Part shown: in pieces, positions 1 to 64,000 of the stretch
Layout of the letters: each line of letters begins with the position of its first letter
Position numbering within the stretch: position 1 is the first letter of the stretch
Origin: a virus
Length of the DNA: 64,000 bases
Direction: 5' to 3' (one strand)
IMG/VR virus record: IMGVR_UViG_3300009703_004110
Location: 1-64,000 of that record
Program-made: the position numbers and the translations under genes
Notes under the pieces: generated by a model
Told to the model about the DNA's origin: nothing
The model's input: the letters and a program-made list of their open reading frames with translations, nothing else
The model's database searches: none

Positions 1-18
1 CTTTTACCGACACCCGGG

Positions 19-56
19 TTGGCACAGAGATTGCACTATGCAAGAGTCATGCCAGG
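19..56. promoter_or_regulatory. Dyad A: sigma-54-like palindromic element
   Basis: This is a 38-bp imperfect palindrome. The minus strand reads TGGCATG-N4-TTGCA and the plus strand TGGCACA-N4-TTGCA, each one mismatch from the sigma-54 (-24/-12) consensus TGGCACG-N4-TTGCW with canonical GG-N10-GC spacing. It lies just downstream of the minus-strand gene at 97-414, so it would serve a gene beyond the left edge of the window. It is one of five such elements in the first 2.5 kb. It could instead be a dyad operator or recombination site. Confidence 0.55.
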
Positions 57-96
57 ATTCCCGGAGCAAGCCAAAGACCGAGCTTTCGCCCAGTCT

Positions 97-414
97 CTAA
101 GCCGCCAGCCTCTCAAGAGCTTGCCAGCCTCTCAGCACCTCTACCTCGGTGAAGGTGTCATCTGCCCAGCGTCCCTCGTTACAGTCCGTCAGGAAGCCCT
201 CCCAGGACTGGAGGATACCACACTCGATCCCTTCCTCCATCTGGCAGACGATCGCCTCACAGTTGACGTCCAGATCGAACGCAGCGTGGATCCAATCGTG
301 TTGGGTCGAGACGTCGTAGCTCTCATCCGTCTCGTAACCTCGGGCTGCCGCCCAAGCCTCGGAGATCGCCACCCGCTCAGCGACGGGCGGCAGCTTGAAG
401 GTTACTTCCCGCAT
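97..414 (-). CDS. Hypothetical 105-aa acidic protein
   Basis: The protein is 105 aa, with no signal peptide or membrane segment and no family I recognise. It is rich in Trp and acidic residues and has three Cys in the middle and C-terminal half. Its ATG overlaps the stop of the preceding small frame (TGATG), which suggests translational coupling and supports this start. It is the last gene of a short minus-strand group of small genes (948 to 97) that starts below dyad B. The overlapping plus-strand frame is treated as a shadow because every better-supported gene of this island is on the minus strand. Confidence 0.6.
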   Translation of the reverse strand: MREVTFKLPPVAERVAISEAWAAARGYETDESYDVSTQHDWIHAAFDLDVNCEAIVCQMEEGIECGILQSWEGFLTDCNEGRWADDTFTEVEVLRGWQALERLAA

Positions 415-491
415 CAGTAGGGCGCCCCAGCCTTCTCAGCCTTGAGGGCTGCCATGTTGGCGTCCATGCTGTGCAGCGCGAGCAGGGTCAT
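414..491 (-). CDS. Small 25-aa leader-like peptide
   Basis: This is a 25-codon frame beginning MTLLALHSMD and ending GAPY. Its stop shares bases with the ATG of the 105-aa gene. A leader role, coupling translation of the next gene, is possible. It sits about 40 nt downstream of one copy of the A-rich CAAAAAGAAAAC motif that precedes genes of this island. No homology is recognised. The main evidence is the exact stop/start overlap; an internal ATG could also be used. Confidence 0.35.
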   Translation of the reverse strand: MTLLALHSMDANMAALKAEKAGAPY

Positions 492-549
492 TCGGGACTC
501 CGTGGTGTACCAGAGCTTTACTGTCCGAGTTTTCTTTTTGTCCGAATGA

Positions 550-834
550 TTAGGGTCGGTAGACCGGAGAAACCATGATATACCATTCCTGCGTTAGATC
601 GTTCCACACCAGATCGGTGACGTACGAGCCGTCAGCGGTGAGCATCTCAGCGCACCAGCGGTGCCCATTCTCCCAGAACTCCTCTGGAACGATGCAGACC
701 TCTCCGGGGTAGTAGAGCACTTCCGGCCGGATCGGGTCAGCCGCGTTGGACGCATGGCCCTTGGGGACCGTAGCACAAGCGGTAAGCTGCGCCAGGATTG
801 ACAGGAAGAGCAGGAGGGTAGTGATTGTACGCAT
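550..834 (-). CDS. Predicted 94-aa lipoprotein
   Basis: The N-terminus is a classical lipoprotein signal: two basic or polar residues, a hydrophobic stretch, then the lipobox LTAC with Cys20. The mature part (about 75 aa) is short, contains two further Cys and several Trp, and is unlike any family I recognise. The product should be exported and lipid-anchored in the envelope of a Gram-negative host. It could act in superinfection exclusion or as an outer spanin, but no paired inner spanin is evident. It follows the 26-aa hydrophobic frame at 868-948. Confidence 0.6.
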   Translation of the reverse strand: MRTITTLLLFLSILAQLTACATVPKGHASNAADPIRPEVLYYPGEVCIVPEEFWENGHRWCAEMLTADGSYVTDLVWNDLTQEWYIMVSPVYRP

Positions 835-867
835 GTGTTCTTATTACCTCGTCCATTTTCTTTCTGC

Positions 868-948
868 TCAATCGTCCAGACCACGCTCAGCGCGGGTCGG
901 AGGCCAGCCGAAACCGACGATCAGAATCAGAATGAAGATGGTAGTCAT
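868..948 (-). CDS. Small 26-aa hydrophobic peptide
   Basis: This is a short frame starting MTTIFILILIVGFG and ending RAERGLDD, that is, one hydrophobic segment followed by a charged tail. It could be a one-span inner-membrane peptide. It is the first frame downstream of dyad B (start about 50 nt past the predicted transcription start) and ends right where the A-rich motif preceding the lipoprotein begins. The ribosome-binding site is weak (AAGTAAG region), so confidence is modest. The pairing of a hydrophobic peptide with a lipoprotein invites comparison with small lysis or exclusion cassettes. Confidence 0.4.
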   Translation of the reverse strand: MTTIFILILIVGFGWPPTRAERGLDD

Positions 949-990
949 ACGACAGACTTACTTTCTAATCTTTCTTTCTGCCCGTGCGTG

Positions 991-1027
991 TTGGTACGCC
1001 TCTTGCATAATGCATAAAGCGTGCCAA
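991..1027. promoter_or_regulatory. Dyad B: sigma-54-like palindromic element
   Basis: This 37-bp palindrome reads TGGCACG-N4-ATGCA on the minus strand and TGGTACG-N4-TTGCA on the plus strand. The centre is TTGCATAATGCAT. It lies upstream, on the minus strand, of the unit 948-97, with an A-rich motif at 970-983 in the presumed leader. Each strand has one mismatch from the sigma-54 consensus. Confidence 0.6.
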
Positions 1028-1086
1028 CTTTCTGGGGCACGACTAAGGGGAGCCGAAAGGCTCCCCGTGGGCGCACGACCCCTCTC

Positions 1087-1548
1087 TCAGAGGGGCTCGA
1101 TTTCGTAGACCGCGACGGCTTCCCCGTACTCGATGATATCGCGGAGTAGGCGGCGGTACTCTCGGCGTCCGATATCGAGGACCATCTGCATTTTGCGGTC
1201 GGTGACCTCCAACCCAACAGTCTGGCCCATCGCCTGGCACCAGGAGATACTGGCCTTGTGCTGGGAGGTCGCGGTCAGCGCCTCATTGAGCACCAGGGCC
1301 TCTTCCGTCAGGATCGGGCGCGACGGAGCGTTGGGCGTCGGGTCGGTCTTGAAGAAGAACCGGCGCAGGACGGGGCTCCAGCCGAACCGCTCCGCGAACA
1401 GGAAGTGGTAACAGTCGTGGACCTCGAATCCGTCGCCGAAGATCGGCAAGTCATCTGCGAACTGGATCCAGCTCCTGTCGTGCTCGCGAGTCTCGATGAT
1501 GGTCCGGTTACCTCGGTGATACCAGCGGACCTCGATGATACGCGCCAT
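1087..1548 (-). CDS. Hypothetical 153-aa protein
   Basis: I chose the ATG at 1548 (MARIIEVRWYHRG) because GGAG lies 9 nt upstream. The longer open frame to 1653 would run through the A-rich motif. The protein is a soluble, mixed-charge product with a central aromatic stretch (HDCYHFLFAERFGW) and a Glu- and Arg-rich C-terminus. I recognise no family. Two stacked sigma-54-like dyads (C and D) lie 90-200 nt upstream, and the predicted leader of roughly 95 nt carries the A-rich motif. Confidence 0.6.
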   Translation of the reverse strand: MARIIEVRWYHRGNRTIIETREHDRSWIQFADDLPIFGDGFEVHDCYHFLFAERFGWSPVLRRFFFKTDPTPNAPSRPILTEEALVLNEALTATSQHKASISWCQAMGQTVGLEVTDRKMQMVLDIGRREYRRLLRDIIEYGEAVAVYEIEPL

Positions 1549-1635
1549 GCAGGAAGCTCCATAGGGTGGGTTACACCCTGCACTTACCGTCTCAGTTTTC
1601 TTTTTGCTCCAGCGATTGGTCGCCCTTATCTCACG

Positions 1636-1672
1636 CTGGCATAGCAGGTGCATTATGCAAGTAGCGTGCCAG
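1636..1672. promoter_or_regulatory. Dyad C: best sigma-54 consensus match
   Basis: The minus strand reads TGGCACG-CTAC-TTGCA, a full match to the sigma-54 -24/-12 consensus, followed by the mirrored half site (plus strand TGGCATA-N4-GTGCA). It is oriented toward the gene at 1087-1548. The predicted start near 1645 gives a leader of about 97 nt containing the A-rich motif at 1595-1609. The palindromic form is unusual for a sigma-54 promoter. Confidence 0.65.
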
Positions 1673-1677
1673 GTTAT

Positions 1678-1812
1678 TCAACACAAACCAATGGCGGGCT
1701 GGCCTTTTACCTGGAACCTATCTTGCACTATGCAAGGACTGTGCCAGGTTTGAAAGGCCACAGCACACCCGGAGAGGAGAACGGAGGAGAGCAGCAGGGT
1801 CAGGACTCGCAC
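1678..1812 (-). CDS. Possible 44-aa lipoprotein (GTG start)
   Basis: A frame starting at GTG 1812 with AGGAAA upstream encodes a signal MRVLTLLLSSVLLSGC with lipobox LLSGC (Cys16) and only about 28 mature residues. Its 3' half runs through dyad D, so either the dyad is inside the gene's end or the frame is partly fortuitous. The strong lipobox argues for a real gene. No family is recognised. It lies directly downstream of the membrane protein gene at 1862-2371, so both may be one unit from dyad E. Confidence 0.4.
   Translation of the reverse strand: MRVLTLLLSSVLLSGCAVAFQTWHSPCIVQDRFQVKGQPAIGLC
1711..1747. promoter_or_regulatory. Dyad D: sigma-54-like palindromic element
   Basis: The minus strand reads TGGCACA-GTCC-TTGCA (one mismatch) and the plus strand TGGAACC-N4-TTGCA. 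It sits about 40 bp upstream of dyad C, so the two are a tandem pair in front of the gene at 1087-1548. It overlaps the 3' end of the putative lipoprotein frame at 1678-1812. Confidence 0.55.
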
Positions 1813-1861
1813 GATGACTTTCCTATGTAGTATGATGATTGGGCACCCTTTCGTTACCCGT

Positions 1862-2371
1862 CTAGTTTTCTTTCTGAGCGTAGAGGTTGGACACCAGCAC
1901 AAGGATCAGGAAGCAACAGTGCTCCCACAACTCCATCCGCTCCCCGATCAGGATGTCCCCCATGCAGAACATGGCAAAGACCATCGCAGATGCCCTATGG
2001 GCCTTGTCCAGGGCCCCTCGGGTCGGCGGGTAGCCCCGGAAGGTGCGGAGAAGCAGGATCAGGAACCACAGGCCGATCAAACCCTCCATGGAAGCCGCTC
2101 CATAGAGCAGAGCAAGGGAGACGGAGCGCGGGGCCCCGATTCGGGCAAACATTGCCGCCATTTTGTTGTCCCGATTGACCCCATAACCCCCAGTGGTTTC
2201 CATCGGCTGAATCCGCCCGATCTCAGCCCCCTCGGCATCGTAGATCACACCAGACGACGCAAAATCGCCTTGGAGGGGCTGATAGGTCCCGTTAAAGACC
2301 TTGTCACCAGCATTCAGCAGCCAGAATCCCGCCCAAAAGGCGATCAGGAGGGTAATCCAGCTACGGTGCAT
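1862..2371 (-). CDS. 169-aa integral membrane protein
   Basis: The protein starts with an uncleaved or weak signal-anchor segment (residues about 5-20). Further hydrophobic segments lie at about 85-110 (LALLYGAASMEGLIGLWFLILLLR) region and 130-165, suggesting three to four membrane spans. The loop from 25 to 75 is Gly- and Asp-rich. I recognise no family. The stop codon is embedded in a copy of the A-rich motif (AQKEN then stop). Dyad E lies about 95 nt upstream of its ATG, making it the first gene of its unit. Confidence 0.6.
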   Translation of the reverse strand: MHRSWITLLIAFWAGFWLLNAGDKVFNGTYQPLQGDFASSGVIYDAEGAEIGRIQPMETTGGYGVNRDNKMAAMFARIGAPRSVSLALLYGAASMEGLIGLWFLILLLRTFRGYPPTRGALDKAHRASAMVFAMFCMGDILIGERMELWEHCCFLILVLVSNLYAQKEN

Positions 2372-2464
2372 TTTACGTCCAGAAAGAGGGTATTAAAGGC
2401 TCATTACGACCCTGTTTTTCTTTTTGAGCGAAATGAGGCTCTTATTTGGGGCTATTATCCGCCC

Positions 2465-2501
2465 TTGGCATAGGCCTTGCATACTGCATAAATCATACCA
2501 A
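2465..2501. promoter_or_regulatory. Dyad E: degenerate sigma-54-like palindrome
   Basis: This 37-bp palindrome reads TGGTATG-N4-ATGCA on the minus strand (three mismatches) and TGGCATA-N4-TTGCA on the plus strand (two mismatches). It is upstream of the membrane protein gene at 1862-2371, with the A-rich motif at 2414-2429 in between. It is the last of the five dyads and lies just before the switch to AT-rich DNA. Confidence 0.5.
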
Positions 2502-2589
2502 CTTTGGTCGATAATAGGGTCGAACTGAGGGGATGGGAGGCCCTTATCGTGGCTTATAACCCGGTTAGGGTCAGAAGGTGAACAACGTT

Positions 2590-2663
2590 TTGTAAATAAA
2601 AAAACAATAGTTGTTTTGTTTTGTTCGTTTTGTAACAGTGCAAGTTGTTTTTGTTTTTTACAA
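2590..2663. repeat. AT-rich inverted repeat
   Basis: The arms are TTGTAAATAAAAAAACAA (2590-2607) and TTGTTTTTGTTTTTTACAA (2645-2663), nearly complementary, with a 37-nt spacer full of TTTTG units. A smaller ACAA-tag-TTGT hairpin is nested at 2603-2613. It may form a cruciform or an unwinding element. Confidence 0.6.
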
Positions 2664-2696
2664 ATAGTTACTTGACAGCTTGACCCGAGACGCGAT

Positions 2697-2714
2697 TTAT
2701 ACGGCTTATACGGC
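2697..2714. repeat. Tandem 9-bp repeat TTATACGGC x2
   Basis: Two exact, directly adjacent copies of TTATACGGC lie between the inverted repeat and the phased repeats. Function is unknown. Confidence 0.6.
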
Positions 2715-2784
2715 TCTGGCGCGAGTTGGCGACTGGCGTGGAAGTTGCGCACCGCTGGAGGTATTTTATCTTTTCTGAAAACCC

Positions 2785-2907
2785 ATCCATTGGTTTAAAG
2801 CTTATTCATTAACTCCTCAATCTTATCCATTGGATCTAAAGCAGTTCCATACGAAAAAACTTATCCATTGGTTCTTCAGGCACATCCATCAGAAAGCATA
2901 TCCCTTG
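2785..2907 (+). repeat. Seven phased TTATCCATTGG-like repeats (iteron-like)
   Basis: Copies of a degenerate 9-11-mer with core ATCCATTGG have their aligned T at 2786, 2805, 2826, 2846, 2864, 2885 and 2901. The spacing is 19, 21, 20, 18, 21 and 16 bp, close to two helical turns. Copies at 2823-2833 and 2861-2871 are identical (TTATCCATTGG). The others are weaker. The first seven bases match the DnaA box. The regular face-of-helix phasing suggests cooperative protein binding. Confidence 0.55.
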
Positions 2908-3015
2908 GGTCCACATATGCAAAAGAATGAACATTATCTTTACATATCACAATAGACTTATGGACTTGATAAATGAAGAAAACAAAACCATGGTATACCC
3001 TATGGTTTTTATATT

Positions 3016-3312
3016 TCACTTCTTCTTTTTACCCCTCGCCTTTAGCAGGGACCATGACTCAATGAATTGCGCTTTCTCTCGTGGACTCAGACTGTTTAAC
3101 ACCTTATCGGTTTTAACTTGCATCAGATAAGCTTTAGACCCTTTAGTCACATACTCAGTCCACATCCTTACGGGGGACTCTTGATATACTACAAGGGCAA
3201 AATCTTTTACCTTATAAACCCTTACTTCTACATCCTGTGCTATTAGGAATTCTAGATCTAGTTCTGGTGCATGTTTTAGGAATGGAATTCTATTATACTT
3301 ATCAACTACCAT
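3016..3312 (-). CDS. Hypothetical 98-aa protein
   Basis: The start ATG has GAGAG about 8 nt upstream. The N-terminal two thirds is predicted mixed beta (VEVRVYKVKDFALVVYQ), and the C-terminus is a helix ending in a Lys run. The segment VLNSLSPREKAQFIESWSLL aligns loosely with the C-terminal module FEEVF...L.YHxD found in the neighbour at 3336-3653 and in other small proteins of the window. It lies in a minus-strand set with the two genes upstream, separated by 21-23 nt. No function is recognised. Confidence 0.65.
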   Translation of the reverse strand: MVVDKYNRIPFLKHAPELDLEFLIAQDVEVRVYKVKDFALVVYQESPVRMWTEYVTKGSKAYLMQVKTDKVLNSLSPREKAQFIESWSLLKARGKKKK

Positions 3313-3335
3313 ATCAAATTCTCTCAGAAATAATA

Positions 3336-3653
3336 TTAGCCGGCTTCGTTCTTAATCAGCAGATCAAGATGGTAAAGCAGCGGCTCCTTTTGTTCATTTG
3401 GGAGGGACTCAAACACTTCCTCAAAAGAAACTTGGGTGTGAGGATCCGCTTGCTCCATATTCTTATCTTGAAATATGGCTTCGCGGCGGAACCATCTTGG
3501 GCCTTCGGAAGTGGAAAATAACCTATAATTTGGTGAGCCCTTTATGGTCATCAGCCCGGGGATTATGCCTTGATTCATTAAAACATTAACCAATGTGTCC
3601 AAATGTCCTGGATATGTCATATCAAACTCGGTTAATGCAAACGTTCTTGTCAT
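3336..3653 (-). CDS. Hypothetical 105-aa protein with YHLD C-terminal module
   Basis: This is a small soluble protein. The N-terminal half contains a possible processed domain (LDTLVNVLMNQGIIPGLMTI). The C-terminal 30 residues (VSFEEVFESLPNEQKEPLLY then HLDLLIK) are clearly similar to part of the 169-aa protein at 35195-35704 (PFEEVFDECPDYIRNELIYH). This suggests a shared small interaction module. The family is unknown. Its ATG follows the stop of the gene at 3675-4202 by 21 nt. Confidence 0.65.
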   Translation of the reverse strand: MTRTFALTEFDMTYPGHLDTLVNVLMNQGIIPGLMTIKGSPNYRLFSTSEGPRWFRREAIFQDKNMEQADPHTQVSFEEVFESLPNEQKEPLLYHLDLLIKNEAG

Positions 3654-3674
3654 GGTTGAATTGTACCTTGGAAG

Positions 3675-4202
3675 TTATCTTTGGTTCAAGAAAAAGATTA
3701 AATTAACTTGCTCCTCTTTGGTGCAACGCTCAAATAGCGTCTTCATCAAGAGTGGCTGATAGATCCTTCCATCGCGTTCCTTTAGCGCACCGGACGCTAT
3801 CTCTGCTTCCTCAAGAAGGCTTTTATTCCCCTCGGTATCAATAAACATAAGATATTGTCCTTGGGCCGCATGGTTTGCTTTCAGCTCTATGTAAGCTCCC
3901 TCCGGTTCCTTTAAAGCATGCCGTCTTCTCTTTGGCGCCATTAAACATTCCGGCCAGTCCATATAATTCGATAACCAAAGATCTTCCATTGCATTAAAGT
4001 CGTTTAAATTAACTTTGCTTAATAACTCCGCGCCCATCACCAAGTGCATGTGACTCCAGGCGTTCATCATGGTGGAAGCTCCAACCCCTCTTGGCTTGAA
4101 ACGGTAATGGTTCCCACCGGATAATTTAGAGATTTTCCTCCTGGGATAGCCCGGATATTTCGTTTCAGCTTTGCCATCTTTTGCTCCCCGGCGTACATCC
4201 AT
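3675..4202 (-). CDS. Hypothetical 175-aa basic protein
   Basis: The N-terminus is strongly basic (RRGAKDGKAETKYPGYPRRK), and a second basic patch (PKRRRHALK) lies near residue 90. The rest is mixed helix and strand. Basic patches suggest nucleic-acid contact, but no fold is recognised. The C-terminal end (LFERCTKEEQVNLIFFLNQR) resembles the end of the neighbouring small proteins. The start has AAGG 8 nt upstream. It is the first gene of the leftward set 4202-3016 and is divergent from the gene at 4515. Confidence 0.65.
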   Translation of the reverse strand: MDVRRGAKDGKAETKYPGYPRRKISKLSGGNHYRFKPRGVGASTMMNAWSHMHLVMGAELLSKVNLNDFNAMEDLWLSNYMDWPECLMAPKRRRHALKEPEGAYIELKANHAAQGQYLMFIDTEGNKSLLEEAEIASGALKERDGRIYQPLLMKTLFERCTKEEQVNLIFFLNQR

Positions 4203-4514
4203 CTGATAGCCTTATAAATATAGTACCCTCGACTCCAAACCCGGTCATAAAAACCTTCGAAATTTCTTTCACGATGACAATTATGGTTGTTTAGCCGATA
4301 TCTAAATTCGGCGTCATAAATTTTAGTGCTTTGTCGTTGATAATCAAGTAGAATATAAAGATAAGTTGATGAGCCATCTAAGTGTCCTGTTTTATATATA
4401 AAACTATCAACTGCATTTATTCATGATTATCAATAATTTATAAGATTTATTTATACGTGATACCTGATAAATTTAGATCGTAATTTATACGGTCGTTTGA
4501 CCCTTCGGATTTAT
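4203..4514. promoter_or_regulatory. Divergent intergenic region
   Basis: This AT-rich stretch of 312 bases lies between the leftward gene at 3675-4202 and the rightward gene starting at 4515. It must hold promoters for both directions. I see several TATAAT-like hexamers but no arrangement I would assign, and no gene. Confidence 0.4.
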
Positions 4515-4859
4515 ATGACCAAGTCTTGTCCAATATCTATAGCTGAATTACCGGAACCTAACCAGGTTTTTGAGGCTATAGACGGCAATATTGTGGTAGT
4601 TTATCGACCTGATTTATTCTACATGATGTCCGCCAGAATGGAACTCGCTCCGGCCTTTAGCTTTCATGAGAAGCCGATTATTGAGGACCAAGAGTCTGAC
4701 AGGTATTTAATGCATGTTGCTACCGCTGATTTCGTAGAGGGTCGCTTCTATATCTTACTAACGGTTGGCTTTGGTCATATAGAGGTCGTATTAGATGCAA
4801 CTACTGTTAAGATGCATTTAGAAAAGGAGTTTGTAAGTAACTATGATATTCAAAAATAA
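4515..4859 (+). CDS. Hypothetical 114-aa protein
   Basis: I chose the ATG at 4515 over an upstream TTG at 4497; neither has a strong ribosome-binding site. The product is a small acidic beta-rich protein (strands such as GNIVVVYRPDLFY and FYILLTVGFGHIEVVLDATT). No family is recognised. It is one of the few plus-strand genes and overlaps the next gene by 17 nt, so the two are probably co-translated. Confidence 0.6.
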   Translation: MTKSCPISIAELPEPNQVFEAIDGNIVVVYRPDLFYMMSARMELAPAFSFHEKPIIEDQESDRYLMHVATADFVEGRFYILLTVGFGHIEVVLDATTVKMHLEKEFVSNYDIQK

Positions 4860-5730
4860 AAAACTAACTCCCGAACATTTAATGGTTTATAATCAGATGC
4901 CTGAGCGAGCGCAGATGGCAATGAATAATATACGGCCCGGATGGTCGTATCGCGGACCTATACGTAACGGATTGATATCTATCAACTTCTATGAGTGGGA
5001 GCAGATCAAGCGTAATGAGTCTAGTGGCCGCTGGGCTTCCAAGCCCAAGTCTCATCTGTCAAAAGAACTTGACTTTATTGATGTTAGTGAAAAGAATAAG
5101 CTTGATAATTGGATGTATTGCATTGAATATAATAATGAAATTCATCATCATTTCAATACCGCAGATTCCACAAATACTTATCAGTCCGGAGATATGCAGT
5201 TACCAAGGCATGCTATGTTTATCAGTGATAATATCAAACGCTTACTAGAGTTATCCAATGAGAACCTTCTTGCCAGTAGCACTAAGATAATGGATGTTAA
5301 TCTGATTAGAAATGCCCCAGAAAAGTCTATAACTTTTATTACCGAAGATGATGAGGAGTTCGTTGGCACAGGTTCCACTTTAAATATAGCCGCCATTATG
5401 CTCTTTGGTAAGACCTTTAAATACAAGTATATGATGGAGCGTCCTTCTATATCTCAATTCAAATGTGACGATATTTCTTTTGATACTTTAATTAGAGGGC
5501 AGAATACTGTTGTTATGAAAGGCATAAAATCTTGGTATGCGCACATTAGAAATATGAATCTTGATAACTATACTGTTTTTATGTCAAGAAAGATATTTCA
5601 AGAAATACAGGATGAGATAGGGGATAACTTTAATTATCTTGGATGTTATAGCTTCGAAGAGGGCGAATATCATGCAGTAGAAGAGGATAATGGTCTCGGA
5701 ATAATCAACGGACTGTTCGATAGCTTTTAA
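4843..5730 (+). CDS. Hypothetical 295-aa protein
   Basis: The start overlaps the upstream gene's end, where AGGAG (in AAAAGGAGTTTG) is about 17 nt upstream and a closer GTAAG precedes the ATG. The product is a soluble mixed alpha/beta protein with His-rich EIHHHF near residue 100 and an acidic C-terminus. No signal or membrane segment is visible and I recognise no domain. A bidirectional terminator hairpin follows directly. The pair 4515-5730 forms a rightward island in an otherwise leftward genome. Confidence 0.65.
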   Translation: MIFKNKKLTPEHLMVYNQMPERAQMAMNNIRPGWSYRGPIRNGLISINFYEWEQIKRNESSGRWASKPKSHLSKELDFIDVSEKNKLDNWMYCIEYNNEIHHHFNTADSTNTYQSGDMQLPRHAMFISDNIKRLLELSNENLLASSTKIMDVNLIRNAPEKSITFITEDDEEFVGTGSTLNIAAIMLFGKTFKYKYMMERPSISQFKCDDISFDTLIRGQNTVVMKGIKSWYAHIRNMNLDNYTVFMSRKIFQEIQDEIGDNFNYLGCYSFEEGEYHAVEEDNGLGIINGLFDSF

Positions 5731-5784
5731 TGATGATTATCATCATTAAAAAAGGCCCCGCAGGAGAAATCCCGTGAGGCCTTT
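5729..5784. terminator. Bidirectional terminator between convergent genes
   Basis: The palindrome AATGATGATTATCATCATT (5729-5747) is followed by a stem AAAGGCC...GGCCTTT (5751-5784) flanked by an A-run and a T-run. It lies between the converging genes 4843-5730 (plus) and 5802-6749 (minus), so it can stop transcription from both sides. Confidence 0.75.
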
Positions 5785-5801
5785 GTTCCAGCTTATTTGG
5801 C

Positions 5802-6749
5802 TTATACGTCGAAGTCGATTTCTCCACCAGTATAAGCTATCTCTCCCTGCCACTCAAATGGCCCAAGACTTAATGCGCTGTATTGACCGGCATATTGAGA
5901 GATGCCTGGATACTGAGACGGCCAGTCAATGCCGGCGACAATCTCTTCCAGAGACTCTTTGTGCTTGGCCGTTAGACCGGGGTTCTCTTGCTTCCCACCT
6001 GATGGCTCCGCAACTACTGAGCCAGGAACAGGCTTAGCATTGGTGTCCAACTTAAAGGCAAACTGATAGTTCTTAGCCTGACCTTCAGTTACTTCGTATG
6101 GTAAGCCGAAGCCTTCCGCATTATCATAAAACGGAGACTGCTCGCCAAGCGCTATATATCTCTTATAGAAGTCTTGCTGCTCTCTTGCTGGGTCAGCTGC
6201 TGCAACTACAGTTTTTTTTTCAGCCGATTTGAGAAGTTCATCTATAGTGAGCATGGCTTCAGCCACCGGAGAGCTTCCAGGCTCGCCAGAGAGTCCCTCT
6301 ACACCCCAAGCTGTATATGGCTTAGGCTCCTCTCCTCTCATTTCAGAATAGACGTCTCCACCCAAGTGTAACTGCTGAAGACTTTGTACAATCGGTTCTA
6401 ATTGAGCCAACTGAGCCTTTTCTTCTGGTCCGCCCCATCCCTCATCGATCATATCCTTAAGAGCCTGAACACCCGCCAAAAGATCTTTAACCTTTTCAGT
6501 CGCTTCTGCCTCTAGGTCTCCGCCGCTTTCGCCAGCTAACGGCTCTTCGCCCGGAAGCCCCTCTTCAAGAGGCTCCTCTCCGAATGCTTCTACGGCTGCT
6601 TCGTCCATGCTATCAAAAGGCGTCTGTGAGGCTGTATCGTCCCACTCATCTAGCGCCTTCTTAGCTAACCGATCTGCTATATCCGCTTCTTTGGTAAGTC
6701 CTGCGGCATCCAGATCGTTAGCCAACTTTAATAATTTAACGTGAATCAT
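5802..6749 (-). CDS. 315-aa acidic protein with N-terminal packaging-like module
   Basis: The first 33 residues (core LLKLANDLDAAGLTKEADIA, then DRLAKKA) match the helical module shared by seven proteins of this window. The region 40-110 is very acidic and low in complexity (repeated EEPLEE, GEEPL). The remainder is soluble with no recognised domain. GGAG precedes the ATG by 6 nt. It starts 10 nt after the stop of the SOD-like gene, which also has the module. It is probably a virion-associated or internal head protein, by inference from the module. Confidence 0.7.
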   Translation of the reverse strand: MIHVKLLKLANDLDAAGLTKEADIADRLAKKALDEWDDTASQTPFDSMDEAAVEAFGEEPLEEGLPGEEPLAGESGGDLEAEATEKVKDLLAGVQALKDMIDEGWGGPEEKAQLAQLEPIVQSLQQLHLGGDVYSEMRGEEPKPYTAWGVEGLSGEPGSSPVAEAMLTIDELLKSAEKKTVVAAADPAREQQDFYKRYIALGEQSPFYDNAEGFGLPYEVTEGQAKNYQFAFKLDTNAKPVPGSVVAEPSGGKQENPGLTAKHKESLEEIVAGIDWPSQYPGISQYAGQYSALSLGPFEWQGEIAYTGGEIDFDV

Positions 6750-6759
6750 TATATCTCCA

Positions 6760-7458
6760 TCACTTTAATCTAGTTAGATTTTTTAGTCGTTTATCTGGAT
6801 TACGCCAGTCCATTCTGGACAGCCACCATTCAACATAAGCCTCTTTATCGAGACCAAAATCAGCAAAGTAAGCGTGCTCCCACATATCAAGTGCCGCAAT
6901 AGGGACACTGAAGATTGGAACACCAATTTCGTGCAGGTCAATGACGTCGATGTAAATCATCTTTGTCTTAATGCAATAGTTAACCAGTACCCAACCATTA
7001 CGAGTAAGCTTAGCTGCTCGGGTCAAATCTTTGGTAAAGTCTTTGGCACTTCTAATATATAAGTCACCAAGGTTACCGCTAAGAAACTTAGCTTTTTCCA
7101 TTGGCGTTGGTCTGCTATCATAAACATCTTCAAAATACATTTCATGAAGAAAAACTGCGTTCTCTGCATTGGAGGTACCACGTTGTACTTCGCGAAGCTT
7201 GCCGTAGGCTGGAGTATCTTTCTCATTAGAAGAAAGCAGAGTTTTCTTCTTTTCTTTGGTCAAAGACTCTAGTGCTTTCTGGTACATCTCTGCTAATTCA
7301 TGATGAGCATTGACTGTACTTTGTTGTACACCGCTCTTATGCATTTCAACCTTGGCAGTTTTACGCATATATGTATCAAGAATGTCCACCTCGCTGGACA
7401 TTCCTTGCTCGTCAATACGTGCCAAAGCGTGCAATACTTCTTTAAGATTTTCGCTCAT
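6760..7458 (-). CDS. Superoxide dismutase-like (Fe/Mn family) protein with N-terminal module
   Basis: The ATG at 7458 has AGAGG 8 nt upstream. Residues 1-36 carry the shared N-terminal module (LARIDEQGMSSEVDILDTY). Residues about 45-232 resemble iron/manganese superoxide dismutase: His52/His53 in the first helix, His105 (LHEMYF), then Asp191 and His195 in DMWEHAY, and the C-terminal VEWW...W motif. These would be the four metal ligands. The second-sphere HH pair of typical enzymes is not clearly kept, so catalysis is uncertain. At 232 aa it equals a normal SOD plus the module. Family known role: dismutation of superoxide. A virion or host-injected location is my inference. Confidence 0.8.
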   Translation of the reverse strand: MSENLKEVLHALARIDEQGMSSEVDILDTYMRKTAKVEMHKSGVQQSTVNAHHELAEMYQKALESLTKEKKKTLLSSNEKDTPAYGKLREVQRGTSNAENAVFLHEMYFEDVYDSRPTPMEKAKFLSGNLGDLYIRSAKDFTKDLTRAAKLTRNGWVLVNYCIKTKMIYIDVIDLHEIGVPIFSVPIAALDMWEHAYFADFGLDKEAYVEWWLSRMDWRNPDKRLKNLTRLK

Positions 7459-7693
7459 ATTTGAACCTCTACTATGTTTATCTTTATTAGTAAAACCAAT
7501 CAAACCATTTATACTTGACGGAACATCCCTTTGCTGGTTAAAAGCCTGGGACGCGATAGGCTTCCCCCGCCCGTTAAAGGCTCCTGGGGCCCCTCAGCAC
7601 TCCCGTATAATAAAACTAAGGCCCTCGTACTGGAGCGGGATACAAGTCACAGTCAGCGGACCTTACAGGGCCTGCATATCAATGCCAAATTGA
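7459..7693. ncRNA. GC-rich structured intergenic region, possible non-coding RNA
   Basis: These 235 gene-free bases are markedly GC-richer than the surroundings. On the plus strand they hold a stem AAGCCT-N10-AGGCTT (about 7541-7562), a self-complementary CTGGGGCCCCTCAG block (about 7584-7597), and GGCCCT...AGGGCC arms enclosing about 41 nt (7620-7672). No tRNA cloverleaf is visible. It could be a structured RNA or leader between the triple-kinase gene and the SOD-like gene. The strand is undetermined. Confidence 0.3.
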
Positions 7694-10567
7694 TTACTCC
7701 TCTTCTTCATTGTAAACCCAGGTCTCTTCGGGCAGGTAGATTGTTTCCGATGGATCTTCATCTTCATCACTTGGTAGGAATTCGGATGGAGTTATCCCCT
7801 TCGGATGTCTATTTGAAGGATCAAAGTATACTGGTGTATCACCTCTGTATCCCAGGTTTCCACTGTGAACATCTGTATTATCGGAGATTAACTGAAATAT
7901 CATTGATCGAACAATATCTGGCAACCAGCCCTTGGGAAGAGAAAGTCTTCTTTCTGCTTCTTTAAATACAGGCATAACTTCACCGTATAGACTTGAGCCA
8001 ATAAACTCGCCCACTAAGCCGTTAGTAAAAGTTTCTATATCTTTCATATCAGAATCAGGACCTGGTTTATTAGGTGCCCTCTGGAATGCACCACTGACAA
8101 CAACCTCATTTTGAGAATTTCTTTTGCCACCAAAATATACATTTAGCTTTCCAAAGGCTTTCTTAAATTCTCTCAATAATGACTTAGTTATATTAGACTC
8201 TTCTTTGTCTTCTATGTTCAGATATTTAGCCAAGTCTTTTAGCTGGTCATCATAAGATTTAACCATACTTCTGATTGGATTTAATTTCTCGATTACAACC
8301 CACGACATATTTCTTAGCTTCTTAACATCATATGGCTTCTTAGCTAATGGCACATCGAATATGCCATAGTCGAAAACCATTAGATTGTACTTGCTTCCCT
8401 TCTCTGGATCATGAACAGCTGCCGCCTGTTCTTTGTAATAGTCTAGGTCTTTATCATTAGACATAAGCTTAATCACACGATCATCTTCTGTAGTCCAAGC
8501 ATCGGCATAGCTACCAGATCCAAGAAAGTTTGTAGGCTTGTATCGTTCTAAGACGTCGGCGTTTCTGTTTAAGAAGTCCTTTACCCAGATCTCTTTACTT
8601 TCCCTGCTCTTCTCACCCTTAAACGAAGAAAACATTTCGCCTACTAAATTACCTATCACGGTTTCAGCGGAAAATATCTTACCGTACTCGCCAAACTCTC
8701 CCACTCTTTGTGGAAGTAAGTGCTCTAATCCGTATTGCTTGGCAAGCTCGGGAGTTAATATAGTCTCATCATAAGCGAAGTTTTCTCTGGCTCCATAATC
8801 TAGGTTTCTTCTGATTGGGCCAAGGGCGCTAGATAGAATAGTTTTAAGTCTATTTAGCTTCGCAGTCTTATCCCAGTCTCTAATTTCTGTATATTCTTCT
8901 GGTGCCTCATAAGCTGGAGACGGATTGTATGCATCAAAGAAGACCGGTGTAGTTCCGCGATAGCCCATGTTTTCTGGCTTAGTATCTCGGTGACCTCTAG
9001 TTAGAGACTTGAAGTTAGAAATCATAAAATCTTCAATCCATGATTTTTCTAGGCCATAGTGCTCTATGCCAGCGACTCTTAGTCTTTCTACTGAAAAATA
9101 CTGCTTGCGTCTCGAAGGCCTCTTCATCCATCTTTCGAAATGATGATTAATTCTCTTATCAACTAAGAATTTCGCAATATCTTCGTCAGATGTACTTCTC
9201 GGGATCTCGTCAGAGCCAGAAAGTATTTTGCTCATTGCTCTGGCAAAATCTGATACATAGCCAAGAAGATGATCAAGCGTAGGCTTACCTTGATAGGGAC
9301 TAAATCCAGGCTCTAAGAACTTCCTTGGTGTCTTAAGCTCTTCTGTAACTACCCATCCAAGATCAAAATGCTCTTTCATGTTTTCTTTAATTTCGCGCCC
9401 ATCTAAGCTTAATGGAAGATCTGGCATCCTAAATGGACCAGAATCATAAACTCTAAGGTCTCTCTTATCTCCAGTCTCAGGGTCAAAGGGCACGTCCTCA
9501 AGTCTTTTATATTCTTCCAAGGCTCCGAGCCCACCAAAGATCTTAAAGACTCGTCCATCCTCTAGCTTATAAGCGTGACCATGGGCTCCTGCACCAATGC
9601 TTTCTACTGGCATATACTCTGTAAATATGTCTGAATTAATATCTATGAACCTTTCGATAAAGGCTGCCGGGTTAGTATAGTTTTGTGACAGTTTTAACAA
9701 TGGCTCGGACTGCTCGATTAAATCAAATTGTGGCATTTCACCAAATAAATCATCAGCGTCATTTTGGCCAGGACTAAACGGATCAAAAAATACGGGAGTC
9801 TCGTTTCGATATCCGAGATTCTTAGAACCCAGGGTATCTACTCGTCCTTGTAACATAGAGTACAATAAAGCAATAATGTAGTTCTTTACAGTCTTCGAGC
9901 CCTCTGGAGAATCGTAGCCTTCCGGCTGGACTTCTTCTAATGGATAGAAGGCAATGAATCCTTGGTAAATTATATCTGCTGCTTTAGCCAGATTATCGGA
10001 AGTTATTTCCTTGATAGAGTCTGGATCAAAATTATAAGTGATATAATCATAGATGTTTCGATAGAATTCATCTTCACCAATCCCACCTTGATTCGGTAAG
10101 TATTCCGTTAGAGCCCATCCTAAGAAATCCACTCCTTTTTGCTCTGGAAGCTCGAATTTACCAAAGTCATAAATCTGAATGGTAGATTGTGTAGCGGCTC
10201 CCTGATAAAGCTTGTCAGTTTCTTCCTGATAGAAGCTCATTAGTTTTGGCTCATTAAAGAGCTTCAAGACCCTGCTGTCATCAGTGAGGTAAGCTTCGCC
10301 ATCCGCACCACCTCCAAGTCGTTTAACTGGGGTATGGATAGAGAAGATGGCAGAGTTCAGATCTAGAAATTTTCCAACCCATTGTTCTGCGATATTTTCA
10401 TCCATACCCTGAAGCATACTACCGAATAAGGGCGAATTCTGCACGAGATCAAGTCCAGGCATAATGCCCGAAGATAACTTATATAATGAAACAAGCTCCT
10501 CATCAAGGGACTCTTCTGTTAAGAGCTTTCCAAGATTATATAGTTTATTTGCTATCCTCGTCTTCAC
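7694..10567 (-). CDS. 957-aa protein with three tandem kinase-like domains and N-terminal module
   Basis: Three repeats of a protein-kinase-like fold are visible. Their Gly-rich loops are at about 84-91 (LGGGADGEAY), 324-332 (IGAGAHGHAY) and 683-691 (LGSGSYADAW). The candidate ATP-binding lysines are K102, K342 and K700. The hinges read LTEYL, VTEEL and VIEKL. The catalytic loops end in a shared NxGYRxxTPVxFD block. Domain 2 keeps HRD (526-528), N533 and D545. Domain 3 has D899, H901, N904 and D916. Domain 1 has lost the HRD. The N-terminal 30 residues are a diverged form of the shared module. Its ATG overlaps the stop of the 86-aa gene. A virion-borne, host-modifying kinase is inferred; pseudokinase activity is possible. 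Confidence 0.75.
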   Translation of the reverse strand: MKTRIANKLYNLGKLLTEESLDEELVSLYKLSSGIMPGLDLVQNSPLFGSMLQGMDENIAEQWVGKFLDLNSAIFSIHTPVKRLGGGADGEAYLTDDSRVLKLFNEPKLMSFYQEETDKLYQGAATQSTIQIYDFGKFELPEQKGVDFLGWALTEYLPNQGGIGEDEFYRNIYDYITYNFDPDSIKEITSDNLAKAADIIYQGFIAFYPLEEVQPEGYDSPEGSKTVKNYIIALLYSMLQGRVDTLGSKNLGYRNETPVFFDPFSPGQNDADDLFGEMPQFDLIEQSEPLLKLSQNYTNPAAFIERFIDINSDIFTEYMPVESIGAGAHGHAYKLEDGRVFKIFGGLGALEEYKRLEDVPFDPETGDKRDLRVYDSGPFRMPDLPLSLDGREIKENMKEHFDLGWVVTEELKTPRKFLEPGFSPYQGKPTLDHLLGYVSDFARAMSKILSGSDEIPRSTSDEDIAKFLVDKRINHHFERWMKRPSRRKQYFSVERLRVAGIEHYGLEKSWIEDFMISNFKSLTRGHRDTKPENMGYRGTTPVFFDAYNPSPAYEAPEEYTEIRDWDKTAKLNRLKTILSSALGPIRRNLDYGARENFAYDETILTPELAKQYGLEHLLPQRVGEFGEYGKIFSAETVIGNLVGEMFSSFKGEKSRESKEIWVKDFLNRNADVLERYKPTNFLGSGSYADAWTTEDDRVIKLMSNDKDLDYYKEQAAAVHDPEKGSKYNLMVFDYGIFDVPLAKKPYDVKKLRNMSWVVIEKLNPIRSMVKSYDDQLKDLAKYLNIEDKEESNITKSLLREFKKAFGKLNVYFGGKRNSQNEVVVSGAFQRAPNKPGPDSDMKDIETFTNGLVGEFIGSSLYGEVMPVFKEAERRLSLPKGWLPDIVRSMIFQLISDNTDVHSGNLGYRGDTPVYFDPSNRHPKGITPSEFLPSDEDEDPSETIYLPEETWVYNEEEE

Positions 10568-10824
10568 CTACCTGCTCTCCAGTGTCTTTTGTACCAACGT
10601 TCCATAACTATTATCGCATCTTCAATCTCAGACTCTTGCTCTTTTACTTTTTTCATGATAATCAAGACAGATTCGACTTCCTTAATTATTCGCAAGATTT
10701 GTTTGCACCGCTCCCTTTTACCCGGTATAGCCATAATGTGCGCCCACCGCGTATCCAGATTGCGCGCATAACGCATTGCGTCTGCTCGGTTTATCGGGTA
10801 TTTTATCTGATGAAGGTTCTTCAT
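10564..10824 (-). CDS. Hypothetical 86-aa helical protein
   Basis: The protein is small, basic and largely helical, with a charged coiled-coil-like stretch in the middle (IIKEVESVLIIMKKVKEQES). I placed the start at ATG 10824; a GTG 12 nt upstream is possible. The stop overlaps the ATG of the triple-kinase gene (ATGA), suggesting coupled synthesis, perhaps as a partner or chaperone. No family is recognised. It is divergent from the gene at 10939. Confidence 0.6.
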   Translation of the reverse strand: MKNLHQIKYPINRADAMRYARNLDTRWAHIMAIPGKRERCKQILRIIKEVESVLIIMKKVKEQESEIEDAIIVMERWYKRHWRAGR

Positions 10825-10938
10825 GTTGCTGGTCACCAGTAAGATGTTGCGTGTTCATTTGGGCGCATCCTTTGTAATTAAATAGTACCTATCTTGCTAT
10901 CAAATATTAATAGTAATTGTTTATTAGGGAGAATATGT

Positions 10939-11451
10939 ATGTCAGAATGGCAAACATCGAAATTAAAATCGCACACAATACGAGATTTAAGTCAAAACGT
11001 ATATTCGTTTGACGAATTTATTGAATCATTAAAAGAGCACAACGAACAAGGTTATGATACCTTCGTTGGTACCGACTCACAAATTCATAAGGGCCAGATC
11101 CACATTGCAACTTGTGTAGCCTTTGTACGTAGAGATAAGCCAGACATAGGCGGAGACAGATCCGGTCAGGTATTCTACATTAAGGAGAAAATCTCGCGTA
11201 GAGATTATCCAAATCTACGCATGAGAATGATGCTAGAGGCATACAGGTCTTTAGAGGTTGCAATGGAGATAGAACAATATGTTACTGAAACTCTTAGTGT
11301 TCACCTTGATATTGGGCCTAATCCTAGGAAGTCTAAGACCTCCGCATTTAAGGTAGAGCTAACCGGCATGATCAAGGGTCAGGGCTATGAAGTAGCTATC
11401 AAGCCTGACGCTTGGTGTGCTTCCGGTGTAGCCGATCGAGTATGTCGTTAG
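10939..11451 (+). CDS. YkuK/DUF458-family (RNase H-like) protein
   Basis: The ATG at 10939 is preceded by AGGGAGAATATGT. The protein (170 aa) matches what I know of the DUF458/YkuK family: FVGTDSQ near the start, the block RMRMMLEAYRSLEVA, then VHLDIGPNPRKSKTSAF and the C-terminal KPDAWCASGVADRV. The family has a predicted ribonuclease H-like fold with conserved acidic residues, and its biochemical role is not established. It stands alone on the plus strand with its own terminator, which suggests independent expression. Confidence 0.8.
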   Translation: MSEWQTSKLKSHTIRDLSQNVYSFDEFIESLKEHNEQGYDTFVGTDSQIHKGQIHIATCVAFVRRDKPDIGGDRSGQVFYIKEKISRRDYPNLRMRMMLEAYRSLEVAMEIEQYVTETLSVHLDIGPNPRKSKTSAFKVELTGMIKGQGYEVAIKPDAWCASGVADRVCR

Positions 11452-11474
11452 AACTGAAGTAAAATAGGTACTAA

Positions 11475-11510
11475 AAAAGGGGAAGAGAGTTTAAACTCTC
11501 TTCCCCTTTT
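11475..11510 (+). terminator. Rho-independent terminator
   Basis: A perfect stem GGGGAAGAGAGT...ACTCTCTTCCCC followed by TTTT lies 24 nt after the YkuK-like gene. The A-run on its left side makes it able to act for the convergent leftward HAD gene as well. Confidence 0.85.
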
Positions 11511-11521
11511 GCTTTGTCTGA

Positions 11522-12094
11522 TTATTTCTCTTGAGATGTTTCTAATAGCTTTACCAACTCAATATAAGATGGATAGTGTGCCTTCTTAAGAAAGGATGCC
11601 AAGTGGCTCAATTTCTCCATCTTCCATGAATCAGGAAGTAGACCATGAAGTTCGCCTGGAGTCTCTGTGTGCTGTAATTGAACAAATTGAATTTTATTAT
11701 CCGGGTATTGTTCCTGAAGATAAGTAAACTCAAAGTTGTCATCATCGAAATGAAGTTCTGAGCCAATCTCTTGTAGCTTATGTGCCTTGTCATTACCTAC
11801 AAAAATTAGCTCTTTAAAGTGTTATAGCATACCATTCGCTTGTAGAAATTCGATAACTTCGACACGATTTTCTGGTGAGTCCTTTCTGCTGGTAACCATG
11901 TATAATGTAGTGCCAGCTGCAGACAAGCGTGTGATAATATCTTTGATAATCGGAGACATTCTATGTCCAGTTACTTCATAATTAGCCCAGTCTTCTGGCA
12001 CTCGATAGATGTTAAATTGCAGAGTATCATCGAAATCAAAGCTCGCCATAGCGGGCGGGCTGGCCATAATTGATTCGATTAACTCTGCGCTCAT
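11522..12094 (-). pseudogene. HAD-type phosphatase gene interrupted by an in-frame TAA
   Basis: The start at ATG 12094 has AGGAAAG upstream. The first part (90 codons to the TAA at 11822-11824) holds HAD motif I, DFDDTLQF (DxDxT), and motif II in YMVTSRKDSPENR. The same reading frame continues without a break after the TAA, with KELIFVGNDKAHKLQEIGSE then LHFDDDNF, the typical Lys motif III and acidic motif IV, and ends at 11522. An intact HAD domain therefore spans both halves (about 190 codons). Nonsense mutation, sequencing error or readthrough could explain it. TAA ends other genes here, so general recoding is unlikely. The start just after the A-type Fe-S gene suggests operon membership. 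Confidence 0.75.
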
Positions 12095-12096
12095 TT

Positions 12097-12432
12097 TTAC
12101 TTTCCTGGCGCGAAGCTCATACCGCACCCACAGGATTTAGAGCCTGGAACATTAAACTTAAATCCACCATTAACAATATCGTCTGAAAAATCTATCTCCA
12201 TTCCATTTAGATAAAGATATGATTTTCTATCAACTACAATTGACTCTTCTGTCTCTTGATCTACGACAACCAGTCTATCTCCTTCTGAAATCTGGCTGGT
12301 TATTTCTACTTCATACATAAATCCAGAGCAACCTCCTCCACGTAAGGCAACCTTTAAGTGGCCGTCCGGCATTTGAAGTTGATTTCTGAGGCTAGCGATT
12401 TTTGCTAGCGCATTAGCTGTAGCTGTGATCAT
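12097..12432 (-). CDS. A-type iron-sulfur cluster carrier (IscA/ErpA/HesB family)
   Basis: This 111-aa protein has the full family signature: Cys35 in RGGGCSGF and the C-terminal Cys101-Gly-Cys103 (SKSCGCGMSF), which bind iron or an Fe-S cluster. The length equals the bacterial family norm. Known role: accept and deliver Fe-S clusters to apo-proteins. A second Fe-S protein (NifU C-terminal type) lies 2 kb upstream in the same leftward set. Possible clients in the phage are not evident. It shares one base with the gene before and has 2 nt to the next start. Confidence 0.9.
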   Translation of the reverse strand: MITATANALAKIASLRNQLQMPDGHLKVALRGGGCSGFMYEVEITSQISEGDRLVVVDQETEESIVVDRKSYLYLNGMEIDFSDDIVNGGFKFNVPGSKSCGCGMSFAPGK

Positions 12433-12734
12433 TATTCTATTCCGTGTAGTCTCTCCGCCACTCTAAGTAAAATTAGGTAGCCTAGAAGATCTTTTGTTAT
12501 ATCCTCACTGTTTATAGCATTATTATTAGATACATGGTCATTTGCCATACGAGATAATTTATCATCAATTCGACATTTTATTTGTTCTACTGGAGACGCT
12601 TTTGAAAAGATTCTTTTCGGATTAATTGCCGAGTTTCCATAAGCTTGATTCTTCTCGATTAACAAATCTTTAACACCATCGCATTCTTCCGCAATTAGTG
12701 CCTGCACCTCATCTAATGTAAACTTTTTACTCAT
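12432..12734 (-). CDS. DUF1599-like / MazG-like small protein
   Basis: This 100-aa all-helical protein has the stretch LLIEKNQAYGNSAI, the PVEQIKCRIDDKLSRM block and KDLLGYLILLRV near the C-terminus. The pattern resembles the DUF1599 (nucleotide-modification-associated) or MazG-like group seen in phages. If so, it would act on modified nucleotides or NTP pools, fitting the neighbouring Nudix and thymidine kinase genes. The assignment rests on remembered motifs only. Confidence 0.55.
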   Translation of the reverse strand: MSKKFTLDEVQALIAEECDGVKDLLIEKNQAYGNSAINPKRIFSKASPVEQIKCRIDDKLSRMANDHVSNNNAINSEDITKDLLGYLILLRVAERLHGIE

Positions 12735-13230
12735 CCGTTTCCTCCATTATTTCTTTCATCATTTGGCCTTTGTAATTTTCAGAATATAAAACTGAATATA
12801 CAAAGTTTTTAACTCTTTCATCTCCAATGTCAATTACCTCAGAATTATATATTTCGTCTATATGTAATAAGGAAAGATGCTTGTTTTTCTGAATTATCGG
12901 ACCGTAAGCCTGAACAGCCTTTGGCGATAGCTTTACCAAGATGTGCTTTACTCTATCATAATCCTTTTCATCTTCATTAAACTCAAAGTCGGGATCATCT
13001 GTTTTGAGATCTACCAGGGCCAAGCTCCCATATTCATTGGGAGGGAGTTTGATATAATTGTATATTGTCCTTCCAAGATATTCATCATACTTCATATTAG
13101 AGGTTTTTGAAAACCTTGGTATATCAAAGGAGGGCGTCGCCTCTCCTTTGTTTATTGTTAATATGTATTCACCAAATATAAAGTAAATATATGTCAGCTC
13201 TGCGCCGAACAGTATAATCAGCTCGTCCAT
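12727..13230 (-). CDS. Hypothetical 167-aa protein
   Basis: The protein has an acidic C-terminal half and a beta-rich N-terminus (ELTYIYFIFGEYILTIN). No membrane anchor is convincing and no domain is recognised. It overlaps the next gene by 8 nt and follows the Nudix gene with 3 nt between, so it belongs to the same leftward operon. Confidence 0.6.
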   Translation of the reverse strand: MDELIILFGAELTYIYFIFGEYILTINKGEATPSFDIPRFSKTSNMKYDEYLGRTIYNYIKLPPNEYGSLALVDLKTDDPDFEFNEDEKDYDRVKHILVKLSPKAVQAYGPIIQKNKHLSLLHIDEIYNSEVIDIGDERVKNFVYSVLYSENYKGQMMKEIMEETDE

Positions 13231-13233
13231 ATT

Positions 13234-13629
13234 TTATCCTTTAGCTATGTATTCTTTTAATGTGCTTACCAACCATTTTCCTAGAGGAATGAAGTCATAA
13301 TTATCAAGCTCTTCTATCGTAATCCAGGCCATATCAGAACTCTCATTATTAATTTTAGCTTCTCCTTCGGATTTTTTTGTTCCATAAAAGTAAAGAATTT
13401 TATCTGACTGCTCAATTTGTCCGAAATAATCAAGCTTATTTTCATTAGCCCATAGGTTAGCTTCTTCTTCTAACTCTCTTGCGGCAGCTTGAAAAGGATA
13501 TTCGTACTTATCTACTTCTCCACCTGGAAAGTTCCATAGTCCTGGCGCGGTTGTCCAATCAGCTCTTTTTAATATCAGAAATTTATCATTACGTACTGGT
13601 ATCAGTATCGCCACTTTTCTTTTGGTCAT
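13234..13629 (-). CDS. Nudix hydrolase
   Basis: This 131-aa protein has a Nudix box at residues 37-59 (GEVDKYE, then REL and EEE). The usual Gly near the end of GX5EX7REUXEEXGU is Asn. It would hydrolyse a nucleoside diphosphate linked to X; the substrate cannot be read from the sequence. Its start lies 41 nt inside the upstream DUF6356-like gene. Phage Nudix enzymes usually sanitise nucleotides or act on NAD- or ADP-sugars or RNA caps, and it sits in a cluster with other nucleotide-related genes. Confidence 0.85.
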   Translation of the reverse strand: MTKRKVAILIPVRNDKFLILKRADWTTAPGLWNFPGGEVDKYEYPFQAAARELEEEANLWANENKLDYFGQIEQSDKILYFYGTKKSEGEAKINNESSDMAWITIEELDNYDFIPLGKWLVSTLKEYIAKG

Positions 13630-13852
13630 ATGCTAACCTCTTTTGCATTGTTTCGTAAAGCTCTGTTATAACAGAGCTTCCTGTCGTGGTGAATAAAAAC
13701 GGAAAAACGCCGTGAACTAATAGAACAACGGCGGTTGATGCTAATATGAATGAAGTTCTGACGCAACACCATAAATGTTCCAGATATGTTTCTCCGACAG
13801 ATTCTGGATGTTTATTAAAGTCTTCTTTTATTTTCTTGCAACAGCCTTTCAT
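13589..13852 (-). CDS. DUF6356-like small membrane protein
   Basis: This 87-aa protein has the family pattern HPESVGETYLEHLWCC, then one to two hydrophobic spans (SFILASTAVVLLVHGVFPFL) and FTTTGSSVI before a charged tail. I know this architecture from bacterial, mainly alphaproteobacterial, proteins of unknown function annotated DUF6356. It probably resides in the inner membrane. A perfect 22-bp palindrome (13658-13679) lies in its coding end. It overlaps the Nudix gene by 41 nt and the upstream gene by 4 nt. Confidence 0.65.
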   Translation of the reverse strand: MKGCCKKIKEDFNKHPESVGETYLEHLWCCVRTSFILASTAVVLLVHGVFPFLFTTTGSSVITELYETMQKRLAYDQKKSGDTDTST

Positions 13853-14385
13853 CCTATGGCTCCTTCTAAGTTTACTACTCCAAGTCTATACAACTTTCTT
13901 TTTAAGGTAGGGCTCTTTGTATCTGTATATATTTGATACATAGATCCTACTTCTTCAAACTTATATAGTTTATTAACCAAAGATAAATGCGTTAAAGCAG
14001 AGACGCAATCTTGATATCTCGTAGCCAACTCAACATATGGCATTGGCCTTTTTCCAAGCTTAGCTACTTGATAATATGCTGCCGAGCCCATATCTGTATA
14101 ATATGAATGATTGTTTATGCTATCTGGAAAGTATCCTGAAATAAACAAACTGTAATCTCCAAGCTGCCTTAGTCTTTGCATCCTCTCTATTCTACCAGGT
14201 GCTCCTTTTGCTTCTAGATATAAATCTACCAAATAGGTCTTTTCTCCTGCCGCCCATACCGCTTCTGAGGTTATAGAATTGGTCATTAAGTCAACAAGGT
14301 AAGATAATGATCTTGGGGCTATTGGCCCTCGCCTGTCTAGAATATGAGACAGTTCTTCTCTAAAAGAAGAAGCTGGTTCTTGCAT
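13849..14385 (-). CDS. Hypothetical 178-aa protein
   Basis: This is a mostly helical soluble protein with a conserved-looking core LGDYSLFISGYFPDSINN, then YYTDMGSAAYYQVA. This gives the impression of a bacterial family of unknown function, but I cannot name it. It overlaps the next gene by 4 nt (ATGA) and starts 2 nt after the end of the NifU-like gene. Confidence 0.6.
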   Translation of the reverse strand: MQEPASSFREELSHILDRRGPIAPRSLSYLVDLMTNSITSEAVWAAGEKTYLVDLYLEAKGAPGRIERMQRLRQLGDYSLFISGYFPDSINNHSYYTDMGSAAYYQVAKLGKRPMPYVELATRYQDCVSALTHLSLVNKLYKFEEVGSMYQIYTDTKSPTLKRKLYRLGVVNLEGAIG

Positions 14386-14387
14386 GG

Positions 14388-14633
14388 TTACTCCGCAAAT
14401 TCGGCATTCTCCACAACTAATTCATCATTTTGAAAATGTTCTATCATGTAATTTTGAATCTGAAACAGCGTTGCTCCTAAAGATGAGGGACAGCCTGCGC
14501 AGCCCCCGTGAAAAGAAAGTATTACCCTATTCTCTTCAACTCTTGATAGTGACACAAATCCATTATGAATGGCCAAAGAAGGATTGATTTCTTCTTGCAA
14601 TAATTCATTTACATTTTTGTTATTTAATTCCAT
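14388..14633 (-). CDS. NifU C-terminal-type (Nfu) Fe-S scaffold protein
   Basis: This 81-aa protein consists of a single NifU C-terminal domain with the CxxC motif at Cys45 and Cys48 (GGCAGCPSS) and the following amphipathic helix. Known role: assemble or carry a [4Fe-4S] cluster bridged between two monomers. Together with the A-type carrier at 12097-12432 it forms a two-part Fe-S maturation set in a phage-like genome. It is a stand-alone domain, as in Nfu proteins, with no IscU or IscS visible. Confidence 0.85.
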   Translation of the reverse strand: MELNNKNVNELLQEEINPSLAIHNGFVSLSRVEENRVILSFHGGCAGCPSSLGATLFQIQNYMIEHFQNDELVVENAEFAE

Positions 14634-14657
14634 ATTCTGCTTCCTCTTATAAACCTA

Positions 14658-15236
14658 TTATAGATAGGACTTATTAAGTTCGTCGCTAAATATTTCAAAT
14701 AAAGAGCGAGACTCTCTGTCTTTTTCGCTCAACCTCAAGTCTTTCATCCAGCTATTGATAATCTCAGTTCCTTCTTCTAAGTTAGAATAAGCCTCTGGCC
14801 TAGCCTCGATTTCTATAACGTCCCTGCCATCTTCTAACGTATAAAATGATACATCGCAATCTTCAAAGTGATAGATCCAAGCCTTCTTGGTAACTGTGAA
14901 TTGGAATTCATAATTTGCTAGCTTTAAGAAATCTACTACATTCTCTTCAGGATTGCCCAAGACGTTGATATCAACTTCTTTTCTGCATGAATTACCATTT
15001 ATCTTTCTCTTAATGGTTATTTCAGCGTATGGGTTTCCACTTCTTAAAGAGACGCCTTTTCTGTGCCTCAGGAAGCCCTGATGCCCGCTACTGGTGTAAT
15101 AGTCATCTTCTGATATTACAACCTTTGGAACCAAGGTTTCTTCAGCAAGGTTCTCTACGATCTCATGAAACTGGCGTCTATTGACGTGAGCCCAGAACTT
15201 ATATTCGATCTCAGTATTTATTTTAGTATTAAACAT
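14658..15236 (-). CDS. CYTH-domain (triphosphate tunnel) protein
   Basis: I chose ATG 15236 (MFNTKINTEIEYKF), preceded by AAGGATG. The longer open frame would overlap thymidine kinase. The N-terminus carries the ExExK signature (EIEYK), followed by FLRHRKG, AEITIKRK, a CRKEVD strand and IEIEARPEA, consistent with the CYTH/TTM superfamily barrel. Family members hydrolyse thiamine triphosphate or tripolyphosphate, or make cAMP. Which applies is unknown. The protein is 192 aa, within family range, and lies 10 nt downstream of the thymidine kinase gene. Confidence 0.75.
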   Translation of the reverse strand: MFNTKINTEIEYKFWAHVNRRQFHEIVENLAEETLVPKVVISEDDYYTSSGHQGFLRHRKGVSLRSGNPYAEITIKRKINGNSCRKEVDINVLGNPEENVVDFLKLANYEFQFTVTKKAWIYHFEDCDVSFYTLEDGRDVIEIEARPEAYSNLEEGTEIINSWMKDLRLSEKDRESRSLFEIFSDELNKSYL

Positions 15237-15246
15237 AATCATCCTT

Positions 15247-15807
15247 TTATAACATGGAGGCTTGAGGGTGGTGCTTATAACACCTTGGCTCATACATTTC
15301 TGAGCCTCCCACCTCAATTTCTCCGGACGCCTTTTCGCCTGCACCTTCGAACTTGAAGGTGAAGTGTGCGTCTTCATAACACTCAGTTACGCCACATATA
15401 GAGCTACATTTATAAATCTCTGTGGCATAAGGCATTATGAGTGCAATGTCTGGAAATGGTTCCAGGCTTGATGAGAGATCAAGAGAGGAAACCAAAACAA
15501 TCTTATCTTGAGCATATAGGCTTAGAATTTCTGAGCCAATATTCTTAATCATGAATGCTTCGTCAATTGCTATGACATCATAAAGTTCAGGATTGAGCTT
15601 TCTAATATCAAAAAGATTCTTTACGCTTACAGCTTCCAGGGATATTCCTGTATGTGTACATACGTGTGTCTCTGAGAATCTACCATCTACCTTGGGTTTG
15701 AGTAGAAGGATTTTCTTGTTCTTATATCTATATCTATCTAATTCTGCTAAAACGCTTGTTGTCTTTCCCGAGAACATCGGGCCAACATAAAGAGCTAATC
15801 TTGCCAT
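15247..15807 (-). CDS. tdk: Thymidine kinase (type II)
   Basis: This 186-aa enzyme has a P-loop GPMFSGKTT at residues 9-17, the DEA-type Walker B with the catalytic Glu83 (AIDEAF), and paired Cys (CSSIC; later CYKHH) for the structural zinc. Reaction: phosphorylation of thymidine to dTMP, supplying the dTTP pool for phage DNA synthesis along with RNR and dUTPase. The length matches bacterial and T4-type enzymes. It overlaps the upstream 75-aa gene by 13 nt. Confidence 0.93.
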   Translation of the reverse strand: MARLALYVGPMFSGKTTSVLAELDRYRYKNKKILLLKPKVDGRFSETHVCTHTGISLEAVSVKNLFDIRKLNPELYDVIAIDEAFMIKNIGSEILSLYAQDKIVLVSSLDLSSSLEPFPDIALIMPYATEIYKCSSICGVTECYEDAHFTFKFEGAGEKASGEIEVGGSEMYEPRCYKHHPQASML

Positions 15808-16022
15808 TGTTCGTCACCTAACTGAATATCTTCCTCTCGTTCGATATTTATAAAATTCCATCCAGTTTGATAAGCGGCTCTCCCACCGTTACTAAAATAA
15901 AGCATGTACTGAATAGTTTGGTCAGATAAAATGGCCGTATCTACGTCTTGAAAAGTTCCGTAATGTGGATAAACTTCTGTGACTCGCTTAATTATTTGTT
16001 TTTCTAATTCATTAAGTGTCAT
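15795..16022 (-). CDS. Hypothetical 75-aa protein
   Basis: This is a small acidic protein with a helical N-terminus (LNELEKQIIKRVTEVY) and an aromatic middle. No family is recognised. It overlaps both thymidine kinase (13 nt) and the HNH endonuclease gene (11 nt), so it is embedded in a continuous leftward unit. Confidence 0.55.
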   Translation of the reverse strand: MTLNELEKQIIKRVTEVYPHYGTFQDVDTAILSDQTIQYMLYFSNGGRAAYQTGWNFINIEREEDIQLGDEQWQD

Positions 16023-16788
16023 TTAATTTCCTGTATATCTTCTCTATATGTTTCTTAAAATCATTCAAACTAGCTGTTTTCTTCATCGAGTTACAAGTAA
16101 AGCAGCAAGGTACGATGTTGTCTAATTGATATCCAATAGTGCTATCTATTCTATCTAGACCTATTGTCTTTATTTTATCATCACAATATGTACAATTTGA
16201 TTGCCAATATTTATAAAACTCTTTATCAGACAAAGACCATTCAATATTTCTTTTTTTTGCTCCTATCTTATAAGTTGCCAATCTTCCTTTTTTTGTATTT
16301 TTATATAACTTATTCTTCTTATTAGAACAATCTTTGCATATATTAGATATTCCATCTTTAGAACGAGATTCTTTTATAAAGAATTTAAGTAATTTTTCTA
16401 TGTTGCACGAAGAGCAGGTTTTAATTATTGTATCAAGCTCCTCTTCTGTTCGATAATTATCTCTATAATCATATTTTCTATCGCGCGCATATCTGGCATC
16501 ACAAGTTTTACAATAACAACTTAATCCATCTGTTCTTTCCAGTACTTTATAAAAAAATTTTCCAAGTTTTAACTTGTGACATTTCATACATTCTTTTCTT
16601 TTTTTAAAAATTTGACTATAATTATGTCCACCGCTTTGAATTATTTTATTAACTCTTTTTTCTTTAATCTTTCTTGTCTGAGCTGATCTACATTTTTTAC
16701 ATACATTCCTATATGAATCAGAGTCTTTTCTAAAAGAAAACTTCTCTATATTTTTATCTGTATTGCACTCTTTGCATATCTTTTTCAT
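16012..16788 (-). CDS. HNH/endonuclease VII-like homing-type endonuclease
   Basis: This 258-aa, very Lys- and Cys-rich protein has three CxxC-x-CxxC zinc-knuckle repeats (CKECNTDKNIEKF; CMKCHKLK; CSSCNIEK) in the N-terminal 150 residues. They are followed by an HNH core: CTYC, then GLDRIDSTIGYQLDN and CCFTCNSMK. This design fits free-standing phage HNH endonucleases. It sits between topoisomerase I and the thymidine kinase group with a perfect hairpin directly in front of its GGAG site. The base composition is more AT-rich than the neighbours, supporting insertion as a mobile gene. Confidence 0.8.
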   Translation of the reverse strand: MKKICKECNTDKNIEKFSFRKDSDSYRNVCKKCRSAQTRKIKEKRVNKIIQSGGHNYSQIFKKRKECMKCHKLKLGKFFYKVLERTDGLSCYCKTCDARYARDRKYDYRDNYRTEEELDTIIKTCSSCNIEKLLKFFIKESRSKDGISNICKDCSNKKNKLYKNTKKGRLATYKIGAKKRNIEWSLSDKEFYKYWQSNCTYCDDKIKTIGLDRIDSTIGYQLDNIVPCCFTCNSMKKTASLNDFKKHIEKIYRKLNDT

Positions 16789-16804
16789 TATATAATAATT
16801 CTCC

Positions 16805-16845
16805 GGGCAGTATGGTGCTTTTTACTTTAAATTACCATACTGCCC
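16805..16845 (-). promoter_or_regulatory. Perfect 12-bp hairpin upstream of HNH gene
   Basis: The arms GGGCAGTATGGT and ACCATACTGCCC enclose a 17-nt loop. The hairpin lies 6 nt after the topA stop, and the HNH gene's GGAG begins directly after the stem. There is no U-run, so a simple terminator is not obvious. It may limit readthrough or hinder ribosome access to the endonuclease gene. Confidence 0.65.
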
Positions 16846-16850
16846 TACTT

Positions 16851-19088
16851 CTATTTATTAGTATAACGACACTTGGGAAAGGAACTGCATCCTCGCCAAT
16901 TTCCAGATCCAAATTTTGACTTTCGTTCGATTAATGTTCCTATCTTACATTTAGGGCAAGAAACTCCAGTGTCTTTGCCTCCCGCTCCTTTCTTCTTCTT
17001 AATAATAAAATTATCGTTTTCATCCAAGCTTACGCTATTTTTGCACTTGGGATACTGATCGCATGCAGCGAAACTTCCGAACTTGCCACTTCTCTTTAGC
17101 ATCTTTCCTTTTTTGCATTTAGAACACTTGATACCCATGTCTTTTGCTGCAGATTTACCTGATGCAATCACCTTACCTTCTACTTCTTTTCCGGTAAAGG
17201 TGCATGCAGATCCTTGACATCTGAGGTACGATCCATATTGTCCGTTTTTAGCTTCCAGCATGTTACCGCATACTGGACACGGATGACCTGTTTCGACTTC
17301 TACATCAACAGGGTTACCATCGGTATCAAAGTTAACGGTATGACCACATTCCGGCCATTTATCGCAGCCCATAAAGACACCAAGCGATGATATCTTTTTA
17401 ATCATCTTGGTACCGTCTTTGCAAGCCTTGCAATCTATGTCAGTTTTAAATATTTGATTTTTTGCCTTCTTTGCTACATCTACTTCGCTCATCAACTGTG
17501 CAAAGAAAGCAGTCATAGATGGCTTTAAAGCTTTTTTACCAGCAGCTATCTCATCAAGTTCAAGCTCCATCTTCGCTGTAAACGCGGAACTAGTGACGTT
17601 ACCAAAGAAGTGAGTTAGATAGTCAGATACCATAATTCCAACCTCAGTTGCCTTAATGGTTTGCTTTTGACGCTCTACGTAATTTCGATTAATCAAAGTA
17701 TCCATAGTGGCAGCATAGGTCGCTGGTCTACCAATTCCTTCCTTCTCCATCTTATCGGTGAAAGTTCCGGGATCGGTATATCGTGGCGGAGCCTTGGTGA
17801 AATGCTGAGCCGGATTAAACTTCTTTATCTTAATTAATTGCCCATTTTTTAGGACAGGAAGAGCACTATCTTTCGTAGCAGAACCGTAAATCTTCAAGAA
17901 GCCATCGAATCTCTGAATAGAGCCTGATGTTCTGAAGTTATATACGTCTTTCTTACCCTTGACACTAAGTTTGATTGAGGCCTGATCGAAAACGGCTTCC
18001 GCCATTTGCGACGCCATAAATCTATTTGAGATTAACTTAAGAAGCTTTCTTTCATCAGTACCTAAACTCGCAGGGGTTGGATCAAAGGTGGGTCTAATTG
18101 CTTCGTGAGCATCTTGAGAGCCGCCCTTAGACTTATAAGCCCTGGTCTTAAGTGACAAATACTGCTTACCGTGAGCTTTTTCGATTCTATCTCTGATGTC
18201 TATAATCTTTGTCGGATCCGATCTAACGCTGTCAGTACGATGGTATGTAATCAGTCCCTGTGAGAACAAGCTTTGTGCTGTATTCATGACTCTCTTACCA
18301 GTCCATCCAAACCTGGTACCTGCGTCTTTTTGCATAGACGCGGTAACGAATGGTGGAGCAGGCTTACGAGTTCTCTTCTTTTTGGTATATGAATCTACAG
18401 TTACCTGTTTGACCATATCAGCCAGTATTTCGTCAGCTTTCTTCTTAGTTCTGGGAACATACTTTTTGTCGTTAATTCCATAAAAATCGGCTTGGAATCC
18501 TAGTTCTGTTAAAGCTTTGATGGTCCAGTATTCTTCTGGAACAAAGGCTCTAATCTCTCGCTCTCTATCTACGATAAACTTTAAAGCAGCAGATTGTACG
18601 CGCCCAGCACTAGTATTCTTAAGGCCCTTGGTCCACATAATAGGGCTAACTTTAAAACCAACCAGCCTATCAGTGATTCGTCTAGCTTGCTGTGCTGCAA
18701 AAAGATCATCATTAAACGGAATTGGTTTTTTAATACCAGCTAATACATCCTTCTTAGTAATGGTCTTAAACAAGACACGATGAACATTCTTACCCCTTTT
18801 AGGCAGAATTTCTCTTAAATTAAAGGCGATCGCAGATCCTTCTCTGTCTCCATCTGTTGCGATATAAATATCTGTATGATTTTTAGCCGCCAACTTAAGG
18901 CCTTTAACTACATCTTTCTTACCCGGACTAACTACATATGTAGTATCCCATGTAGTAAGATCAATACCCATTTTTTTCTTTTCCAAATCCATAATGTGAC
19001 CCACTGAGGCCATCACTACATAACCGTTACCAAGGATTTTTTTAATCTTTGCACACTTATTTGGTGATTCAACTATTACTAACGCCAT
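16851..19088 (-). CDS. topA: DNA topoisomerase I (type IA)
   Basis: This 745-aa protein has a TOPRIM domain (VIVESPNKCAKI; TDGDREGSA at 78-86), the GRVQSAALK block, the active-site Tyr282 in GLITYHRTDS, and four C-terminal zinc-ribbon modules with paired Cys. Reaction: ATP-independent relaxation of negatively supercoiled DNA through a 5'-phosphotyrosine. Length and architecture are bacterial-like rather than the short phage forms. It would support replication together with the DnaB, loader and helicase genes. It starts after a roughly 100-nt gap with a small hairpin at 19146-19166. Confidence 0.95.
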   Translation of the reverse strand: MALVIVESPNKCAKIKKILGNGYVVMASVGHIMDLEKKKMGIDLTTWDTTYVVSPGKKDVVKGLKLAAKNHTDIYIATDGDREGSAIAFNLREILPKRGKNVHRVLFKTITKKDVLAGIKKPIPFNDDLFAAQQARRITDRLVGFKVSPIMWTKGLKNTSAGRVQSAALKFIVDREREIRAFVPEEYWTIKALTELGFQADFYGINDKKYVPRTKKKADEILADMVKQVTVDSYTKKKRTRKPAPPFVTASMQKDAGTRFGWTGKRVMNTAQSLFSQGLITYHRTDSVRSDPTKIIDIRDRIEKAHGKQYLSLKTRAYKSKGGSQDAHEAIRPTFDPTPASLGTDERKLLKLISNRFMASQMAEAVFDQASIKLSVKGKKDVYNFRTSGSIQRFDGFLKIYGSATKDSALPVLKNGQLIKIKKFNPAQHFTKAPPRYTDPGTFTDKMEKEGIGRPATYAATMDTLINRNYVERQKQTIKATEVGIMVSDYLTHFFGNVTSSAFTAKMELELDEIAAGKKALKPSMTAFFAQLMSEVDVAKKAKNQIFKTDIDCKACKDGTKMIKKISSLGVFMGCDKWPECGHTVNFDTDGNPVDVEVETGHPCPVCGNMLEAKNGQYGSYLRCQGSACTFTGKEVEGKVIASGKSAAKDMGIKCSKCKKGKMLKRSGKFGSFAACDQYPKCKNSVSLDENDNFIIKKKKGAGGKDTGVSCPKCKIGTLIERKSKFGSGNWRGCSSFPKCRYTNK

Positions 19089-19187
19089 AGAGGTTCCTTA
19101 CAAAAATAGCAGAAGAAGATTTATTCTCCCTCTTCTATATATGATACCGGCGTAGGTATAGCCGGTCTCGAAAATGTATGTACTTTG

Positions 19188-19430
19188 TTATTCCGGAGCT
19201 TCTCCCAGGCTGTCACCCAGCGCGGTAAAAACCTCTCTCAGGATCTTCAATTCTTCTTCCGGTATTTCTATCGAATCCGGCAGACCTGTTGCTCCCTCTA
19301 AGTTAATATCATCAAGAGCGCCTACTTCTGCTTTTTTATAAGCGATAATTAAATTGGTTACAAAATCTGCATCCTCGGCCAATCCCGCCCTGTCTAAATT
19401 ATCTGCAATCTTTACTAATCTTTTAATCAT
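19188..19430 (-). CDS. Hypothetical 80-aa protein with N-terminal packaging-like module
   Basis: I chose ATG 19430 (MIKRLVKIADNLDRAG) because GGAG lies 9 nt upstream. The first 35 residues are one of the clearest copies of the module (IADNLDRAGLAEDADFVTNL). The rest is acidic with Glu- and Leu-rich helices. With only about 45 residues outside the module, it could be a small internal head protein, inferred from the module alone. Confidence 0.65.
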   Translation of the reverse strand: MIKRLVKIADNLDRAGLAEDADFVTNLIIAYKKAEVGALDDINLEGATGLPDSIEIPEEELKILREVFTALGDSLGEAPE

Positions 19431-19449
19431 AACTTTAAACTCCAAATAA

Positions 19450-19854
19450 TTATTTTAATACTTCTTGCTTTCCAAAAGCAATGCATTCGAAAAAGTCTAA
19501 AGAAGTTAGATCATCCTGTATAGTAACTTCGATCTTATCTGTTGTACCTGGAAATAGAACTACCGGAAAGGTTAATTGATATACTGCCATAAAATAATCA
19601 ACATTGGCACTTATAGCGCCTACGTCAGAAATAATTGATGTATTGATTCTGACTCCACCCCCGCTTTGTCCTGCGTAATTATAAAAATCGCCCAGAACCG
19701 TCATAGGATCAACAAATAAGTTTACAATTTCAGAATTAATAAACTGAAATTTAATTCCATTTGTAAGCGGAGTATTATTAGATGTGGCGGTACCAAACCT
19801 TCTACTATCCGCACTAAATATATTTAGATTATTACTATGAATAATAAATCTCAT
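19450..19854 (-). CDS. Hypothetical 134-aa virion-like protein
   Basis: This beta-rich, Asn/Thr/Ser-rich protein contains VTIQDDLTSLDFFECIAF near the end. No family is recognised. Its start overlaps the stop of the fibre-like gene (ATGA), so it is likely a partner or cap in the same structural set. Confidence 0.55.
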   Translation of the reverse strand: MRFIIHSNNLNIFSADSRRFGTATSNNTPLTNGIKFQFINSEIVNLFVDPMTVLGDFYNYAGQSGGGVRINTSIISDVGAISANVDYFMAVYQLTFPVVLFPGTTDKIEVTIQDDLTSLDFFECIAFGKQEVLK

Positions 19855-20492
19855 TTCATTATTGGGCCGGTAACAACCTCTGGTTCATCAGGGATCGGGG
19901 CGTCAGCTATTTCCGCTAGTAAGGCTATGATCCTATCTAATTGCACACCAACATCAGATGCATTATCTTTTGCGGTCTCAAGTATGACGTCTAAATCTTC
20001 AAGCTGATTGTCAACTCCTATTAACTGCCCCTCAATCTTTTCATTTGAAACAGAATAATTAGTAGGTGAGTAATCGATAAATAAGTTACCTCCTATTATT
20101 TCATCTGAACCACCAGCAATATGAGTAGAGGCATGTACTTTTGGCATTCTGGTTTTAGAAGTGTCATCTAATGTCGCATCAGAAATAATATCATTAAGTT
20201 CAGATAAAGTTGCTAGACCAAGATCTTTAAAATTAAGATTTTCTATTCTAAGCCTTAAACCCTCTAGTTCTTGGTCTAATTTATTTAACTCATCATTAAA
20301 GTCATCTAGCCTAGCCCTTACTGTAAAAAAACTACTCGAAGACGGAAGGACTCCTAGTTCTGCTTCTATATTTGCAATAGCTGAACGAAGAGTGTTAACA
20401 CTAAAAGCATTAATTTCAGTTGACCCATCTACTGCAATGGGCAACTGAGCGTAGCCATCGATCGCGTTAGGATATATACTGAAATCTGACAT
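19851..20492 (-). CDS. Short fibre-like structural protein (213 aa)
   Basis: The N-terminal 60 residues (YPNAIDGYAQLPIAVDG, then TLRSAIANIEAELG) are near-identical in pattern to those of the 414-aa protein at 23233-24477, followed by a coiled-coil stretch (LDDFNDELNKLDQELEGLRL). A shared base domain with different distal parts is typical of virion appendage proteins attached at the same site. The coiled coil suggests a trimer. Role inferred: short tail fibre or connector. Confidence 0.65.
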   Translation of the reverse strand: MSDFSIYPNAIDGYAQLPIAVDGSTEINAFSVNTLRSAIANIEAELGVLPSSSSFFTVRARLDDFNDELNKLDQELEGLRLRIENLNFKDLGLATLSELNDIISDATLDDTSKTRMPKVHASTHIAGGSDEIIGGNLFIDYSPTNYSVSNEKIEGQLIGVDNQLEDLDVILETAKDNASDVGVQLDRIIALLAEIADAPIPDEPEVVTGPIMK

Positions 20493-20527
20493 TTATTCTC
20501 CTAAAAAGAGTTAAATAATTAATATGC

Positions 20528-21091
20528 TTATTCTTCCTCTATTTTAGTCAGAACTTCTTTTCTAGCAGAGGCCGTGGTCATGCTCTCTGTAGAGCCAAAT
20601 CCGCCGATACCTCTTTCGGTAGTGGGAAGTTCACTTACTACATTAAACTTAGAATCATATCTTTTTCGAAGAATTAGCTGAGTTAGAACAGGCTTCAATC
20701 TTAAGACCCCATCAGCCAGAGCTGACATGTTTCTATATCTCTTTCCTTCAAAAGAAATGATGCCATTTGCAAATTGCTGGCTTTTACCAACGCCTTCTCC
20801 GGCATAAGCGTGATGAACTCTTATTGCCACCAAAACTTCTCCGCGATAATCTTCGTCAATAATTCCAATAGAATTAGCCAATGACAGACCCTGTTTGGAT
20901 ATACGACTGCACGGTGCAATCTCCCAATAGAATCCTTCTGGTGATGCGACAGATATCCCGGTCTTAAAGAATATCACGTCTCCAACAATTTTATGTACTC
21001 CGATAAAGGTTAGGTCATAACCCGTATCAGCGTCATGTGCTCTTGATGGCACTACGGCCTTTTCATCTAACAGCTTAATATCAGTAATCAT
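20528..21091 (-). CDS. dut: dUTP diphosphatase (dUTPase)
   Basis: The start ATG has GGAG 5 nt upstream. The trimeric dUTPase motifs are present: DADTGYDL, PCSRISKQGLSL, GIIDEDYRGE, and the C-terminal arm PTTERGIGGFGST. Reaction: dUTP to dUMP plus PPi, keeping uracil out of DNA and feeding dTMP synthesis. At 187 aa it is longer than the usual 150, from an insert after residue 105 and a charged tail. It lies among structural genes, away from the thymidine kinase cluster. Confidence 0.93.
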   Translation of the reverse strand: MITDIKLLDEKAVVPSRAHDADTGYDLTFIGVHKIVGDVIFFKTGISVASPEGFYWEIAPCSRISKQGLSLANSIGIIDEDYRGEVLVAIRVHHAYAGEGVGKSQQFANGIISFEGKRYRNMSALADGVLRLKPVLTQLILRKRYDSKFNVVSELPTTERGIGGFGSTESMTTASARKEVLTKIEEE

Positions 21092-21519
21092 TTGTTCTCC
21101 ATAAGTGCCCACTCCATATATTTGGTTAAGGCGTCAGCTCGTTCAATTTCCCACTTTATATCATCAATAGGAATCTTTAATTTTTTTCCAAGTTTATAGC
21201 CGCGCTTCCAAGCTTCGGCTTCTTCTAATATTACTAAAACCCTCTCTTCTTTGGTTAAGGCTTTCTCTTCTCGTTTTGATGCCGGAAGCAGCTTTATATT
21301 TCCTGGCGCACGATGAATTAAAATATGGCCTGCTTCATGCAAAGCAATATATGTTTTATTTTCTAAATCAAGATTATCTGCTCTAAGTTCTATTATTTTA
21401 GATTCAGCACACATACAATTATCATTTCCATCTAAATCTACATAATATCCCTTGTCCTCCGCCCAATCAGATACTATATATAAGCAAGCTTCCCATAGCA
21501 TAGAGTTATCCTCCTTCAT
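21088..21519 (-). CDS. Zinc peptidase-like protein (HExxH, ImmA/IrrE type)
   Basis: This 143-aa protein has the motif ALHEAGHILIH (HExxH plus a further His) and a downstream EEAEAWKRG Glu that could be the third zinc ligand, as in ImmA/IrrE-type metallopeptidases. Such proteins cleave repressors or activate stress regulators. There is no adjacent helix-turn-helix repressor here. It ends at the dut start (4-nt overlap), so both are co-translated. Confidence 0.65.
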   Translation of the reverse strand: MKEDNSMLWEACLYIVSDWAEDKGYYVDLDGNDNCMCAESKIIELRADNLDLENKTYIALHEAGHILIHRAPGNIKLLPASKREEKALTKEERVLVILEEAEAWKRGYKLGKKLKIPIDDIKWEIERADALTKYMEWALMENK

Positions 21520-21569
21520 ATATCATACCTCGGAGAGCAACAAACTACATTTTGAGGTATAAAAAATTA

Positions 21570-22526
21570 TTATGGCAAGTTGTAGAAAAGTACCGAATCT
21601 TCATTATCTCCATTTAAACGTGAGCCGACTAAAAATCCACGATCTGTAGAGTCACTATTTTGTATAATAGTGCGAGCGCGATACTCCTGATAATATCCAG
21701 CCTGCCTTAGGTGTCCGGCGTAATTATTTGGAGTGCCTTCCTGAATAAATAATATTGGACAAAACACACTTGAGCCACCATTAGTATTCATACGTGGTGA
21801 GCCATTACCACTAGCTAATAAACTATGTTTGTCTACATCATCAAAAGTTGCCGGAACTGACGGTCTAAAGGCACCATGAGATACACTAGTATTGCTGGCA
21901 CTTGAGCCAAAAAATGTATTGACATTTGAACACGTATCACTGCTTATGAGGGCCGTTCCAGACCATGCGATAGCATAGACGCGTCCTGGCGTACCTTCAC
22001 CATCAGCATCGTCTGGTGGTGCTATAGATGCACCGCCATAAAACCCCCTAATATCGTCCGGACCTGATTCGTGAAACCAGATGGAAAAAGTTTCTTGGCT
22101 TTCTAAAATCCAAAATGAAGCAACTGCATCTGTGGTCGGCAAAAGAACTTTTCCATATTCAGAAAATCTTTGCGCTCCAAACGGATTAGACGCACTATTC
22201 CATACATTTGGTAGGACGGTTATATCAGAATCAGGCGACATTCCTACGTATAGGCAGTTTGCTATTTTATTATAAGGAGTTCTTATTTGAGCGGCATCCG
22301 GGCCTGTTCCGTCACCAGCGATTAAAAATCTTAATGCTGGCACATTTGAGCCTGACTTAGGACCTATCATAATAAAGTCCGCTCCAGATGATCCTTTGAT
22401 TTCCCAATAAGTTGAGTTTGCCATTTCAGCATTAATTGCAGCTATAACTCCAGCAATGGTATTCCCAGTCGCCGGTACTACTAATGGCCTCTGAAGAAAA
22501 GTTAAGTTTGGTAATGTACTCGCCAT
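21570..22526 (-). CDS. Putative tail/fibre structural protein (318 aa)
   Basis: This is a Gly/Ser/Asn-rich beta protein with a short helical N-terminus and low Lys and Arg content, typical of virion surface proteins. It has no recognised domain. It lies next to two fibre-type genes (22541-24477) with 14 nt between. The role as a receptor-contact or decoration protein is inferred from context and composition. Confidence 0.55.
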   Translation of the reverse strand: MASTLPNLTFLQRPLVVPATGNTIAGVIAAINAEMANSTYWEIKGSSGADFIMIGPKSGSNVPALRFLIAGDGTGPDAAQIRTPYNKIANCLYVGMSPDSDITVLPNVWNSASNPFGAQRFSEYGKVLLPTTDAVASFWILESQETFSIWFHESGPDDIRGFYGGASIAPPDDADGEGTPGRVYAIAWSGTALISSDTCSNVNTFFGSSASNTSVSHGAFRPSVPATFDDVDKHSLLASGNGSPRMNTNGGSSVFCPILFIQEGTPNNYAGHLRQAGYYQEYRARTIIQNSDSTDRGFLVGSRLNGDNEDSVLFYNLP

Positions 22527-22540
22527 AATATACTCCTAAT

Positions 22541-23233
22541 TTATGCTAGTATGAATCCAGGAACTGCATAAGGCGTCAGCTGTTCCGTCAGAATGTCCAC
22601 CCTATTGAGATGTCTGTAACCTGCGACCGCTAGAACATTGGCACCAGCGGCGGCAGTATCACCCTCCTGCTTTGAAAAAAAAAGATCATTGGTTCCGACC
22701 ACATCTGAGCCAGGATCGCTGGAGCAAACCCAGATAGCATCTCCGTTATCAGTGCCTCTTGTGGCTACTACACTAGCTCCAGACGCACCTTGAGCTGCCA
22801 ACATATCATATGGCCTAGTCCAAGCTCCTGACTTAACCTGATAAACTCCATTATCTTTACTGTCGGTTTGCGCAGTTAAAAGAACTCTAAATCCGGCAGT
22901 TGCTGTAGTTCCATCTATCGAAGTAGAGGTTCCAGACAAAGTTGCAATATTAACAGTTGCAACCAAATCTACTTTGTTTCGCCCACCTTGATCTAAAAAT
23001 TCTAGAAAAAAGGCTAGAGACTCTGCTTTTGTTACAGCACCATTACCTCTTCCAATTAGCAAAGAATTATCATCGATCAGACCATGCAGCGATAGTGAAC
23101 CTCTAATTTCTGCCATAGTGGCATAATCTGTTAAGGTAACAGTAGCACTAGCTGCTATCGGTATACCTAGATCTTCAATGTCGACCTGGCTTGCAAGCTG
23201 GTTAATTACCTGTAATGTATTTGGTAGAGCCAT
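22541..23233 (-). CDS. Tail-fibre protein with phage fibre domain
   Basis: The ATG at 23233 overlaps the TAA of the upstream fibre gene (TAATG) with GGAGGAG in front. Residues about 80-195 match a domain I know from many phage tail fibres: VNIATLSGTSTSIDG, FRVLLTAQTDSKDNGVYQV, GAWTRPYDM, then a GDAIWVCSSDPG and NDLFF ending. It probably forms part of a distal or hinge segment of an adhesion fibre. The C-terminal 35 residues are distinct. Confidence 0.75.
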   Translation of the reverse strand: MALPNTLQVINQLASQVDIEDLGIPIAASATVTLTDYATMAEIRGSLSLHGLIDDNSLLIGRGNGAVTKAESLAFFLEFLDQGGRNKVDLVATVNIATLSGTSTSIDGTTATAGFRVLLTAQTDSKDNGVYQVKSGAWTRPYDMLAAQGASGASVVATRGTDNGDAIWVCSSDPGSDVVGTNDLFFSKQEGDTAAAGANVLAVAGYRHLNRVDILTEQLTPYAVPGFILA

Positions 23234-24477
23234 TATCTCCTCCACTTATAGTATATCTTACCCATAGTACCTGTTGTGGAATCATCAGTCGAAGCACTGT
23301 TTATCCCTACTGATAGAATATCATTAGCATTAAAGTCACTATTGGTGGCAAAAACAGTACTTGTTGCGGCAGTGGTCAGCGTAGTTTCAACTAGTACAGT
23401 TCCGCCTTTGAAAACAGTATATCTAATACTGCTAGGAAGAGACGCTGGTGCATCTCTAGTTAATGTAATATGAACAACAGTACCGTCACGTATAGCTACT
23501 TCGCCTATAGTTGAGGACATAGCCTTGCCATCTATTCCTCTAAAGAATCCGCCTTTAGCAACTGTATTATTTCTTCCAAATGGGATGGAATATGTGGCTA
23601 CAGATAGCCACTTACTTTTTGCATTATCATAATACATCTCTTCCATAATAGTGGTGTCAAAGTAAGTATCACCATTTGATGCGGCAGGATATGGAGAAGT
23701 AGGTGCTGCAGTTTGCCCACCATAATTTCTTCGTCCTGTCATGGCAAAAGTTCCGCCATTTAGGAAGAAGGATTTGTCATTTGTTGCTAAGTTGGCAGTT
23801 ATACTGTCACTAAATGTAGATGTACCTGTAACACTGATAGTAGAGTCAAAGGTAGCAGCCGCTGTAGAAGTGAAAGATGTACCAACTGTGGCTCCACCAT
23901 TAAACGTTGCAAGGCCACCCACTGTTAATGCTCCACTGGCAGTGATATCAACGAATGTAACGGCGCCAAGGATGCTTAATGCTCCAGTAATGGTTGTGGT
24001 AGATAAGGTGGAAGCCCCACGTACAATTAGGTCCGACTTTAAAGTGGTCGTACTATCTACTTCAAGCTCCTCTTCTATTCTTAAGTTTTTAACTATAGAT
24101 GGATTACCTTGAGCAACAATACCTCCCTGTACAATAATATTGTCAGGAAAGGTTGTCTTACCGTTGTTATCAACTATAATATTTGTTCCGGTAACTAGCT
24201 TTCCAGATGTATCTGTTGCTTTAATTAAACCATTAGCCATTGGAGATGTTATTTTTTGGACATCTTCTTCGACTGCGTTTAATAAGCTATCTAGCTCATC
24301 AAGCCTATCTTTAACGCTGCCAAATTCTCCACGAGGTGTGGTCCCAAGCTCACTTTCTATATTAACAATGGCTGAACGCATGGCATTTATATTGCCCGCG
24401 TCGATAGTAGTGACGCCATCGACAATCAATGGCAACTGAGAATATCCATCTATTGCATTGGGATAAAGACTATCCAT
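23233..24477 (-). CDS. Long tail-fibre-like protein (414 aa)
   Basis: Residues 1-65 (YPNAIDGYSQLPLIVDG, then AMRSAIVNIESELG) match the base domain of the 213-aa protein at 19851-20492. A short coiled coil follows. Residues about 100-230 are a repetitive Thr/Gly/Ala stretch (ASGALTVGGLATFNGGAT and similar, period about 18), typical of a beta-helical fibre shaft. The C-terminal 120 residues form a separate globular part with FYDT-like beta motifs. It is likely a trimeric fibre attached to the virion by the shared N-terminus. Confidence 0.75.
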   Translation of the reverse strand: MDSLYPNAIDGYSQLPLIVDGVTTIDAGNINAMRSAIVNIESELGTTPRGEFGSVKDRLDELDSLLNAVEEDVQKITSPMANGLIKATDTSGKLVTGTNIIVDNNGKTTFPDNIIVQGGIVAQGNPSIVKNLRIEEELEVDSTTTLKSDLIVRGASTLSTTTITGALSILGAVTFVDITASGALTVGGLATFNGGATVGTSFTSTAAATFDSTISVTGTSTFSDSITANLATNDKSFFLNGGTFAMTGRRNYGGQTAAPTSPYPAASNGDTYFDTTIMEEMYYDNAKSKWLSVATYSIPFGRNNTVAKGGFFRGIDGKAMSSTIGEVAIRDGTVVHITLTRDAPASLPSSIRYTVFKGGTVLVETTLTTAATSTVFATNSDFNANDILSVGINSASTDDSTTGTMGKIYYKWRR

Positions 24478-24487
24478 GTTCTCCTTC

Positions 24488-24622
24488 CTACTTTCGTTTC
24501 TTCAACCTTATTATACTCTTTGTCTGAATTTTAGGCTTACGGCCGCCAGCAACGCGCCTTCTCTTCTTGCCTGACTTGGAGTATTTTGCATTCTTCTTTT
24601 TTTTATTGCATCCGCAACCCAT
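24488..24622 (-). CDS. Small 44-aa highly basic Cys-containing protein
   Basis: The frame is MGCGCNKKKKNAKYSKS followed by a run of Lys and Arg (KKRRRVAGGRKPK) and the basic end LKKRK. About half the residues are Lys or Arg, and two Cys sit in GCGC at the start. It is too short to classify. It could bind DNA or RNA or be an internal head peptide. It is 11 nt upstream of the fibre gene and divergent from the membrane protease gene at 24701, which supports it being a real gene rather than spacer. Confidence 0.55.
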   Translation of the reverse strand: MGCGCNKKKKNAKYSKSGKKRRRVAGGRKPKIQTKSIIRLKKRK

Positions 24623-24700
24623 AAGACATCCCTTCTTTTCAAATTTAACAGGAATATTAGCAGCTTAATTTCTTTCTGTATTAATAATATAACATATAAA

Positions 24701-25564
24701 ATGTGGGAATACGTTTGTTCTCACTTAATGACCAAGGAGATTAATTTGAAAAGAAAGCTATTTAAGTTTACTGTTTACTTATACGCTTTTGTTCTCGCCA
24801 TTTTAGTCGCTATCAATATTCCGCTTTCATTCACTGAAGAACCTGTTCACGTCGATATTCCTGTTACTATGGAAGGAACTTATTTAGAATTATCTAATAA
24901 GGACGCAGATAATTACTTGAAACCCGTTGTTCTGCTACAATTAACCGTTGATAACGGCTCAGGACCACGACTTTACGGATCTGCAACAGGATTCTCTGTT
25001 TCTGGTTCAAAAAAAGATAACGAAAGCTACTTATTAACAAACGACCATTTTTGTTCTGATGCTTTGACGATTGGCATTAGTCCATTTAAAACAGCCTCTA
25101 TTATATATAACCAAGGAGACGAAAGATCTCCGATTCTTTACAATCCATCTGGTGTTGCATATATTGTTTATACAGATCCTTCTCAAGACTTATGTCTTTT
25201 AAAGATTAATGAATATATAAAGCCTGTTATATTTGATAAAAAACAGGTTGAGCCAGTTACACCGGTTAAAATTGTAGGAGCCCCACAGGGTATTTTTCCT
25301 GTTATTTTTGATACCTATATTTCTAGCACAATTTTAAGGACCGAACTACCGTTCGAAAATCTTGTTGGAAATGGAAGAGATTTCCTATTTATTTCAGGAA
25401 GAGTGGTACCAGGAGGTTCTGGCAGTCCGATCTTCAATGAAGAAGGCAGGGTTGTAGGAATCATTTTCGCATCTCCAATGGCGGCGTATGGTGGCATTGG
25501 AATACAAGCAAAAGATATTACTGATTGGCTTGATGAACTAGATTATAATTACAAAGAACGTTAA
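24701..25564 (+). CDS. Membrane-anchored trypsin-like serine protease
   Basis: The frame opens at ATG 24701. An ATG at 24728 and a TTG at 24746 (with AAGGAG upstream) are alternatives. A hydrophobic segment (YLYAFVLAILVAINIPL) near residue 30 is a signal anchor. The catalytic triad of the trypsin-like/HtrA fold is readable: His in LLTNDHFC, Asp in SQDLCLLKI, Ser in PGGSGSPIF. It would sit in the periplasm facing outward from the inner membrane. There is no PDZ domain, so it is unlike full HtrA. It is divergent from the fibre genes and convergent with 25561-25866. Confidence 0.78.
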   Translation: MWEYVCSHLMTKEINLKRKLFKFTVYLYAFVLAILVAINIPLSFTEEPVHVDIPVTMEGTYLELSNKDADNYLKPVVLLQLTVDNGSGPRLYGSATGFSVSGSKKDNESYLLTNDHFCSDALTIGISPFKTASIIYNQGDERSPILYNPSGVAYIVYTDPSQDLCLLKINEYIKPVIFDKKQVEPVTPVKIVGAPQGIFPVIFDTYISSTILRTELPFENLVGNGRDFLFISGRVVPGGSGSPIFNEEGRVVGIIFASPMAAYGGIGIQAKDITDWLDELDYNYKER

Positions 25565-25866
25565 TCATTCGTATCTTCTAATCTAGATTTTATAGTCCTT
25601 TTAACGCCTTTGCGTTTATCTATTCTTCGTAGATTCGCAATAGCGTTTTTTGTATATAGCTTATAAAATGCTAAATCTAGTTGCCTTCCATTTAGTAAAG
25701 AGTCCATGAGATTACTTGCAAATTCTACCGAGCGCATTGCTTCTACTGTATATTCATCAAGTCTTTCTCCGGCATCTTTCTTTTTTTGTACATCCTGCAT
25801 TATATCAAAAGCAGACGTCTCCACAATAATTTGATCAGGTATTGACTTATCAATCTTCTTCGACAT
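25561..25866 (-). CDS. Hypothetical 101-aa helical protein
   Basis: This is a largely helical, Lys-rich protein (QDVQKKKDAGERLDEYTVEA; KNAIANLRRIDKRKGVKR). No family is recognised. It overlaps the convergent protease gene by 4 nt and the upstream gene by 17 nt. Confidence 0.55.
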   Translation of the reverse strand: MSKKIDKSIPDQIIVETSAFDIMQDVQKKKDAGERLDEYTVEAMRSVEFASNLMDSLLNGRQLDLAFYKLYTKNAIANLRRIDKRKGVKRTIKSRLEDTND

Positions 25867-26044
25867 TATTTAACCTCGTTCGTAAAGAAATTAATTGCGT
25901 TATTATGGTATCTAGATGTTCTTTCTTCAAAGTTACAGATATTAAATAACTTTCTTTACCTTGCTTTGTTTTAATACCCATTCGGATGGCATTGCCATCT
26001 TTTTCGATAATCATATAACTATCTGAATTAAGTGTTATTTTCAT
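25850..26044 (-). CDS. Hypothetical 64-aa protein
   Basis: The start at ATG 26044 overlaps the lysozyme stop (ATGA). This is a small beta-rich protein (KITLNSDSYMIIEKDGNAIR, MGIKTKQGKESYLISVTLKK) with a terminal helix. No domain is recognised. Confidence 0.55.
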   Translation of the reverse strand: MKITLNSDSYMIIEKDGNAIRMGIKTKQGKESYLISVTLKKEHLDTIITQLISLRTRLNNVEED

Positions 26045-26712
26045 CCGGTCCCGCCCTTCCACATTGCCGCCTCTGCGGCTCTCCTTTTTTGGTGACCAGG
26101 AGAAGAAACAAATGCCACTGGTATTAGATTTCCAGCACCAGTTAAATCGCCTGAATTAATTAACTTCAGAAGTTTTGACCTGGAGATTGTTCCAACTCCA
26201 GTGTTGTATATTATACTAACTAATGCATTAACTTGATTGGTATTTAATGGCGTTGTCACATTTCTCTTAATAAAGCCGAGAACTTTATCCATGTCTTTAG
26301 TCAGATACTGATCGGCCTGTGATTTGGTAATTCTCATTGGACTAGTTTGCCCAACTTTACCGTGCCTATGACCATATCCAATTGCCCACCAACCACCATC
26401 ATCATATGATTCCAATCGAAGGCCTTCAAATTTCTTAATCATATTAGCGCCCTCCTGATCATAAGCGGCTTCCGCATTAGGATCTGGAACTTCTATTATT
26501 TGGCCGATCTGTAATTTAGTCCAATCAAGATCAGGGTTTGCATTCTCAATCATTCTTTGATAAACTGGATTACCACCAGAGATACTCCAGGCCGTATCTC
26601 CCGATTTGATTGTATATGTTTTTGCTGTTTTCAAAAAAGAAAAGAGAAGACGGGCCTCTTTATGAAGCCCCTCTTCTCTTAAATATTGGTATAAACCTTC
26701 TAGCTTTTTCAT
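26041..26712 (-). CDS. Lysozyme (GH24) with LysM and N-terminal packaging-like module
   Basis: Residues 1-31 carry the shared module (LEGLYQYLREEGLHKEARLL). A LysM domain follows (about 33-77: YTIKSGDTAWSISGGN, LQIGQIIEV). A T4/P22-type GH24 domain lies from about 88 on (KKFEGLRLESYDD; WWAIGYGH). The catalytic Glu and Asp are present, but the Thr of the family triad (WTIGYGH) is Ala. It would cleave the peptidoglycan glycan strand. The LysM targets the wall. The module suggests it is packaged in or attached to the virion rather than a plain late endolysin. No holin is adjacent. Confidence 0.85.
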   Translation of the reverse strand: MKKLEGLYQYLREEGLHKEARLLFSFLKTAKTYTIKSGDTAWSISGGNPVYQRMIENANPDLDWTKLQIGQIIEVPDPNAEAAYDQEGANMIKKFEGLRLESYDDGGWWAIGYGHRHGKVGQTSPMRITKSQADQYLTKDMDKVLGFIKRNVTTPLNTNQVNALVSIIYNTGVGTISRSKLLKLINSGDLTGAGNLIPVAFVSSPGHQKRRAAEAAMWKGGTG

Positions 26713-26746
26713 TCAGCCCTCACATATAGAGGGTGTAAATTAGTAT

Positions 26747-29125
26747 TTACATCACTTTTGCAGCAAAAGTTGCTAACTTACTCCTTTCTCCCCTAACTAG
26801 GGTTATATGCCCAGAGCCTTCAAATTCTTTAAATTTGTCAACTACGACGCCCAAGCCAGATGTTTTTATGTTTAATTTATCAGAATCTATCTGGTCCAAA
26901 TCTCCAAGTAATACAATCTTTGAGTTATTGCCCATTCTTGTAATTAAAGCTTTGGCTTCTTTCATATTGATATTCTGAGATTCATCAATAATAAAATAAG
27001 TATTAGGAAGCGTTCGTCCCCTAATATAAGATAATGCTTCGATTTCAATCTGACCTTTCTCGAACATCAGATTGATATAACCACCGCCATGTTTTCCTAA
27101 TAGAACTTTAATATTGTCCATCACAGGCTGTAACCAAGGCAACATCTTTTCTTCTTTGGTTCCAGGCAAAAAGCCGATCTCCTTAGAAGTACTTTCTGCG
27201 GGACGAGATATGATTATCTTTTCATAAGTACCAGCTTGAAGCTCCTGCAAACCTGCAGCAATAGCAAGCAAAGTATTATGTGTTACAATATAATCATCTG
27301 TAATATACAGATGATCTTTGCTGTCGATCATGATGCATTGAGTCTCTTTCTTTGAAAGCTTATCGATTTTATCAATATATTTTCTAAGATTAACAGAACT
27401 CGTTGGACGCCACCTATTAGCCTTTCTTGATAATAAAAATGGACAAAATTCTTTAGAAAGTGAAATGGTTACTCTAAAAGACTCTTTACCTATTTTGGTT
27501 CTTCCTTTGTATTTATAAGTAGTAAATCTACTATTTACAGTTGCTTTGCCACCTAACGAACGAACAATTTCTGCCAAGTCATTTGCAAGCTTGGCAGATG
27601 TACTAGTAAATGTTGATTTTAAACCAGATTTGGTCACTGTGCCGTCTGTATCCATCAAGCCTCTGATTATAGACAATCTATCTCCTACGGATGATAGCTT
27701 ATAATCCTTTGGAATAAACTTATCTTCAGAACCTAAGCCCTGTAATTTAAGCTCAGATAAAAACTCTTTTAGTGGATTTGCAAAATTATTTCTTTTGTTT
27801 CCATCTTTAGTAATCCTATAATCATATTTCGAACCATTTATTTTTGAAATCTTACACCCAATTGACGGTAAGTAATCTGCAAAAAAATCTAAAATTTCAT
27901 TATCTGCCGATGATAAACATGGTGAACCAGATTTTATATATCCGTCTCCAAGTAAACATCCTAATATATATGGATCAATTTTTAACTCTTTAAAATCAAA
28001 CTCTATAGGAGATACAATTGGAATTGAGTGATTTCTTTTTCCATTTTTATTTCTCAAGGATTTTGAAATCTCTTCTAAAGATTTAACTTCACCTTTTCTA
28101 TTATAATCACGATCTCTCTGAGTTCTTGTTAGCCATAAATGTTCTATACATGACTCTGCAGATGTACCATCAGAAAATGTTATCTTATAGACATCCTTTT
28201 TTCCCTGCGGAAATACCCCAATAACATTAGCCATAGATCCGTCCGGTGTTAATACTTTACTTCCAAGCTTAATATCGCCCATTTTAACCCAACCATCTGG
28301 TGTTAAAATTCTCGAATAAAGAGGCTGCGCTTTTCCGCACCCCGCCATGCCAGTTAAGGTCACCATTGAAATACCGGGATCTAATAGCAATTCTAAAGCA
28401 AGAGTTTGCTCTTTATTTCTCGGTCTAATACCCTGAACTTTAAACTTTTTAGTAGAGCCGGCATAATGTAGCTTTCTCCAAATGCCATCTGTCCAGACCC
28501 TTGCTAGAGCGCTTTGCTGCCCTGACTTTAAAATTAAGAATTCATTTGAATAGTAGACGTCATCTAGATCAAATTCTTTCGGATCTATTTCTCCTTCTGC
28601 ATAAAAAGTATCTATAATTGACTCTTCAACCGCTAAGGTATGGACTCCGGTGAACTCACCTTCTTCTCTTTGCGCGATTAAATCTGATATACAGCAACAA
28701 TCAATCTTAAGCGCATCACACTTAACTCGTAAAGCAATATCCTCACTGACCAAGGTTACATTATCAAATACAGCCTTTGACTGCTTGGCTACTGCAATAA
28801 TTCTATTATCGACTATATCCTTCATATTTGGCGGAAGGACTGATAAATCTGATGTTGATATAACAAAGATTCTTGAATTATTTTGGGTAATGACACCCTT
28901 AAAAATACTTCCAGTCTTTCTTAGCGCATCAAGCCTTCTATTTACCTGCCTCGCTGAGGCGCCAGTGACATCTCTATATGTTTTAAGTTTGTCAAGCTCC
29001 TCCAAGACTTCTAGTGGAATATAGATGTCGTGGTCTTGTATGACATCTGTTAGTTCTGGAAACGCTATAAGTGATGAGGTATCAACTACTAAAATAGCCC
29101 TTCCTAATGCTGAGCTTTTACTCAT
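26747..29125 (-). CDS. phoH: PhoH-like ATPase with N-terminal PIN domain, split by an intein
   Basis: The N-terminal 150 residues form a PIN-type RNase domain (ILVVDTSSLIAFPEL, conserved acidic residues). The C-terminal part is a PhoH ATPase with Walker A GMAGCGK^T and FIIDESQNI as Walker B. The intein (residues 266-617) is inserted between the Lys and Thr of the P-loop, so the host protein is about 440 aa, the size of PIN-PhoH (YlaK-type) proteins. Proposed role: RNA helicase/nuclease. PhoH is common in phages but its function there is unclear. An intein in the P-loop means ATPase activity depends on splicing. Confidence 0.9.
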   Translation of the reverse strand: MSKSSALGRAILVVDTSSLIAFPELTDVIQDHDIYIPLEVLEELDKLKTYRDVTGASARQVNRRLDALRKTGSIFKGVITQNNSRIFVISTSDLSVLPPNMKDIVDNRIIAVAKQSKAVFDNVTLVSEDIALRVKCDALKIDCCCISDLIAQREEGEFTGVHTLAVEESIIDTFYAEGEIDPKEFDLDDVYYSNEFLILKSGQQSALARVWTDGIWRKLHYAGSTKKFKVQGIRPRNKEQTLALELLLDPGISMVTLTGMAGCGKAQPLYSRILTPDGWVKMGDIKLGSKVLTPDGSMANVIGVFPQGKKDVYKITFSDGTSAESCIEHLWLTRTQRDRDYNRKGEVKSLEEISKSLRNKNGKRNHSIPIVSPIEFDFKELKIDPYILGCLLGDGYIKSGSPCLSSADNEILDFFADYLPSIGCKISKINGSKYDYRITKDGNKRNNFANPLKEFLSELKLQGLGSEDKFIPKDYKLSSVGDRLSIIRGLMDTDGTVTKSGLKSTFTSTSAKLANDLAEIVRSLGGKATVNSRFTTYKYKGRTKIGKESFRVTISLSKEFCPFLLSRKANRWRPTSSVNLRKYIDKIDKLSKKETQCIMIDSKDHLYITDDYIVTHNTLLAIAAGLQELQAGTYEKIIISRPAESTSKEIGFLPGTKEEKMLPWLQPVMDNIKVLLGKHGGGYINLMFEKGQIEIEALSYIRGRTLPNTYFIIDESQNINMKEAKALITRMGNNSKIVLLGDLDQIDSDKLNIKTSGLGVVVDKFKEFEGSGHITLVRGERSKLATFAAKVM
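27275..28330 (-). mobile_element. Intein in PhoH (class 3-like, LAGLIDADG)
   Basis: The intein spans residues 266-617 (352 aa). It starts with Ala (AQPLYSRILTPDGWV) and ends VTHN before Thr. It lacks the usual Cys/Ser at position 1 but has Trp in EHLWL (block B), Cys in TQCIMID (block F) and Thr before the terminal His-Asn (block G), the WCT set of class 3 inteins. Two dodecapeptide-type motifs, LGCLLGDGYI and IRGLMDTDG, mark a LAGLIDADG homing endonuclease. The insertion site is the P-loop GCGK^T. Confidence 0.85.
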
Positions 29126-29165
29126 GAATGTTATCTCCTAAGGATAGTTTGAATACTTTAACTGG

Positions 29166-29510
29166 TTACTCCATATCAATTTCTTCTTCTATGAAGGTCC
29201 ATGCCTCTATTACTATTTCATAGTATTTTTCGCCTGTTTCTTCCTCTGTTTTTAAAATAAAATCCGGGCCGGCCCATTCGCCTACAGTCTCTTCTTCAAG
29301 ATCTATCCGAAGTGCACTAACGCCCGGATATGTAATGATTTCTATTTTGTACTGCTCTATTAAAAGCTCCACTTGCTCTGGCTGCTCTAGACTAGCTAGC
29401 TCACCCATATCTACGCCAAGAGCTGTCAGAAGGTCATTAAGCCACTCGTGCTTGACCTCCTCAACATCTTGCAGATAACCTGTTCGATTGGCGAGCAGTC
29501 TAATCTCCAT
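29166..29510 (-). CDS. Hypothetical 114-aa very acidic protein
   Basis: This protein is strongly acidic (many Glu, ending IEEEIDME), with N-terminal helices and a beta strand pair. No family is recognised. It lies between RNR and PhoH with its start adjoining the RNR stop (1 nt). An acidic nucleic-acid mimic is one thought, without evidence. Confidence 0.6.
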   Translation of the reverse strand: MEIRLLANRTGYLQDVEEVKHEWLNDLLTALGVDMGELASLEQPEQVELLIEQYKIEIITYPGVSALRIDLEEETVGEWAGPDFILKTEEETGEKYYEIVIEAWTFIEEEIDME

Positions 29511-32500
29511 TTAAAACTCTATAGTGCATGTGGCCCCATCACAAAACTTGTCCTCTTTCTCGTGGACGCTAAAGCTTAAATCAATATCTTTTAGATTGCT
29601 AGATAGTTTCAAGTATTCTTCTCTAGAAATAGTCTCGTAAGGTGCCAATTTATATCCGTGGTCATTCAATGGTAGGAAACTTATGGACTTTAGTCTGGTC
29701 TCATACATAGAAAGTGCTGTAGAAATTTGCTTAGCCTCAGTCTCGTTGAATGTAATTGTGGCAGAAACTTGATTATCAGCCCAGTATCTTTGCATCTGAG
29801 CTACTAACTCTAATTGCTCCCACATACTAGCATCATACTTAGACTTAACAAAATTCTCTATGTAAATAGGAAAGTCAACGACCATAGAGTCTGGTTGATA
29901 AGGGCATGGGTTTACCTGATGTCCTGCCTCAATACATGCCGGAATAATAGGAGAGTCTTTCTGAATTCTAATTCTTCTAATATAGTATTCGCTATGATCA
30001 AAATGAACACCAGGAGAAACACCTGGCAAGAGAGAGACTGTACCACTCGGCTTAACAGATGTCATTTTAATAGAGCGAGGTACGCAAAGCCAGTCGCTAT
30101 ATTTCTTGTCCAATCCTCTAATTCTATCGTATCCACTATCACACCATTCCATATGAGCACGGTACCCAACTTTTGCAATATTATTTTGGATACCAGACTG
30201 AGAGCAACCAATTCTTCTATTACGCATCATTACCGCATTAGTACGTGGGTCGTGCGTTGGAAGTAGTGTGACCGTTTTGGCATATAAATATGCGTACTTA
30301 AGGGTCGCCAGATAATCCTCAAGGCTTTCGTGATTAACAGGGAAGGTCTCGACTAGACAGCATAACTCAAAGCTCTCTAGCGTTTGCTCAGAACAGTTGT
30401 GAACAATAATTCCATTTGCCCCAAATCTATGTACTTCATCAATAGTACAATCATATACCTTTTCAATACCAATATAAGTAACCGACTCTACTTCTGCAAC
30501 AAATCTTTCTCTATTTAGAGTTCGTCTATAATCATTCATTCTAAGTCGTAATTTATCATTTCTTTCCATTTCATCAAAATTAATCTGTAATAAAAAGTGT
30601 GATAAATTATCATTACTAATTACTAATTCATGCATAGCATTACATTCATATAGTTTATATCCACTTTTTCCATCTGGTAGCAACCGCTTTCCAGCTTCGC
30701 GCCTATTTCTATAAACTGTTGAATTAACTCCAAAATTAAGTAACATTTTTTGAATAATTAATAAATGCTGCTCGTTTGCTAATCCTATTCTAACCGAAAG
30801 TCCCTTGGTTTGAGTGCCCTGAACTGAGCCATCTGCATCAAAAAAGCCACGTAAAAACCCTGCTTGAAATTTAGATGATGTACATAATAAGGTGCTTTCA
30901 TTTATTATATTTTTTTCATGATCAATTCCATAATCTATTGCTTTTTCCCAAAGTTGCCGACTTTTAATTGAGACCATATCTTTTGAATCTATATTACACC
31001 CATTTCTATTAGAGTGATACCTAGGATCTCCCCCCAAGGTCTTTGTTCTTTCTATAGCAAGATTAAGCATATCATTTTTTGTAGATCCCCAATATTGCAA
31101 AATTCCTGATTTTTGCTCTTTATGAAAATATCCATCTCCTAGCAAGCCACCCAATAACCATCCTTCATTAAATGAGCCATCGCCTTCCCAGCTAATAAGA
31201 TTATTTTCATTATATCTTGTGTCATTTAATATCAACTTATCACCAGCATCTAAATCACCAGCTTCTACCCATAATTCATATCGCTTTTTTCTTGTAATTT
31301 TTGGAGCAGTTAATATCTTGTGATCTTCGGTTACTTTAATAGAATGTCCTTCTTTTGTTTTAACCAAATATACTGGCTTTGTTCCTGTTTCAAAAACACC
31401 GGTTTTACAGTTATATTTTTTTCCATTGACTATAGCTATAAATGGTTTATCAAGCATTTCATCTGCTCTAACAGGTCCTTCTTCTGTAAAAATTAAGGTA
31501 TCTCCGGTAATACATGGGTTGGCACCCTCTGCTCTCCTATCTTTCCAGTTAGGTGGCTCCATCATACGACCGTAAGCTCTAGCGTTATGAAGCCACATAA
31601 ATCCAGGCTCGCCATTTACTTTGATCATATCAGCAAACTTAGAATAATCTATCCCAATTTCTGCAAAAATAGAATTATTAGAGGCCCAACGACGATCTTC
31701 TAAGGCTTCTTTGTTAAGTTTTAAAGATCTAAACTCTTTATCTTCGGGAGATCCGAACATAATTTCGGCAATTCTGCGCACATTACCTGCAACAACACAT
31801 TTGCCGACATAATTAAAGATGTCCACAATTTGTGTTGAATTAATCTCATAAGGTGTGAACTCTTGTATCTCAATAGAAAAAGATAAAGGCTCTGGGCGTT
31901 CTGTTTCTGACATAACTGTAGTAGGTGTAATTTTAGTATCGTTTGGTACCAAAACAGAGATTATATTCTCATGCAAATTTCTTAATGGGCCGGCACCAGA
32001 CGCAGTTCCACCGAATCCTCTAATTGGGGCTCCGTATGGTCTAATTTTAGAATAATTAAAAACTGGAATAGAGCCTCTTCCGACAAAGGCATCCAATAGA
32101 ACTCTAACAGATTCTACCCAGCCTTCTCTTGTGTCAGGGATTACCCATTCCGCCTGTGCCATTTTCGGTGTTTTAATAGTAACAAGGCCGGCACCTTTTA
32201 CATCTCCACCGACACCAACTCCAAGCATTGACATATCCATAAGAAACGTAAATGGTGAGGCAAAGTCTGATGAAATATCCTTAGTACTTGTGAAAGCGCA
32301 ATTATTTAAAGCAGCACTTCCCATTTTCCATATTTGAGGAACCCCCATCATCCAAAGTCCGCGTCCTGGTGGAAGAAATTTAAACTCCCACATTCTAGTA
32401 AACATTTCTTGAGCACTTCTTTGTGATTTATGAGCATTCCAAGGCAGCCTTAGTCTTTCACAGTGTGACCTCTGAATATTATAAACACCTTCAACAACTC

Positions 32501-32675
32501 TTTGGCAAGTTTGCCAAAATTCTTCGGTTCTCCCGGACTCTTCATCAATTACTCTAGCGTAAGTTCGCTTATAAGTAACATATCCGAGCGGGCCCCACTT
32601 CGGTTGCTGGTCTATAAAGTTCGACATGAACTTGGTAGACAGCTTAAACGGGTTCGCTGGAAAAGACAGCATCAT
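29511..32675 (-). CDS. nrdJ: Class II (B12-dependent) ribonucleotide reductase, split by an intein
   Basis: The extein is 681 aa, like monomeric adenosylcobalamin-dependent ribonucleoside-triphosphate reductase. Readable motifs: LNNCAFTST (redox Cys), NP^CSEQTLESFELC (radical Cys and Glu), the PSGTVSLLPGVSPGVH loop, and the C-terminal CDGATC pair. Reaction: reduction of NTPs to dNTPs using adenosylcobalamin, independent of oxygen. The intein occupies 388-760, at the active-site Pro-Cys. GGAGG precedes the start. The end of the sigma-like gene overlaps by 32 nt. It supplies the dNTPs for the replication genes elsewhere in the window. Confidence 0.92.
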   Translation of the reverse strand: MMLSFPANPFKLSTKFMSNFIDQQPKWGPLGYVTYKRTYARVIDEESGRTEEFWQTCQRVVEGVYNIQRSHCERLRLPWNAHKSQRSAQEMFTRMWEFKFLPPGRGLWMMGVPQIWKMGSAALNNCAFTSTKDISSDFASPFTFLMDMSMLGVGVGGDVKGAGLVTIKTPKMAQAEWVIPDTREGWVESVRVLLDAFVGRGSIPVFNYSKIRPYGAPIRGFGGTASGAGPLRNLHENIISVLVPNDTKITPTTVMSETERPEPLSFSIEIQEFTPYEINSTQIVDIFNYVGKCVVAGNVRRIAEIMFGSPEDKEFRSLKLNKEALEDRRWASNNSIFAEIGIDYSKFADMIKVNGEPGFMWLHNARAYGRMMEPPNWKDRRAEGANPCITGDTLIFTEEGPVRADEMLDKPFIAIVNGKKYNCKTGVFETGTKPVYLVKTKEGHSIKVTEDHKILTAPKITRKKRYELWVEAGDLDAGDKLILNDTRYNENNLISWEGDGSFNEGWLLGGLLGDGYFHKEQKSGILQYWGSTKNDMLNLAIERTKTLGGDPRYHSNRNGCNIDSKDMVSIKSRQLWEKAIDYGIDHEKNIINESTLLCTSSKFQAGFLRGFFDADGSVQGTQTKGLSVRIGLANEQHLLIIQKMLLNFGVNSTVYRNRREAGKRLLPDGKSGYKLYECNAMHELVISNDNLSHFLLQINFDEMERNDKLRLRMNDYRRTLNRERFVAEVESVTYIGIEKVYDCTIDEVHRFGANGIIVHNCSEQTLESFELCCLVETFPVNHESLEDYLATLKYAYLYAKTVTLLPTHDPRTNAVMMRNRRIGCSQSGIQNNIAKVGYRAHMEWCDSGYDRIRGLDKKYSDWLCVPRSIKMTSVKPSGTVSLLPGVSPGVHFDHSEYYIRRIRIQKDSPIIPACIEAGHQVNPCPYQPDSMVVDFPIYIENFVKSKYDASMWEQLELVAQMQRYWADNQVSATITFNETEAKQISTALSMYETRLKSISFLPLNDHGYKLAPYETISREEYLKLSSNLKDIDLSFSVHEKEDKFCDGATCTIEF
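30396..31514 (-). mobile_element. Intein in RNR (class 1, LAGLIDADG)
   Basis: The intein spans residues 388-760 (373 aa). It starts with Cys1 (CITGDTLIFTEEG), has a block-B His (EDHKIL), and ends VHN before Cys+1 of CSEQ. LAGLIDADG-type motifs are LGGLLGDGYF and LRGFFDADG. Splicing restores the active-site Cys. This insertion point is a known hot spot in class II RNRs. Confidence 0.9.
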
Positions 32676-33198
32676 TAGCCTCCATATAATCTTTTACTTT
32701 TTGTATTGATCTCTTTTTTAGAATACGCACACGCTCGACAGACACGTTCAGCTCTTGGCTTATTGAGGTTAGAGTGTGCTCTTCGAGTAAAGACATGTAT
32801 AATATTTTTTGTTCTCTATTCGAAAGCATTTTGCAACTTAAAACCTCTTTTACCAGCACAACATTTTCCTGCCATTTTACATTCAAACCGCTAAGATTAA
32901 TAGACTTCAGTGGTCTGTATTTTTTCTGAAAGTCTCTACTTGCATTAGCAAAATGCCAGTTGGACCATCGGTAAAAGTCAAAATGTCTATGGCAGTCAAA
33001 AGTTTTAATGGAGGTCCAGAGGGCCAAGTTAAATTCCTGCTCCAAATCCTCCACATGAGAAAAACTTCTAAATTTTTTTATTCTACTAATAACAAGTGGA
33101 CGCAGTTTCAAAAACAGATCTGCCTGCCATTTACTAGAAGTACCGTTAGCGTTGTCTGAGAATATGCTATGAACCTCATGATTACTCAAGAGAGACAT
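32644..33198 (-). CDS. Sigma-70-family-like RNA polymerase sigma factor
   Basis: I chose ATG 33198 (AAGGA upstream). The protein is 184 aa. Region 2-like sequence lies at about 40-100 (LRPLVISRIKKFRSFSHVED, then LEQEFNLALW and FDFYRWSNWHF). Region 4 helix-turn-helix lies at about 125-165 (LSNREQKILYMSLLEEHTLT, then SISQELNVSVERVRILKKR). Region 3 is missing, as in ECF-type or phage late sigma factors. It would direct RNA polymerase to phage promoters. It is followed by RNR and preceded by the DAC-like gene. Confidence 0.72.
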   Translation of the reverse strand: MSLLSNHEVHSIFSDNANGTSSKWQADLFLKLRPLVISRIKKFRSFSHVEDLEQEFNLALWTSIKTFDCHRHFDFYRWSNWHFANASRDFQKKYRPLKSINLSGLNVKWQENVVLVKEVLSCKMLSNREQKILYMSLLEEHTLTSISQELNVSVERVRILKKRSIQKVKDYMEANDAVFSSEPV

Positions 33199-33199
33199 T

Positions 33200-33751
33200 T
33201 TATTCCTTATCTTCGCCTTGTCTGTATTGCTCAGTGAACGCGCCATCCTTCCACATTCGGACAGTTAGTGTTTCTTCTGACAATGTAAATGTCGCAACCA
33301 CATCATCCCGTACAGAGAATGAGGCCGCAGATATATGTCTCGTGCCGCTTCCTTCCGGTATTTCTAAGGATGGCTCTTCAACGGTTAGATATATTCCAGT
33401 GCCAAGAATTTGGCCATTATGATTAATTACAATGGCACCGTCATCTCCGCTTTCAAAAATCTTATCCACCTCTTGATCAAATTGTCCAAAAGCAACATTC
33501 ATATACTTTTGAATTAGATTCTTGCCAAGCTGGCGCATACCAGGTACGGCGTGATCATGATATCTATCAAAGGCTCCTAGGACCACTAAAACCCCGATGC
33601 GCTTTCCTTTCTTTTGCAAATTATCAGCTAGAGAGCACATCAAGGAATATATTTTCTTTTCCGATCGCTCTCTTGCCATGTTAAATTGATATGAGTAATC
33701 TACGTGTGGTTCTTTACGAACTGTTACATTTGTTTCAGCAGATTCAGCCAT
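33200..33751 (-). CDS. DAC (diadenylate cyclase)-like domain protein
   Basis: This 183-aa protein has the DAC pattern: DDGAIVINHNGQILGTG (DGA at 104-106), then EGSGTRHISAASFSVRDD (RH at 138-139; the usual third Arg of RHR is Ile) and FTLSEETLTVRMWKDG. These motifs bind and position ATP in c-di-AMP synthases (DisA, CdaA, DacZ). The Arg to Ile change leaves activity uncertain. Residues 1-45 form a charged helical lead. It lies between the sigma-like factor and the SpoVR gene, overlapping neither. c-di-AMP or another signal is inferred. Confidence 0.68.
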   Translation of the reverse strand: MAESAETNVTVRKEPHVDYSYQFNMARERSEKKIYSLMCSLADNLQKKGKRIGVLVVLGAFDRYHDHAVPGMRQLGKNLIQKYMNVAFGQFDQEVDKIFESGDDGAIVINHNGQILGTGIYLTVEEPSLEIPEGSGTRHISAASFSVRDDVVATFTLSEETLTVRMWKDGAFTEQYRQGEDKE

Positions 33752-33762
33752 GATATCTCCAA

Positions 33763-35205
33763 TTACTTTTTAAAGGTTACGTTATACTTTTCGTCCTCTT
33801 CATCATCTTGTATGCTGAGACCAAGCTCATCATAAGTATAATGAATTGTCTCACCTTCATTATCGACAGTTTCTAGGTTTATAATCCCTGGCCAGATATC
33901 ATGTATATACTCTAATACATTTTCAACGTGCTTAGGATCTAACGTACCAATTTGTCCACTCTTGTGCTCTAGCTCGATGCCCATAGCGGAGGCCTTACTT
34001 ATTGCGATAATGGGGGCACGGTAGTTGTAAATACCCCTTGCTATATATTCTACCACGTCCTCTACATCCGTACTTTTAATTTGTATGATTTTCTCTTTTG
34101 CTCGGTTGTAACCCTGCTTATAGACGAACATCTTAAGCTTGTCGACAATGGCCTGTGTCAGATAATTTCTCAAGAAGGAAATATCGTCTTCATCTTCTAC
34201 TATCTGAAGTATTTTTTGCAGCCCCGTTACGTCTGAGCTGCCTGCTTTATACATTCTATCCCATCGCTCTCTAACGTCATTTAAGATGGTGAAGCCCAAA
34301 AAGTATGGATTTATATTAAGCTTATTGCTACCTGGTTGAACAACACGTTCATGAATCTTGACAAACTCAAGATACTCGTGTGGAGATAATTCATCATCAG
34401 AAAGCAGATACATTAATTCTGCATGAATGAAGCTGGCAAAACCTTCATTCACAATCTTAGTGCAGTACTGAGGATAGAAGTAAAAGGACTCTTCTCTGAT
34501 GATCTCAAATATATCTCTTTCCCATGGTTCTAAATTGGCATAATTGGCGAAGAACCAAAGAAGGTCCTCTTCTGGTCGCGGAGGAAACTGGTCATTCTCA
34601 ACCACCTGCTTAAAAGAAGGCTCCTTGTCAAGCCCGAACATATCGTCAAACTCGTTCTCTTTTCTTTTTTTCCAGACTTTCTTTCGACCCTCATATGGCT
34701 TTCTATGTATATCTCTCTTCCAGTTAATATTTTTGTCCATAGCAAATGCTGTGTCCATAATTCTTTCAACTGTATCAAGACCATACTTTGTAATATATTC
34801 CTCTACTCTGGCTGCTCGCTCTGCTGCATGATAGACCATCTTGCGATCTGTTTTCTTAAACAAATAGTTGTTCTTAAAGAAGTGCACGTGCCCTATGACG
34901 TGAGCAATAACCATTGTATTTGCGATGTTACTGTTAGATTCGAGCAAGAATGCATAGGAAGGGTCATTGTTGAGCACAAGCTCATAAACCTTAGACATGC
35001 CCATCTCACCCTGAGTCTTCTGATACTCATAACTTTGACCATAAGACCAGTGACGAGCCCTAGTGGGAAGACCATAGCTCATAATTTCTAGCATTACTTC
35101 TTCCGGTACAACTTCCCACATAATCGGGAAGAAATCTAACCCAAGATCCTTCTCGGCCGTTTCTTCGAACATTTTGGTTCGTCTGGCTAAAACTTCATTC
35201 ATCAT
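33763..35205 (-). CDS. SpoVR/YcgB-family protein
   Basis: This 480-aa protein is full length compared with YcgB (about 510). It shows family features: LDFFPIMWEVVPEEVMLEIM near the start, an HVIGHVHFFKNNYLF His-rich segment, EGFASFIHAELM, and VVQPGSNKLNINPYFLGF. In bacteria SpoVR-type genes co-occur with YeaH (DUF444) and PrkA; the trio is tied to stress, nutrient and sporulation responses, with unclear biochemistry. It overlaps the 169-aa gene by 11 nt. Residues of possible metal binding (HExxH-like) are not clear. Confidence 0.88.
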   Translation of the reverse strand: MMNEVLARRTKMFEETAEKDLGLDFFPIMWEVVPEEVMLEIMSYGLPTRARHWSYGQSYEYQKTQGEMGMSKVYELVLNNDPSYAFLLESNSNIANTMVIAHVIGHVHFFKNNYLFKKTDRKMVYHAAERAARVEEYITKYGLDTVERIMDTAFAMDKNINWKRDIHRKPYEGRKKVWKKRKENEFDDMFGLDKEPSFKQVVENDQFPPRPEEDLLWFFANYANLEPWERDIFEIIREESFYFYPQYCTKIVNEGFASFIHAELMYLLSDDELSPHEYLEFVKIHERVVQPGSNKLNINPYFLGFTILNDVRERWDRMYKAGSSDVTGLQKILQIVEDEDDISFLRNYLTQAIVDKLKMFVYKQGYNRAKEKIIQIKSTDVEDVVEYIARGIYNYRAPIIAISKASAMGIELEHKSGQIGTLDPKHVENVLEYIHDIWPGIINLETVDNEGETIHYTYDELGLSIQDDEEDEKYNVTFKK

Positions 35206-35704
35206 CTAGCTCCTCATCAAATAGGTCAAGGAAGTCCTTGGTTGACATATTTCTTGTCTCATCTAAAAATGTATCAAAATCTGCACCGCCACGTATCTTG
35301 GTACCACTATATATAATCCTATCTAAAGATTTTGGTACTGGTACGCCATTAGAGTTGGGACTTAATGACGTGTATTGCATCTTCTTATTAAAGACATCCA
35401 TGTGGTAGATCAATTCATTACGAATATAATCTGGGCACTCATCAAAAACCTCTTCAAATGGTATAGTGACATATCTTATCGACGCTCTTGCACTATTTCT
35501 CAAAGCTTTTCTGCCAACAGCGGTAGATTTATCTACCTTATGAGGCCCAGGCGCCCTTCCAACGACCTTTTTCTTCCATATAGCTCCATCTCTTCTGATG
35601 GTTACAATGAAACCTGTATGCTTTAAGGTGAATTCTCCTCTTTCCAGAGAGATTGGAGTTAATAGCCCTGTTTTAAAAGCCTTTTTAACTGCCTCAGACA
35701 TCAT
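35195..35704 (-). CDS. Hypothetical 169-aa protein in the SpoVR-YeaH-PrkA set
   Basis: The N-terminal half is basic and beta-rich. Residues about 75-110 (VTIPFEEVFDECPDYIRNEL then IYHMDVFNK) match the C-terminal module of the 105-aa protein at 3336-3653. The C-terminus is acidic (FLDLFDEELDDE). I know no counterpart in bacterial yeaG-yeaH-ycgB operons. It is wedged between SpoVR and DUF444 by 11- and 4-nt overlaps, suggesting that it works with them. Confidence 0.6.
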   Translation of the reverse strand: MMSEAVKKAFKTGLLTPISLERGEFTLKHTGFIVTIRRDGAIWKKKVVGRAPGPHKVDKSTAVGRKALRNSARASIRYVTIPFEEVFDECPDYIRNELIYHMDVFNKKMQYTSLSPNSNGVPVPKSLDRIIYSGTKIRGGADFDTFLDETRNMSTKDFLDLFDEELDDE

Positions 35705-36915
35705 GACTTTACTTTTCTTCTTCGCTTCCTAACAACTCGTTTCTTTTTATTAGAAACATCATCTATATTGAAGAACTTTTTAAGAGCGTCAAAAACATCA
35801 TCACGTTCTTGAAGTCTAAGTGTAACATACCTAGTTCTGGTGATGCCTTTATCTAAGATATCTGATAGTCTATCATGATTATTAAACCATGCACTTTCTC
35901 GTTCTACATTTGGAATTATCTCTCCGTATCCTATTGCCCTACACATAGGAAGAAGTCTTTTGACATATTCTAGGCAAATATTATTATCATTTCCCCAGTT
36001 ATCACCATCACTGAACTCAATTAAATAGTTATTCCATCTATCTGGCGGATGATGTGATGACATATGTTCATAAGCAAGCTTAAAGGCTGAGCTGCACTGA
36101 GTTCCCCCCGAAGAGTTAATGGAGAAGAACCTTTGCTCGGTTTCAATCCAGGCCTTAGAATCATGGGCTATAAAGACTATATCTATTTTTTTGTATCGTC
36201 TTCTTAAGAATTGAACCATCCAAAAGAAAAAGCTTTTTGCGATGTGCGTCTTCTCTTCACCCATAGATCCTGAACGATCCATTAGAAGATAAACAGCGGC
36301 ATTAGAATGGTATTCTTTAGTAACGTCCCACTCTCTGTACCTAAAGTCATCTTGGTGAAACTCACCTACTTTGGCATCGCCTTTAGCGGCGTTTCTAATC
36401 AGGTTCTGTATTAGAGTTCTTTTGATATCAAGATTTGGCATAATGCCTTTTTTCTCAATAGAGGAAAACTCTTCTAATTCTGACTCAATCTGGGTCGCAC
36501 CTTTTGGCTCCATCCACGGTAAATCTAATTCTTCCAGGAGAATATCGACCACTTCGTTGATTGACACTTCTGCATCGTAATACTTTTCCCCATCTTCATT
36601 ACCGGCGCCTTGGCCCTTACCTTGTTGACTCGGACCTTTGCCTATCTTATATTTATCGCCCTTTTTGCCATCAAGACCTTGTCCAACCTCCTGGTTGTCT
36701 TTAATTCTGCCATATTTAAACCTATATCTGTCAAGATACTTTACCGGTACTTTAATTTTCTTATCGCCATCGGATCGTATGACATCATATTCTGTGATCA
36801 GGTCTTTACCATTTTTACGAATAGCGCGCTTAACCAGCTCTTTATGTCGAGCTGAGTCTCGCTTACCTCGTCTTTTCAACTTCCATATATCAGAAAGGCT
36901 ATCATACTTTGGCAT
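35701..36915 (-). CDS. YeaH/DUF444-family von Willebrand A protein
   Basis: This 404-aa protein has the family's N-terminal basic helical region and a C-terminal VWA domain with MIDAS motif DRSGSM (213-218), a Thr in SSGGTQCSSAF, and an Asp in EFSDGDNWG. E. coli YeaH is about 427 aa. Its partner is the kinase-like PrkA (YeaG), encoded just upstream with 2 nt between. A metal-dependent adaptor role is presumed. It overlaps the 169-aa gene by 4 nt. Confidence 0.9.
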   Translation of the reverse strand: MPKYDSLSDIWKLKRRGKRDSARHKELVKRAIRKNGKDLITEYDVIRSDGDKKIKVPVKYLDRYRFKYGRIKDNQEVGQGLDGKKGDKYKIGKGPSQQGKGQGAGNEDGEKYYDAEVSINEVVDILLEELDLPWMEPKGATQIESELEEFSSIEKKGIMPNLDIKRTLIQNLIRNAAKGDAKVGEFHQDDFRYREWDVTKEYHSNAAVYLLMDRSGSMGEEKTHIAKSFFFWMVQFLRRRYKKIDIVFIAHDSKAWIETEQRFFSINSSGGTQCSSAFKLAYEHMSSHHPPDRWNNYLIEFSDGDNWGNDNNICLEYVKRLLPMCRAIGYGEIIPNVERESAWFNNHDRLSDILDKGITRTRYVTLRLQERDDVFDALKKFFNIDDVSNKKKRVVRKRRRKVKS

Positions 36916-36917
36916 TA

Positions 36918-38822
36918 TTAGTTCCGTGCCATTAGAGAGCTAACGTAACGTAGAAGCTGGTTGGCGCTTGCCGCTGTGTATCCATGCTTTTCGCATAAGA
37001 CTTCTACTACTCCATTAACTCTTTTTAGCTCATTAGCATCAGGGTTTCTAGAACTTACGGTCAATCTAATTACATCCTGTCTCTCATCAAAAAGCTGCTT
37101 CTCTAAAGCCTCACGGAGATGTGGGTGATCTTGGTAGCGATATTCGCCATGATTTTTGAGGGAGCGAAGCATTTTTCTATAGATCTCTTGGCGGAAAGAG
37201 GTTTTGCCATTTTCAGATATCTGAATCTTCTCCTCAACGGAGCGCATTAGTCTCTCATCTGGCTCAGCAGGATTGCCCCACTCATCTTCTAGCTCAGTTC
37301 CATCTAGGAAAGCCTCCACTTGCTCTAGGTAATTCTTCAGAAGATTGCCGATTTCCTGTTCGAAGTTAACAAAGAAAGCCTTCTGAACGTCGTTACGGGC
37401 CATCTTGTTGTACTCTTCAATAATTAGAACCAATAAGGCCTCCAGCCTTTCAGTTTCAGCTCTGTCAATCTTGGGATTAGATTCAAACCCGTCCCTCAAT
37501 GATCTTACGATATCGATTGGAGTAACGAAGGTCTTGCCGTTAGCCAGTTCGGATGAGATACGATTGATTACATATCTCGGTGAAATACCTGACATTCCTT
37601 CGCTAGCGAATTCGCCCTTGAACTTACCGCTCTCTGAAACAGTAAAGCCTTCTACTTCCTCACCGTTGTAAAGCCTCATTTTGTTCAGTAGGGTTAGTCC
37701 TTGATTTGAAGATGTCTTTAGGCGAGATAGAACCGCCAACATTGCGGCACACTTTAGGGTATGCGGTGCAAGATGCCTCTCTCCAAAGTTTGCCTGCGAG
37801 ATTAGCTTCTCATAAATCTTGACCTCTTCGTCAACCTGAAGATTATATGGAACTCTTACCACGATTGTTCTGTCATGAAGCGCTTCCATTTCATCTTTTG
37901 CCAAGAATCGGTTATATTCTGTCTCATTAGTGTGAGCTAAAATGAACTCGTCTGCATAAATTAATGGAAATCTTCCAGTCTTAATGTTCTTTTCTTGTGC
38001 TAAGGTTAGAAGAACATACAAGAACTTCTGATCAACCTTTAGCATCTCTACGAACTCCATCATTCCTCGGTTGGCTACATTTAACTCTCCGTCAAATCTG
38101 TAGGCTCTAGGGTCTGATTCTGCTCCATAAGTCCCAATAGTACTCAGATCTAATGAGCCAACTAATTCGGAGATATCTTGGCTCTTCTTATCTGATGGTA
38201 CAAAGGTTCCGATGCAAGCTCGGTCTAATTCTGAAATAAAGACTCTGCGCACTGGCATAGAGAGGAAGTCACCGTCATATTTCTCTTTCAGGTGCAATGC
38301 CATGAGCGGGCTCAATTGGCCTTGTATATTTACGCCGTATCGGTCTTTGAAAGTTTGTCGTAACTCGACTGGGATGGCCGTTAACGGATCTTCGTACATT
38401 GGTGAATCTTCTAAGGCGTAAAGTGCGCCGGCGTCTGTTTTGGAGTAGGCCTCCAATCCTCTTTTTAGCAAAATAGCCAACTGTGATTTACCCGATGATG
38501 TTGGTCCGTAAAGTAGTAATATTCTTCGGCCAACTTCACTCCCAGCCGCGGCAGCTCTAAGATAAGACATAATATGTTCAATTGGAACATCAATACCAAA
38601 CAAATCTTCTTCAAAGAAATTATAGCTGGTTATATTACCATCATCATCTTTTTCAACACCATGAGATTCAATCATCTCTAAAACTCTCTGGTGTGCGTTT
38701 TTATGAAGGCCTGGATTTTCAGTAATTAACTGAACATAATCCTTTAAAGTTCCTTCCCATGCTGTTACGTCGTTATGTTCGACGTGACTTTGCAATAATT
38801 CAAATAGTTCAGTCTCAGCCAT
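36918..38822 (-). CDS. prkA: PrkA/YeaG-family serine protein kinase (AAA+)
   Basis: I chose ATG 38822 (GGAGATAGA upstream), giving 634 aa against about 640 for E. coli YeaG. Walker A GPTSSGKS is at 106-113, followed by the PrkA-specific AAA+ segment (MYEDPLTAIPVELRQTFKDR) and a C-terminal kinase-type region. PrkA proteins phosphorylate themselves and target proteins and, with YeaH and SpoVR, act in starvation and stress responses. The strong length conservation argues for a working enzyme. It is the first gene of the leftward trio. Confidence 0.92.
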   Translation of the reverse strand: MAETELFELLQSHVEHNDVTAWEGTLKDYVQLITENPGLHKNAHQRVLEMIESHGVEKDDDGNITSYNFFEEDLFGIDVPIEHIMSYLRAAAAGSEVGRRILLLYGPTSSGKSQLAILLKRGLEAYSKTDAGALYALEDSPMYEDPLTAIPVELRQTFKDRYGVNIQGQLSPLMALHLKEKYDGDFLSMPVRRVFISELDRACIGTFVPSDKKSQDISELVGSLDLSTIGTYGAESDPRAYRFDGELNVANRGMMEFVEMLKVDQKFLYVLLTLAQEKNIKTGRFPLIYADEFILAHTNETEYNRFLAKDEMEALHDRTIVVRVPYNLQVDEEVKIYEKLISQANFGERHLAPHTLKCAAMLAVLSRLKTSSNQGLTLLNKMRLYNGEEVEGFTVSESGKFKGEFASEGMSGISPRYVINRISSELANGKTFVTPIDIVRSLRDGFESNPKIDRAETERLEALLVLIIEEYNKMARNDVQKAFFVNFEQEIGNLLKNYLEQVEAFLDGTELEDEWGNPAEPDERLMRSVEEKIQISENGKTSFRQEIYRKMLRSLKNHGEYRYQDHPHLREALEKQLFDERQDVIRLTVSSRNPDANELKRVNGVVEVLCEKHGYTAASANQLLRYVSSLMARN

Positions 38823-38823
38823 T

Positions 38824-39120
38824 CTATCTCCGATATTTGTATGGATTTGGCGTATCGCCATATATAGAGTCTATAGTGTTTTGGTTGCCAGCCTTTATTT
38901 TGTCTACAGTTTTTCTAACGCCTTCTTTGATTTCGTCGATTATCTCGGAAGAATCTTTGTCGACTTTATTGGAAATACTGCCTAGCTTATGAAATAGTAC
39001 CCCGTTCTCGCACTGCGAACACTCTTTTTTTTCTTTCTTCTTTTTCACGAACTCAGATATGGTCATGTTCTGAGTGCCTATAAAATCACATTCTGAGCAT
39101 CCAAAAGTATATTTAGGCAT
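38824..39120 (-). CDS. FmdB-like zinc-ribbon protein (98 aa)
   Basis: The start at ATG 39120 (MPKYTFGCSECDF) fits the FmdB-type zinc-ribbon beginning MPxYxxxCxxC, with the second Cys pair in KKECSQCENG. The C-terminal half is charged. The function is probably regulatory or nucleic-acid binding, as in other zinc-ribbon proteins. It overlaps the upstream 62-aa gene by 8 nt and precedes prkA by 1 nt. Confidence 0.6.
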   Translation of the reverse strand: MPKYTFGCSECDFIGTQNMTISEFVKKKKEKKECSQCENGVLFHKLGSISNKVDKDSSEIIDEIKEGVRKTVDKIKAGNQNTIDSIYGDTPNPYKYRR

Positions 39121-39301
39121 CGTCTTCTTCGTCCACAAAGATCATATCCGTACCCTCAACTTTTAGATTGCCAGATAGTGATAAATCCCTAAGTAATTGC
39201 TTTTTAAACTTTGGATCAGTAATTAAAATTGTTACCTCTAAATCCTTAGTATCAGGACGAAAAGATAAATTTTTAATTTTCCCAATAACTTTCTTCTTCA
39301 T
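39113..39301 (-). CDS. Hypothetical 62-aa protein
   Basis: This is a small beta-rich protein (KKKVIGKIKNLSFRPDTKDL, then EVTILITDPKFKKQLLRDLS) with an acidic tail EEDDA. No family is recognised. It overlaps the neighbours on both sides (8 and 29 nt). Confidence 0.55.
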   Translation of the reverse strand: MKKKVIGKIKNLSFRPDTKDLEVTILITDPKFKKQLLRDLSLSGNLKVEGTDMIFVDEEDDA

Positions 39302-39581
39302 TAAAAGCCTTCTCCAATGCTGCGATTATATCTTTGTGTTTTAGTCCAACTAAATACATTAAGTTATCGACTTCGTTCTTTGTTATCCTATTATACCCAA
39401 TTATTTTTGTTCTTGGTATGGAAATTCTTCCGATCAATTCAGTAATAAGCTCGGGTTGATCAAATTTAAACAGAGGCAATACCTCAACGTGACTTTTCTT
39501 ATTGGACAAAACGATTGCGATGAACTTAGTATCTTCAAGTTCGATGCTGACAAATTCGTGTTTATCAAACGTCATTTTCAT
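39273..39581 (-). CDS. Hypothetical 102-aa protein
   Basis: I placed the start at ATG 39581 (MKMTFDKHEFVSIELEDTKF), inside the last codons of the helicase gene. It is a mixed beta/alpha protein with IGRISIPRTKIIGYN. No domain is recognised. It overlaps the helicase by 17 nt. Confidence 0.55.
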   Translation of the reverse strand: MKMTFDKHEFVSIELEDTKFIAIVLSNKKSHVEVLPLFKFDQPELITELIGRISIPRTKIIGYNRITKNEVDNLMYLVGLKHKDIIAALEKAFNEEESYWEN

Positions 39582-40923
39582 CACCAATTTCTTCTGCCCA
39601 GTCATCAGGCACACTCAAAATTCTGGATTTTGTAAAGTCTTTAAGCAAAGAGAGCTTGCCCTTTTTGCCGTCCCTATTTTTAACAACATGGACCGCCATA
39701 TCCTCCCTAAGGTGCTCTTCATCTCGTTTTTCGATTAGCAAAACAATGTTGGCATTATCACCAATCATCTTAGAACGAGCCAAATCCTCCAGATCGTTGC
39801 CAGGGTCTTTTGCGTTCTTATTTCTTGCCTTCCTCTGTGATGCAGTAATTACTGGAACATCTTTTGCTCTCGCAAACTCAGCCATATTTTCAGCAATATA
39901 CCCTAGATCCAGCCAGTCAGAATTATTTATGCTGTTTGGCTTCATAATTCCAAGATAGTCTATGCACACTAGGTCTGGCTTGAATTCTGCTATAATAGTA
40001 TCATACCTGGCCTCTATATCTGTCATCTTTGAGCCACGAGGCATGTCACAGATGTATAGGGTCTTATCGTATTTACTCTGAAAGGTAAGCGTGCTTCTCC
40101 ATCTTTCTTTCTCTTGAGCAGTAAGCATTCCTCTAACAAGATGCTTATGTTCCATTCCAGATATGCAAGCGTCTATTCTCTGCTCGGTCTGTGCTTTGGA
40201 CATCTCTAAAGTGAAGTAAAGAATATTGGCGCCATCCTTTTTGACTGGGGCGCCATGCAGAGGGTTGTTAGTTCCCAGCCAAGCATTTATTCCTATATTT
40301 AGCATCAGCATTGACTTACCAGATGACGATGGTCCTGCAATAATCATTAGCTCTTGCTTTTTGATACCCCAAATATATTCGTCAACTTCGCGATAGCCTG
40401 TCAAGACACCAGAGACTTCTCCCGGATTTGCCTCAACATACTTATAAGCTTCCAGCCTATCTTTTGCGGAATCTGCGAAGTTTCCTTCTGCAAATACTGC
40501 GCTTCTTTTCATTCTTTCAATTTTGGCACCGATTCTCAAAACTTCAGTTTCAAAATCTTCAGCGTCAAATTCGTCTTCATCGACTGAAACAGATTCTGCC
40601 AAAGCTCTAGCTAAGAACGCTTGGTATCTTTTTTTGATTTCATCGACGTGAAATCCGACCTCTGCCTCTACACACGTAGATTCTCTAATGACTCCTATAA
40701 GTTCAATGTGATCAATATCATCTAATAAACTTTCTTCCATTAATTCGAAAGTAGGAGGAGACCTGTATCTTTTAAAATAATCTCTTACGGTCCTAGCAAT
40801 GGGCTTATAATTTGGCAACATTGCTTCGATCAATAAATTAGTATCGATCATTCTTGAGACTTGATTGAACTCAATCGGACCCTTCATCATATAATTGATG
40901 ACCTTTCTTTCTCTCAAGGACAT
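39565..40923 (-). CDS. dnaB: DnaB-like replicative helicase
   Basis: This 452-aa protein has a helical N-terminal domain and a RecA-type motor with Walker A GPSSSGKS (197-204), Walker B VCIDYLGIM, and an R-finger-type C-terminus. It unwinds DNA at the fork, powering 5'-3' movement. GGAGAAAGTAA precedes the ATG but lies inside the end of the upstream endonuclease gene (10-nt overlap). The loader gene is 1.4 kb upstream, separated only by that endonuclease gene, so the normal loader-helicase pair has been interrupted. Confidence 0.9.
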   Translation of the reverse strand: MSLRERKVINYMMKGPIEFNQVSRMIDTNLLIEAMLPNYKPIARTVRDYFKRYRSPPTFELMEESLLDDIDHIELIGVIRESTCVEAEVGFHVDEIKKRYQAFLARALAESVSVDEDEFDAEDFETEVLRIGAKIERMKRSAVFAEGNFADSAKDRLEAYKYVEANPGEVSGVLTGYREVDEYIWGIKKQELMIIAGPSSSGKSMLMLNIGINAWLGTNNPLHGAPVKKDGANILYFTLEMSKAQTEQRIDACISGMEHKHLVRGMLTAQEKERWRSTLTFQSKYDKTLYICDMPRGSKMTDIEARYDTIIAEFKPDLVCIDYLGIMKPNSINNSDWLDLGYIAENMAEFARAKDVPVITASQRKARNKNAKDPGNDLEDLARSKMIGDNANIVLLIEKRDEEHLREDMAVHVVKNRDGKKGKLSLLKDFTKSRILSVPDDWAEEIGDENDV

Positions 40924-42401
40924 TTACTTTCTCCAGTTACATATGTGTACGGTTTATTTTTTATCCATAATCTCTGCCCGGCATCATAAATTTTTACCAG
41001 TCCCAACTCCTTAGCGTGCTCCTTTTGAGATATTTTTCTAATATCCATGTTTGCTCTACAGTGTAGCCTATTATATGTTTTATTTAAATCTGTCCACTTC
41101 CATCCTAATATATCATGAGAATGAATAAATCCAATTTGTTTCAAGAAGTTTCCAGTTCCGTATCTTAAATCAACCCAATAGTGTATTTCATTTATAGATT
41201 CCAAAGAACCCTCTAAATGTTTCAATAATTTAGAAAAACCGCCCATAACAATGTGATTATTTTTTGAGACCGTTCTTTCTATTTTTAAAATATTATTTGA
41301 GACTTTATAAGAAATCATCATAATTAACTTATCATTAATTTTAAGACCAATATGCCTCGCCTTAATCCTACCCATTAAATGATTTTCTGTTAGAAATTGA
41401 TCTGCATCTTTTTGATTTATAGTGCAAATATTAGTTTTTCTTCCGTGTATTTTTTTTGACTTAAATAACTGGTTGTTTATCATTGATTCTAAAATATCAA
41501 GTTTGTAATTTACTTCATCTTCTCTAAACTGTAATATTTTAAGACCAAGATCTTCATATGCTTTTCTCATATGAAAATGATAATATTTGTCATCTTTTAC
41601 TAACTCTGAATGCCAATATAGCCCATCAACATTTATTGCGAGTTTATTATTTAATTTAAAATCAGGTTTGTATCTAAGATTTGGATACCTCTCTAAATCA
41701 AAATATTTATTATGCAACTCTATAGATAACTTGTTTTTTAAAATATTTTCAATATTTGTAATACCTGGCTCATAAGTCTTTAAAAAATTAACAAACTCTT
41801 CTTTTGTATGATTCTTATGTGAATATATCCATCTATATACTATAATGTTTGTAATATTATATTCTTGCGCCCATTCATATGCAGTTTTTCCATACAATAT
41901 TGTATTTTTTCTGTCCTCTCTTTCTTTATAGGCCTTGCTTCTGAAATAACTTTTATGTCCATATTTATTTAATATAGTCTTATTTTTTTTATCTATAACT
42001 TCTTTTGTAGAATTAAAGTGCACTCCGCCATATTTTAAATTAGATATTTCAGCAATTCTCGATATTCTTGCTTCTTTTTCATCAGCTTGACTTCTTACAA
42101 TATTCCATTTCGATAATTTTTCGAATATCAAAGATCTATTTACGCCATATTCTTCCGCTATTTTAATAGGTAATTTCTTTAAAACTACGTATTCTTTATA
42201 AAGCTGCTTTTTTGTAATTTTAGATTTAGACGAACGCTTTTTATACTTAGTCAGCATAAACCTATCTTTATATCTAGACAATGTTGTTTTGCTATATCCA
42301 AACTCATCAGATATTTGCTTTATAGTTTTATTTTTTATTATATACTGTTCAAATAACCAATCTTTATTTTTGTATTTTTCTAAAGTCTTTTCCTGCGACA
42401 T
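40914..42401 (-). CDS. EDxHD/Vsr-like homing-type endonuclease with HTH repeats (495 aa)
   Basis: The N-terminal 110 residues hold several helix-turn-helix-like repeats (IKQISDEFGYSKTTLSRYKD). The C-terminal half has the very-short-patch-like nuclease pattern: LRYKPDFKLNNKLAINVDG, LYWHSE, LGLKILQFREDE. A near-identical C-terminal tail (HYWVDLRYGTGNFLKQIGF; AGQRLWIK) occurs in the paralogue at 56386-57966. I class it with EDxHD homing endonucleases. It sits between loader and helicase genes, overlapping both (38 and 10 nt), and is more AT-rich than the neighbours. Confidence 0.8.
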   Translation of the reverse strand: MSQEKTLEKYKNKDWLFEQYIIKNKTIKQISDEFGYSKTTLSRYKDRFMLTKYKKRSSKSKITKKQLYKEYVVLKKLPIKIAEEYGVNRSLIFEKLSKWNIVRSQADEKEARISRIAEISNLKYGGVHFNSTKEVIDKKNKTILNKYGHKSYFRSKAYKEREDRKNTILYGKTAYEWAQEYNITNIIVYRWIYSHKNHTKEEFVNFLKTYEPGITNIENILKNKLSIELHNKYFDLERYPNLRYKPDFKLNNKLAINVDGLYWHSELVKDDKYYHFHMRKAYEDLGLKILQFREDEVNYKLDILESMINNQLFKSKKIHGRKTNICTINQKDADQFLTENHLMGRIKARHIGLKINDKLIMMISYKVSNNILKIERTVSKNNHIVMGGFSKLLKHLEGSLESINEIHYWVDLRYGTGNFLKQIGFIHSHDILGWKWTDLNKTYNRLHCRANMDIRKISQKEHAKELGLVKIYDAGQRLWIKNKPYTYVTGESKCP

Positions 42402-43035
42402 ATAGCACCTTCATATATTTTGAGAATAATGACTCAGTAGTTCTAGAGAAGTCACCAGATAAAACTTTCGTAATATCTGGTGTATTAGAACAAATTATTG
42501 TAGGCATTCCATTTTGAAATCTATGTCTTAAAATAGACTCCATTGTTTGTCCAAATAAAGTTTCCGACCTCTCTGATGGAAATACCCATCGGGAATCATA
42601 TTCATCAATACATATAAAATCAATATTAGTAATTTCTTCAAAAAAATTCTTATGGTCATTTGATATGCTTAATCTTATTACTTCGTCCATATTGTAATAA
42701 TGTCCAGAAAAGCCACTCACGAGCGCTTTTTTAAGCATACAAGATGCGGCGTAAGTTTTTCCAGTACCAAGGTTTCCTACAAATGCAAAGGACTCTCCTC
42801 GTTCGTAAACTCCTTCTATATCTCGGATCTGGTCAACAACAAAGTTTCCAAAGTTTTTATCTCCTTGAAAGTCTTTAAACGCAAGCATCCAATAGTCGAC
42901 AGGTATGCCCGCCGTTGCGTACGCAGAAACTCTGCTTACTTTTCCGTGACACTTTCCGCACCCAGCGCCAGAGCAAGGACACTTTTCCTTGATCTTTTTC
43001 TTTATGAATTCAAGTTTATTCTTCGGAATCAACAC
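42364..43035 (-). CDS. DnaC-like helicase loader (AAA+)
   Basis: This 223-aa protein has Walker A GNLGTGKT (87-94), Walker B DFICIDEYD, and the sensor-like Asn in IICSNTPD. An N-terminal CxC...CxxC cluster (CPCSGAGCGKC) resembles a zinc finger. The architecture fits DnaC/DnaI loaders. Start: GTG 43035 or TTG 43032, with GAGGTGA nearby. It should deliver the DnaB-like helicase encoded downstream. Confidence 0.8.
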   Translation of the reverse strand: MLIPKNKLEFIKKKIKEKCPCSGAGCGKCHGKVSRVSAYATAGIPVDYWMLAFKDFQGDKNFGNFVVDQIRDIEGVYERGESFAFVGNLGTGKTYAASCMLKKALVSGFSGHYYNMDEVIRLSISNDHKNFFEEITNIDFICIDEYDSRWVFPSERSETLFGQTMESILRHRFQNGMPTIICSNTPDITKVLSGDFSRTTESLFSKYMKVLYVAGKDFRKIQK

Positions 43036-43459
43036 TCACCTCTATTTTTCCTGCGGGAGCGGCAAAAGAGACTGCAAACTCATCTACTGCATCACCTACG
43101 GAATCTCCATCCAATAAGTCTGCCGGAAGGATGCTGCCGTATTGATTGTCAGTACCAATGTCATTTGACTCTGTTGGCTCATAATCGCCGCGCTTCACAC
43201 TAACTCCAGAAGCCAATCTGCTTCTAGGAAAATGGTACGAGGGCGAGTCTTCGGTATCTCGTTGGGCTTCTGAATCTCTTACTGAAGGATCTATTCGAAT
43301 CATAGAAATTTTAGATTTCAGGACTATGAACACCGAGTTGTCCTTAGTGATTAGTCCCATTCTATCCTGCCTATCTAACTCTACTTTTCCATGAGCACTC
43401 CAGCCACCATCCGTATATACGGTGATAGTTTTTCCTTCTAAGTTTTTGATATCATTCAT
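43016..43459 (-). CDS. Hypothetical 147-aa protein with possible Sm-like N-terminus
   Basis: Residues 1-55 (LEGKTITVYTDGGWSAHGKV, then ELDRQDRMGLITKDNSVFIV and SKISMIRI) suggest a small five-strand barrel as in Sm/LSm-like folds. The Ser/Asp-rich C-terminus is disordered. This is a weak structural guess only. It overlaps the loader by 20 nt and the upstream gene by 4 nt. Confidence 0.5.
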   Translation of the reverse strand: MNDIKNLEGKTITVYTDGGWSAHGKVELDRQDRMGLITKDNSVFIVLKSKISMIRIDPSVRDSEAQRDTEDSPSYHFPRSRLASGVSVKRGDYEPTESNDIGTDNQYGSILPADLLDGDSVGDAVDEFAVSFAAPAGKIEVSVDSEE

Positions 43460-44055
43460 ATTAATTTAAGCTCCTGCGCTTTCGCAATTAATTTAGTTTC
43501 CGGAGCCGAGGCATCGAGTTTATACATTTCTATATATTTAGATATCATACCGAGATCGTTAATTCTTTCCAACTGGTGGCTATCTAGAACTTCTGGTATC
43601 TCGGTTTTGACCCACTCTAGAAGAGTCTCGATACCTGCTTTTTCATCGCTCTTTTTCTTATGTAGATCATACATAACTTCAAACTCGTTGAGCATATTGT
43701 GATTTAGAAAAATTCCAGTACCAGTTACGGTCTTGTTTCCATATCTAAACTTATAATCAAACATCCAGTTGACATAGTTATATATCTTCTGATTTACAAC
43801 ATGCCTTACTTCTTTCTTTCTGTCTGAATTAAGATTCTTGTAATCATCTGGTGCAAATAACTTAAATAATTTTGCAAAATCTTTACTTTCCTTGGTTAAG
43901 GCCGGATTGCTCTTCCAGCTTGCAGGAATAAAATTGACACCTGATCTTTTCTTGTACTTGTGAAAGAAATAAGCCATCAAAGTGAGGTGGTTCCACCTGG
44001 ACTTTTCTTGTGAGATCCAGTACTCTATTTGTTGGTAAAATTCATTTCTTGTCAT
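43456..44055 (-). CDS. Hypothetical 199-aa protein near replication genes
   Basis: This is a basic, helical, Lys/Tyr-rich protein starting MTRNEFYQQIEYWISQEKSR, with no recognised motif. Its position as first gene of the leftward replication unit (before loader, endonuclease, helicase) suggests a replication accessory or DNA-binding role. It is divergent from the gene at 44115, with a TATACTNNNGTATA-like dyad in the 59-nt gap. Confidence 0.55.
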   Translation of the reverse strand: MTRNEFYQQIEYWISQEKSRWNHLTLMAYFFHKYKKRSGVNFIPASWKSNPALTKESKDFAKLFKLFAPDDYKNLNSDRKKEVRHVVNQKIYNYVNWMFDYKFRYGNKTVTGTGIFLNHNMLNEFEVMYDLHKKKSDEKAGIETLLEWVKTEIPEVLDSHQLERINDLGMISKYIEMYKLDASAPETKLIAKAQELKLI

Positions 44056-44114
44056 GATTTCTCTCTTATACTATTATACTGTAGTATAATGATAGGTTCC
44101 AATAGGAGTTATAT

Positions 44115-44774
44115 ATGTTTGGACAACTTGATGCCCTATATTCTATATTGATAATCGAAGGCTTATATTCTGAAGCTTTAGATCTTTTATGCTTAGTCAA
44201 GGAAGCAGGAAGTTCAAAGATAATAAGTGATTATGAAGAAGGCGAAAGTATGGGGCGTAGTGGAGAAGGTCGTCAAAGTATGTCTCCGGAAAAAAGAGAG
44301 TTTCTTTGGGACCTAATAGAAGCTATTTTAACACATCTTGGAAAATCTCTCGATACAGTTAATGGTACTGACTTTGTTCCTTCTGGCCTTAAAGCTACTA
44401 GATATACTGCCATAGCAATAGACTTACTTCGTAACCCTGATATTAAAGCAGTCGCTGATCAATATAATTTTAATATGAATATAAAAATCATGTACATAAT
44501 GAAGGCTATTAGTTTTATTGCAATGGACATTGTTAAAAAAATGTATTTGAAAAATCCATCTATACCGCTTAAAGAGGCCAAAGAGAGACTTGCAGAGCGC
44601 GGATTTTTATACAGCACAATTACAGCTGTTCGTTTTCTTAAACTCGCGCCCGATTATCAAAATATATATTTGGTAGAACGTGACTTTGAAGATGCTTCAG
44701 AATCATTCTTACTTAGATATGCAGAGAAGCTTGCTGAGCAAGACCCAGAAGCTCCCGTAACAGCAAAAGAATAA
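44115..44774 (+). CDS. 219-aa protein with N-terminal module; possible frameshift donor
   Basis: Residues 1-32 (ALYSILIIEGLYSEALDLLC) are a copy of the N-terminal module. The rest is helical with a repeat-like look and no recognised domain. It ends VTAKE with TAA at 44772-44774. A -1 shift at GCA-AAA (44763-44768) would enter the frame of 44879-45523 with no stop, giving about 469 aa. It is probably a virion or internal head component by virtue of the module. Confidence 0.65.
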   Translation: MFGQLDALYSILIIEGLYSEALDLLCLVKEAGSSKIISDYEEGESMGRSGEGRQSMSPEKREFLWDLIEAILTHLGKSLDTVNGTDFVPSGLKATRYTAIAIDLLRNPDIKAVADQYNFNMNIKIMYIMKAISFIAMDIVKKMYLKNPSIPLKEAKERLAERGFLYSTITAVRFLKLAPDYQNIYLVERDFEDASESFLLRYAEKLAEQDPEAPVTAKE

Positions 44775-45523
44775 TTGATAGCTTTATTACTGAATTTCCA
44801 GAGCAACCAATAGATCCTGCAAATGCAATTCGTGCAGCAATTGTATATAAAAATAAGGCGAGTCAAAACTATGAGCCAATGATTTTATCGATTATTATGG
44901 AATCTCTAATTGGCGGCGATGGAAAAATAACTGCCGACAAACTAATGGAGCAATTTTATAAAAAGTATCCTAATGCCATTAAGAGACCAAAGACCTGGTT
45001 CAATGCATTTTTATCCGATCTTAAAAAACATTTTAAAACCTTTATTGCCGATATTATTATGCAGTTAATAGAAGAGGGCGTTTCAACTACCTCTATATCT
45101 TTATATTTATCTACCGCTTTAAACTATAATATTACACAAGCAAATGTTAGTCAAATATCTAAAAAGTTACTATCTGGTACGCCTCTTCATAAAAAGCCTC
45201 CAAAAACTGAGTTGCAAGATACAGTTAATTTTGAAAAAAGAAGAACCATGGAAGATGTGGATGCAAAACGAAATATTCTAAATCAAAGATTAAATAACTT
45301 ATACAATAATATGATTAATGAATATCAATCACCAACTACAAACCAGCCTAAAGACTTTGTTGAGATCTGGATAAAACGATATCAATATTACATTAATGAA
45401 GCAATAACTAATGTTGGATTACTTCCAGAACAAGCTGATGATTTGGTTTTAGAAATCATTGACAAAATTCGTGCTAAATTGCAAGCTATTGAATCGGCTC
45501 ATAGCCAATCTCAGGATGTTTAA
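44768..45523 (+). CDS. Downstream frame of a probable frameshifted gene (251 aa as fused part)
   Basis: The open frame continues unbroken from a TGA near 44736 to 45523. The first ATG is 44879 and has no ribosome-binding site. The 37 codons before it look like real coding (IIDSFITEFPEQPIDPANAI, RAAIVYKNK) but contain no ATG, GTG or TTG. It is therefore probably made as a fusion with the 219-aa protein through a -1 shift at CAAAAG (44764-44769). Otherwise there is an indel. The product is helical, charged and has no recognised family. Confidence 0.55.
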   Translation, partial: RIIDSFITEFPEQPIDPANAIRAAIVYKNKASQNYEPMILSIIMESLIGGDGKITADKLMEQFYKKYPNAIKRPKTWFNAFLSDLKKHFKTFIADIIMQLIEEGVSTTSISLYLSTALNYNITQANVSQISKKLLSGTPLHKKPPKTELQDTVNFEKRRTMEDVDAKRNILNQRLNNLYNNMINEYQSPTTNQPKDFVEIWIKRYQYYINEAITNVGLLPEQADDLVLEIIDKIRAKLQAIESAHSQSQDV

Positions 45524-45548
45524 GCTCTGCATTTCATCTTACCTCACA

Positions 45549-45854
45549 TTATATCAGTCCAAGCTTCTTGATTAATTTCTGAGCGTCTTTTGAAACTTTT
45601 GCGTGTACTTTTGCCGGATCAAGAAACGGACCCTTAGAGCCCTCTCTGATGCGTATAACGTCCATCGCTAAAACATAAAATATATAATCAGTTCCAAGCA
45701 ATTTATACCTGCCTTTCCACTTTGGAGCCGCTCCATATCCGGCAGTTACATCTTTTAACCTAGTAAATAACTTCGAATCATTAATTGCTCTTTGAGCAAT
45801 GGATACTGAAGGCTTTCTTTGTCTGCGTCTCGCACCTGCGCCAAAAATACTCAT
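45549..45854 (-). CDS. Hypothetical 101-aa basic protein
   Basis: The start is basic (GARRRQRKPSVSIAQRAIND). A central domain reads GYGAAPKWKGRYKLLGTDYI. No family is recognised. It overlaps the helicase stop by 4 nt (ATGA). Confidence 0.55.
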   Translation of the reverse strand: MSIFGAGARRRQRKPSVSIAQRAINDSKLFTRLKDVTAGYGAAPKWKGRYKLLGTDYIFYVLAMDVIRIREGSKGPFLDPAKVHAKVSKDAQKLIKKLGLI

Positions 45855-48316
45855 TTCTCGTTCCTCTTGATTTTGAAACCAGGCTCTGATGAATATATTC
45901 TGTATCTAGCCTGACTATGTTCTCTTAGATATTTACAGTTATCATAGAAGTCTACAACTGCTGCATTGATCTTTCCTTCATTACGTCTGATAACTCTTCC
46001 AATTCTTTGAAGAGCCCTGGCCGTCGACTTACCGGAGCCGGCCAAAATAAGAGCGTCTAACTCAGGTATGTCAATGCCTTGGTCAAAAATACGAGAAGCA
46101 ATCATGACATCTAAATCCCCGTCTCTCATCTGGCGGATAGCCTTCATGCGGTCCGCTGTGGAATTCATACCGTTGAGACTATTGACCTTCAAATTGGGAT
46201 CCAAAAAATCTTGAATCACTTTTCCGTGGTCAACCTTCGTCACCAGAATCAAAACCTTTCTTCCGGCATCTGACATTTTTTTAGCAACTTCTGCAATTTT
46301 GAAATTTCTATAATCATTGTTAACAATAAAGTTATTGTATACTTCTGGATAAGTTTTGCCAACGCCCCTGATTGTTGGAATGTTTATAAATGTAATGTAC
46401 GGCCTTACTAACCAGTTGGTGTCTATTAGTTCGGTCGCAGTAATGTCACAAAATTTTGGCCCGCTAACAGCTTCTATCAGAATGTCGTCGCCATTTTCTC
46501 GCCACGGCGTACCCGAAAGCAAGAACCTATGTCTAGCGGAAGCTGACTCTTTATGAAGAAACTGCACTGTCTCGGCCGCTGCATATTGGCATTCATCAAG
46601 AAAGAAAAGCTCTGCAGATCGGACAAGGTCTTTGACCGCCTCTCTCTTTTGCATATTCTTTGTAAGTGCCTTGCCCTTCGTACTATCTGAATCTAAGAGC
46701 TTAACTTTCTTGTTGAATGCCGAAGCAGCAGACCATATGGTTACAATGTTAATCCCATCCACTATGTCACATTGTCCATCGCCTACGATTCCACACTTTA
46801 CGCCAAGTGATTCTTCTATGGTTGACTTCATTTGATACAGTAATTCTTTTCCAATAACATAAACCACTGTTTTGACATTGTAATGTCCGGCGATCATCGC
46901 AATGACCAGAGATTTACCAGAATTATGTGTTACTGTAAAGTCGTCTAATAAATATCTATTATCTCCATCTACTTGGAATCCAAAATACTCTTGAACCCCG
47001 GCTTCCTCATAGGAAAAGTCGGTCCTTAGTACGCTCTTCTTCTGAAGTCGCTTCTTAGCACGCTTTCTTGCTAGTTTTGTTGGAATAATACTGCAGTCTC
47101 CAGATATGCTAACTCTAAAATATGTTCCAGTAAATCCAGTCGTTCTAATGCTCTTTTCGCATTTTTTTATATAAGCGGCTAGGCCGATACTTCTGGATAA
47201 GAAGCATACATCTTCAGCTAATTTTTTTGATTTTGATATATAATCAAATCCACCGTGCGACAAAGATCCATCTGAATCTAATAATCCTGCCAATATAGCG
47301 AGCCTATCTATTTTAGAGGCTGTTTTGTATTTTGCCGGAATATACTTATTTTTAGAGCCTAACCCAAGAAGTTTTAAATCTCGTAACTCATTTCTAAGTT
47401 TATTTTTATACTTACCACTTCCTTTAAAATAGTAAGTTATCCCGTTCTTTCTTATTTCTAAATTATATTTTTTTGCTATAGTGTGTATATAATTTGATAT
47501 AACCTCATCTGCTGTCGTTATTCCAACCTGACCTTTTAAGCTTCCATCACCAAGCAAAAGACCTAAAAAATATGGATCGGTAGCCAACTCTTCCCTTGCT
47601 TTAAAATCAATTGGTACCCTGAATAATTTATGAATATGCTTAAATGTCTTACTTTTATTCTCCCAATCAGAAAACTTTATATCTATTACATCGCCATTAA
47701 ACTTATTATTTATAGTTTTGTTTGTTCTTTGTAACGACAAAACATGTTCTTGGTTTATAATAAAACTATCGCCCTTTACAGGGTTTATTTTAACCATTCT
47801 GTCAGTTCCGGCACAAAGCTTTAGAACCATTCTAGGGGCACTATCCGGTCCCATTAGGCGATCACCAACCATGATATTTTCTACGGCTTTAATAGAGCCG
47901 TCATACATTAAAATCCCTTGGCCTTTAGCATGGCACCCGGTAGCTGCACGTAGGATTCCGCTTTCGGCTTTGATTGCCGCTTCCACAGCAGATATCTGAT
48001 AGTCTCTCGGAATAAAAACACTGCTTGGGTCAATAGCTATCGAGCTTCCATATTGTAAAGGATCACGCTGATCCACTATCTTATATTTGTACTTATTAAC
48101 TTTTAGGATGTTCTCAACCACATGAAGCATACCGATTGGGAATACACCATTTCTCTTGTTAAAGAGGCGGTATCTTCCGTCCCATCCAGTATGCTTTTTC
48201 ATGAACTGATAACTCTGCACCATATAACTAAGGTGCTTGTCAAGCTCACGCAGGACCTTCCCATCAGACAGGCCTGTTAGCTGACACTTTGAGTTATTTA
48301 CATAAATAGTGAGCAT
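45851..48316 (-). CDS. UvsW-like superfamily II DNA/RNA helicase, split by an intein
   Basis: I chose ATG 48316 with GGAGAACGC upstream (a GTG at 48349 is the alternative). Motor motifs: GILRAATG^SGKSLVIAM (motif I), FFLDECQY (DECQ motif II), LLSGTPWRE (motif III), and QRIGRVIRR (motif VI). An N-terminal domain resembles phage UvsW helicases. Without the intein (338 aa) it is about 480 aa, close to T4 UvsW (587) or smaller relatives. It likely acts on recombination or replication branch structures. Confidence 0.85.
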   Translation of the reverse strand: MLTIYVNNSKCQLTGLSDGKVLRELDKHLSYMVQSYQFMKKHTGWDGRYRLFNKRNGVFPIGMLHVVENILKVNKYKYKIVDQRDPLQYGSSIAIDPSSVFIPRDYQISAVEAAIKAESGILRAATGCHAKGQGILMYDGSIKAVENIMVGDRLMGPDSAPRMVLKLCAGTDRMVKINPVKGDSFIINQEHVLSLQRTNKTINNKFNGDVIDIKFSDWENKSKTFKHIHKLFRVPIDFKAREELATDPYFLGLLLGDGSLKGQVGITTADEVISNYIHTIAKKYNLEIRKNGITYYFKGSGKYKNKLRNELRDLKLLGLGSKNKYIPAKYKTASKIDRLAILAGLLDSDGSLSHGGFDYISKSKKLAEDVCFLSRSIGLAAYIKKCEKSIRTTGFTGTYFRVSISGDCSIIPTKLARKRAKKRLQKKSVLRTDFSYEEAGVQEYFGFQVDGDNRYLLDDFTVTHNSGKSLVIAMIAGHYNVKTVVYVIGKELLYQMKSTIEESLGVKCGIVGDGQCDIVDGINIVTIWSAASAFNKKVKLLDSDSTKGKALTKNMQKREAVKDLVRSAELFFLDECQYAAAETVQFLHKESASARHRFLLSGTPWRENGDDILIEAVSGPKFCDITATELIDTNWLVRPYITFINIPTIRGVGKTYPEVYNNFIVNNDYRNFKIAEVAKKMSDAGRKVLILVTKVDHGKVIQDFLDPNLKVNSLNGMNSTADRMKAIRQMRDGDLDVMIASRIFDQGIDIPELDALILAGSGKSTARALQRIGRVIRRNEGKINAAVVDFYDNCKYLREHSQARYRIYSSEPGFKIKRNEK
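46922..47935 (-). mobile_element. Intein in helicase (class 1, LAGLIDADG)
   Basis: The 338-aa intein begins with Cys1 (CHAKGQGILMYDG), contains INQEHVLSL (block-B His), and ends VTHN before Ser+1. LAGLIDADG-type motifs LGLLLGDGSL and LAGLLDSDG mark a homing endonuclease. It splits the Walker A P-loop (ATG^SGKS), the same functional site as in PhoH, though in a different protein family. Confidence 0.9.
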
Positions 48317-48376
48317 GCGTTCTCCATACCTAGATTTTACTCTAGGCACGAAGAAATGCTTGAATTTATATGTAAA

Positions 48377-48910
48377 TCATTGAGATTTTCGTTTCGCCCG
48401 TCTCTTGATATCCCTTAGTTCTCTCTCGGTATCAACATAATATTCCCTAGTACCAAGTAACTTATCGATCCAGTCAAAACGTACTCCCCAATTCGATTCT
48501 TGGTTTGGCGCCATGTGATGAGCATAATGCCAAGGAAAATTGCGCCTTCCCCATTCTGGAAATTTATGGCAAAAAGTATGTGCCACAAAATAATGAACAG
48601 AGCATGCAAACAAGGCAAGAAATGCCCACGGTGCCAATAACAACAATGGCGTGTGCAGCAAAATTAACATTGTCAAAACTGCAATTTCTTTTCCGGAACC
48701 ATTTTTAAGTGTAAAGTTTGTTAATCTTTCATAGGCCGGATCTCTAAAGTCATTGGTTCTCGTATTTCTATGGTGATCGTGGTAATGAAAAGAAAGAACG
48801 CTTCGTTTGTTCTTTCCTAATCCATGAAGAATATATTTATGTAAAAACCATTCTAATCCAATGCTATATATAAACGCTAGAACTATCTGTGCTATAATGA
48901 ATGCCACCAC
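48377..48910 (-). CDS. Fatty acid hydroxylase/sterol desaturase-like membrane protein
   Basis: This 177-aa protein has multiple hydrophobic spans and a set of His boxes: LHKYILHGLG, HYHDHH, HTFCH and HYAHH. These are the di-iron ligands of the fatty acid hydroxylase superfamily. Such enzymes hydroxylate or desaturate lipids or carotenoids in the membrane. At 177 aa it is short but all four box regions are present. It is separated from the helicase gene by about 60 nt. A lipid- or host-membrane-modifying role is inferred. Confidence 0.82.
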   Translation of the reverse strand: MVAFIIAQIVLAFIYSIGLEWFLHKYILHGLGKNKRSVLSFHYHDHHRNTRTNDFRDPAYERLTNFTLKNGSGKEIAVLTMLILLHTPLLLLAPWAFLALFACSVHYFVAHTFCHKFPEWGRRNFPWHYAHHMAPNQESNWGVRFDWIDKLLGTREYYVDTERELRDIKRRAKRKSQ

Positions 48911-48939
48911 TTTCTGAACCTCCTTCTTTTAAAACGCAA

Positions 48940-48972
48940 AAAGTCCAACCACCAAACAGGTGATTAGACTTT
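48940..48972 (-). terminator. Terminator after the tubulin homologue gene
   Basis: On the minus strand a stem AAAGTC...GACTTT with inner CACC/GGTG pairing is followed by TTTTT. It lies about 30 nt after the tubulin-like stop codon. Confidence 0.75.
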
Positions 48973-49002
48973 AAGTATTGGCATCGTGAATTTTCATTCC
49001 GA

Positions 49003-50424
49003 TTATCTTCTTCTCCTTCTCTTATCAATTATAGACTTTCTAGCTCCGCCCTGTAGACGATTAAATCCAGACTTCTTTTTCTTGATCTTTTGGTGGACTT
49101 TGTCTGCCATACTGGCAACCTTATCTTCCTCAAGGTCTAGCGTCATTTGTGAAGCCCTTGCCTTATCCTTGCCAGCAGCCACAGAATCTTGTGCTCTGCT
49201 TTCTTTGCGAAGATTTTCAATTCGATCCTGTGGTAGGCCGAGACCCGCGAACCACGTATAAATACGAATCTTATCTTCTGTCATATCAGGATCAGAGTAG
49301 ATACCCTGAAAGACGTTTGCCCCATTTGTTTCTTGCGAAATCATATGGAAACAATAGTCTATATTGACCGCAGGAAGTTCGTTTAATGCCTCCTCTGGCC
49401 CAACAATTATTACTCCGCCGGTACGTGTCTGAGTAAGATTGAATCCTTCTGCTAACATATTCCCGCTTAAACTTTCAATTACTGCTTCAGCTAAAGCTGT
49501 TTCTTCTAAGTAATCAGCTACTTCAATCATTCCGTATACAGAGCAGTCACCGCATGAAATTATTTTACCAAAATCAGATGGGTCCAACGATGTGTGACGT
49601 GATGCTTGAGCAGTTTTAGTATTGAATAGATGCAGTGGCTCTACAATTGCTGCGTTAGCAGTAGTCCAAAACTGAGCCTGTCCTAATCCTCCGTAGATAT
49701 TTTCAATTCTTGCATTATCTACGACGACAAGTGAAGAAATCATATTATCGGTTGTCTGGCGAGCAAGCCTCGCTAGCGTTTCGATTGCATTCTTTTTAGA
49801 TTGCGCATCCTCTGTCGCCTTCGGAAGAACATAAATAACTCCCACCGGCATTCCTAATTCAAATAACATTGGAATCATTGTGCTAACAGAGCTAGAGCCT
49901 GTTCCGCCTCCGCCAGACATGGCCAAGAAAATCATATCATTTCCATCGGCTATTCCGTCTACGAAGTCTCTCACAATATTTTCGCTTGCTTCAAATATTT
50001 CTCGTCCAAGATCTAGATCCTTACCTGTTCCGCCTAAACTTCCTTCCAAAAGAAGCTTTTGCGACGGTAGGACGTCAATAAACTTTAAGTCCTGAGCTGA
50101 CGTATTAATTACGCCCGCATCATAACCACATCTATGAAACTCTTCTGCGATCCTTGATCCGGCTTGGCCTACACCAACAATGCCTAAATTAATGCTAACT
50201 TCTTGGCTGGCAACTACGTCCATCATTGGTTCCTCCTTTGCTGCGCTAGGTTCATCAGTTCCTTCTTTTTTTGCTTTAAGTTTTGCTAAGATATCTGGAT
50301 TCATACCAGTACTCTCCTTTTCTTCGCTTGCGAAAGCTGCAAATAGATCCTGGTTATCTCGTGATACCTTGTCTTGTGATTTATTGCTTTCAATACGTTC
50401 TTTGGTTATTTTTACTTCTGACAT
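49003..50424 (-). CDS. Tubulin/FtsZ-family GTPase
   Basis: This 473-aa protein has a 75-aa charged N-terminal extension. The core starts LGIVGVGQAGSRIAEEF (Gly-rich loop 1), continues with NTSAQDL, and has the tubulin signature SGGGGTGSSS at 170-179. It ends in a basic stretch (KKKKSGFNRLQGG). Family role: GTP-dependent filament assembly; phage members (PhuZ/TubZ types) position DNA or a phage nucleus. The N- and C-terminal extensions are not typical of FtsZ. It overlaps the GT gene end by 13 nt. Confidence 0.85.
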   Translation of the reverse strand: MSEVKITKERIESNKSQDKVSRDNQDLFAAFASEEKESTGMNPDILAKLKAKKEGTDEPSAAKEEPMMDVVASQEVSINLGIVGVGQAGSRIAEEFHRCGYDAGVINTSAQDLKFIDVLPSQKLLLEGSLGGTGKDLDLGREIFEASENIVRDFVDGIADGNDMIFLAMSGGGGTGSSSVSTMIPMLFELGMPVGVIYVLPKATEDAQSKKNAIETLARLARQTTDNMISSLVVVDNARIENIYGGLGQAQFWTTANAAIVEPLHLFNTKTAQASRHTSLDPSDFGKIISCGDCSVYGMIEVADYLEETALAEAVIESLSGNMLAEGFNLTQTRTGGVIIVGPEEALNELPAVNIDYCFHMISQETNGANVFQGIYSDPDMTEDKIRIYTWFAGLGLPQDRIENLRKESRAQDSVAAGKDKARASQMTLDLEEDKVASMADKVHQKIKKKKSGFNRLQGGARKSIIDKRRRRR

Positions 50425-51446
50425 TTTATATCTCCATATGCACGCTTAATTTGCTCATAGATTTTTGATGTACTTAAGACGGCTAACGGAACCAGCCTTT
50501 GGTCTTTACGTGTCGATTCTACGGAACACAAATATTGGGTGCCACACTTATTCATTGGTTGTAAATTAGTTGTTATAATCAAACAGTTGCAAGCCTGAGC
50601 CTCATAAAGACTCAAGCCCAATCCCTCTCGGGATGAGGGTGCTAAAACGCAATGACTTTCTTTATACAAATCAGCAATGGCACTACGATCTAATACCCCA
50701 TCTATAGTATGAATATTATCATGTTTTTCAATTATTCTCTGACTTTTTAAATTTTTAATTACACCAGATATTGTAAGTGTGGCGTCCGGATTATCTCTTT
50801 TTAGAAATCTATCGAATGCTTGGATCACCAAATCAGTATTTTTTGTTGAATATTCTGGATTTAAGCTGGCGGCATGGAAATACCTCACCGGGCCATCTTC
50901 CTTTTCTACCGGGGCGAATAAATCTCGGTCAACCAAATCCCACTCGACTCTTTGTGTGGCCTTATAATCTGAAAAATAATTGTGACATTGCTCGGTAAGA
51001 CACCATATCTGATCAAACATGATATAAGAATTTCCCTTTAATAAGTTAGGGCTAACCCACTCAATCATAGGAACGTCAATCATGTGTACATGATGCTTTC
51101 TTTTAACTTTATATATCCATTGAGATTTTTCCATTAAAGTTTCGAAAGAAATAATTGTATCAGAGTCATATTTAATAATAGCATTAGAAACCTGATTCTC
51201 TACTGTCTTTCTTTCGTCAAACCAATGAACAATTTCGCCATCTAATAGAGTCTCGTCGTTTGGCTTTAAATAATTACGATAAAAAATACTTCCGTCTAAT
51301 AAGTACTTAGACTTTGGAATATATATTACAGTGTGTCCTTGGCTCTTTAAAAGGTCTCCAAGTGACTTTGCTAAATAAAATAATCCAGACTCATGTAAGT
51401 ATGTTTTAATCAATATCGGTTTCGATGTTTCCAACTTTGGCAGCAT
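50412..51446 (-). CDS. Glycosyltransferase (GT4-like, 344 aa)
   Basis: This is a GT-B-like sequence with the C-terminal motif PSSREGLGLSLYEAQAC and TTNLQPM, typical of GT4-family retaining enzymes. The N-terminus has a Rossmann-like lead (ILIKTYLHESGLFYLAKSLG). Substrates are unknown. It overlaps the GT2 gene by 41 nt and is part of the glycan set running from 50.4 to 63.9 kb. Confidence 0.75.
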   Translation of the reverse strand: MLPKLETSKPILIKTYLHESGLFYLAKSLGDLLKSQGHTVIYIPKSKYLLDGSIFYRNYLKPNDETLLDGEIVHWFDERKTVENQVSNAIIKYDSDTIISFETLMEKSQWIYKVKRKHHVHMIDVPMIEWVSPNLLKGNSYIMFDQIWCLTEQCHNYFSDYKATQRVEWDLVDRDLFAPVEKEDGPVRYFHAASLNPEYSTKNTDLVIQAFDRFLKRDNPDATLTISGVIKNLKSQRIIEKHDNIHTIDGVLDRSAIADLYKESHCVLAPSSREGLGLSLYEAQACNCLIITTNLQPMNKCGTQYLCSVESTRKDQRLVPLAVLSTSKIYEQIKRAYGDIKCQK

Positions 51447-52137
51447 TCATTCTCTCCAATGATTCTTCTTTCACAATATCTAAAGATCCGCGATGTTTGG
51501 CTTGTAACTCAGCTCTATTGGTTAGGGAATTTCCGTCCTTAACAACTGAGTACTGGTATAATACGCGATGGATATACTTTATTTTATATCGCTCCGAACA
51601 TCTTAACCACAGCTTATAATCCTCTCCAATCCACAGATCTTCATCAAATCCGTTAAGCTCCTCAAAGACATAGCGCCTCATAGTCACGCTACCCGAGGCA
51701 ACGTAATTTTGCCTCATTAGAGAGTCCCACGTTATATTAAGTGGGTGACGATAAAATGGGTGACACAATTTTGCTCTATCTACAAGTCTTCGATAATTTC
51801 CGCAGGTCATTCCGATTTCCGGATCTCTTTTGAATTCTGCAACACTCATATCTAGCTTGTGCGGCTCCCATATATCGTCATGATCTAAGAAGCTAATTAG
51901 CTCCCCGTTTCCAAACCTGGCCCCGTAATTTCTAGCTGCTGCAGGGCCTCTATTCTTGTCCAGTCTTACATACAAAGTTTTGCGATATTTTCTGACCAAA
52001 GGCTCAAAATCTTCTGTAGAACCATCGTCAACCACAATTACATTGAAATTTTTATAGGTTTGGGCCATACAACTATTTAGGGCTTCACGCAAATATGGGC
52101 CTGGATTGTGTACGGGTATGATAACATCAACCTTCAT
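51406..52137 (-). CDS. Glycosyltransferase family 2
   Basis: This 243-aa GT-A enzyme has the opening VDVIIPVHNPGPYLREALNS, VVDDGSTEDFEPL, the DHDD metal motif (LDHDDIWEP), and GFDEDLWIGEDYKLWLR near the end. It likely transfers a sugar from a nucleotide sugar. The single GT-A domain is complete. Its coding end overlaps the downstream GT4-like gene, and it follows the 1,385-aa gene with 19 nt between. Confidence 0.88.
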   Translation of the reverse strand: MKVDVIIPVHNPGPYLREALNSCMAQTYKNFNVIVVDDGSTEDFEPLVRKYRKTLYVRLDKNRGPAAARNYGARFGNGELISFLDHDDIWEPHKLDMSVAEFKRDPEIGMTCGNYRRLVDRAKLCHPFYRHPLNITWDSLMRQNYVASGSVTMRRYVFEELNGFDEDLWIGEDYKLWLRCSERYKIKYIHRVLYQYSVVKDGNSLTNRAELQAKHRGSLDIVKEESLERMNAAKVGNIETDID

Positions 52138-52156
52138 CTTTATTTTTCCGTGAGAA

Positions 52157-55100
52157 TTATAGCGTTATACCAAGCATATTATTGTCAACAATAACAGATA
52201 ATCTATATATCCTTTCTGAGCGAGATATTTTTGCCTTTTTCTTTTTGATTTTAATTTTTTGCTTGAATTTTGGTGTAGTTAAATCTATACTACTGCGCGG
52301 AGACCAATCTGTTCGGCCTTGATATTTATATTCATATACAAAATCTCGTGGATCGCATCTGAGACTTTTTTTCTTAAATCTGTCTGGATCCAACTTGGTA
52401 AATCTCTTTCCACAGAGCACATATTTTGCTCTAAGTTTCGATTCTACGTGGGTCGCCCAAGCCGCATACATGTCGTCCATAGAATACCCAATGTGATATT
52501 CTGCGCCTCGTCCATATAAAGATGCCTCAACATTATCTAAAATATATCCATGATCTGATTGTACATAATGAAAATAACTTTGAGAGGCTATTTTCCAGCC
52601 AACTTCGGTATTGATCTCTAAGATTAACACTCCAGCTAGCGGATTCACATAAGAATCGATAGCCGCATTTTTGCCGACACCATTAATATGCTGGCAACAA
52701 CTTGTTTCTAGACCAATACTGAAGTGCAATGAATCATAAGTTCTAAGGGTTCTAAATCTAAATTTCTGTCCAATGGGCGCCCAATCAATCTTGTGAATAT
52801 CTGGCGATTTAATTTCTGTTTCTTCGTTATACTCAGAATACTCTCCAAACTCCTGAACACTCTTGAGGTCTGATAGGGCCGTTTCAATGAACCGCTTGTT
52901 TTCTTCAAAGTCTGGTTGCCCTGGCACTAACTTTGGTGGATTATTGCACAAAGTTATTAGCTTCTTAACTCTAGCGCCAAAACCTCTCTTAATATATCCC
53001 TGTTCTACCATAATTTTAGCCACAGGATATATTGTTTCCATTATTTTTCTATATCCACCAAGCCTCTTTAGTTGAGCACATGCTTCAAAGTATCGTCCGA
53101 CCAAGTGAATCTTTCCCCAGTTTTTAAAGTTCTGGCTCTTGAGCATATTTGCAAAGAAAGACTTTGGAAGACCTTCACCGCGATTATGGACAAAAGCGGC
53201 CATTCTAATAGCGGCACTTATCTTCTTTTTAAAGTTTCCCGGCACGCTTATTAGCGTATCTGGGAAATAAGTTTTAACCTCTTCGTACCCTATATTTCCT
53301 TCTGCGGCTCTCCAAGTTTGGTCCAAAACATTTCCCATTTCGATAAAATTATTATAGCTTGTAATACCAAGTACTTTGGCAGTTACTAATTTTGCATAGA
53401 ACATCGGAGGCATATCTCTAGGTTTTTTAGAGACCTCCCTATAAAACTCACTAACATCATCAATTGGATAAAGCTCGGTCATATCTGAAATTTTAGACGG
53501 ATACTCCATTTCTTTTGCCTTACCTTTTATCATTTCTTTGGCCCATACACTTATAGGGATGCCTTCGAGCCACGGCTTACCTTCGAGCGCTTTAAACTTT
53601 TTGAGGATTGTTCTTGGACCTACCGCTTTAAAAATCTGCCCTCTTTTTTTAGCTAATAACCTGTAGTTAACTTCTGCATGCATGAGTCTAAGCTCTTGGG
53701 CCAGATTTGGCAACGAATTTTTAATAAATGTTAGTTCTTTATTAAATCGAATGTTTCGTTCTATTTCTTGTCTAACTTTACCTAATATCTCATTAGTTCT
53801 TCGTTTTTTATCTTCTTCTCCGAAGGCGTACTCTAACTCTTTGTCTATAACGGCTTGAATGCTTTCATCAGGATATTGCTCAGGTAGTAATTCAAGTTCC
53901 GATGTTGTCTTAATAAGCCCTTCTAAATCTTCGCCTCTAAAAGGCTGTCTTGAGAAATAATCTTTATTAAAAATACTAGTCCCTCTATTTTCATTTCTTT
54001 TATTTATAATATTGACTAAGGAGCTTTTTATATTTTTATGGATCTTTTCTAAATGTCTCGGCTTATCATATCTTCTTACATTTCTAAATCCAGATGCCAT
54101 CCATCTATCAAAATCTTTTATCTCATTATTGAATCTGTTATAGCGAGTTTCTTCTTCTTCATTTATATTTCCATCTAAAAAGTCAGAAATTAACCTTTCT
54201 TTAGAAAAATAATTGTGACTGACTAAATTTGTAACACTGGAATATCTCTCTTCTAGTGCAGTAACCTGATTCATTTCTTCTTTGGAATCTCTATATGGAA
54301 GTTCTCTAACTGAGGCAAAGACCATTTTCTTTTTTAAAACAGTAATTAATCTTGGTTTTAAAAACTTCTTCTTACTCAGAATATGCGTGGTGATATCTGC
54401 GATGTCTCTGCTTTTTATAGTTATATATCCTCTTTTGATTAACTTTTCTAATTCAATATTGAAATTATCATCTAAAGAACTTAATGATCCGGTAATTGTA
54501 TCTACAATTTTTTCTCCAAGAATTTGTGAGCTAGTAGACATCATATCGCCCGAAAGAGTTTTATCTTTAAACAAGAATTTTGGATAATTAAGTGCTGATA
54601 TATACAAAATTCTATTTTCTGGATCAAACTTAGTCCAATTAGATACTAGTGACTTTGCAACTTCAGGAGATATGTTAGACCCCCTTAGGTCCTCTACACT
54701 ATATCCCGTTGCTTCTCTGATAACTTCATCTATTATAATTTTTGAAGCTTGATCTCTAGCAGGTTGAAGAATTCTCTTAGTAACATCACTAACCACACTA
54801 TTAAATATATCAGATATTAAATATGCAAAGTTTTCAATAATGGAGATCTGAGTATGTTTGCCATGTAAAATAGATATCAGATTAAATTTCTTTAAATTTT
54901 CTTCGTCTGATCTTCTGTAACTATCAGTTTTATAAAATCCTGACTGATTATGATAATAAGAATAACCTGTTGCTATATCCTTTTCTTTTTCAATTTCACT
55001 GGCAAATAAAAGATATTTTTCATGTATTTCATCTTGCATATGCTTTATCACGCTATTTGCTATACGCGCTCTAGCTCCGCTTTTACTTTTCAGTACTTTG

Positions 55101-56314
55101 TTAAGTTTCTTTTTAAATCCCTTTAGAAATCTCTGGCCTCTCTTGACCGATGCTAACGTTCTATCTAAAGAATCGTCATAACTGTCCAAGTTATTATATT
55201 TTCTTGAAAACCAATAAGATATAGTAGATTTTTGTGAAATAGAGTAGCTATACACATTAACTGCGACTTCATTTTTAAAGCTCGGAGCCTCTTCCAGATA
55301 TTCTTTCATAAGCGCTGGATTATCAAACCAACCTTCCTCTAGATTGTCAAAAAATCCTTTAAGGCCCAGTCTGCTCCAGTCGTCCCCTCGGCCTGTTGAA
55401 GCGCCAAAGATAGATATGCCAACAGAATCTATAACAATCTTGTATATTTGGTGGTAAAGTCTATTAGATAAATCTTCGACCATTTCATCATAGCCTTTAA
55501 AGTTCATGCTTTCTGGTGGCAGTGGCTCAGATGCTGCTTGTGAAATCTTAATATCATCTAGAATGGTAATTATTTGCGTTCTTTTTTGTGATATAGAGAG
55601 GTACTTAGAGTAAAGCTCTCCAACCATCTTCCTATATTCTTCTCTATCAATATTATAATCGACTTGAATATTTTCTGGCTTTAATTTCTGGCGATATCGA
55701 TAATTACCTTCTTCAACGTAATCATATCCGGGAATATTCATCTTTTCGTAATTACTTGGATTACGCCCTTTCTCTGCAATAAATTCCTCTAGTTTCTCAC
55801 GATATAGTTTTCTTTTTTCGGTCCATTCATCCTCCAAGGCAGCTCTTTCTTCTTCTAACCGTCTAGGATCTGGAAGTATACGAATCTCGGGCGGCATATC
55901 GGGAATTGAAGTCTGTGCCTGCTCCAAGTTATATGAGGGAATTTGTGCTTTTAACTCTGGATATCTATCTCTATATTCTTTTATTGTAACCAAGAATTCT
56001 GTATGATCAGCAGGAATTGACATAACTTCTTGCGCCAACTCTTCTTTACTTCTATCTGGGTGACTTCTCATTAAAACCTGAAGAAGCCTATTCCTCATTT
56101 TTCTCTGATCTTCCGGAATATAAACTTCTTGACTAGTAGGCCGAGGGCCTGCCTCACTCATTTCCGGCACGACCTCTGGCCGACCTTCTTCCGTTTCTTC
56201 ACGCACTTCTTCAAACAACTGAAGCTGCTCTTGAGCAAGCTTAAGAAGATAATTATATTCTGAATAAAAACCATTAGTTTTTAGATATTCTGCAAGTCTG
56301 CGAATATCGGTCAT
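52157..56314 (-). CDS. Giant 1,385-aa protein with N-terminal packaging-like module
   Basis: Residues 1-31 contain the module (RRLAEYLKTNGFYSEYNYLL). A Glu- and Pro-rich linker follows, then a long charged helical body. Residues about 1150-1290 form a domain with SCCQHINGVGKNAAIDSYVN, VGWKIASQSYFHY and YILDNVEASL, reminiscent of a PcfJ-like or related domain, but I am not certain. The C-terminus is basic. Being the longest gene here and carrying the module, it may be a large internal virion protein ejected with DNA. No enzymatic motif is proven. Confidence 0.6.
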   Translation of the reverse strand: MTDIRRLAEYLKTNGFYSEYNYLLKLAQEQLQLFEEVREETEEGRPEVVPEMSEAGPRPTSQEVYIPEDQRKMRNRLLQVLMRSHPDRSKEELAQEVMSIPADHTEFLVTIKEYRDRYPELKAQIPSYNLEQAQTSIPDMPPEIRILPDPRRLEEERAALEDEWTEKRKLYREKLEEFIAEKGRNPSNYEKMNIPGYDYVEEGNYRYRQKLKPENIQVDYNIDREEYRKMVGELYSKYLSISQKRTQIITILDDIKISQAASEPLPPESMNFKGYDEMVEDLSNRLYHQIYKIVIDSVGISIFGASTGRGDDWSRLGLKGFFDNLEEGWFDNPALMKEYLEEAPSFKNEVAVNVYSYSISQKSTISYWFSRKYNNLDSYDDSLDRTLASVKRGQRFLKGFKKKLNKVLKSKSGARARIANSVIKHMQDEIHEKYLLFASEIEKEKDIATGYSYYHNQSGFYKTDSYRRSDEENLKKFNLISILHGKHTQISIIENFAYLISDIFNSVVSDVTKRILQPARDQASKIIIDEVIREATGYSVEDLRGSNISPEVAKSLVSNWTKFDPENRILYISALNYPKFLFKDKTLSGDMMSTSSQILGEKIVDTITGSLSSLDDNFNIELEKLIKRGYITIKSRDIADITTHILSKKKFLKPRLITVLKKKMVFASVRELPYRDSKEEMNQVTALEERYSSVTNLVSHNYFSKERLISDFLDGNINEEEETRYNRFNNEIKDFDRWMASGFRNVRRYDKPRHLEKIHKNIKSSLVNIINKRNENRGTSIFNKDYFSRQPFRGEDLEGLIKTTSELELLPEQYPDESIQAVIDKELEYAFGEEDKKRRTNEILGKVRQEIERNIRFNKELTFIKNSLPNLAQELRLMHAEVNYRLLAKKRGQIFKAVGPRTILKKFKALEGKPWLEGIPISVWAKEMIKGKAKEMEYPSKISDMTELYPIDDVSEFYREVSKKPRDMPPMFYAKLVTAKVLGITSYNNFIEMGNVLDQTWRAAEGNIGYEEVKTYFPDTLISVPGNFKKKISAAIRMAAFVHNRGEGLPKSFFANMLKSQNFKNWGKIHLVGRYFEACAQLKRLGGYRKIMETIYPVAKIMVEQGYIKRGFGARVKKLITLCNNPPKLVPGQPDFEENKRFIETALSDLKSVQEFGEYSEYNEETEIKSPDIHKIDWAPIGQKFRFRTLRTYDSLHFSIGLETSCCQHINGVGKNAAIDSYVNPLAGVLILEINTEVGWKIASQSYFHYVQSDHGYILDNVEASLYGRGAEYHIGYSMDDMYAAWATHVESKLRAKYVLCGKRFTKLDPDRFKKKSLRCDPRDFVYEYKYQGRTDWSPRSSIDLTTPKFKQKIKIKKKKAKISRSERIYRLSVIVDNNMLGITL

Positions 56315-56385
56315 ATTAACTCCAGCATTTTAAGAAGATTCTATTTTAGTCAAGTAAATTAGTAGCTGTAAGAGATATAATTACT

Positions 56386-57966
56386 CTAAATATTGACATA
56401 CTCTTTAACCCATAATCTTTGGCCTGCATCGTAAATTTTACACCAACCAAGTTCTTCTGCGTGTTCTTGTTGAGATAGGGATCTATTGTCCATATTTGCT
56501 CGACACTGAAGTCTATTATAGGTATGTCGTAAGTTCGTCCATTTCCACCCAAGAGTTTCTTTTGATTCTATAAATCCCATTTTTTTTAAAAAATTACCAG
56601 TTCCGTATCGTAAATCAACCCAATAATGGACAGATGAGAACTCATTATGTTTCTTCAGAAAACAGAATAATTTAGAGGCCCCGCCTACTACTACTGCACC
56701 ACATTTTGATGATAATCTGTCTATTTTGCATATTGAATTTTTAATCTTGTATGACAGTATCATTACCAATTGATTTTTATATTTAAGTCCAATATGTTTA
56801 GATTTAATATCACCCTTAATATGAGTTTCTTTCAAGAACTTTGAAGCTTCTTTTTGAGATAAAATAATAGGCTTTGTTTTTCTGGCAAAAATTCTATGTG
56901 ATTTTCCTAGATTATTTAAAACCATGGATCTAACTATTGGCATTTTATATAGGACCTCATCCTCTCTAAATTGAAAAATTCTAAGACCTTGTTTTTCATA
57001 TTCCCGTCTCATTTTAAAATGATAGCGCCTATCCGGTTGTTTTAGCTCTGAATGCCAATATAGCCCATCAACATTTACTGCTAACCCACCTTCAAACTTA
57101 AAATCTGGCCGATAACGAAGTCCTGGGAAATTCTTTAGATCATAAAAATTATTATATCGTGATACAGAAAATTCATCAGCAAAAATTCTCTCTATGTTGG
57201 TTATATTATTGTTGTAATCTGAAGCTATTATCTCAAGATCTTTCAAAGATGTTTCGATATTAATTCGTCTAATGAGATAATCATATGGCACCACAAAAGC
57301 TTCTGCTAGCTCTTTAACTGTTTTTCCATCTATAGAAATAGATGTTTGATTTTTAACTCTTGATGCGATTCGTTTTTTGCAGACAATATCAAGTTCTGAT
57401 GGATTCTGAACTCCGTATCTAGATACCATTGTTTCCTTAAATTTAGCAGCACCTATTTCGCTTTGCATAATGTGTCTCACACCATATTTGTTTTCTATTT
57501 TATTATAAATCTTTTTTGATGTTATATGGCTTCCGAAGCCTATACCCCCATATTTATGCTCCAATGATTTGGCCACCTTCTCTGCTATCTTGGCATTTTT
57601 CATTGGATTCTCAATACCATATTTTTTAAGATTAGCTTCCTTTGTTTTCTGTCGTATATCGTCATTTAATAGACAACACTCGTGTCCATATTTTTTTAAA
57701 TTAGTTTCTCTAATTTTTTCTTTTGTAGAATCTAAGGAGAAGGGGTTTTTTACGCCGTATCTGTCTAAATTAGTTTTCTCAAAATTATTGATTCTAGAGG
57801 CTTGTGCTTTATCTTTGTCTTTTTTTATATTAAGCCTTTTTATGGCCCTATAAATCGTAGCCTTAGGAATATCAAGTTCTTTAGATAACTCTGATAAACT
57901 TTTGTTATTTTTAATATAATGTAACTTCAAAAAATCTTCAGTAAGGATGGGGTATTTTTTGCTCAT
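56386..57966 (-). CDS. EDxHD/Vsr-like homing-type endonuclease (526 aa), paralogue
   Basis: It has the same layout as 40914-42401: N-terminal HTH (NKSLSELSKELDIPKATIYR) and C-terminal nuclease (LRYRPDFKFEGGLAVNVDG, YWHSE, LRIFQFREDE) with the shared tail (HYWVDLRYGTGNFLKKMGF; YDAGQRLWVK). The middle has several LxxYGxxNP repeats (RYGVKNPFS; KYGIENPMK). It lies between the 1,385-aa gene and a GT4 gene, overlapping the latter by 29 nt. Confidence 0.8.
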   Translation of the reverse strand: MSKKYPILTEDFLKLHYIKNNKSLSELSKELDIPKATIYRAIKRLNIKKDKDKAQASRINNFEKTNLDRYGVKNPFSLDSTKEKIRETNLKKYGHECCLLNDDIRQKTKEANLKKYGIENPMKNAKIAEKVAKSLEHKYGGIGFGSHITSKKIYNKIENKYGVRHIMQSEIGAAKFKETMVSRYGVQNPSELDIVCKKRIASRVKNQTSISIDGKTVKELAEAFVVPYDYLIRRINIETSLKDLEIIASDYNNNITNIERIFADEFSVSRYNNFYDLKNFPGLRYRPDFKFEGGLAVNVDGLYWHSELKQPDRRYHFKMRREYEKQGLRIFQFREDEVLYKMPIVRSMVLNNLGKSHRIFARKTKPIILSQKEASKFLKETHIKGDIKSKHIGLKYKNQLVMILSYKIKNSICKIDRLSSKCGAVVVGGASKLFCFLKKHNEFSSVHYWVDLRYGTGNFLKKMGFIESKETLGWKWTNLRHTYNRLQCRANMDNRSLSQQEHAEELGWCKIYDAGQRLWVKEYVNI

Positions 57967-58909
57967 TTAAAATTTCCATATAATTATTTATAATTACTGA
58001 TGGAGAAAAATTATCTTCCATGTATTTTATCGCACCATTAGATAGATGATTATACAGTCTATCATCAGTCATTATTTCATTTATTGCTTGGACATATGAG
58101 TCTACATCATAACTGGTTATAATTCCTGTTTTATAGTTTTCTCCATGCAAGTAAATTTTTGGATGCGAAACACTCGGCACACCGCTCTGCCATGCTTCTG
58201 CCATAGCTAAGCCCATAGTTTCACTAAGAGACGTAACTATTAATAGTTTTGATCTTTTAGCATCTTCAATATGCTCAAAGTAATTATATGGCCTAGGGTA
58301 TCCGATATATTTAAACTCATACTTGCCCTTTAATCTCTGTTCTATTTTTTTAGCAAAATGTATATTCTTAACAAACTGCTTGCTATTGCCTTTCCATAAA
58401 ATAGATCCATCAGTCTCTTCTAACGGGCGCCACAAGTCTGGGTCAGGCCCAACTTGATACACGGATATATCCTTTAGATTGATCTTGTGTTCCTTAGCAA
58501 TCCTAAAAGACAGTCGCTCGTTGACCGCTAGAATTTTGTCGTATCCAATCTTCTTTAGAAAGAAACGTTCCTTTTCTAATTCAACTGTATCTAATACGTT
58601 TGGACCAATAATTATTTTCTTATTTAAGCTATTAGCAAAATTAATCGCCCTTGGTATGCCGTGAGACATTCCGCTCCAAACATGTAAAATATCTGAACTA
58701 AGAATGGCTCTAGATAATGCTTTTGAGTTGCTAATTGATAAGGCCGGAGCCCATTTGTCTCCTGTTGGCTTTAATATTGTAAAAATGTTAACCTTTATTT
58801 CTGGATATATTTTGTTTAAAAACTTTACAAAATTAACCAGACACATTCCCGGCCCATTAACAAAACGCCCGGCATATCCGTAGTTAAAGGCCAGAATGGT
58901 TATTTCCAT
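57938..58909 (-). CDS. Glycosyltransferase family 4
   Basis: This 323-aa GT-B enzyme has the N-terminus ITILAFNYGYAGRFVNGPGM and the C-terminal motif VTSLSETMGLAMAEAWQSG, then VPSVSHPKIYLHGENY. It is slightly short for the family. It probably adds a sugar to the same glycan as the other glycosyltransferases. Its end overlaps the homing endonuclease start, so the endonuclease was likely inserted downstream of it. Confidence 0.82.
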   Translation of the reverse strand: MEITILAFNYGYAGRFVNGPGMCLVNFVKFLNKIYPEIKVNIFTILKPTGDKWAPALSISNSKALSRAILSSDILHVWSGMSHGIPRAINFANSLNKKIIIGPNVLDTVELEKERFFLKKIGYDKILAVNERLSFRIAKEHKINLKDISVYQVGPDPDLWRPLEETDGSILWKGNSKQFVKNIHFAKKIEQRLKGKYEFKYIGYPRPYNYFEHIEDAKRSKLLIVTSLSETMGLAMAEAWQSGVPSVSHPKIYLHGENYKTGIITSYDVDSYVQAINEIMTDDRLYNHLSNGAIKYMEDNFSPSVIINNYMEILNEQKIPHPY

Positions 58910-58917
58910 TTAAACTC

Positions 58918-59124
58918 CTAGTCCTCTGCGTTAGTCTCCTCTATGACTTCTGCTTCGGCATCTTCGTCAGCTTGTGACTGATAAGGATCGACGCCCTTAT
59001 CAGTATCTGACACTAAATCATCAATTCCATATCTCATTAACTTCTTAACCTTAGCCAGTTTCTTAGTAAAACCACCAAGCGGTCTTTTAAACACTTTTGT
59101 TTCGCCATTCTTTTTGAATGCCAT
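58918..59124 (-). CDS. Hypothetical 68-aa protein
   Basis: The N-terminus is basic (MAFKKNGETKVFKRPLGGFT) and the C-terminus very acidic (EDAEAEVIEETNAED). The polarised charge suggests a small nucleic-acid or assembly accessory protein. No family is recognised. Confidence 0.55.
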   Translation of the reverse strand: MAFKKNGETKVFKRPLGGFTKKLAKVKKLMRYGIDDLVSDTDKGVDPYQSQADEDAEAEVIEETNAED

Positions 59125-59141
59125 TTTATCTCCACCTATAT

Positions 59142-59528
59142 TTAGGTTGCTTCATCTAGATTATAGATGATTTGCCACTTTAATCTATCAGAAACTTCTT
59201 CGCTCTTTAATATTTCTTCAACTCCGCCGCTAACGCCAAGCTCTTGACATATCTCTGCAACCACTTCTGGCGGTATATCTGCCATCTGTCTACCTAGAGA
59301 GTCTATCTGTCCTTTAAGATTGCCTATTATTTTAACAGCATTTTGAACAGTCGCCTTTTGTAGATCTTTTTTAGTGATCCCGGGGTCCAATTCGGTCGGA
59401 ATAGTGTATGGCACAGACTCTAAAGTCTTCTCCATGCCCCAAACATTTCGCTTGATAATATTTCTTTTATCTGAGCGATTTATTCGGTCCCTTCTATTCT
59501 GTTCTATTTGGTCCTTAGTTAGCTTCAA
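59142..59528 (-). CDS. Hypothetical 128-aa protein
   Basis: The N-terminus is basic (RRDRINRSDKRNIIKRNVWG) and the C-terminus helical with GVEEILKSEEVSDRLKWQII, then YNLDEAT. The last part resembles the YNLD/YHLD C-terminal module of other small proteins here. It overlaps the epimerase gene by 14 nt. Confidence 0.55.
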   Translation of the reverse strand: MKLTKDQIEQNRRDRINRSDKRNIIKRNVWGMEKTLESVPYTIPTELDPGITKKDLQKATVQNAVKIIGNLKGQIDSLGRQMADIPPEVVAEICQELGVSGGVEEILKSEEVSDRLKWQIIYNLDEAT

Positions 59529-60423
59529 GCAGCCTCCTCATACCATCCTCAAATGATATATTCGGATTATACCCAATTGCTTTTAATTTTGAGATACTTG
59601 CCTGAGATCTCATAACGTCACCCGGTCTTTTATCTGCGTATATGGCCGGCGGTGCACCAGATAATTTATGAACTTTATTTATAGTTATCCTATCTTCGCA
59701 CCCTACATTGAACGCCTCACCATCAAACCTACCTTGATGTATTGCCACCAAAATGTTCGCTTGGACCACGTTGTCTACGTAACAAAAGTCTCTGTATTGT
59801 TCACCGTTCCCATATATCGTTGGCCTTCTGTCGGTCTTGGCACAATTTATAAATGCCGGAATAACCGCAGCATATGGGGAGTCGTGTCTCTGTCTCGGCC
59901 CAAAGACATTAAAGTATCTTAGGGACACCGTATCTAATCCGTAAATCTTAGAGTATAGCTTGCAGTATTGCTCTCCCATAGTCTTGTGCATAGCGTAAGG
60001 AGATTTCGGATTACAGTCCTTGCTCTCTGGCGTTGGTTGAACTAGTGTACCACCATAGATAGATGATGAGGATGAGAATACCACCCTCTTTACTCCATTC
60101 TGCCGAGCAGCCTCTAAGATGTTAATAGTGCCTGTAACGTTTACATCATGTGTGCCTACCGGATTCTCTATTGACTTAGGAACTCCCGGGTGAGCAGCTA
60201 AGTGAAAGACAATGTCCGGCTTCTCCATTGAGAATATTTGATACATCCTCGGTAAGTTTTCGATACTAACTTTTAAAACATTGATGTCGAAATAATTCAG
60301 ATTTGATTCCAAGCCTGTGGATAAGTTGTCGACAACTACGACTTCATGCCCTTTATCCACAAGTTTATCCACAAGGTGGCTGCCAATAAAGCCCGCTCCG
60401 CCCGTAACTAACGCTTTCATCAA
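59515..60423 (-). CDS. NAD-dependent sugar epimerase/dehydratase (GalE/WbpP-like)
   Basis: This 302-aa extended SDR has the Rossmann start GGAGFIGSHLVDKLVDKG, the active-site SSSSIYGG and YAMHK (Tyr/Lys), and YFNVFGPRQ. Reaction: likely C4 epimerisation of a UDP-sugar. It belongs to the glycan pathway with the dehydrogenase and dehydratase genes. Three perfect DnaA boxes (60316-60373) fall in its 5' part. It overlaps the upstream 130-aa gene by 4 nt. Confidence 0.88.
   Translation of the reverse strand: MMKALVTGGAGFIGSHLVDKLVDKGHEVVVVDNLSTGLESNLNYFDINVLKVSIENLPRMYQIFSMEKPDIVFHLAAHPGVPKSIENPVGTHDVNVTGTINILEAARQNGVKRVVFSSSSSIYGGTLVQPTPESKDCNPKSPYAMHKTMGEQYCKLYSKIYGLDTVSLRYFNVFGPRQRHDSPYAAVIPAFINCAKTDRRPTIYGNGEQYRDFCYVDNVVQANILVAIHQGRFDGEAFNVGCEDRITINKVHKLSGAPPAIYADKRPGDVMRSQASISKLKAIGYNPNISFEDGMRRLLEAN
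60316..60373. promoter_or_regulatory. Cluster of three consensus DnaA boxes inside the epimerase gene
   Basis: TTATCCACA is found on the plus strand at 60353-60361 and 60365-60373 and its reverse complement at 60316-60324, all perfect. Two stem from a repeated LVDK coding unit, so chance is possible. Confidence 0.4.
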
Positions 60424-60812
60424 TAGTCCTTGTTGATAAGTACATCTAAATTGTAAGTTAAAATATTTCTAATGTCTTCATTTTCAGAAGTCAGTAGATC
60501 TTCTAAAGCATTGTTACCATAACAATTCTCATACTCTTTAACTTTGTTTAGAAGAATAAAGACCAGAAAGTCTTCAATTTTAAATTGATACTTAAAATCC
60601 TTTTTCATTTTCATTGCAATAAACTCTTTGATTTCTACTTCTATATTGTGCTCTATAGACGTCTGATCATAAACTGGACTAATGGCTGTATTCATATTTA
60701 CAGAAAATTGATCTGAGAAAAGATTTGGATTTAATATATCATTACATCCTATTAAACTCTCATATATATCTGCACTTTTTATTTCATCACTTATTTTTAT
60801 TCCATTGCTCAT
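60420..60812 (-). CDS. Hypothetical 130-aa protein with YNLD C-terminal module
   Basis: The C-terminus (ALEDLLTSENEDIRNILTY, then NLDVLINKDY) matches the FEEVF...YHLD module of the proteins at 3336-3653 and 35195-35704. The N-terminal part is hydrophilic, with a helix-rich EFIAMKMKKDFKYQFKIEDF. Its function is unknown. It overlaps the dehydrogenase gene by 26 nt. Confidence 0.6.
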   Translation of the reverse strand: MSNGIKISDEIKSADIYESLIGCNDILNPNLFSDQFSVNMNTAISPVYDQTSIEHNIEVEIKEFIAMKMKKDFKYQFKIEDFLVFILLNKVKEYENCYGNNALEDLLTSENEDIRNILTYNLDVLINKDY

Positions 60813-61623
60813 CTGACCCTCTCATTTTAATTTGCTCACTAACGCATGCTTCCAATACTTCATGTGGAGAATTGCACCCTTCCATGTATCGTAACAAAGC
60901 CTTGGTATCCTTTGGGAAACATGCGCCACCGTAACTTAGCAGTCCATCATGCCCAGGCACAAGTGTGTGCATTGGATTAATCCAGTTGTTTTGAAGCATG
61001 GCAGATCTTACTTTATCATATTCTGCGTGCGGAGTGGCCTCACACAATGCATATAGCTCATTAAAGAATTGCACCTTTATGGCATAAAAGGCATTACAGG
61101 ATAACTTCATTAATTCTGACTCTTCATAGGAAGGCGTGCTATACTTAGTATTGCTTCTCTTTAAAGTGAAGTGCTTAGTATATAACGACATTAATTCCTT
61201 AACATCACCATATGAACCGTCATCTTGATTTGGATGTCCAATAACAATATGCTTTTGTGTCTCGAAATCTTCTTTAGCTGTCCTTGCAGTTAAGAATTCC
61301 GGATTATGTACAATCCTAAGACCATAAGTATCTCTTAGCATTCTACAGGTTCCAGGTAGCACTGTGCTCTTGATAACTACTACACCACGATAATTCTCTA
61401 TAGACAAGAAGGAGCATACCTCATGTAAAGCGTGTAGGCTGAAGCCTTCAGATTTGTTATATAAGGTGGGAAGACATAGGAATGTTATATCAGTATCTAA
61501 CAATACCCTTGGATTAATGTATGACATTTTATATTTGTCATAGACTCTAATATCTTCTTTTACACTTGAGAAGTAATCAGCAATCGCTCCCCCAACATAT
61601 CCATATCCTGCTACACCTATCAT
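60787..61623 (-). CDS. UDP-glucose/GDP-mannose dehydrogenase-like protein, C-terminally short
   Basis: This 278-aa protein has the NAD-binding GVAGYGYVGGA, the STVLPGT and NPEFL motifs, and the catalytic Cys in GGACFPKDT. Full-length members have about 390-430 aa with a third domain at the C-terminus, missing here. It would oxidise a nucleotide sugar to a uronic acid, if active. It lies 3 nt after the GT29-like gene and is part of the glycan cluster. Confidence 0.82.
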   Translation of the reverse strand: MIGVAGYGYVGGAIADYFSSVKEDIRVYDKYKMSYINPRVLLDTDITFLCLPTLYNKSEGFSLHALHEVCSFLSIENYRGVVVIKSTVLPGTCRMLRDTYGLRIVHNPEFLTARTAKEDFETQKHIVIGHPNQDDGSYGDVKELMSLYTKHFTLKRSNTKYSTPSYEESELMKLSCNAFYAIKVQFFNELYALCEATPHAEYDKVRSAMLQNNWINPMHTLVPGHDGLLSYGGACFPKDTKALLRYMEGCNSPHEVLEACVSEQIKMRGSDEQWNKNK

Positions 61624-61626
61624 AAG

Positions 61627-62313
61627 TTACCTCAGTAATTCTTTTTTAAAGAATATCTCTTCCATTCTCCAGTCATGTTTTGAGATCAAAAATGTGTTTT
61701 TAATCTTTTCGACCTGACCAGTTCTGGGATTAACTAAGTTGTTTTCATTGTAATAATGAACCTGATTACCACCAAGATCTTTTCTTCTATTTTCTCTACA
61801 AAAGGAAAATCCGTATATTCTACTTGGGTCTAGCTTGCCATGTATACTCTTTAAAATAAATAGAGTTAATAGGCCGGTGCTGGGACAATGACCTAAAATC
61901 TTTGTTAACTCTAGTTCATACTTAATAGGAAAACAATCAAAATTAATGTTTTGCTCTCTAAAGTATTTTCTAGATTTTTCATTACGATCTTTCTTGGCTC
62001 TAATAACCACCATATCAAGGCTATCTAATATTTTCTTTTTTTGCTCAAAAGTATAAACCAGATGGTCATTAGTTCCGCGTATCCAGACATTAGTCTTTCT
62101 TCCATAATCGCGTCTAAATTTTTTATTTAACGAAAAATCATTAAATCTTATTATTAGATCATGACTATCTATTTTGTGCCCATGACGTTGACCAATTTCG
62201 CACGGGCTATTTCCCACGATACAATAATCTTTACGTTTTGAGAATAATTTCTCTATATTTGACATCCGCGGCCCCCACAAGTATTTTGTACTGCAGACTA
62301 TAATCATGCTCAT
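61627..62313 (-). CDS. GT29 sialyltransferase-like protein
   Basis: The start at ATG 62313 or 62265 is undecided. The core CIVGNSPCEIGQRHGHKIDS, then HDLIIRFNDF, looks like the sialylmotif L region. HCPSTGLLTLFILKS resembles the S motif, and HDWRMEEIFF fits the VS (His-x4-Glu) motif. It is about 228 aa. It would use CMP-sialic-acid-like donors. Other glycan genes flank it. The host side would need to supply the donor, since no CMP-sialate synthetase is visible. Confidence 0.72.
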   Translation of the reverse strand: MSMIIVCSTKYLWGPRMSNIEKLFSKRKDYCIVGNSPCEIGQRHGHKIDSHDLIIRFNDFSLNKKFRRDYGRKTNVWIRGTNDHLVYTFEQKKKILDSLDMVVIRAKKDRNEKSRKYFREQNINFDCFPIKYELELTKILGHCPSTGLLTLFILKSIHGKLDPSRIYGFSFCRENRRKDLGGNQVHYYNENNLVNPRTGQVEKIKNTFLISKHDWRMEEIFFKKELLR

Positions 62314-62322
62314 TTCAAATAC

Positions 62323-62898
62323 TTAATTTTTTGGGACGGCCTCTATTCTAAGCTCTCCCTTTTTTGTAGTCTCTATCCGAACGATATTGAAATATTCAGT
62401 GATAGCTCTAGTCCACCAATCTAAGTCTTTTACTGTGATATGAGAATTTCTACCATTCGGAAGAATCTTCCTAGAAAGCCTGGTGGATATTGTAAAGTAT
62501 GCTGCCATATTAGTTAGATAAGCAATATACTCTAAAGTCGTTTTAACTTTGTCCTCTTCGATATGCTCCATTACATCCATACAAACTACAAGATCTGCTC
62601 TGGATGGAAGACTTGAAAATGATTTAATACACGGATCAAAGTTGGATATCTTTAAATTCAATGGCTCATCTAAAATAAAGTCAGCTATTTCAAAGGCAAT
62701 AGAGAGGGTCGCCTTTCCGCATCCATAATCTAATAGGCTTTCTACATTATATCTGTCTATAATATCATGAACTGCTTTGAAATGCTTATAAGAGTGCCTG
62801 CCGTACGCCAGCCGGTTTATATGAAGGTCTTTATTTAACTGTCGTAACTCATCTGATACTAAAATACCAAGTTCTAGTTTCTGGCCATTTATTATCAC
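62323..62898 (-). CDS. SAM-dependent methyltransferase
   Basis: This 191-aa protein has a class I methyltransferase motif I (LLDYGCGKATLSIAF) and motif II-like SRADLVVCMDVMEHIEEDKV. It may methylate a sugar or other small molecule in the glycan pathway, judging from neighbours. Its start overlaps the upstream dehydratase stop by 4 nt. Confidence 0.8.
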   Translation of the reverse strand: MIINGQKLELGILVSDELRQLNKDLHINRLAYGRHSYKHFKAVHDIIDRYNVESLLDYGCGKATLSIAFEIADFILDEPLNLKISNFDPCIKSFSSLPSRADLVVCMDVMEHIEEDKVKTTLEYIAYLTNMAAYFTISTRLSRKILPNGRNSHITVKDLDWWTRAITEYFNIVRIETTKKGELRIEAVPKN

Positions 62899-63884
62899 TC
62901 TATCTCCGCAAGATCATTTTCATACATCTCTTTTAATAAGTCTTCACAACTATATGAAGGCTCCCAGCCAAGAACTTTCCTCGCCTTTGTCGCGTCACCC
63001 TTTAGAAAGTTAACCTCTGATGGCCTCATAAATCTTTCATCAACCCTGTAAACATCTTCGACCTTTAATCCGGCCAGATCCTCGCAGACGTACTTGAACA
63101 TTTCCCCAATGGACAGTGGGTTTCCTGTGGCAATTACATAATCATCCGGGACTTCTTGCTGTAACATCATCCATTGGGCCTCAACATAGTCCTTTGCGTG
63201 CCCTTCGTCACGGAAGGCTTCAAGGTTGCCCATTCTAACATGCTCCGCTAGACCACTTTTAACTGCCGCAATACCTTTGGTAATTTTTCTTGTTGCAAAG
63301 TCATGACCACGTCTTGGAGAGCTATGATTAAATAAGATGCCATTTGATGCATGTAATCCATACGCTTCTCTATAGTTAACTACAGCATAAAATGCCGCAG
63401 CCTTTGCTATGGCATATGGTGAACGAGGATGGAATCGGCTGTCTTCATTCAATCCCGCCTCTGGACAGTTAATACCACCAAATAACTCAGAGGTGCTAGC
63501 TTGATAGAACTTTGTGTGCGGTGACAACTGCTTAATCAAATCAAGCTGCATAATTACTGCCTCACCATCAACTCGGAAGGTTGTGATAGGCTCTTTGAAT
63601 GATTGACCAACGTGAGACATTGCGGCCAGATTGTAATATTCATCAGGCTGCCATTCGATCAGCAGCTTTCCAATAAAAGATGAATCTGTTATATCGGAAT
63701 AAAGCAGCTTAAAATTTTCATGCTTCAATATCTTCTCTAGATTCTCTAGTCCATTGTTAACAGACTTTCGCCTGGTTATTCCTATAACCGTGTATCCCTT
63801 CTTTAATAAAAATTCCGATAGGTATGAGCCATCCTGCCCTGCGCATCCGGTCACAATAGCCGTAAGGCTTTTACTTCTTTCCAT
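62895..63884 (-). CDS. gmd: GDP-mannose 4,6-dehydratase
   Basis: I chose ATG 63884 (GGAGATTATTA upstream), giving 329 aa. Motifs: TGCAGQDGSYL Rossmann start, ASTSELFGG, SPYAIAKAAA (Tyr/Lys), and NHSSPRRGHDFATRKI. Reaction: GDP-mannose to GDP-4-keto-6-deoxymannose, the first step to GDP-fucose, rhamnose or perosamine. It is followed by the methyltransferase and GT29 genes. The HNH gene fragment overlaps its start by 14 nt. Confidence 0.93.
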   Translation of the reverse strand: MERSKSLTAIVTGCAGQDGSYLSEFLLKKGYTVIGITRRKSVNNGLENLEKILKHENFKLLYSDITDSSFIGKLLIEWQPDEYYNLAAMSHVGQSFKEPITTFRVDGEAVIMQLDLIKQLSPHTKFYQASTSELFGGINCPEAGLNEDSRFHPRSPYAIAKAAAFYAVVNYREAYGLHASNGILFNHSSPRRGHDFATRKITKGIAAVKSGLAEHVRMGNLEAFRDEGHAKDYVEAQWMMLQQEVPDDYVIATGNPLSIGEMFKYVCEDLAGLKVEDVYRVDERFMRPSEVNFLKGDATKARKVLGWEPSYSCEDLLKEMYENDLAEIE

Positions 63885-64000
63885 TAATAATCTCCAATAA
63901 TAACTTTTTCCAAATCTCTCTATTAAAATTTGTTTTAGCATGGCAACTTCTACATAAAGTAATTAAATTAAGAACATTGTTATTAAACTTATCATAATCT
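63871..64000 (-). CDS. C-terminal end of an HNH endonuclease (partial)
   Basis: The gene runs off the right edge. The 43 codons visible read NVLNLITLCRSCHAKTNFNR then EIWKKLLLEIINGKK and stop (TAA at 63871-63873). LITLCRSCHAKTN is the typical HNH Cys/His end. The last codons overlap the gmd start. Probably another free-standing homing-type endonuclease. Confidence 0.7.
   Translation of the reverse strand, partial: DYDKFNNNVLNLITLCRSCHAKTNFNREIWKKLLLEIINGKK

Follow-up and report, generated by a model that had tools for sequence, protein, structure and literature searches.

From T7-like phages, kinases of the T7 gp0.7 kind are known in single-domain form; these rewire the host and shut down its defences. 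The gp0.7 homolog JSS1_004 phosphorylates numerous host and defence proteins, and it inactivates defence complexes (PMC12345140). The locus described here lies in the window, by which we mean the whole stretch of 64,000 nucleotides that was analysed (bases 1-64000 of a 332,270-bp virus record, hence of a jumbo phage), and encodes a protein with three tandem kinase-like domains, D1 to D3 (Table 1). The gene coordinates and the length of 957 aa given in an earlier, sequence-only reading were correct. The GTG start codon overlaps the TGA stop codon of the small upstream ORF, which likely reflects translational coupling, and this start is supported because the ortholog in the related phage record G002 has an ATG start codon at the corresponding position. 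Residues 1-266 are ~40% identical to the G002 counterpart, and after D3 only an acidic tail of ~27 residues remains.

Table 1. Coordinates of the kinase locus, of the domains of the three-kinase protein and of the proteins bearing the helical tag described in the text.
Feature	Coordinates	Strand	Remarks
Three-kinase protein	7694..10567	-	957 aa, GTG start
N-terminal region, residues 1-54	10406..10567	-	conserved with G002
Kinase-like D1, residues 55-275	9743..10405	-	K102, loop RVDTLGSKN
Kinase-like D2, residues 298-560	8888..9676	-	K342, Hanks-like loop HRDTKPEN, FFDA
D2-D3 linker, residues 561-657	8597..8887	-	kept in G002 although D2 is not
Kinase-like D3, residues 658-930	7778..8596	-	K700, gp0.7/APH-like loop DVHSGN, YFDP
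Small ORF (90 aa) upstream of kinase gene	10564..10836	-	counterpart in G002
RNase H-like gene	10894..11451	+	PF04308 E 1.1e-27; divergent; conserved locus edge
Fe/Mn superoxide dismutase (SOD)-like gene	6760..7458	-	PF02777 E 2.9e-12; tag E 4.5e-11
Tagged protein downstream of SOD-like gene	5802..6749	-	independent tag profile 2.9e-8
Tag bearers in the window	5802-6749, 6760-7458, 19188-19445, 26041-26712, 44115-44774, 52157-56314		
Tag bearers in sister phages	L105-L110		

The three copies of a Gly-rich loop, a Lys and an NxGYRxxTPVxFD block that the sequence-only reading had reported were all found. The Gly-rich loops read LGGGADGEA, IGAGAHGHA and LGSGSYADA, the residues K102, K342 and K700 are the Lys of VLKLF, VFKIF and VIKLM, and the blocks are NLGYRNETPVFFD, NMGYRGTTPVFFD and NLGYRGDTPVYFD, each copy also containing a hinge-like WxxExL. 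The copies are 23-28% identical, and pairwise blastp (E-values of 3e-18 for copies 1 and 2, 2e-13 for 1 and 3, and 7e-21 for 2 and 3) rules out chance resemblance; by this comparison, they are homologous. When the three domains were aligned with four more from three related proteins, the GxG, the Ala after the loop, the β3 Lys, WxxExL, the catalytic Asp, the Asn and the Asp of FD were invariant across all seven, and as aligned these are the residues of a kinase active site. A pattern of catalytic loop plus DFG occurred 17 times in the 513 ORFs of the fetched loci, against 0.7 times per composition shuffle; 16 of these 17 occurrences fell in the kinases described here or in one kinase-like fusion, several being the same gene in overlapping loci.

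It had also been claimed that HRD is kept only in the second domain. This is true of the literal letters, but the catalytic Asp is present in all three copies (VDT, HRD and TDV), so that it would be wrong to regard the catalytic residue as lost from copies 1 and 3. The loop of copy 2, HRDTKPEN, is that of Ser/Thr kinases, and the loop of copy 3, NTDVHSGN, has the form seen in T7 gp0.7 (SFDMHSGN). In copy 1 (RVDTLGSKN) the spacing between Asp and Asn is 6 rather than 5, with the same additional residue in D1 of G002. Because of this shared extra residue copy 1 may be inactive, and it is possible that D1 is a pseudokinase, though its Lys and Asp residues remain. The Gly of DFG is absent from all copies, which carry FFDA, FFDP or YFDP at the metal site, and the αC Glu position is variable in the domain alignment. 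As every copy stops shortly past the DFG equivalent, leaving few residues after the metal Asp, the lower C-lobe of Hanks-type kinases appears to be missing, in agreement with the one domain model that was obtained.

This AlphaFold2 model, of D3, was computed from a seven-row alignment and has a mean pLDDT of 72.3 and a pTM of 0.68. It consists of two helices, β1-β2-β3, αC, β4, a hinge strand and a helical lobe, followed by the helix preceding the catalytic loop and two short strands that flank the metal Asp; confident structure ends at residue 262 and the lower C-lobe helices are missing. Foldseek against the PDB matched the model to Mps1, ERK7 and APH(2''), and all 50 of the listed VIA-align rows were kinases (best Z 9.0, rmsd 3.5, 134 aligned residues). 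In BFVD, the best match was the uncharacterised phage protein A0A6J5RHA2 (E 1.2e-8, TMq 0.50), and among the further matches were annotated phage kinases, one of them from Ralstonia phage RSB1. Since Z-scores of 8-9 are modest by themselves, the kinase call rests on the agreement of the model with the invariant catalytic residues in their expected order; on this basis, a kinase fold of D3 is well supported. The full-length model reached a pLDDT of 43 and was discarded as evidence, leaving D1 and D2 without confident models, and these two domains are assigned the kinase fold by homology to D3. The three tandem kinase-like domains of the earlier reading are thus retained, with the fold checked for the third and extended to the others. 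A fold unrelated to kinases, which had been named as the outcome that would count against the reading, is not what the D3 prediction returned.

Searches of curated collections did not recover the protein. Neither the whole protein nor its domains matched Pfam, including PF00069 and the aminoglycoside phosphotransferase profile, and there was no match in PADLOC. The PDB sequence search gave sub-threshold N-lobe matches only, and PHROG gave no strong match. Relatives were found neither in 50,697 phage records, nor in direct scans of viral contigs, nor in 84,980 species genomes, and our literature search turned up no description of phage kinases in tandem, in line with the earlier remark that this layout is not known from phages.

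The window encodes a PrkA/YeaG-type serine kinase at 36918-38861 (-) (AAA_PrkA 7e-115, PrkA C-terminal 1.4e-65), which is a second kinase of the phage, unrelated to the three-kinase protein. With this gene 39 viral loci were found, and their whole records were then searched with a profile of the three domains; the genome-wide statements made here rest on such profile searches. Relatives were detected in three jumbo phage records only (G002, G003 and G011), and in no cultured phage or bacterial genome. G002 (335 kb) encodes an 886-aa two-domain protein adjoining a 507-aa one-domain protein, and G003 and G011 encode a 504-aa one-domain protein of identical sequence. A seven-domain profile revealed no further relatives in 22 records. 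Copies 1 and 3 are 41-42% identical to their G002 counterparts, and in a tree of the seven domains D1 grouped with D1 (support 94/95), no other grouping being resolved.

The gene order RNase H-like, kinase(s), SOD-like is kept in the window, in G002 and in G003/G011, and in every locus seen to carry the kinase gene(s), the SOD-like gene is the next downstream gene. The SOD-like protein (6760-7458) contains a DMWEHAY motif conserved in three phages. In a more distant phage (L068) the same edge genes are present and the kinase is absent. In the two-domain G002 protein (L059:5807-8467 (+)), residues ~300-490 fill the D2 slot with a kinase-unrelated sequence, which had no Pfam match; a D2 remnant was sought in G002 and not found. 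From these comparisons, kinase modules seem to have been gained and lost at one fixed locus.

Other genes of the phage include a Tubulin/FtsZ-family GTPase (49003-50424 (-); PF00091 4e-15, TubZ-like C-terminus), a family that occurs in PhuZ-bearing jumbo phages, and Hint/LAGLIDADG intein or homing-endonuclease insertions at 26747-29125, 29511-32675 and 45851-48349 (-), the proteins bearing them being a PhoH with a PIN domain, a B12-type ribonucleotide reductase and a UvsW-like helicase. Iron-sulphur assembly genes lie at 12097-12432 and 14388-14633 (-) (A-type carrier, PF01521, and NifU domain, PF01106), with a NifU_N protein encoded in the sister phage G009 (L107:1076-1480 (-)). The products of 14658-15377 and 48377-48910 (-) are a CYTH-domain protein and a member of the fatty acid hydroxylase family.

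The closest sequence link leads to the gp0.7 kinases. The kinase of Aquamicrobium phage P14, which matches PHROG 15752 at 5e-16, was aligned with our family profile from the P-loop to the hinge (E 3e-4). An alignment of seven gp0.7 members scored 32.0 against the family profile; none of 60 column shuffles exceeded 20.9, and the reversed comparison gave 11.7. A gp0.7 profile matched copy 3 with a whole-sequence E of 9.5e-5 for a database size of 1. Against gp0.7, the N-lobe and the catalytic loop also scored above shuffles when taken separately, in a test that is biased by our own choice of the regions. Judged from these scores, the window protein is probably a distant relative of the gp0.7 kinases. 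It was not filed as a member because the PHROG 15752 profile gave an E of 0.23 for D3, its best kinase match in PHROG, and none for D1 and D2, and because no counterpart of the C-terminal host-shutoff region of gp0.7 was found in it.

We consider it fairly probable, by analogy to T7 gp0.7 and JSS1_004, that the protein is a kinase that modifies proteins inside the infected cell and serves to take over the host or to counter its defences, and host targeting is plausible on the same grounds. A minimal kinase domain of the gp0.7 kind, comprising an N-lobe, a hinge, one helical lobe, a catalytic loop and a DP-type metal site with almost nothing more, would have been expanded to three tandem copies. 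D2 and D3 would bind Mg-ATP and phosphorylate Ser/Thr, possibly Tyr, of infected-cell proteins, the unlike catalytic loops of D2 (HRDTKPEN) and D3 (DVHSGN) suggesting different substrates or efficiencies, and D1, if weak or inactive, may serve as a regulatory or docking module. It is unlikely that the whole protein is an array of pseudokinases that transfers no phosphate and serves as a scaffold, its domains binding nucleotide or partner proteins. The additional loop residue of D1, common to G002, would fit such an array, as would the variable αC Glu, the missing DFG Gly and the unrelated sequence in the D2 slot of G002; however, the Lys, the catalytic Asp, the Asn and the metal Asp are invariant in 7/7 domains at 23-42% identity, a pattern not easily accounted for unless the domains are catalytic.

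The proposed kinase might also act mainly on the phage's own proteins, in the control of assembly or replication, rather than on the host. The PrkA-type kinase of the same phage makes phospho-regulation of phage processes conceivable, and the conserved linkage to the SOD-like gene would fit as well, but the characterised relatives of the gp0.7 type act on host proteins (PMC12345140), and we regard this alternative as very unlikely.

Many proteins of this jumbo phage clade that are otherwise unrelated carry a helical tag of ~30 residues (L..LA..LD..GL.KEAD.LD.LI..A). In one search with E up to 1, we counted 9 tag stretches in this genome, 12 in G002, 17 in G013 and 25 in G009, mostly N-terminal and sometimes internal or C-terminal; a query with the tag consensus matched none of 50,697 phage records. 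The bearers include lysozymes, an ArdC-like protein and the SOD-like protein adjoining the kinase. An 854-aa protein of G009 (L108:1591-4155 (-)) consists of a tag, a PG-binding domain, a phage lysozyme, a second tag and a kinase-like C-terminus, WSDVHANNLMQRPGSREPVIIDVG, whose assignment is at the level of motifs and weak matches only. A tag-rich cluster of G013 encodes a 499-aa protein (L110:5682-7181 (-)) that is ADP-ribosyltransferase-like by eye, with no Pfam match. The tag looks like a targeting or docking peptide, and delivery with the DNA would suit it because of the lysozymes, ArdC-like and SOD-like proteins among its bearers. T4 proteins with capsid targeting sequences are delivered with DNA in this way (PMC5694885).

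The sequence-only reading had proposed that the kinase is carried in the virion. A tag on its N-terminus was suggested by eye, and profiles that included the kinase scored it by construction, but the likeness was gone without the kinase rows: a kinase-free tag profile matched the N-terminus of none of the four kinase proteins. The same profile found six other bearers in the window at 3e-9 or better (own rows included), and an independent tag profile from G009/G013 found two window bearers clearly (3e-8 and 7.5e-8) and not the kinase. Carriage in the virion is therefore unsupported for this protein. More generally, an effector kinase that is packaged and, like T4 Alt, enters the cell together with the DNA would agree with the tag on the neighbouring proteins (SOD-like and 5802-6749) and on many others of the clade, and with the joining of tags, lysozyme and kinase-like region in one G009 protein. 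The lack of a tag match on the kinases, the internal and C-terminal positions of the tag elsewhere and the failure to find T4-type gp21 and gp23 families argue against it, and we hold it to be highly improbable; the absence of the T4-type prohead protease and capsid (PF03420 and PF07068) is a weak one, as no control genome scored above the cut-off. A broader scheme, in which an inactive D1 controls two active, differently targeted domains, modules are gained, lost or swapped (one to three copies, lysozyme-kinase fusion) and the protein is delivered with the tagged proteins, is decidedly unlikely as a whole. A small-molecule kinase of the aminoglycoside phosphotransferase type has a negligible chance, since the resemblance of the D3 loop DVHSGN to APH loops and the Foldseek match to APH(2'') are countered by the Ser/Thr-kinase loop HRDTKPEN of D2, by the best 50 VIA-align rows, all protein kinases, and by the sequence link to gp0.7.

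Within the collections searched, such a three-domain version in jumbo phages would be the first case of a phage kinase expanded in tandem. A jumbo phage kinase with a likely inactive copy and two apparently intact ones would offer a tractable system for how phages widen the range of their kinase targets. Phage kinase counts are likely too low, because divergent minimal kinases of large phages escape Pfam and mostly PHROGs.

In comparison with known systems, the structures of Hanks-type kinases (Mps1/TTK, ERK7, CDKL1, PLK4) share the topology of the N-lobe and catalytic loop with the window protein at Z 8-9, and HRDxKPEN with D2, whereas the window protein lacks the Gly after the metal Asp, the lower C-lobe helices (in the D3 model) and a Pfam kinase match. 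The phage proteins A0A6J5RHA2 and A0A8D9CDZ1 from BFVD are the best structural matches and cover most of the D3 model at no more than 16% identity. With the T7 gp0.7 type (PHROG 15752; T7 gp0.7, JSS1_004, P14) the protein shares the LGxGxxxxA loop, VIKh and a short hinge, and D3 and its relatives likewise have the DxHSGN loop and DP in place of DFG with little afterwards; D2 instead has HRDTKPEN...FDA and D1 a longer loop. The window protein is too distant from this type for direct tblastn or curated-profile calls, and it differs in its setting, a jumbo phage, and in carrying three domains per chain.

Follow-up and report, generated by a model that had tools for sequence, protein, structure and literature searches.

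A short soluble protein of the diadenylate cyclase (DAC) family has been added to the PrkA–YeaH–SpoVR gene trio in one lineage of phages, and it is this DAC-like addition that is new. The trio itself is a widespread bacterial gene set for which we know of no biochemical job, even in bacteria.

A tight replication operon carries the trio and a DAC-like gene

The window, meaning the whole 64,000-nucleotide stretch of DNA that was analysed, lies within a 332,270-base virus record. Its 29.5–41 kb region is a single tight minus-strand operon in which adjacent genes overlap or sit a few bases apart, in the order DnaB, then p113, p62 and p98, then PrkA, YeaH/YhbH, p169, SpoVR, the DAC-like protein, a sigma factor and a class II ribonucleotide reductase (RNR) with an intein:

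39565..40923, minus strand: DnaB-like replicative helicase, from family search; upstream neighbour kept across the clade
39113..39301, minus strand: p62, small protein kept across the clade
38824..39120, minus strand: p98, short protein encoded upstream of PrkA and kept across the clade
36918..38822, minus strand: PrkA, AAA+ ATPase with PrkA C-terminal domain (PF08298, PF06798)
35701..36915, minus strand: YeaH/YhbH, DUF444 von Willebrand A (vWA) protein (PF04285, TIGR02877)
35195..35704, minus strand: p169, a real open reading frame (ORF) without an accepted family
33763..35205, minus strand: SpoVR (PF04293)
33200..33751, minus strand: DAC-like, short soluble diadenylate-cyclase-family protein (PF02457, predicted fold)
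32644..33198, minus strand: sigma-70-family factor with regions 2 and 4 (Pfam)
29511..32675, minus strand: class II type ribonucleotide reductase with intein, at the downstream end of the operon

A sequence-only reading of this DNA had named a stress-signalling cassette here, and the named genes are indeed at that place, tightly packed on the minus strand, with scores far above family cut-offs for the core proteins. Family E-values of about 1e-12 to 1e-115 across the named genes (1e-10 for sigma), together with retention of gene order in relatives at 66–80% identity, exclude chance. The order that recurs across the clade is DnaB–p62–p98–PrkA–YeaH–SpoVR–(DAC)–(sigma)–RNR, and this placement, flanked by genes for replication and nucleotide synthesis, suggests early or middle transcription of the module.

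Each trio protein is intact and carries the motifs of its family. The PrkA ORF opens at 38861 and ends at 36918 on the minus strand, and we prefer the start at 38822 given in the sequence-only reading because relatives begin there. PrkA scores 384 bits for the AAA_PrkA domain (PF08298) and 222 bits for the C-terminal domain (PF06798) against Pfam cut-offs of 25, with Walker A GPTSSGKS at 119, AHTN at 309 and DRT at 330 in long-ORF numbering; PDB entry 9xip is a solved relative. YeaH matches DUF444 (PF04285) with 287 bits against a cut-off of 27 and has an intact MIDAS metal-site signature (DRSGS 213, GGT 270, SDGD 302); it resembles Bacillota-type YhbH in NCBIfam, matching TIGR02877 (spore_yhbH) at E 7e-111 with 370.9 bits, below the equivalog cut-off of 468, and by these scores is a relative of YhbH, not a certified equivalog. 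SpoVR exceeds the PF04293 cut-off with 353 bits and contains the conserved AHxxGH and EGxAxxxH motifs, in which H102, H106 and E254 are invariant and H261 nearly so across alignments of 26–28 rows, a pattern suggestive of a putative metal site. The SpoVR AlphaFold model (pLDDT 87.5) gave no significant match when compared with PDB structures. Inteins usually lodge in conserved functional motifs, and several relatives carry them within SpoVR at AHV.GH and EGFAS and within PrkA at LAHT/NE, which argues that the interrupted motifs are functionally important. Pfam scores, motifs and conservation in relatives thus uphold the earlier description of a complete and intact phage-borne trio.

Two further genes that the sequence-only reading had counted as cassette members are not supported as such. 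We rejected p169 as a part because its only homologue is in the window's nearest relative (L011/L012, 43% identical); the protein has a single sub-threshold GTP_CH_N match, and such weak GTP_CH_N and PPR-type matches were judged chance or composition effects. The sigma ORF opens at 33246 and likely starts at 33198, directly after the DAC stop codon, and both sigma regions 2 and 4 pass the Pfam cut-off. Its product is probably a transcription factor of the phage, made from the same transcript as the module; as a dedicated partner it was rejected because roughly half of the clade (L013, L014, L016–L018, L020, L032) has no sigma gene at this position and because the same phage has a second sigma elsewhere (G000, 205 kb).

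The trio recurs in several separate groups of phages

In the phage genome the three genes lie close together, and a profile search of viral sequences, proposed by the earlier reading as a check, found PrkA encoded on 334 viral contigs. Of the 112 viral loci inspected, 98 have the full trio, ordered PrkA–YeaH–SpoVR in 82 and YeaH–SpoVR–PrkA in 16. A tree of 150 PrkA proteins, built by a quick method and with long branches flagged, gathers the relatives of the window into a single clade with support 100, distinct from several further groups of phages, and by this tree the trio phages appear to split into several separate clades. PrkA of L011/L012 is 80% identical to that of the window; the closest cellular PrkA found, from Bacillota, is 48–50% identical.

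The phage-borne trio is already known from other large phages and is not new, so the earlier reading, which knew of no such system described in phages, was wrong on this point. Thermus phages phiYS40, TMA, phiLo, MN1 and Lalka8/27 carry it, with annotation as YS40_056/057/059 in phiYS40/TMA and also in later Thermus phages; PrkA and SpoVR are also listed in a paper on a Ralstonia jumbo phage (PMC8504454); and many viral contigs encode it. The Thermus phages share three intact neighbouring genes of the same families but differ in order (YeaH–SpoVR–PrkA), in neighbours and in having a PrkA only 33–38% identical, and a search of their records for DAC found none. Huge phages LR756511, LR745206, LR756502 and LR756504 and related IMG/VR contigs have the same trio, mostly close together, but their PrkA proteins fall in separate clades and in LR756502 SpoVR lies far from the rest; DAC is absent from the whole records of these four huge phages. 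Cellular prkA–yhbH/yeaH–spoVR sets in Bacillota, Planctomycetota, Myxococcota and others comprise the same families, often in the same order, but are chromosomal, and none of 80 cellular loci has a DAC next to the trio. The occurrence of the trio in several separate phage clades and the inteins in its key motifs suggest a useful job within one infection, and phage trios offer compact versions of the gene set and culturable Thermus phages in which to test it.

A DAC-like protein is confined to one trio-phage clade

The DAC-like gene is present in 18 fetched loci, which amount to about 13 different sequences in addition to that of the window. It directly follows SpoVR wherever the contig extends far enough, with the exception of L031, where a YpsA/SLOG-family protein lies between the two; deeper clade members L022, L023, L026 and L035 have a YpsA/SLOG protein in place of DAC. 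In whole-record searches all 10 records of the DAC clade yielded the DAC-like gene and none of the 19 records of other trio phages did, bearing out the suggestion that this lineage had expanded the trio with such a gene. Among the trio phages searched, the DAC-like protein is limited to the window's phage clade, and the trio does not need it, since most trio phages are without it. Our search of open-access papers turned up no phage diadenylate cyclase. DAC-like matches retrieved from the phage collection with a divergent-member query look like host contamination: all four records opened were UNVERIFIED, and three of the four showed a clear host cdaA–cdaR–glmM arrangement. Two candidate accessory functions were also set aside. 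DHH-DHHA1, a candidate c-di-AMP phosphodiesterase, is encoded by each of the four DAC records longer than 300 kb (G000, G025, G026, G037), but some trio phages that lack DAC have it too, and it is at most suggestive as a linked enzyme. HD_4 alarmone-hydrolase-like genes are frequent in large phages whether or not DAC is present.

Family assignment of the DAC-like protein rests on profile and predicted fold. It scores 47.6 bits for PF02457 against a cut-off of 27, and 12 of 12 members, which are 180–210 amino acids long, match this family. A profile search of PDB sequences returned diadenylate cyclases as all of its top matches, and Foldseek comparison of the AlphaFold model (pLDDT 77) retrieved CdaA, DacM and DisA (E ~1e-6, probability 1.0, TM ~0.5–0.67). 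By contrast, the protein scores 42.8 bits (E 4e-11) against the DacZ equivalog NF041371, whose cut-off is 430; a BFVD search with the model gave no match, and cellular and single-sequence pattern scans for close relatives found none. The protein is under purifying selection, with pN of 0.27–0.38 versus pS of 0.65–0.74 and dS near saturation.

The active-site motifs are largely retained. The window protein carries DGA at 104, GTRH at 136 and SEE at 158, all invariant or nearly so in a 12-member alignment: D104 and G105 are invariant, A106 is S in one of the 12, and the T and R of GTRH are kept. The RHR motif reads RHI in the window and RHI, RHT or RHK in all 12 members, versus intact RHR in 23 of 23 cellular bacterial DACs compared. 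The phage protein shares the DAC fold, DGA, GTRH and SEE with CdaA, DisA and DacZ but has no membrane or DNA-binding part, lacks the last Arg of RHR and has a one-residue insert before SEE. Its nearest plasmid relatives are haloarchaeal DACs of 183–186 amino acids (for example WP_014030783 and WP_276249215), which are similar in length, likewise consist of the DAC domain alone, and share a TLSEE/TLSAE strand, the extra residue before SEE and the lack of RHR, but are 23–26% identical, and several adjoin ion-transport genes, not a trio. The DacZ family makes c-di-AMP, and haloarchaeal DacZ reads RHH, likewise without the last Arg. In M. tuberculosis DacA, changing RHR to AAA abolishes ATP binding and activity (PMC3328451). 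Loss of the last Arg thus appears, from these alignments, in another natural branch as well, and the phage protein may or may not be catalytic.

A proposed remodelling machine coupled to an adenine dinucleotide

MoxR-type remodelling machines pair an AAA+ protein with a vWA protein. Given the observed anatomy, intactness, conservation and co-location of these genes, and the purifying selection and predicted fold of the DAC-like protein, we favour, at a confidence just short of even, an explanation in which the trio is a phage AAA+/vWA/SpoVR remodelling machine for stressed hosts, coupled in this lineage to an adenine-dinucleotide synthase or sensor. PrkA would form the AAA+ ring of an ATP-driven machine, YeaH/YhbH would act as its vWA metal-site adaptor and SpoVR, with its probable metal site, would be a partner, all presumably produced alongside replication and nucleotide-synthesis genes, not virion genes. 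Bacterial PrkA is described as an AAA+ ATPase whose purified protein has no detectable kinase or protease activity, and enzyme activity is disputed even there; cellular PrkA is required for sporulation and salt tolerance (PMC13001217). Much as its cellular counterpart serves bacteria that are not growing, the phage trio may help a host under starvation or osmotic stress to stay productive. Most likely the DAC-like protein synthesises or binds an adenine dinucleotide, either c-di-AMP or a closely related molecule, through which the phage could set or read the host potassium/osmotic signal while the trio works. c-di-AMP is a potassium/osmotic messenger in many bacteria (PMC8573169), which makes an osmotic or starvation link between trio and DAC-like protein plausible.

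It is possible, if doubtful, that this lineage of giant phages encodes an active cyclic-dinucleotide synthase, producing c-di-AMP or a new adenine dinucleotide, that joins an AAA+/vWA/SpoVR machine steering the stressed host. The better-known phage strategies destroy or sequester second messengers, whereas an active DAC-like protein would mean a phage that makes one. The incomplete RHR in every phage DAC-like member counts against the cyclase part of the favoured explanation. In a somewhat unlikely alternative, the protein no longer catalyses and instead binds nucleotides as a subunit or sensor, perhaps within the trio complex, or acts as a sink for a host signal. In favour of this, every member has I, T or K in place of the last Arg, as opposed to RHR in the cellular bacterial enzymes, and the YpsA/SLOG-family protein found at the same place in some trio phages has a fold often tied to nucleotide ligands. 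Against it, the protein retains the predicted fold together with DGA, SEE and the T and R of GTRH, and proteins annotated as haloarchaeal DacZ lack the same Arg.

The trio could instead serve virion assembly and not host physiology, as proposed for the MoxR–vWA pair of other jumbo phages, a reading that we consider unlikely. MoxR–vWA chaperone pairs are present in jumbo phages and share the AAA+–vWA logic, an AAA+ ATPase with a vWA partner, but use MoxR, not PrkA, and have a fused metallopeptidase where the trio has SpoVR (PMC7824862). In the Thermus phage Lalka8 the trio does sit between portal/minor head and terminase genes. In the window's clade, however, it is bounded by DnaB and RNR and is away from the virion genes, and this phage has a separate MoxR-like ATPase and vWA protein, as read from sequence (G000, 224–227 kb).

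DAC-domain enzymes are known for 3′,3′-c-di-AMP. This bears on the improbable idea that the DAC-like protein is a counter-defence enzyme that refills a cyclic-dinucleotide pool, keeping Panoptes-type guards untriggered when the phage depletes immune nucleotides. Panoptes/mCpol systems do kill upon a drop in c-di-AMP (PMC12657218, PMC12657230), but their nucleotide is the 2′,3′ form and the phage gene sits in a replication operon, not a defence island. That this region is host DNA, or was captured recently and is now decaying, which the sequence-only reading had named as fatal to its claim, is barely credible and was rejected: the Bacillota-type likeness of PrkA and YhbH hints by sequence at the gene source, not at the host, whereas the genes are intact and conserved in phage relatives, forming a conserved phage operon in a phage-only clade, under purifying selection and diverged to 48–50% identity with any cell sequence found.

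Variation of the operon downstream of SpoVR

Between SpoVR and the sigma-like factor, where phages of the window clade encode the short diadenylate-cyclase-family protein DAC, the comparison loci L022, L023, L026 and L035 carry a YpsA-type SLOG-family protein in its place, and L031 has both proteins next to each other; the SLOG-family protein at this position is a feature of the deeper branches of the clade, from which these loci derive. An apparently different ribonucleotide reductase (RNR), class I-like by eye, occupies the site of the window class II RNR in L016, L018, L020, L025 and L032, where it follows DAC or SpoVR and in some cases is accompanied by a small subunit (also judged by eye).

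Intein-like insertions interrupt SpoVR in L011–L015, L017, L023, L024 and L032 and PrkA in L032 and L035, and homing endonuclease genes are placed between cassette genes in L011, L012, L014 and L017. Further genes with intein-like insertions lie in the window:

26747-29125, PIN-PhoH
29511-32675, RNR
45851-48349, UvsW-like helicase

Candidate nucleotide-signal hydrolases and an interrupted purine gene

Outside the window, the same phage record (G000:C1) encodes the following proteins:

229,647-230,480, DHH-DHHA1 protein, adjoining adenylosuccinate synthetase
about 231,414-231,560, interrupted adenylosuccinate synthetase gene (locus L264)
295,111-295,659, RelA/SpoT-type HD (HD_4) protein
315,561-316,319, second RelA/SpoT-type HD (HD_4) protein

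The DHH-DHHA1 protein, which has a counterpart in each of the DAC phage records longer than 300 kb (four including this one), is possibly an oligonucleotide or c-di-AMP phosphodiesterase, and the two HD_4 proteins are candidate alarmone hydrolases. Genes resembling these HD_4 proteins are present in other large phages too.

The adenylosuccinate synthetase gene is interrupted directly 3′ of its GLCWG codons by 29 nt that start with an in-frame TGA and fold as a strong hairpin, GUUGACCC-UUCG-GGGUUAAC. Three related phages have an uninterrupted gene reading GDEAKGK or GDEGKGK at that site. Decay or a misassembly could explain the interruption, or the 29 nt may be an insert of the translational-bypass type.

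Apparent host sequence in virus collections

The phage-collection records OR845009, OR846790 and MT835502 (UNVERIFIED) contain the cellular arrangement cdaA-cdaR-glmM, an apparent host contamination of the collection. PrkA of IMG/VR contig L028 is of the Bacillota chromosomal type and groups with Gottfriedia in the PrkA tree; L029 and L030 are similar, and all three contigs are probably prophage-flanking host DNA.

A PhuZ/TubZ-like tubulin and a MoxR-like ATPase-vWA pair

Two additional features were identified in the window phage:

window 49003-50424, PhuZ/TubZ-like tubulin (PF00091, 57 bits, with a TubZ-like C-terminal domain)
G000:C1 224,358-226,634, MoxR-like ATPase and vWA protein pair (sequence judged by eye)

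Spindle-forming jumbo phages encode a tubulin of this kind.
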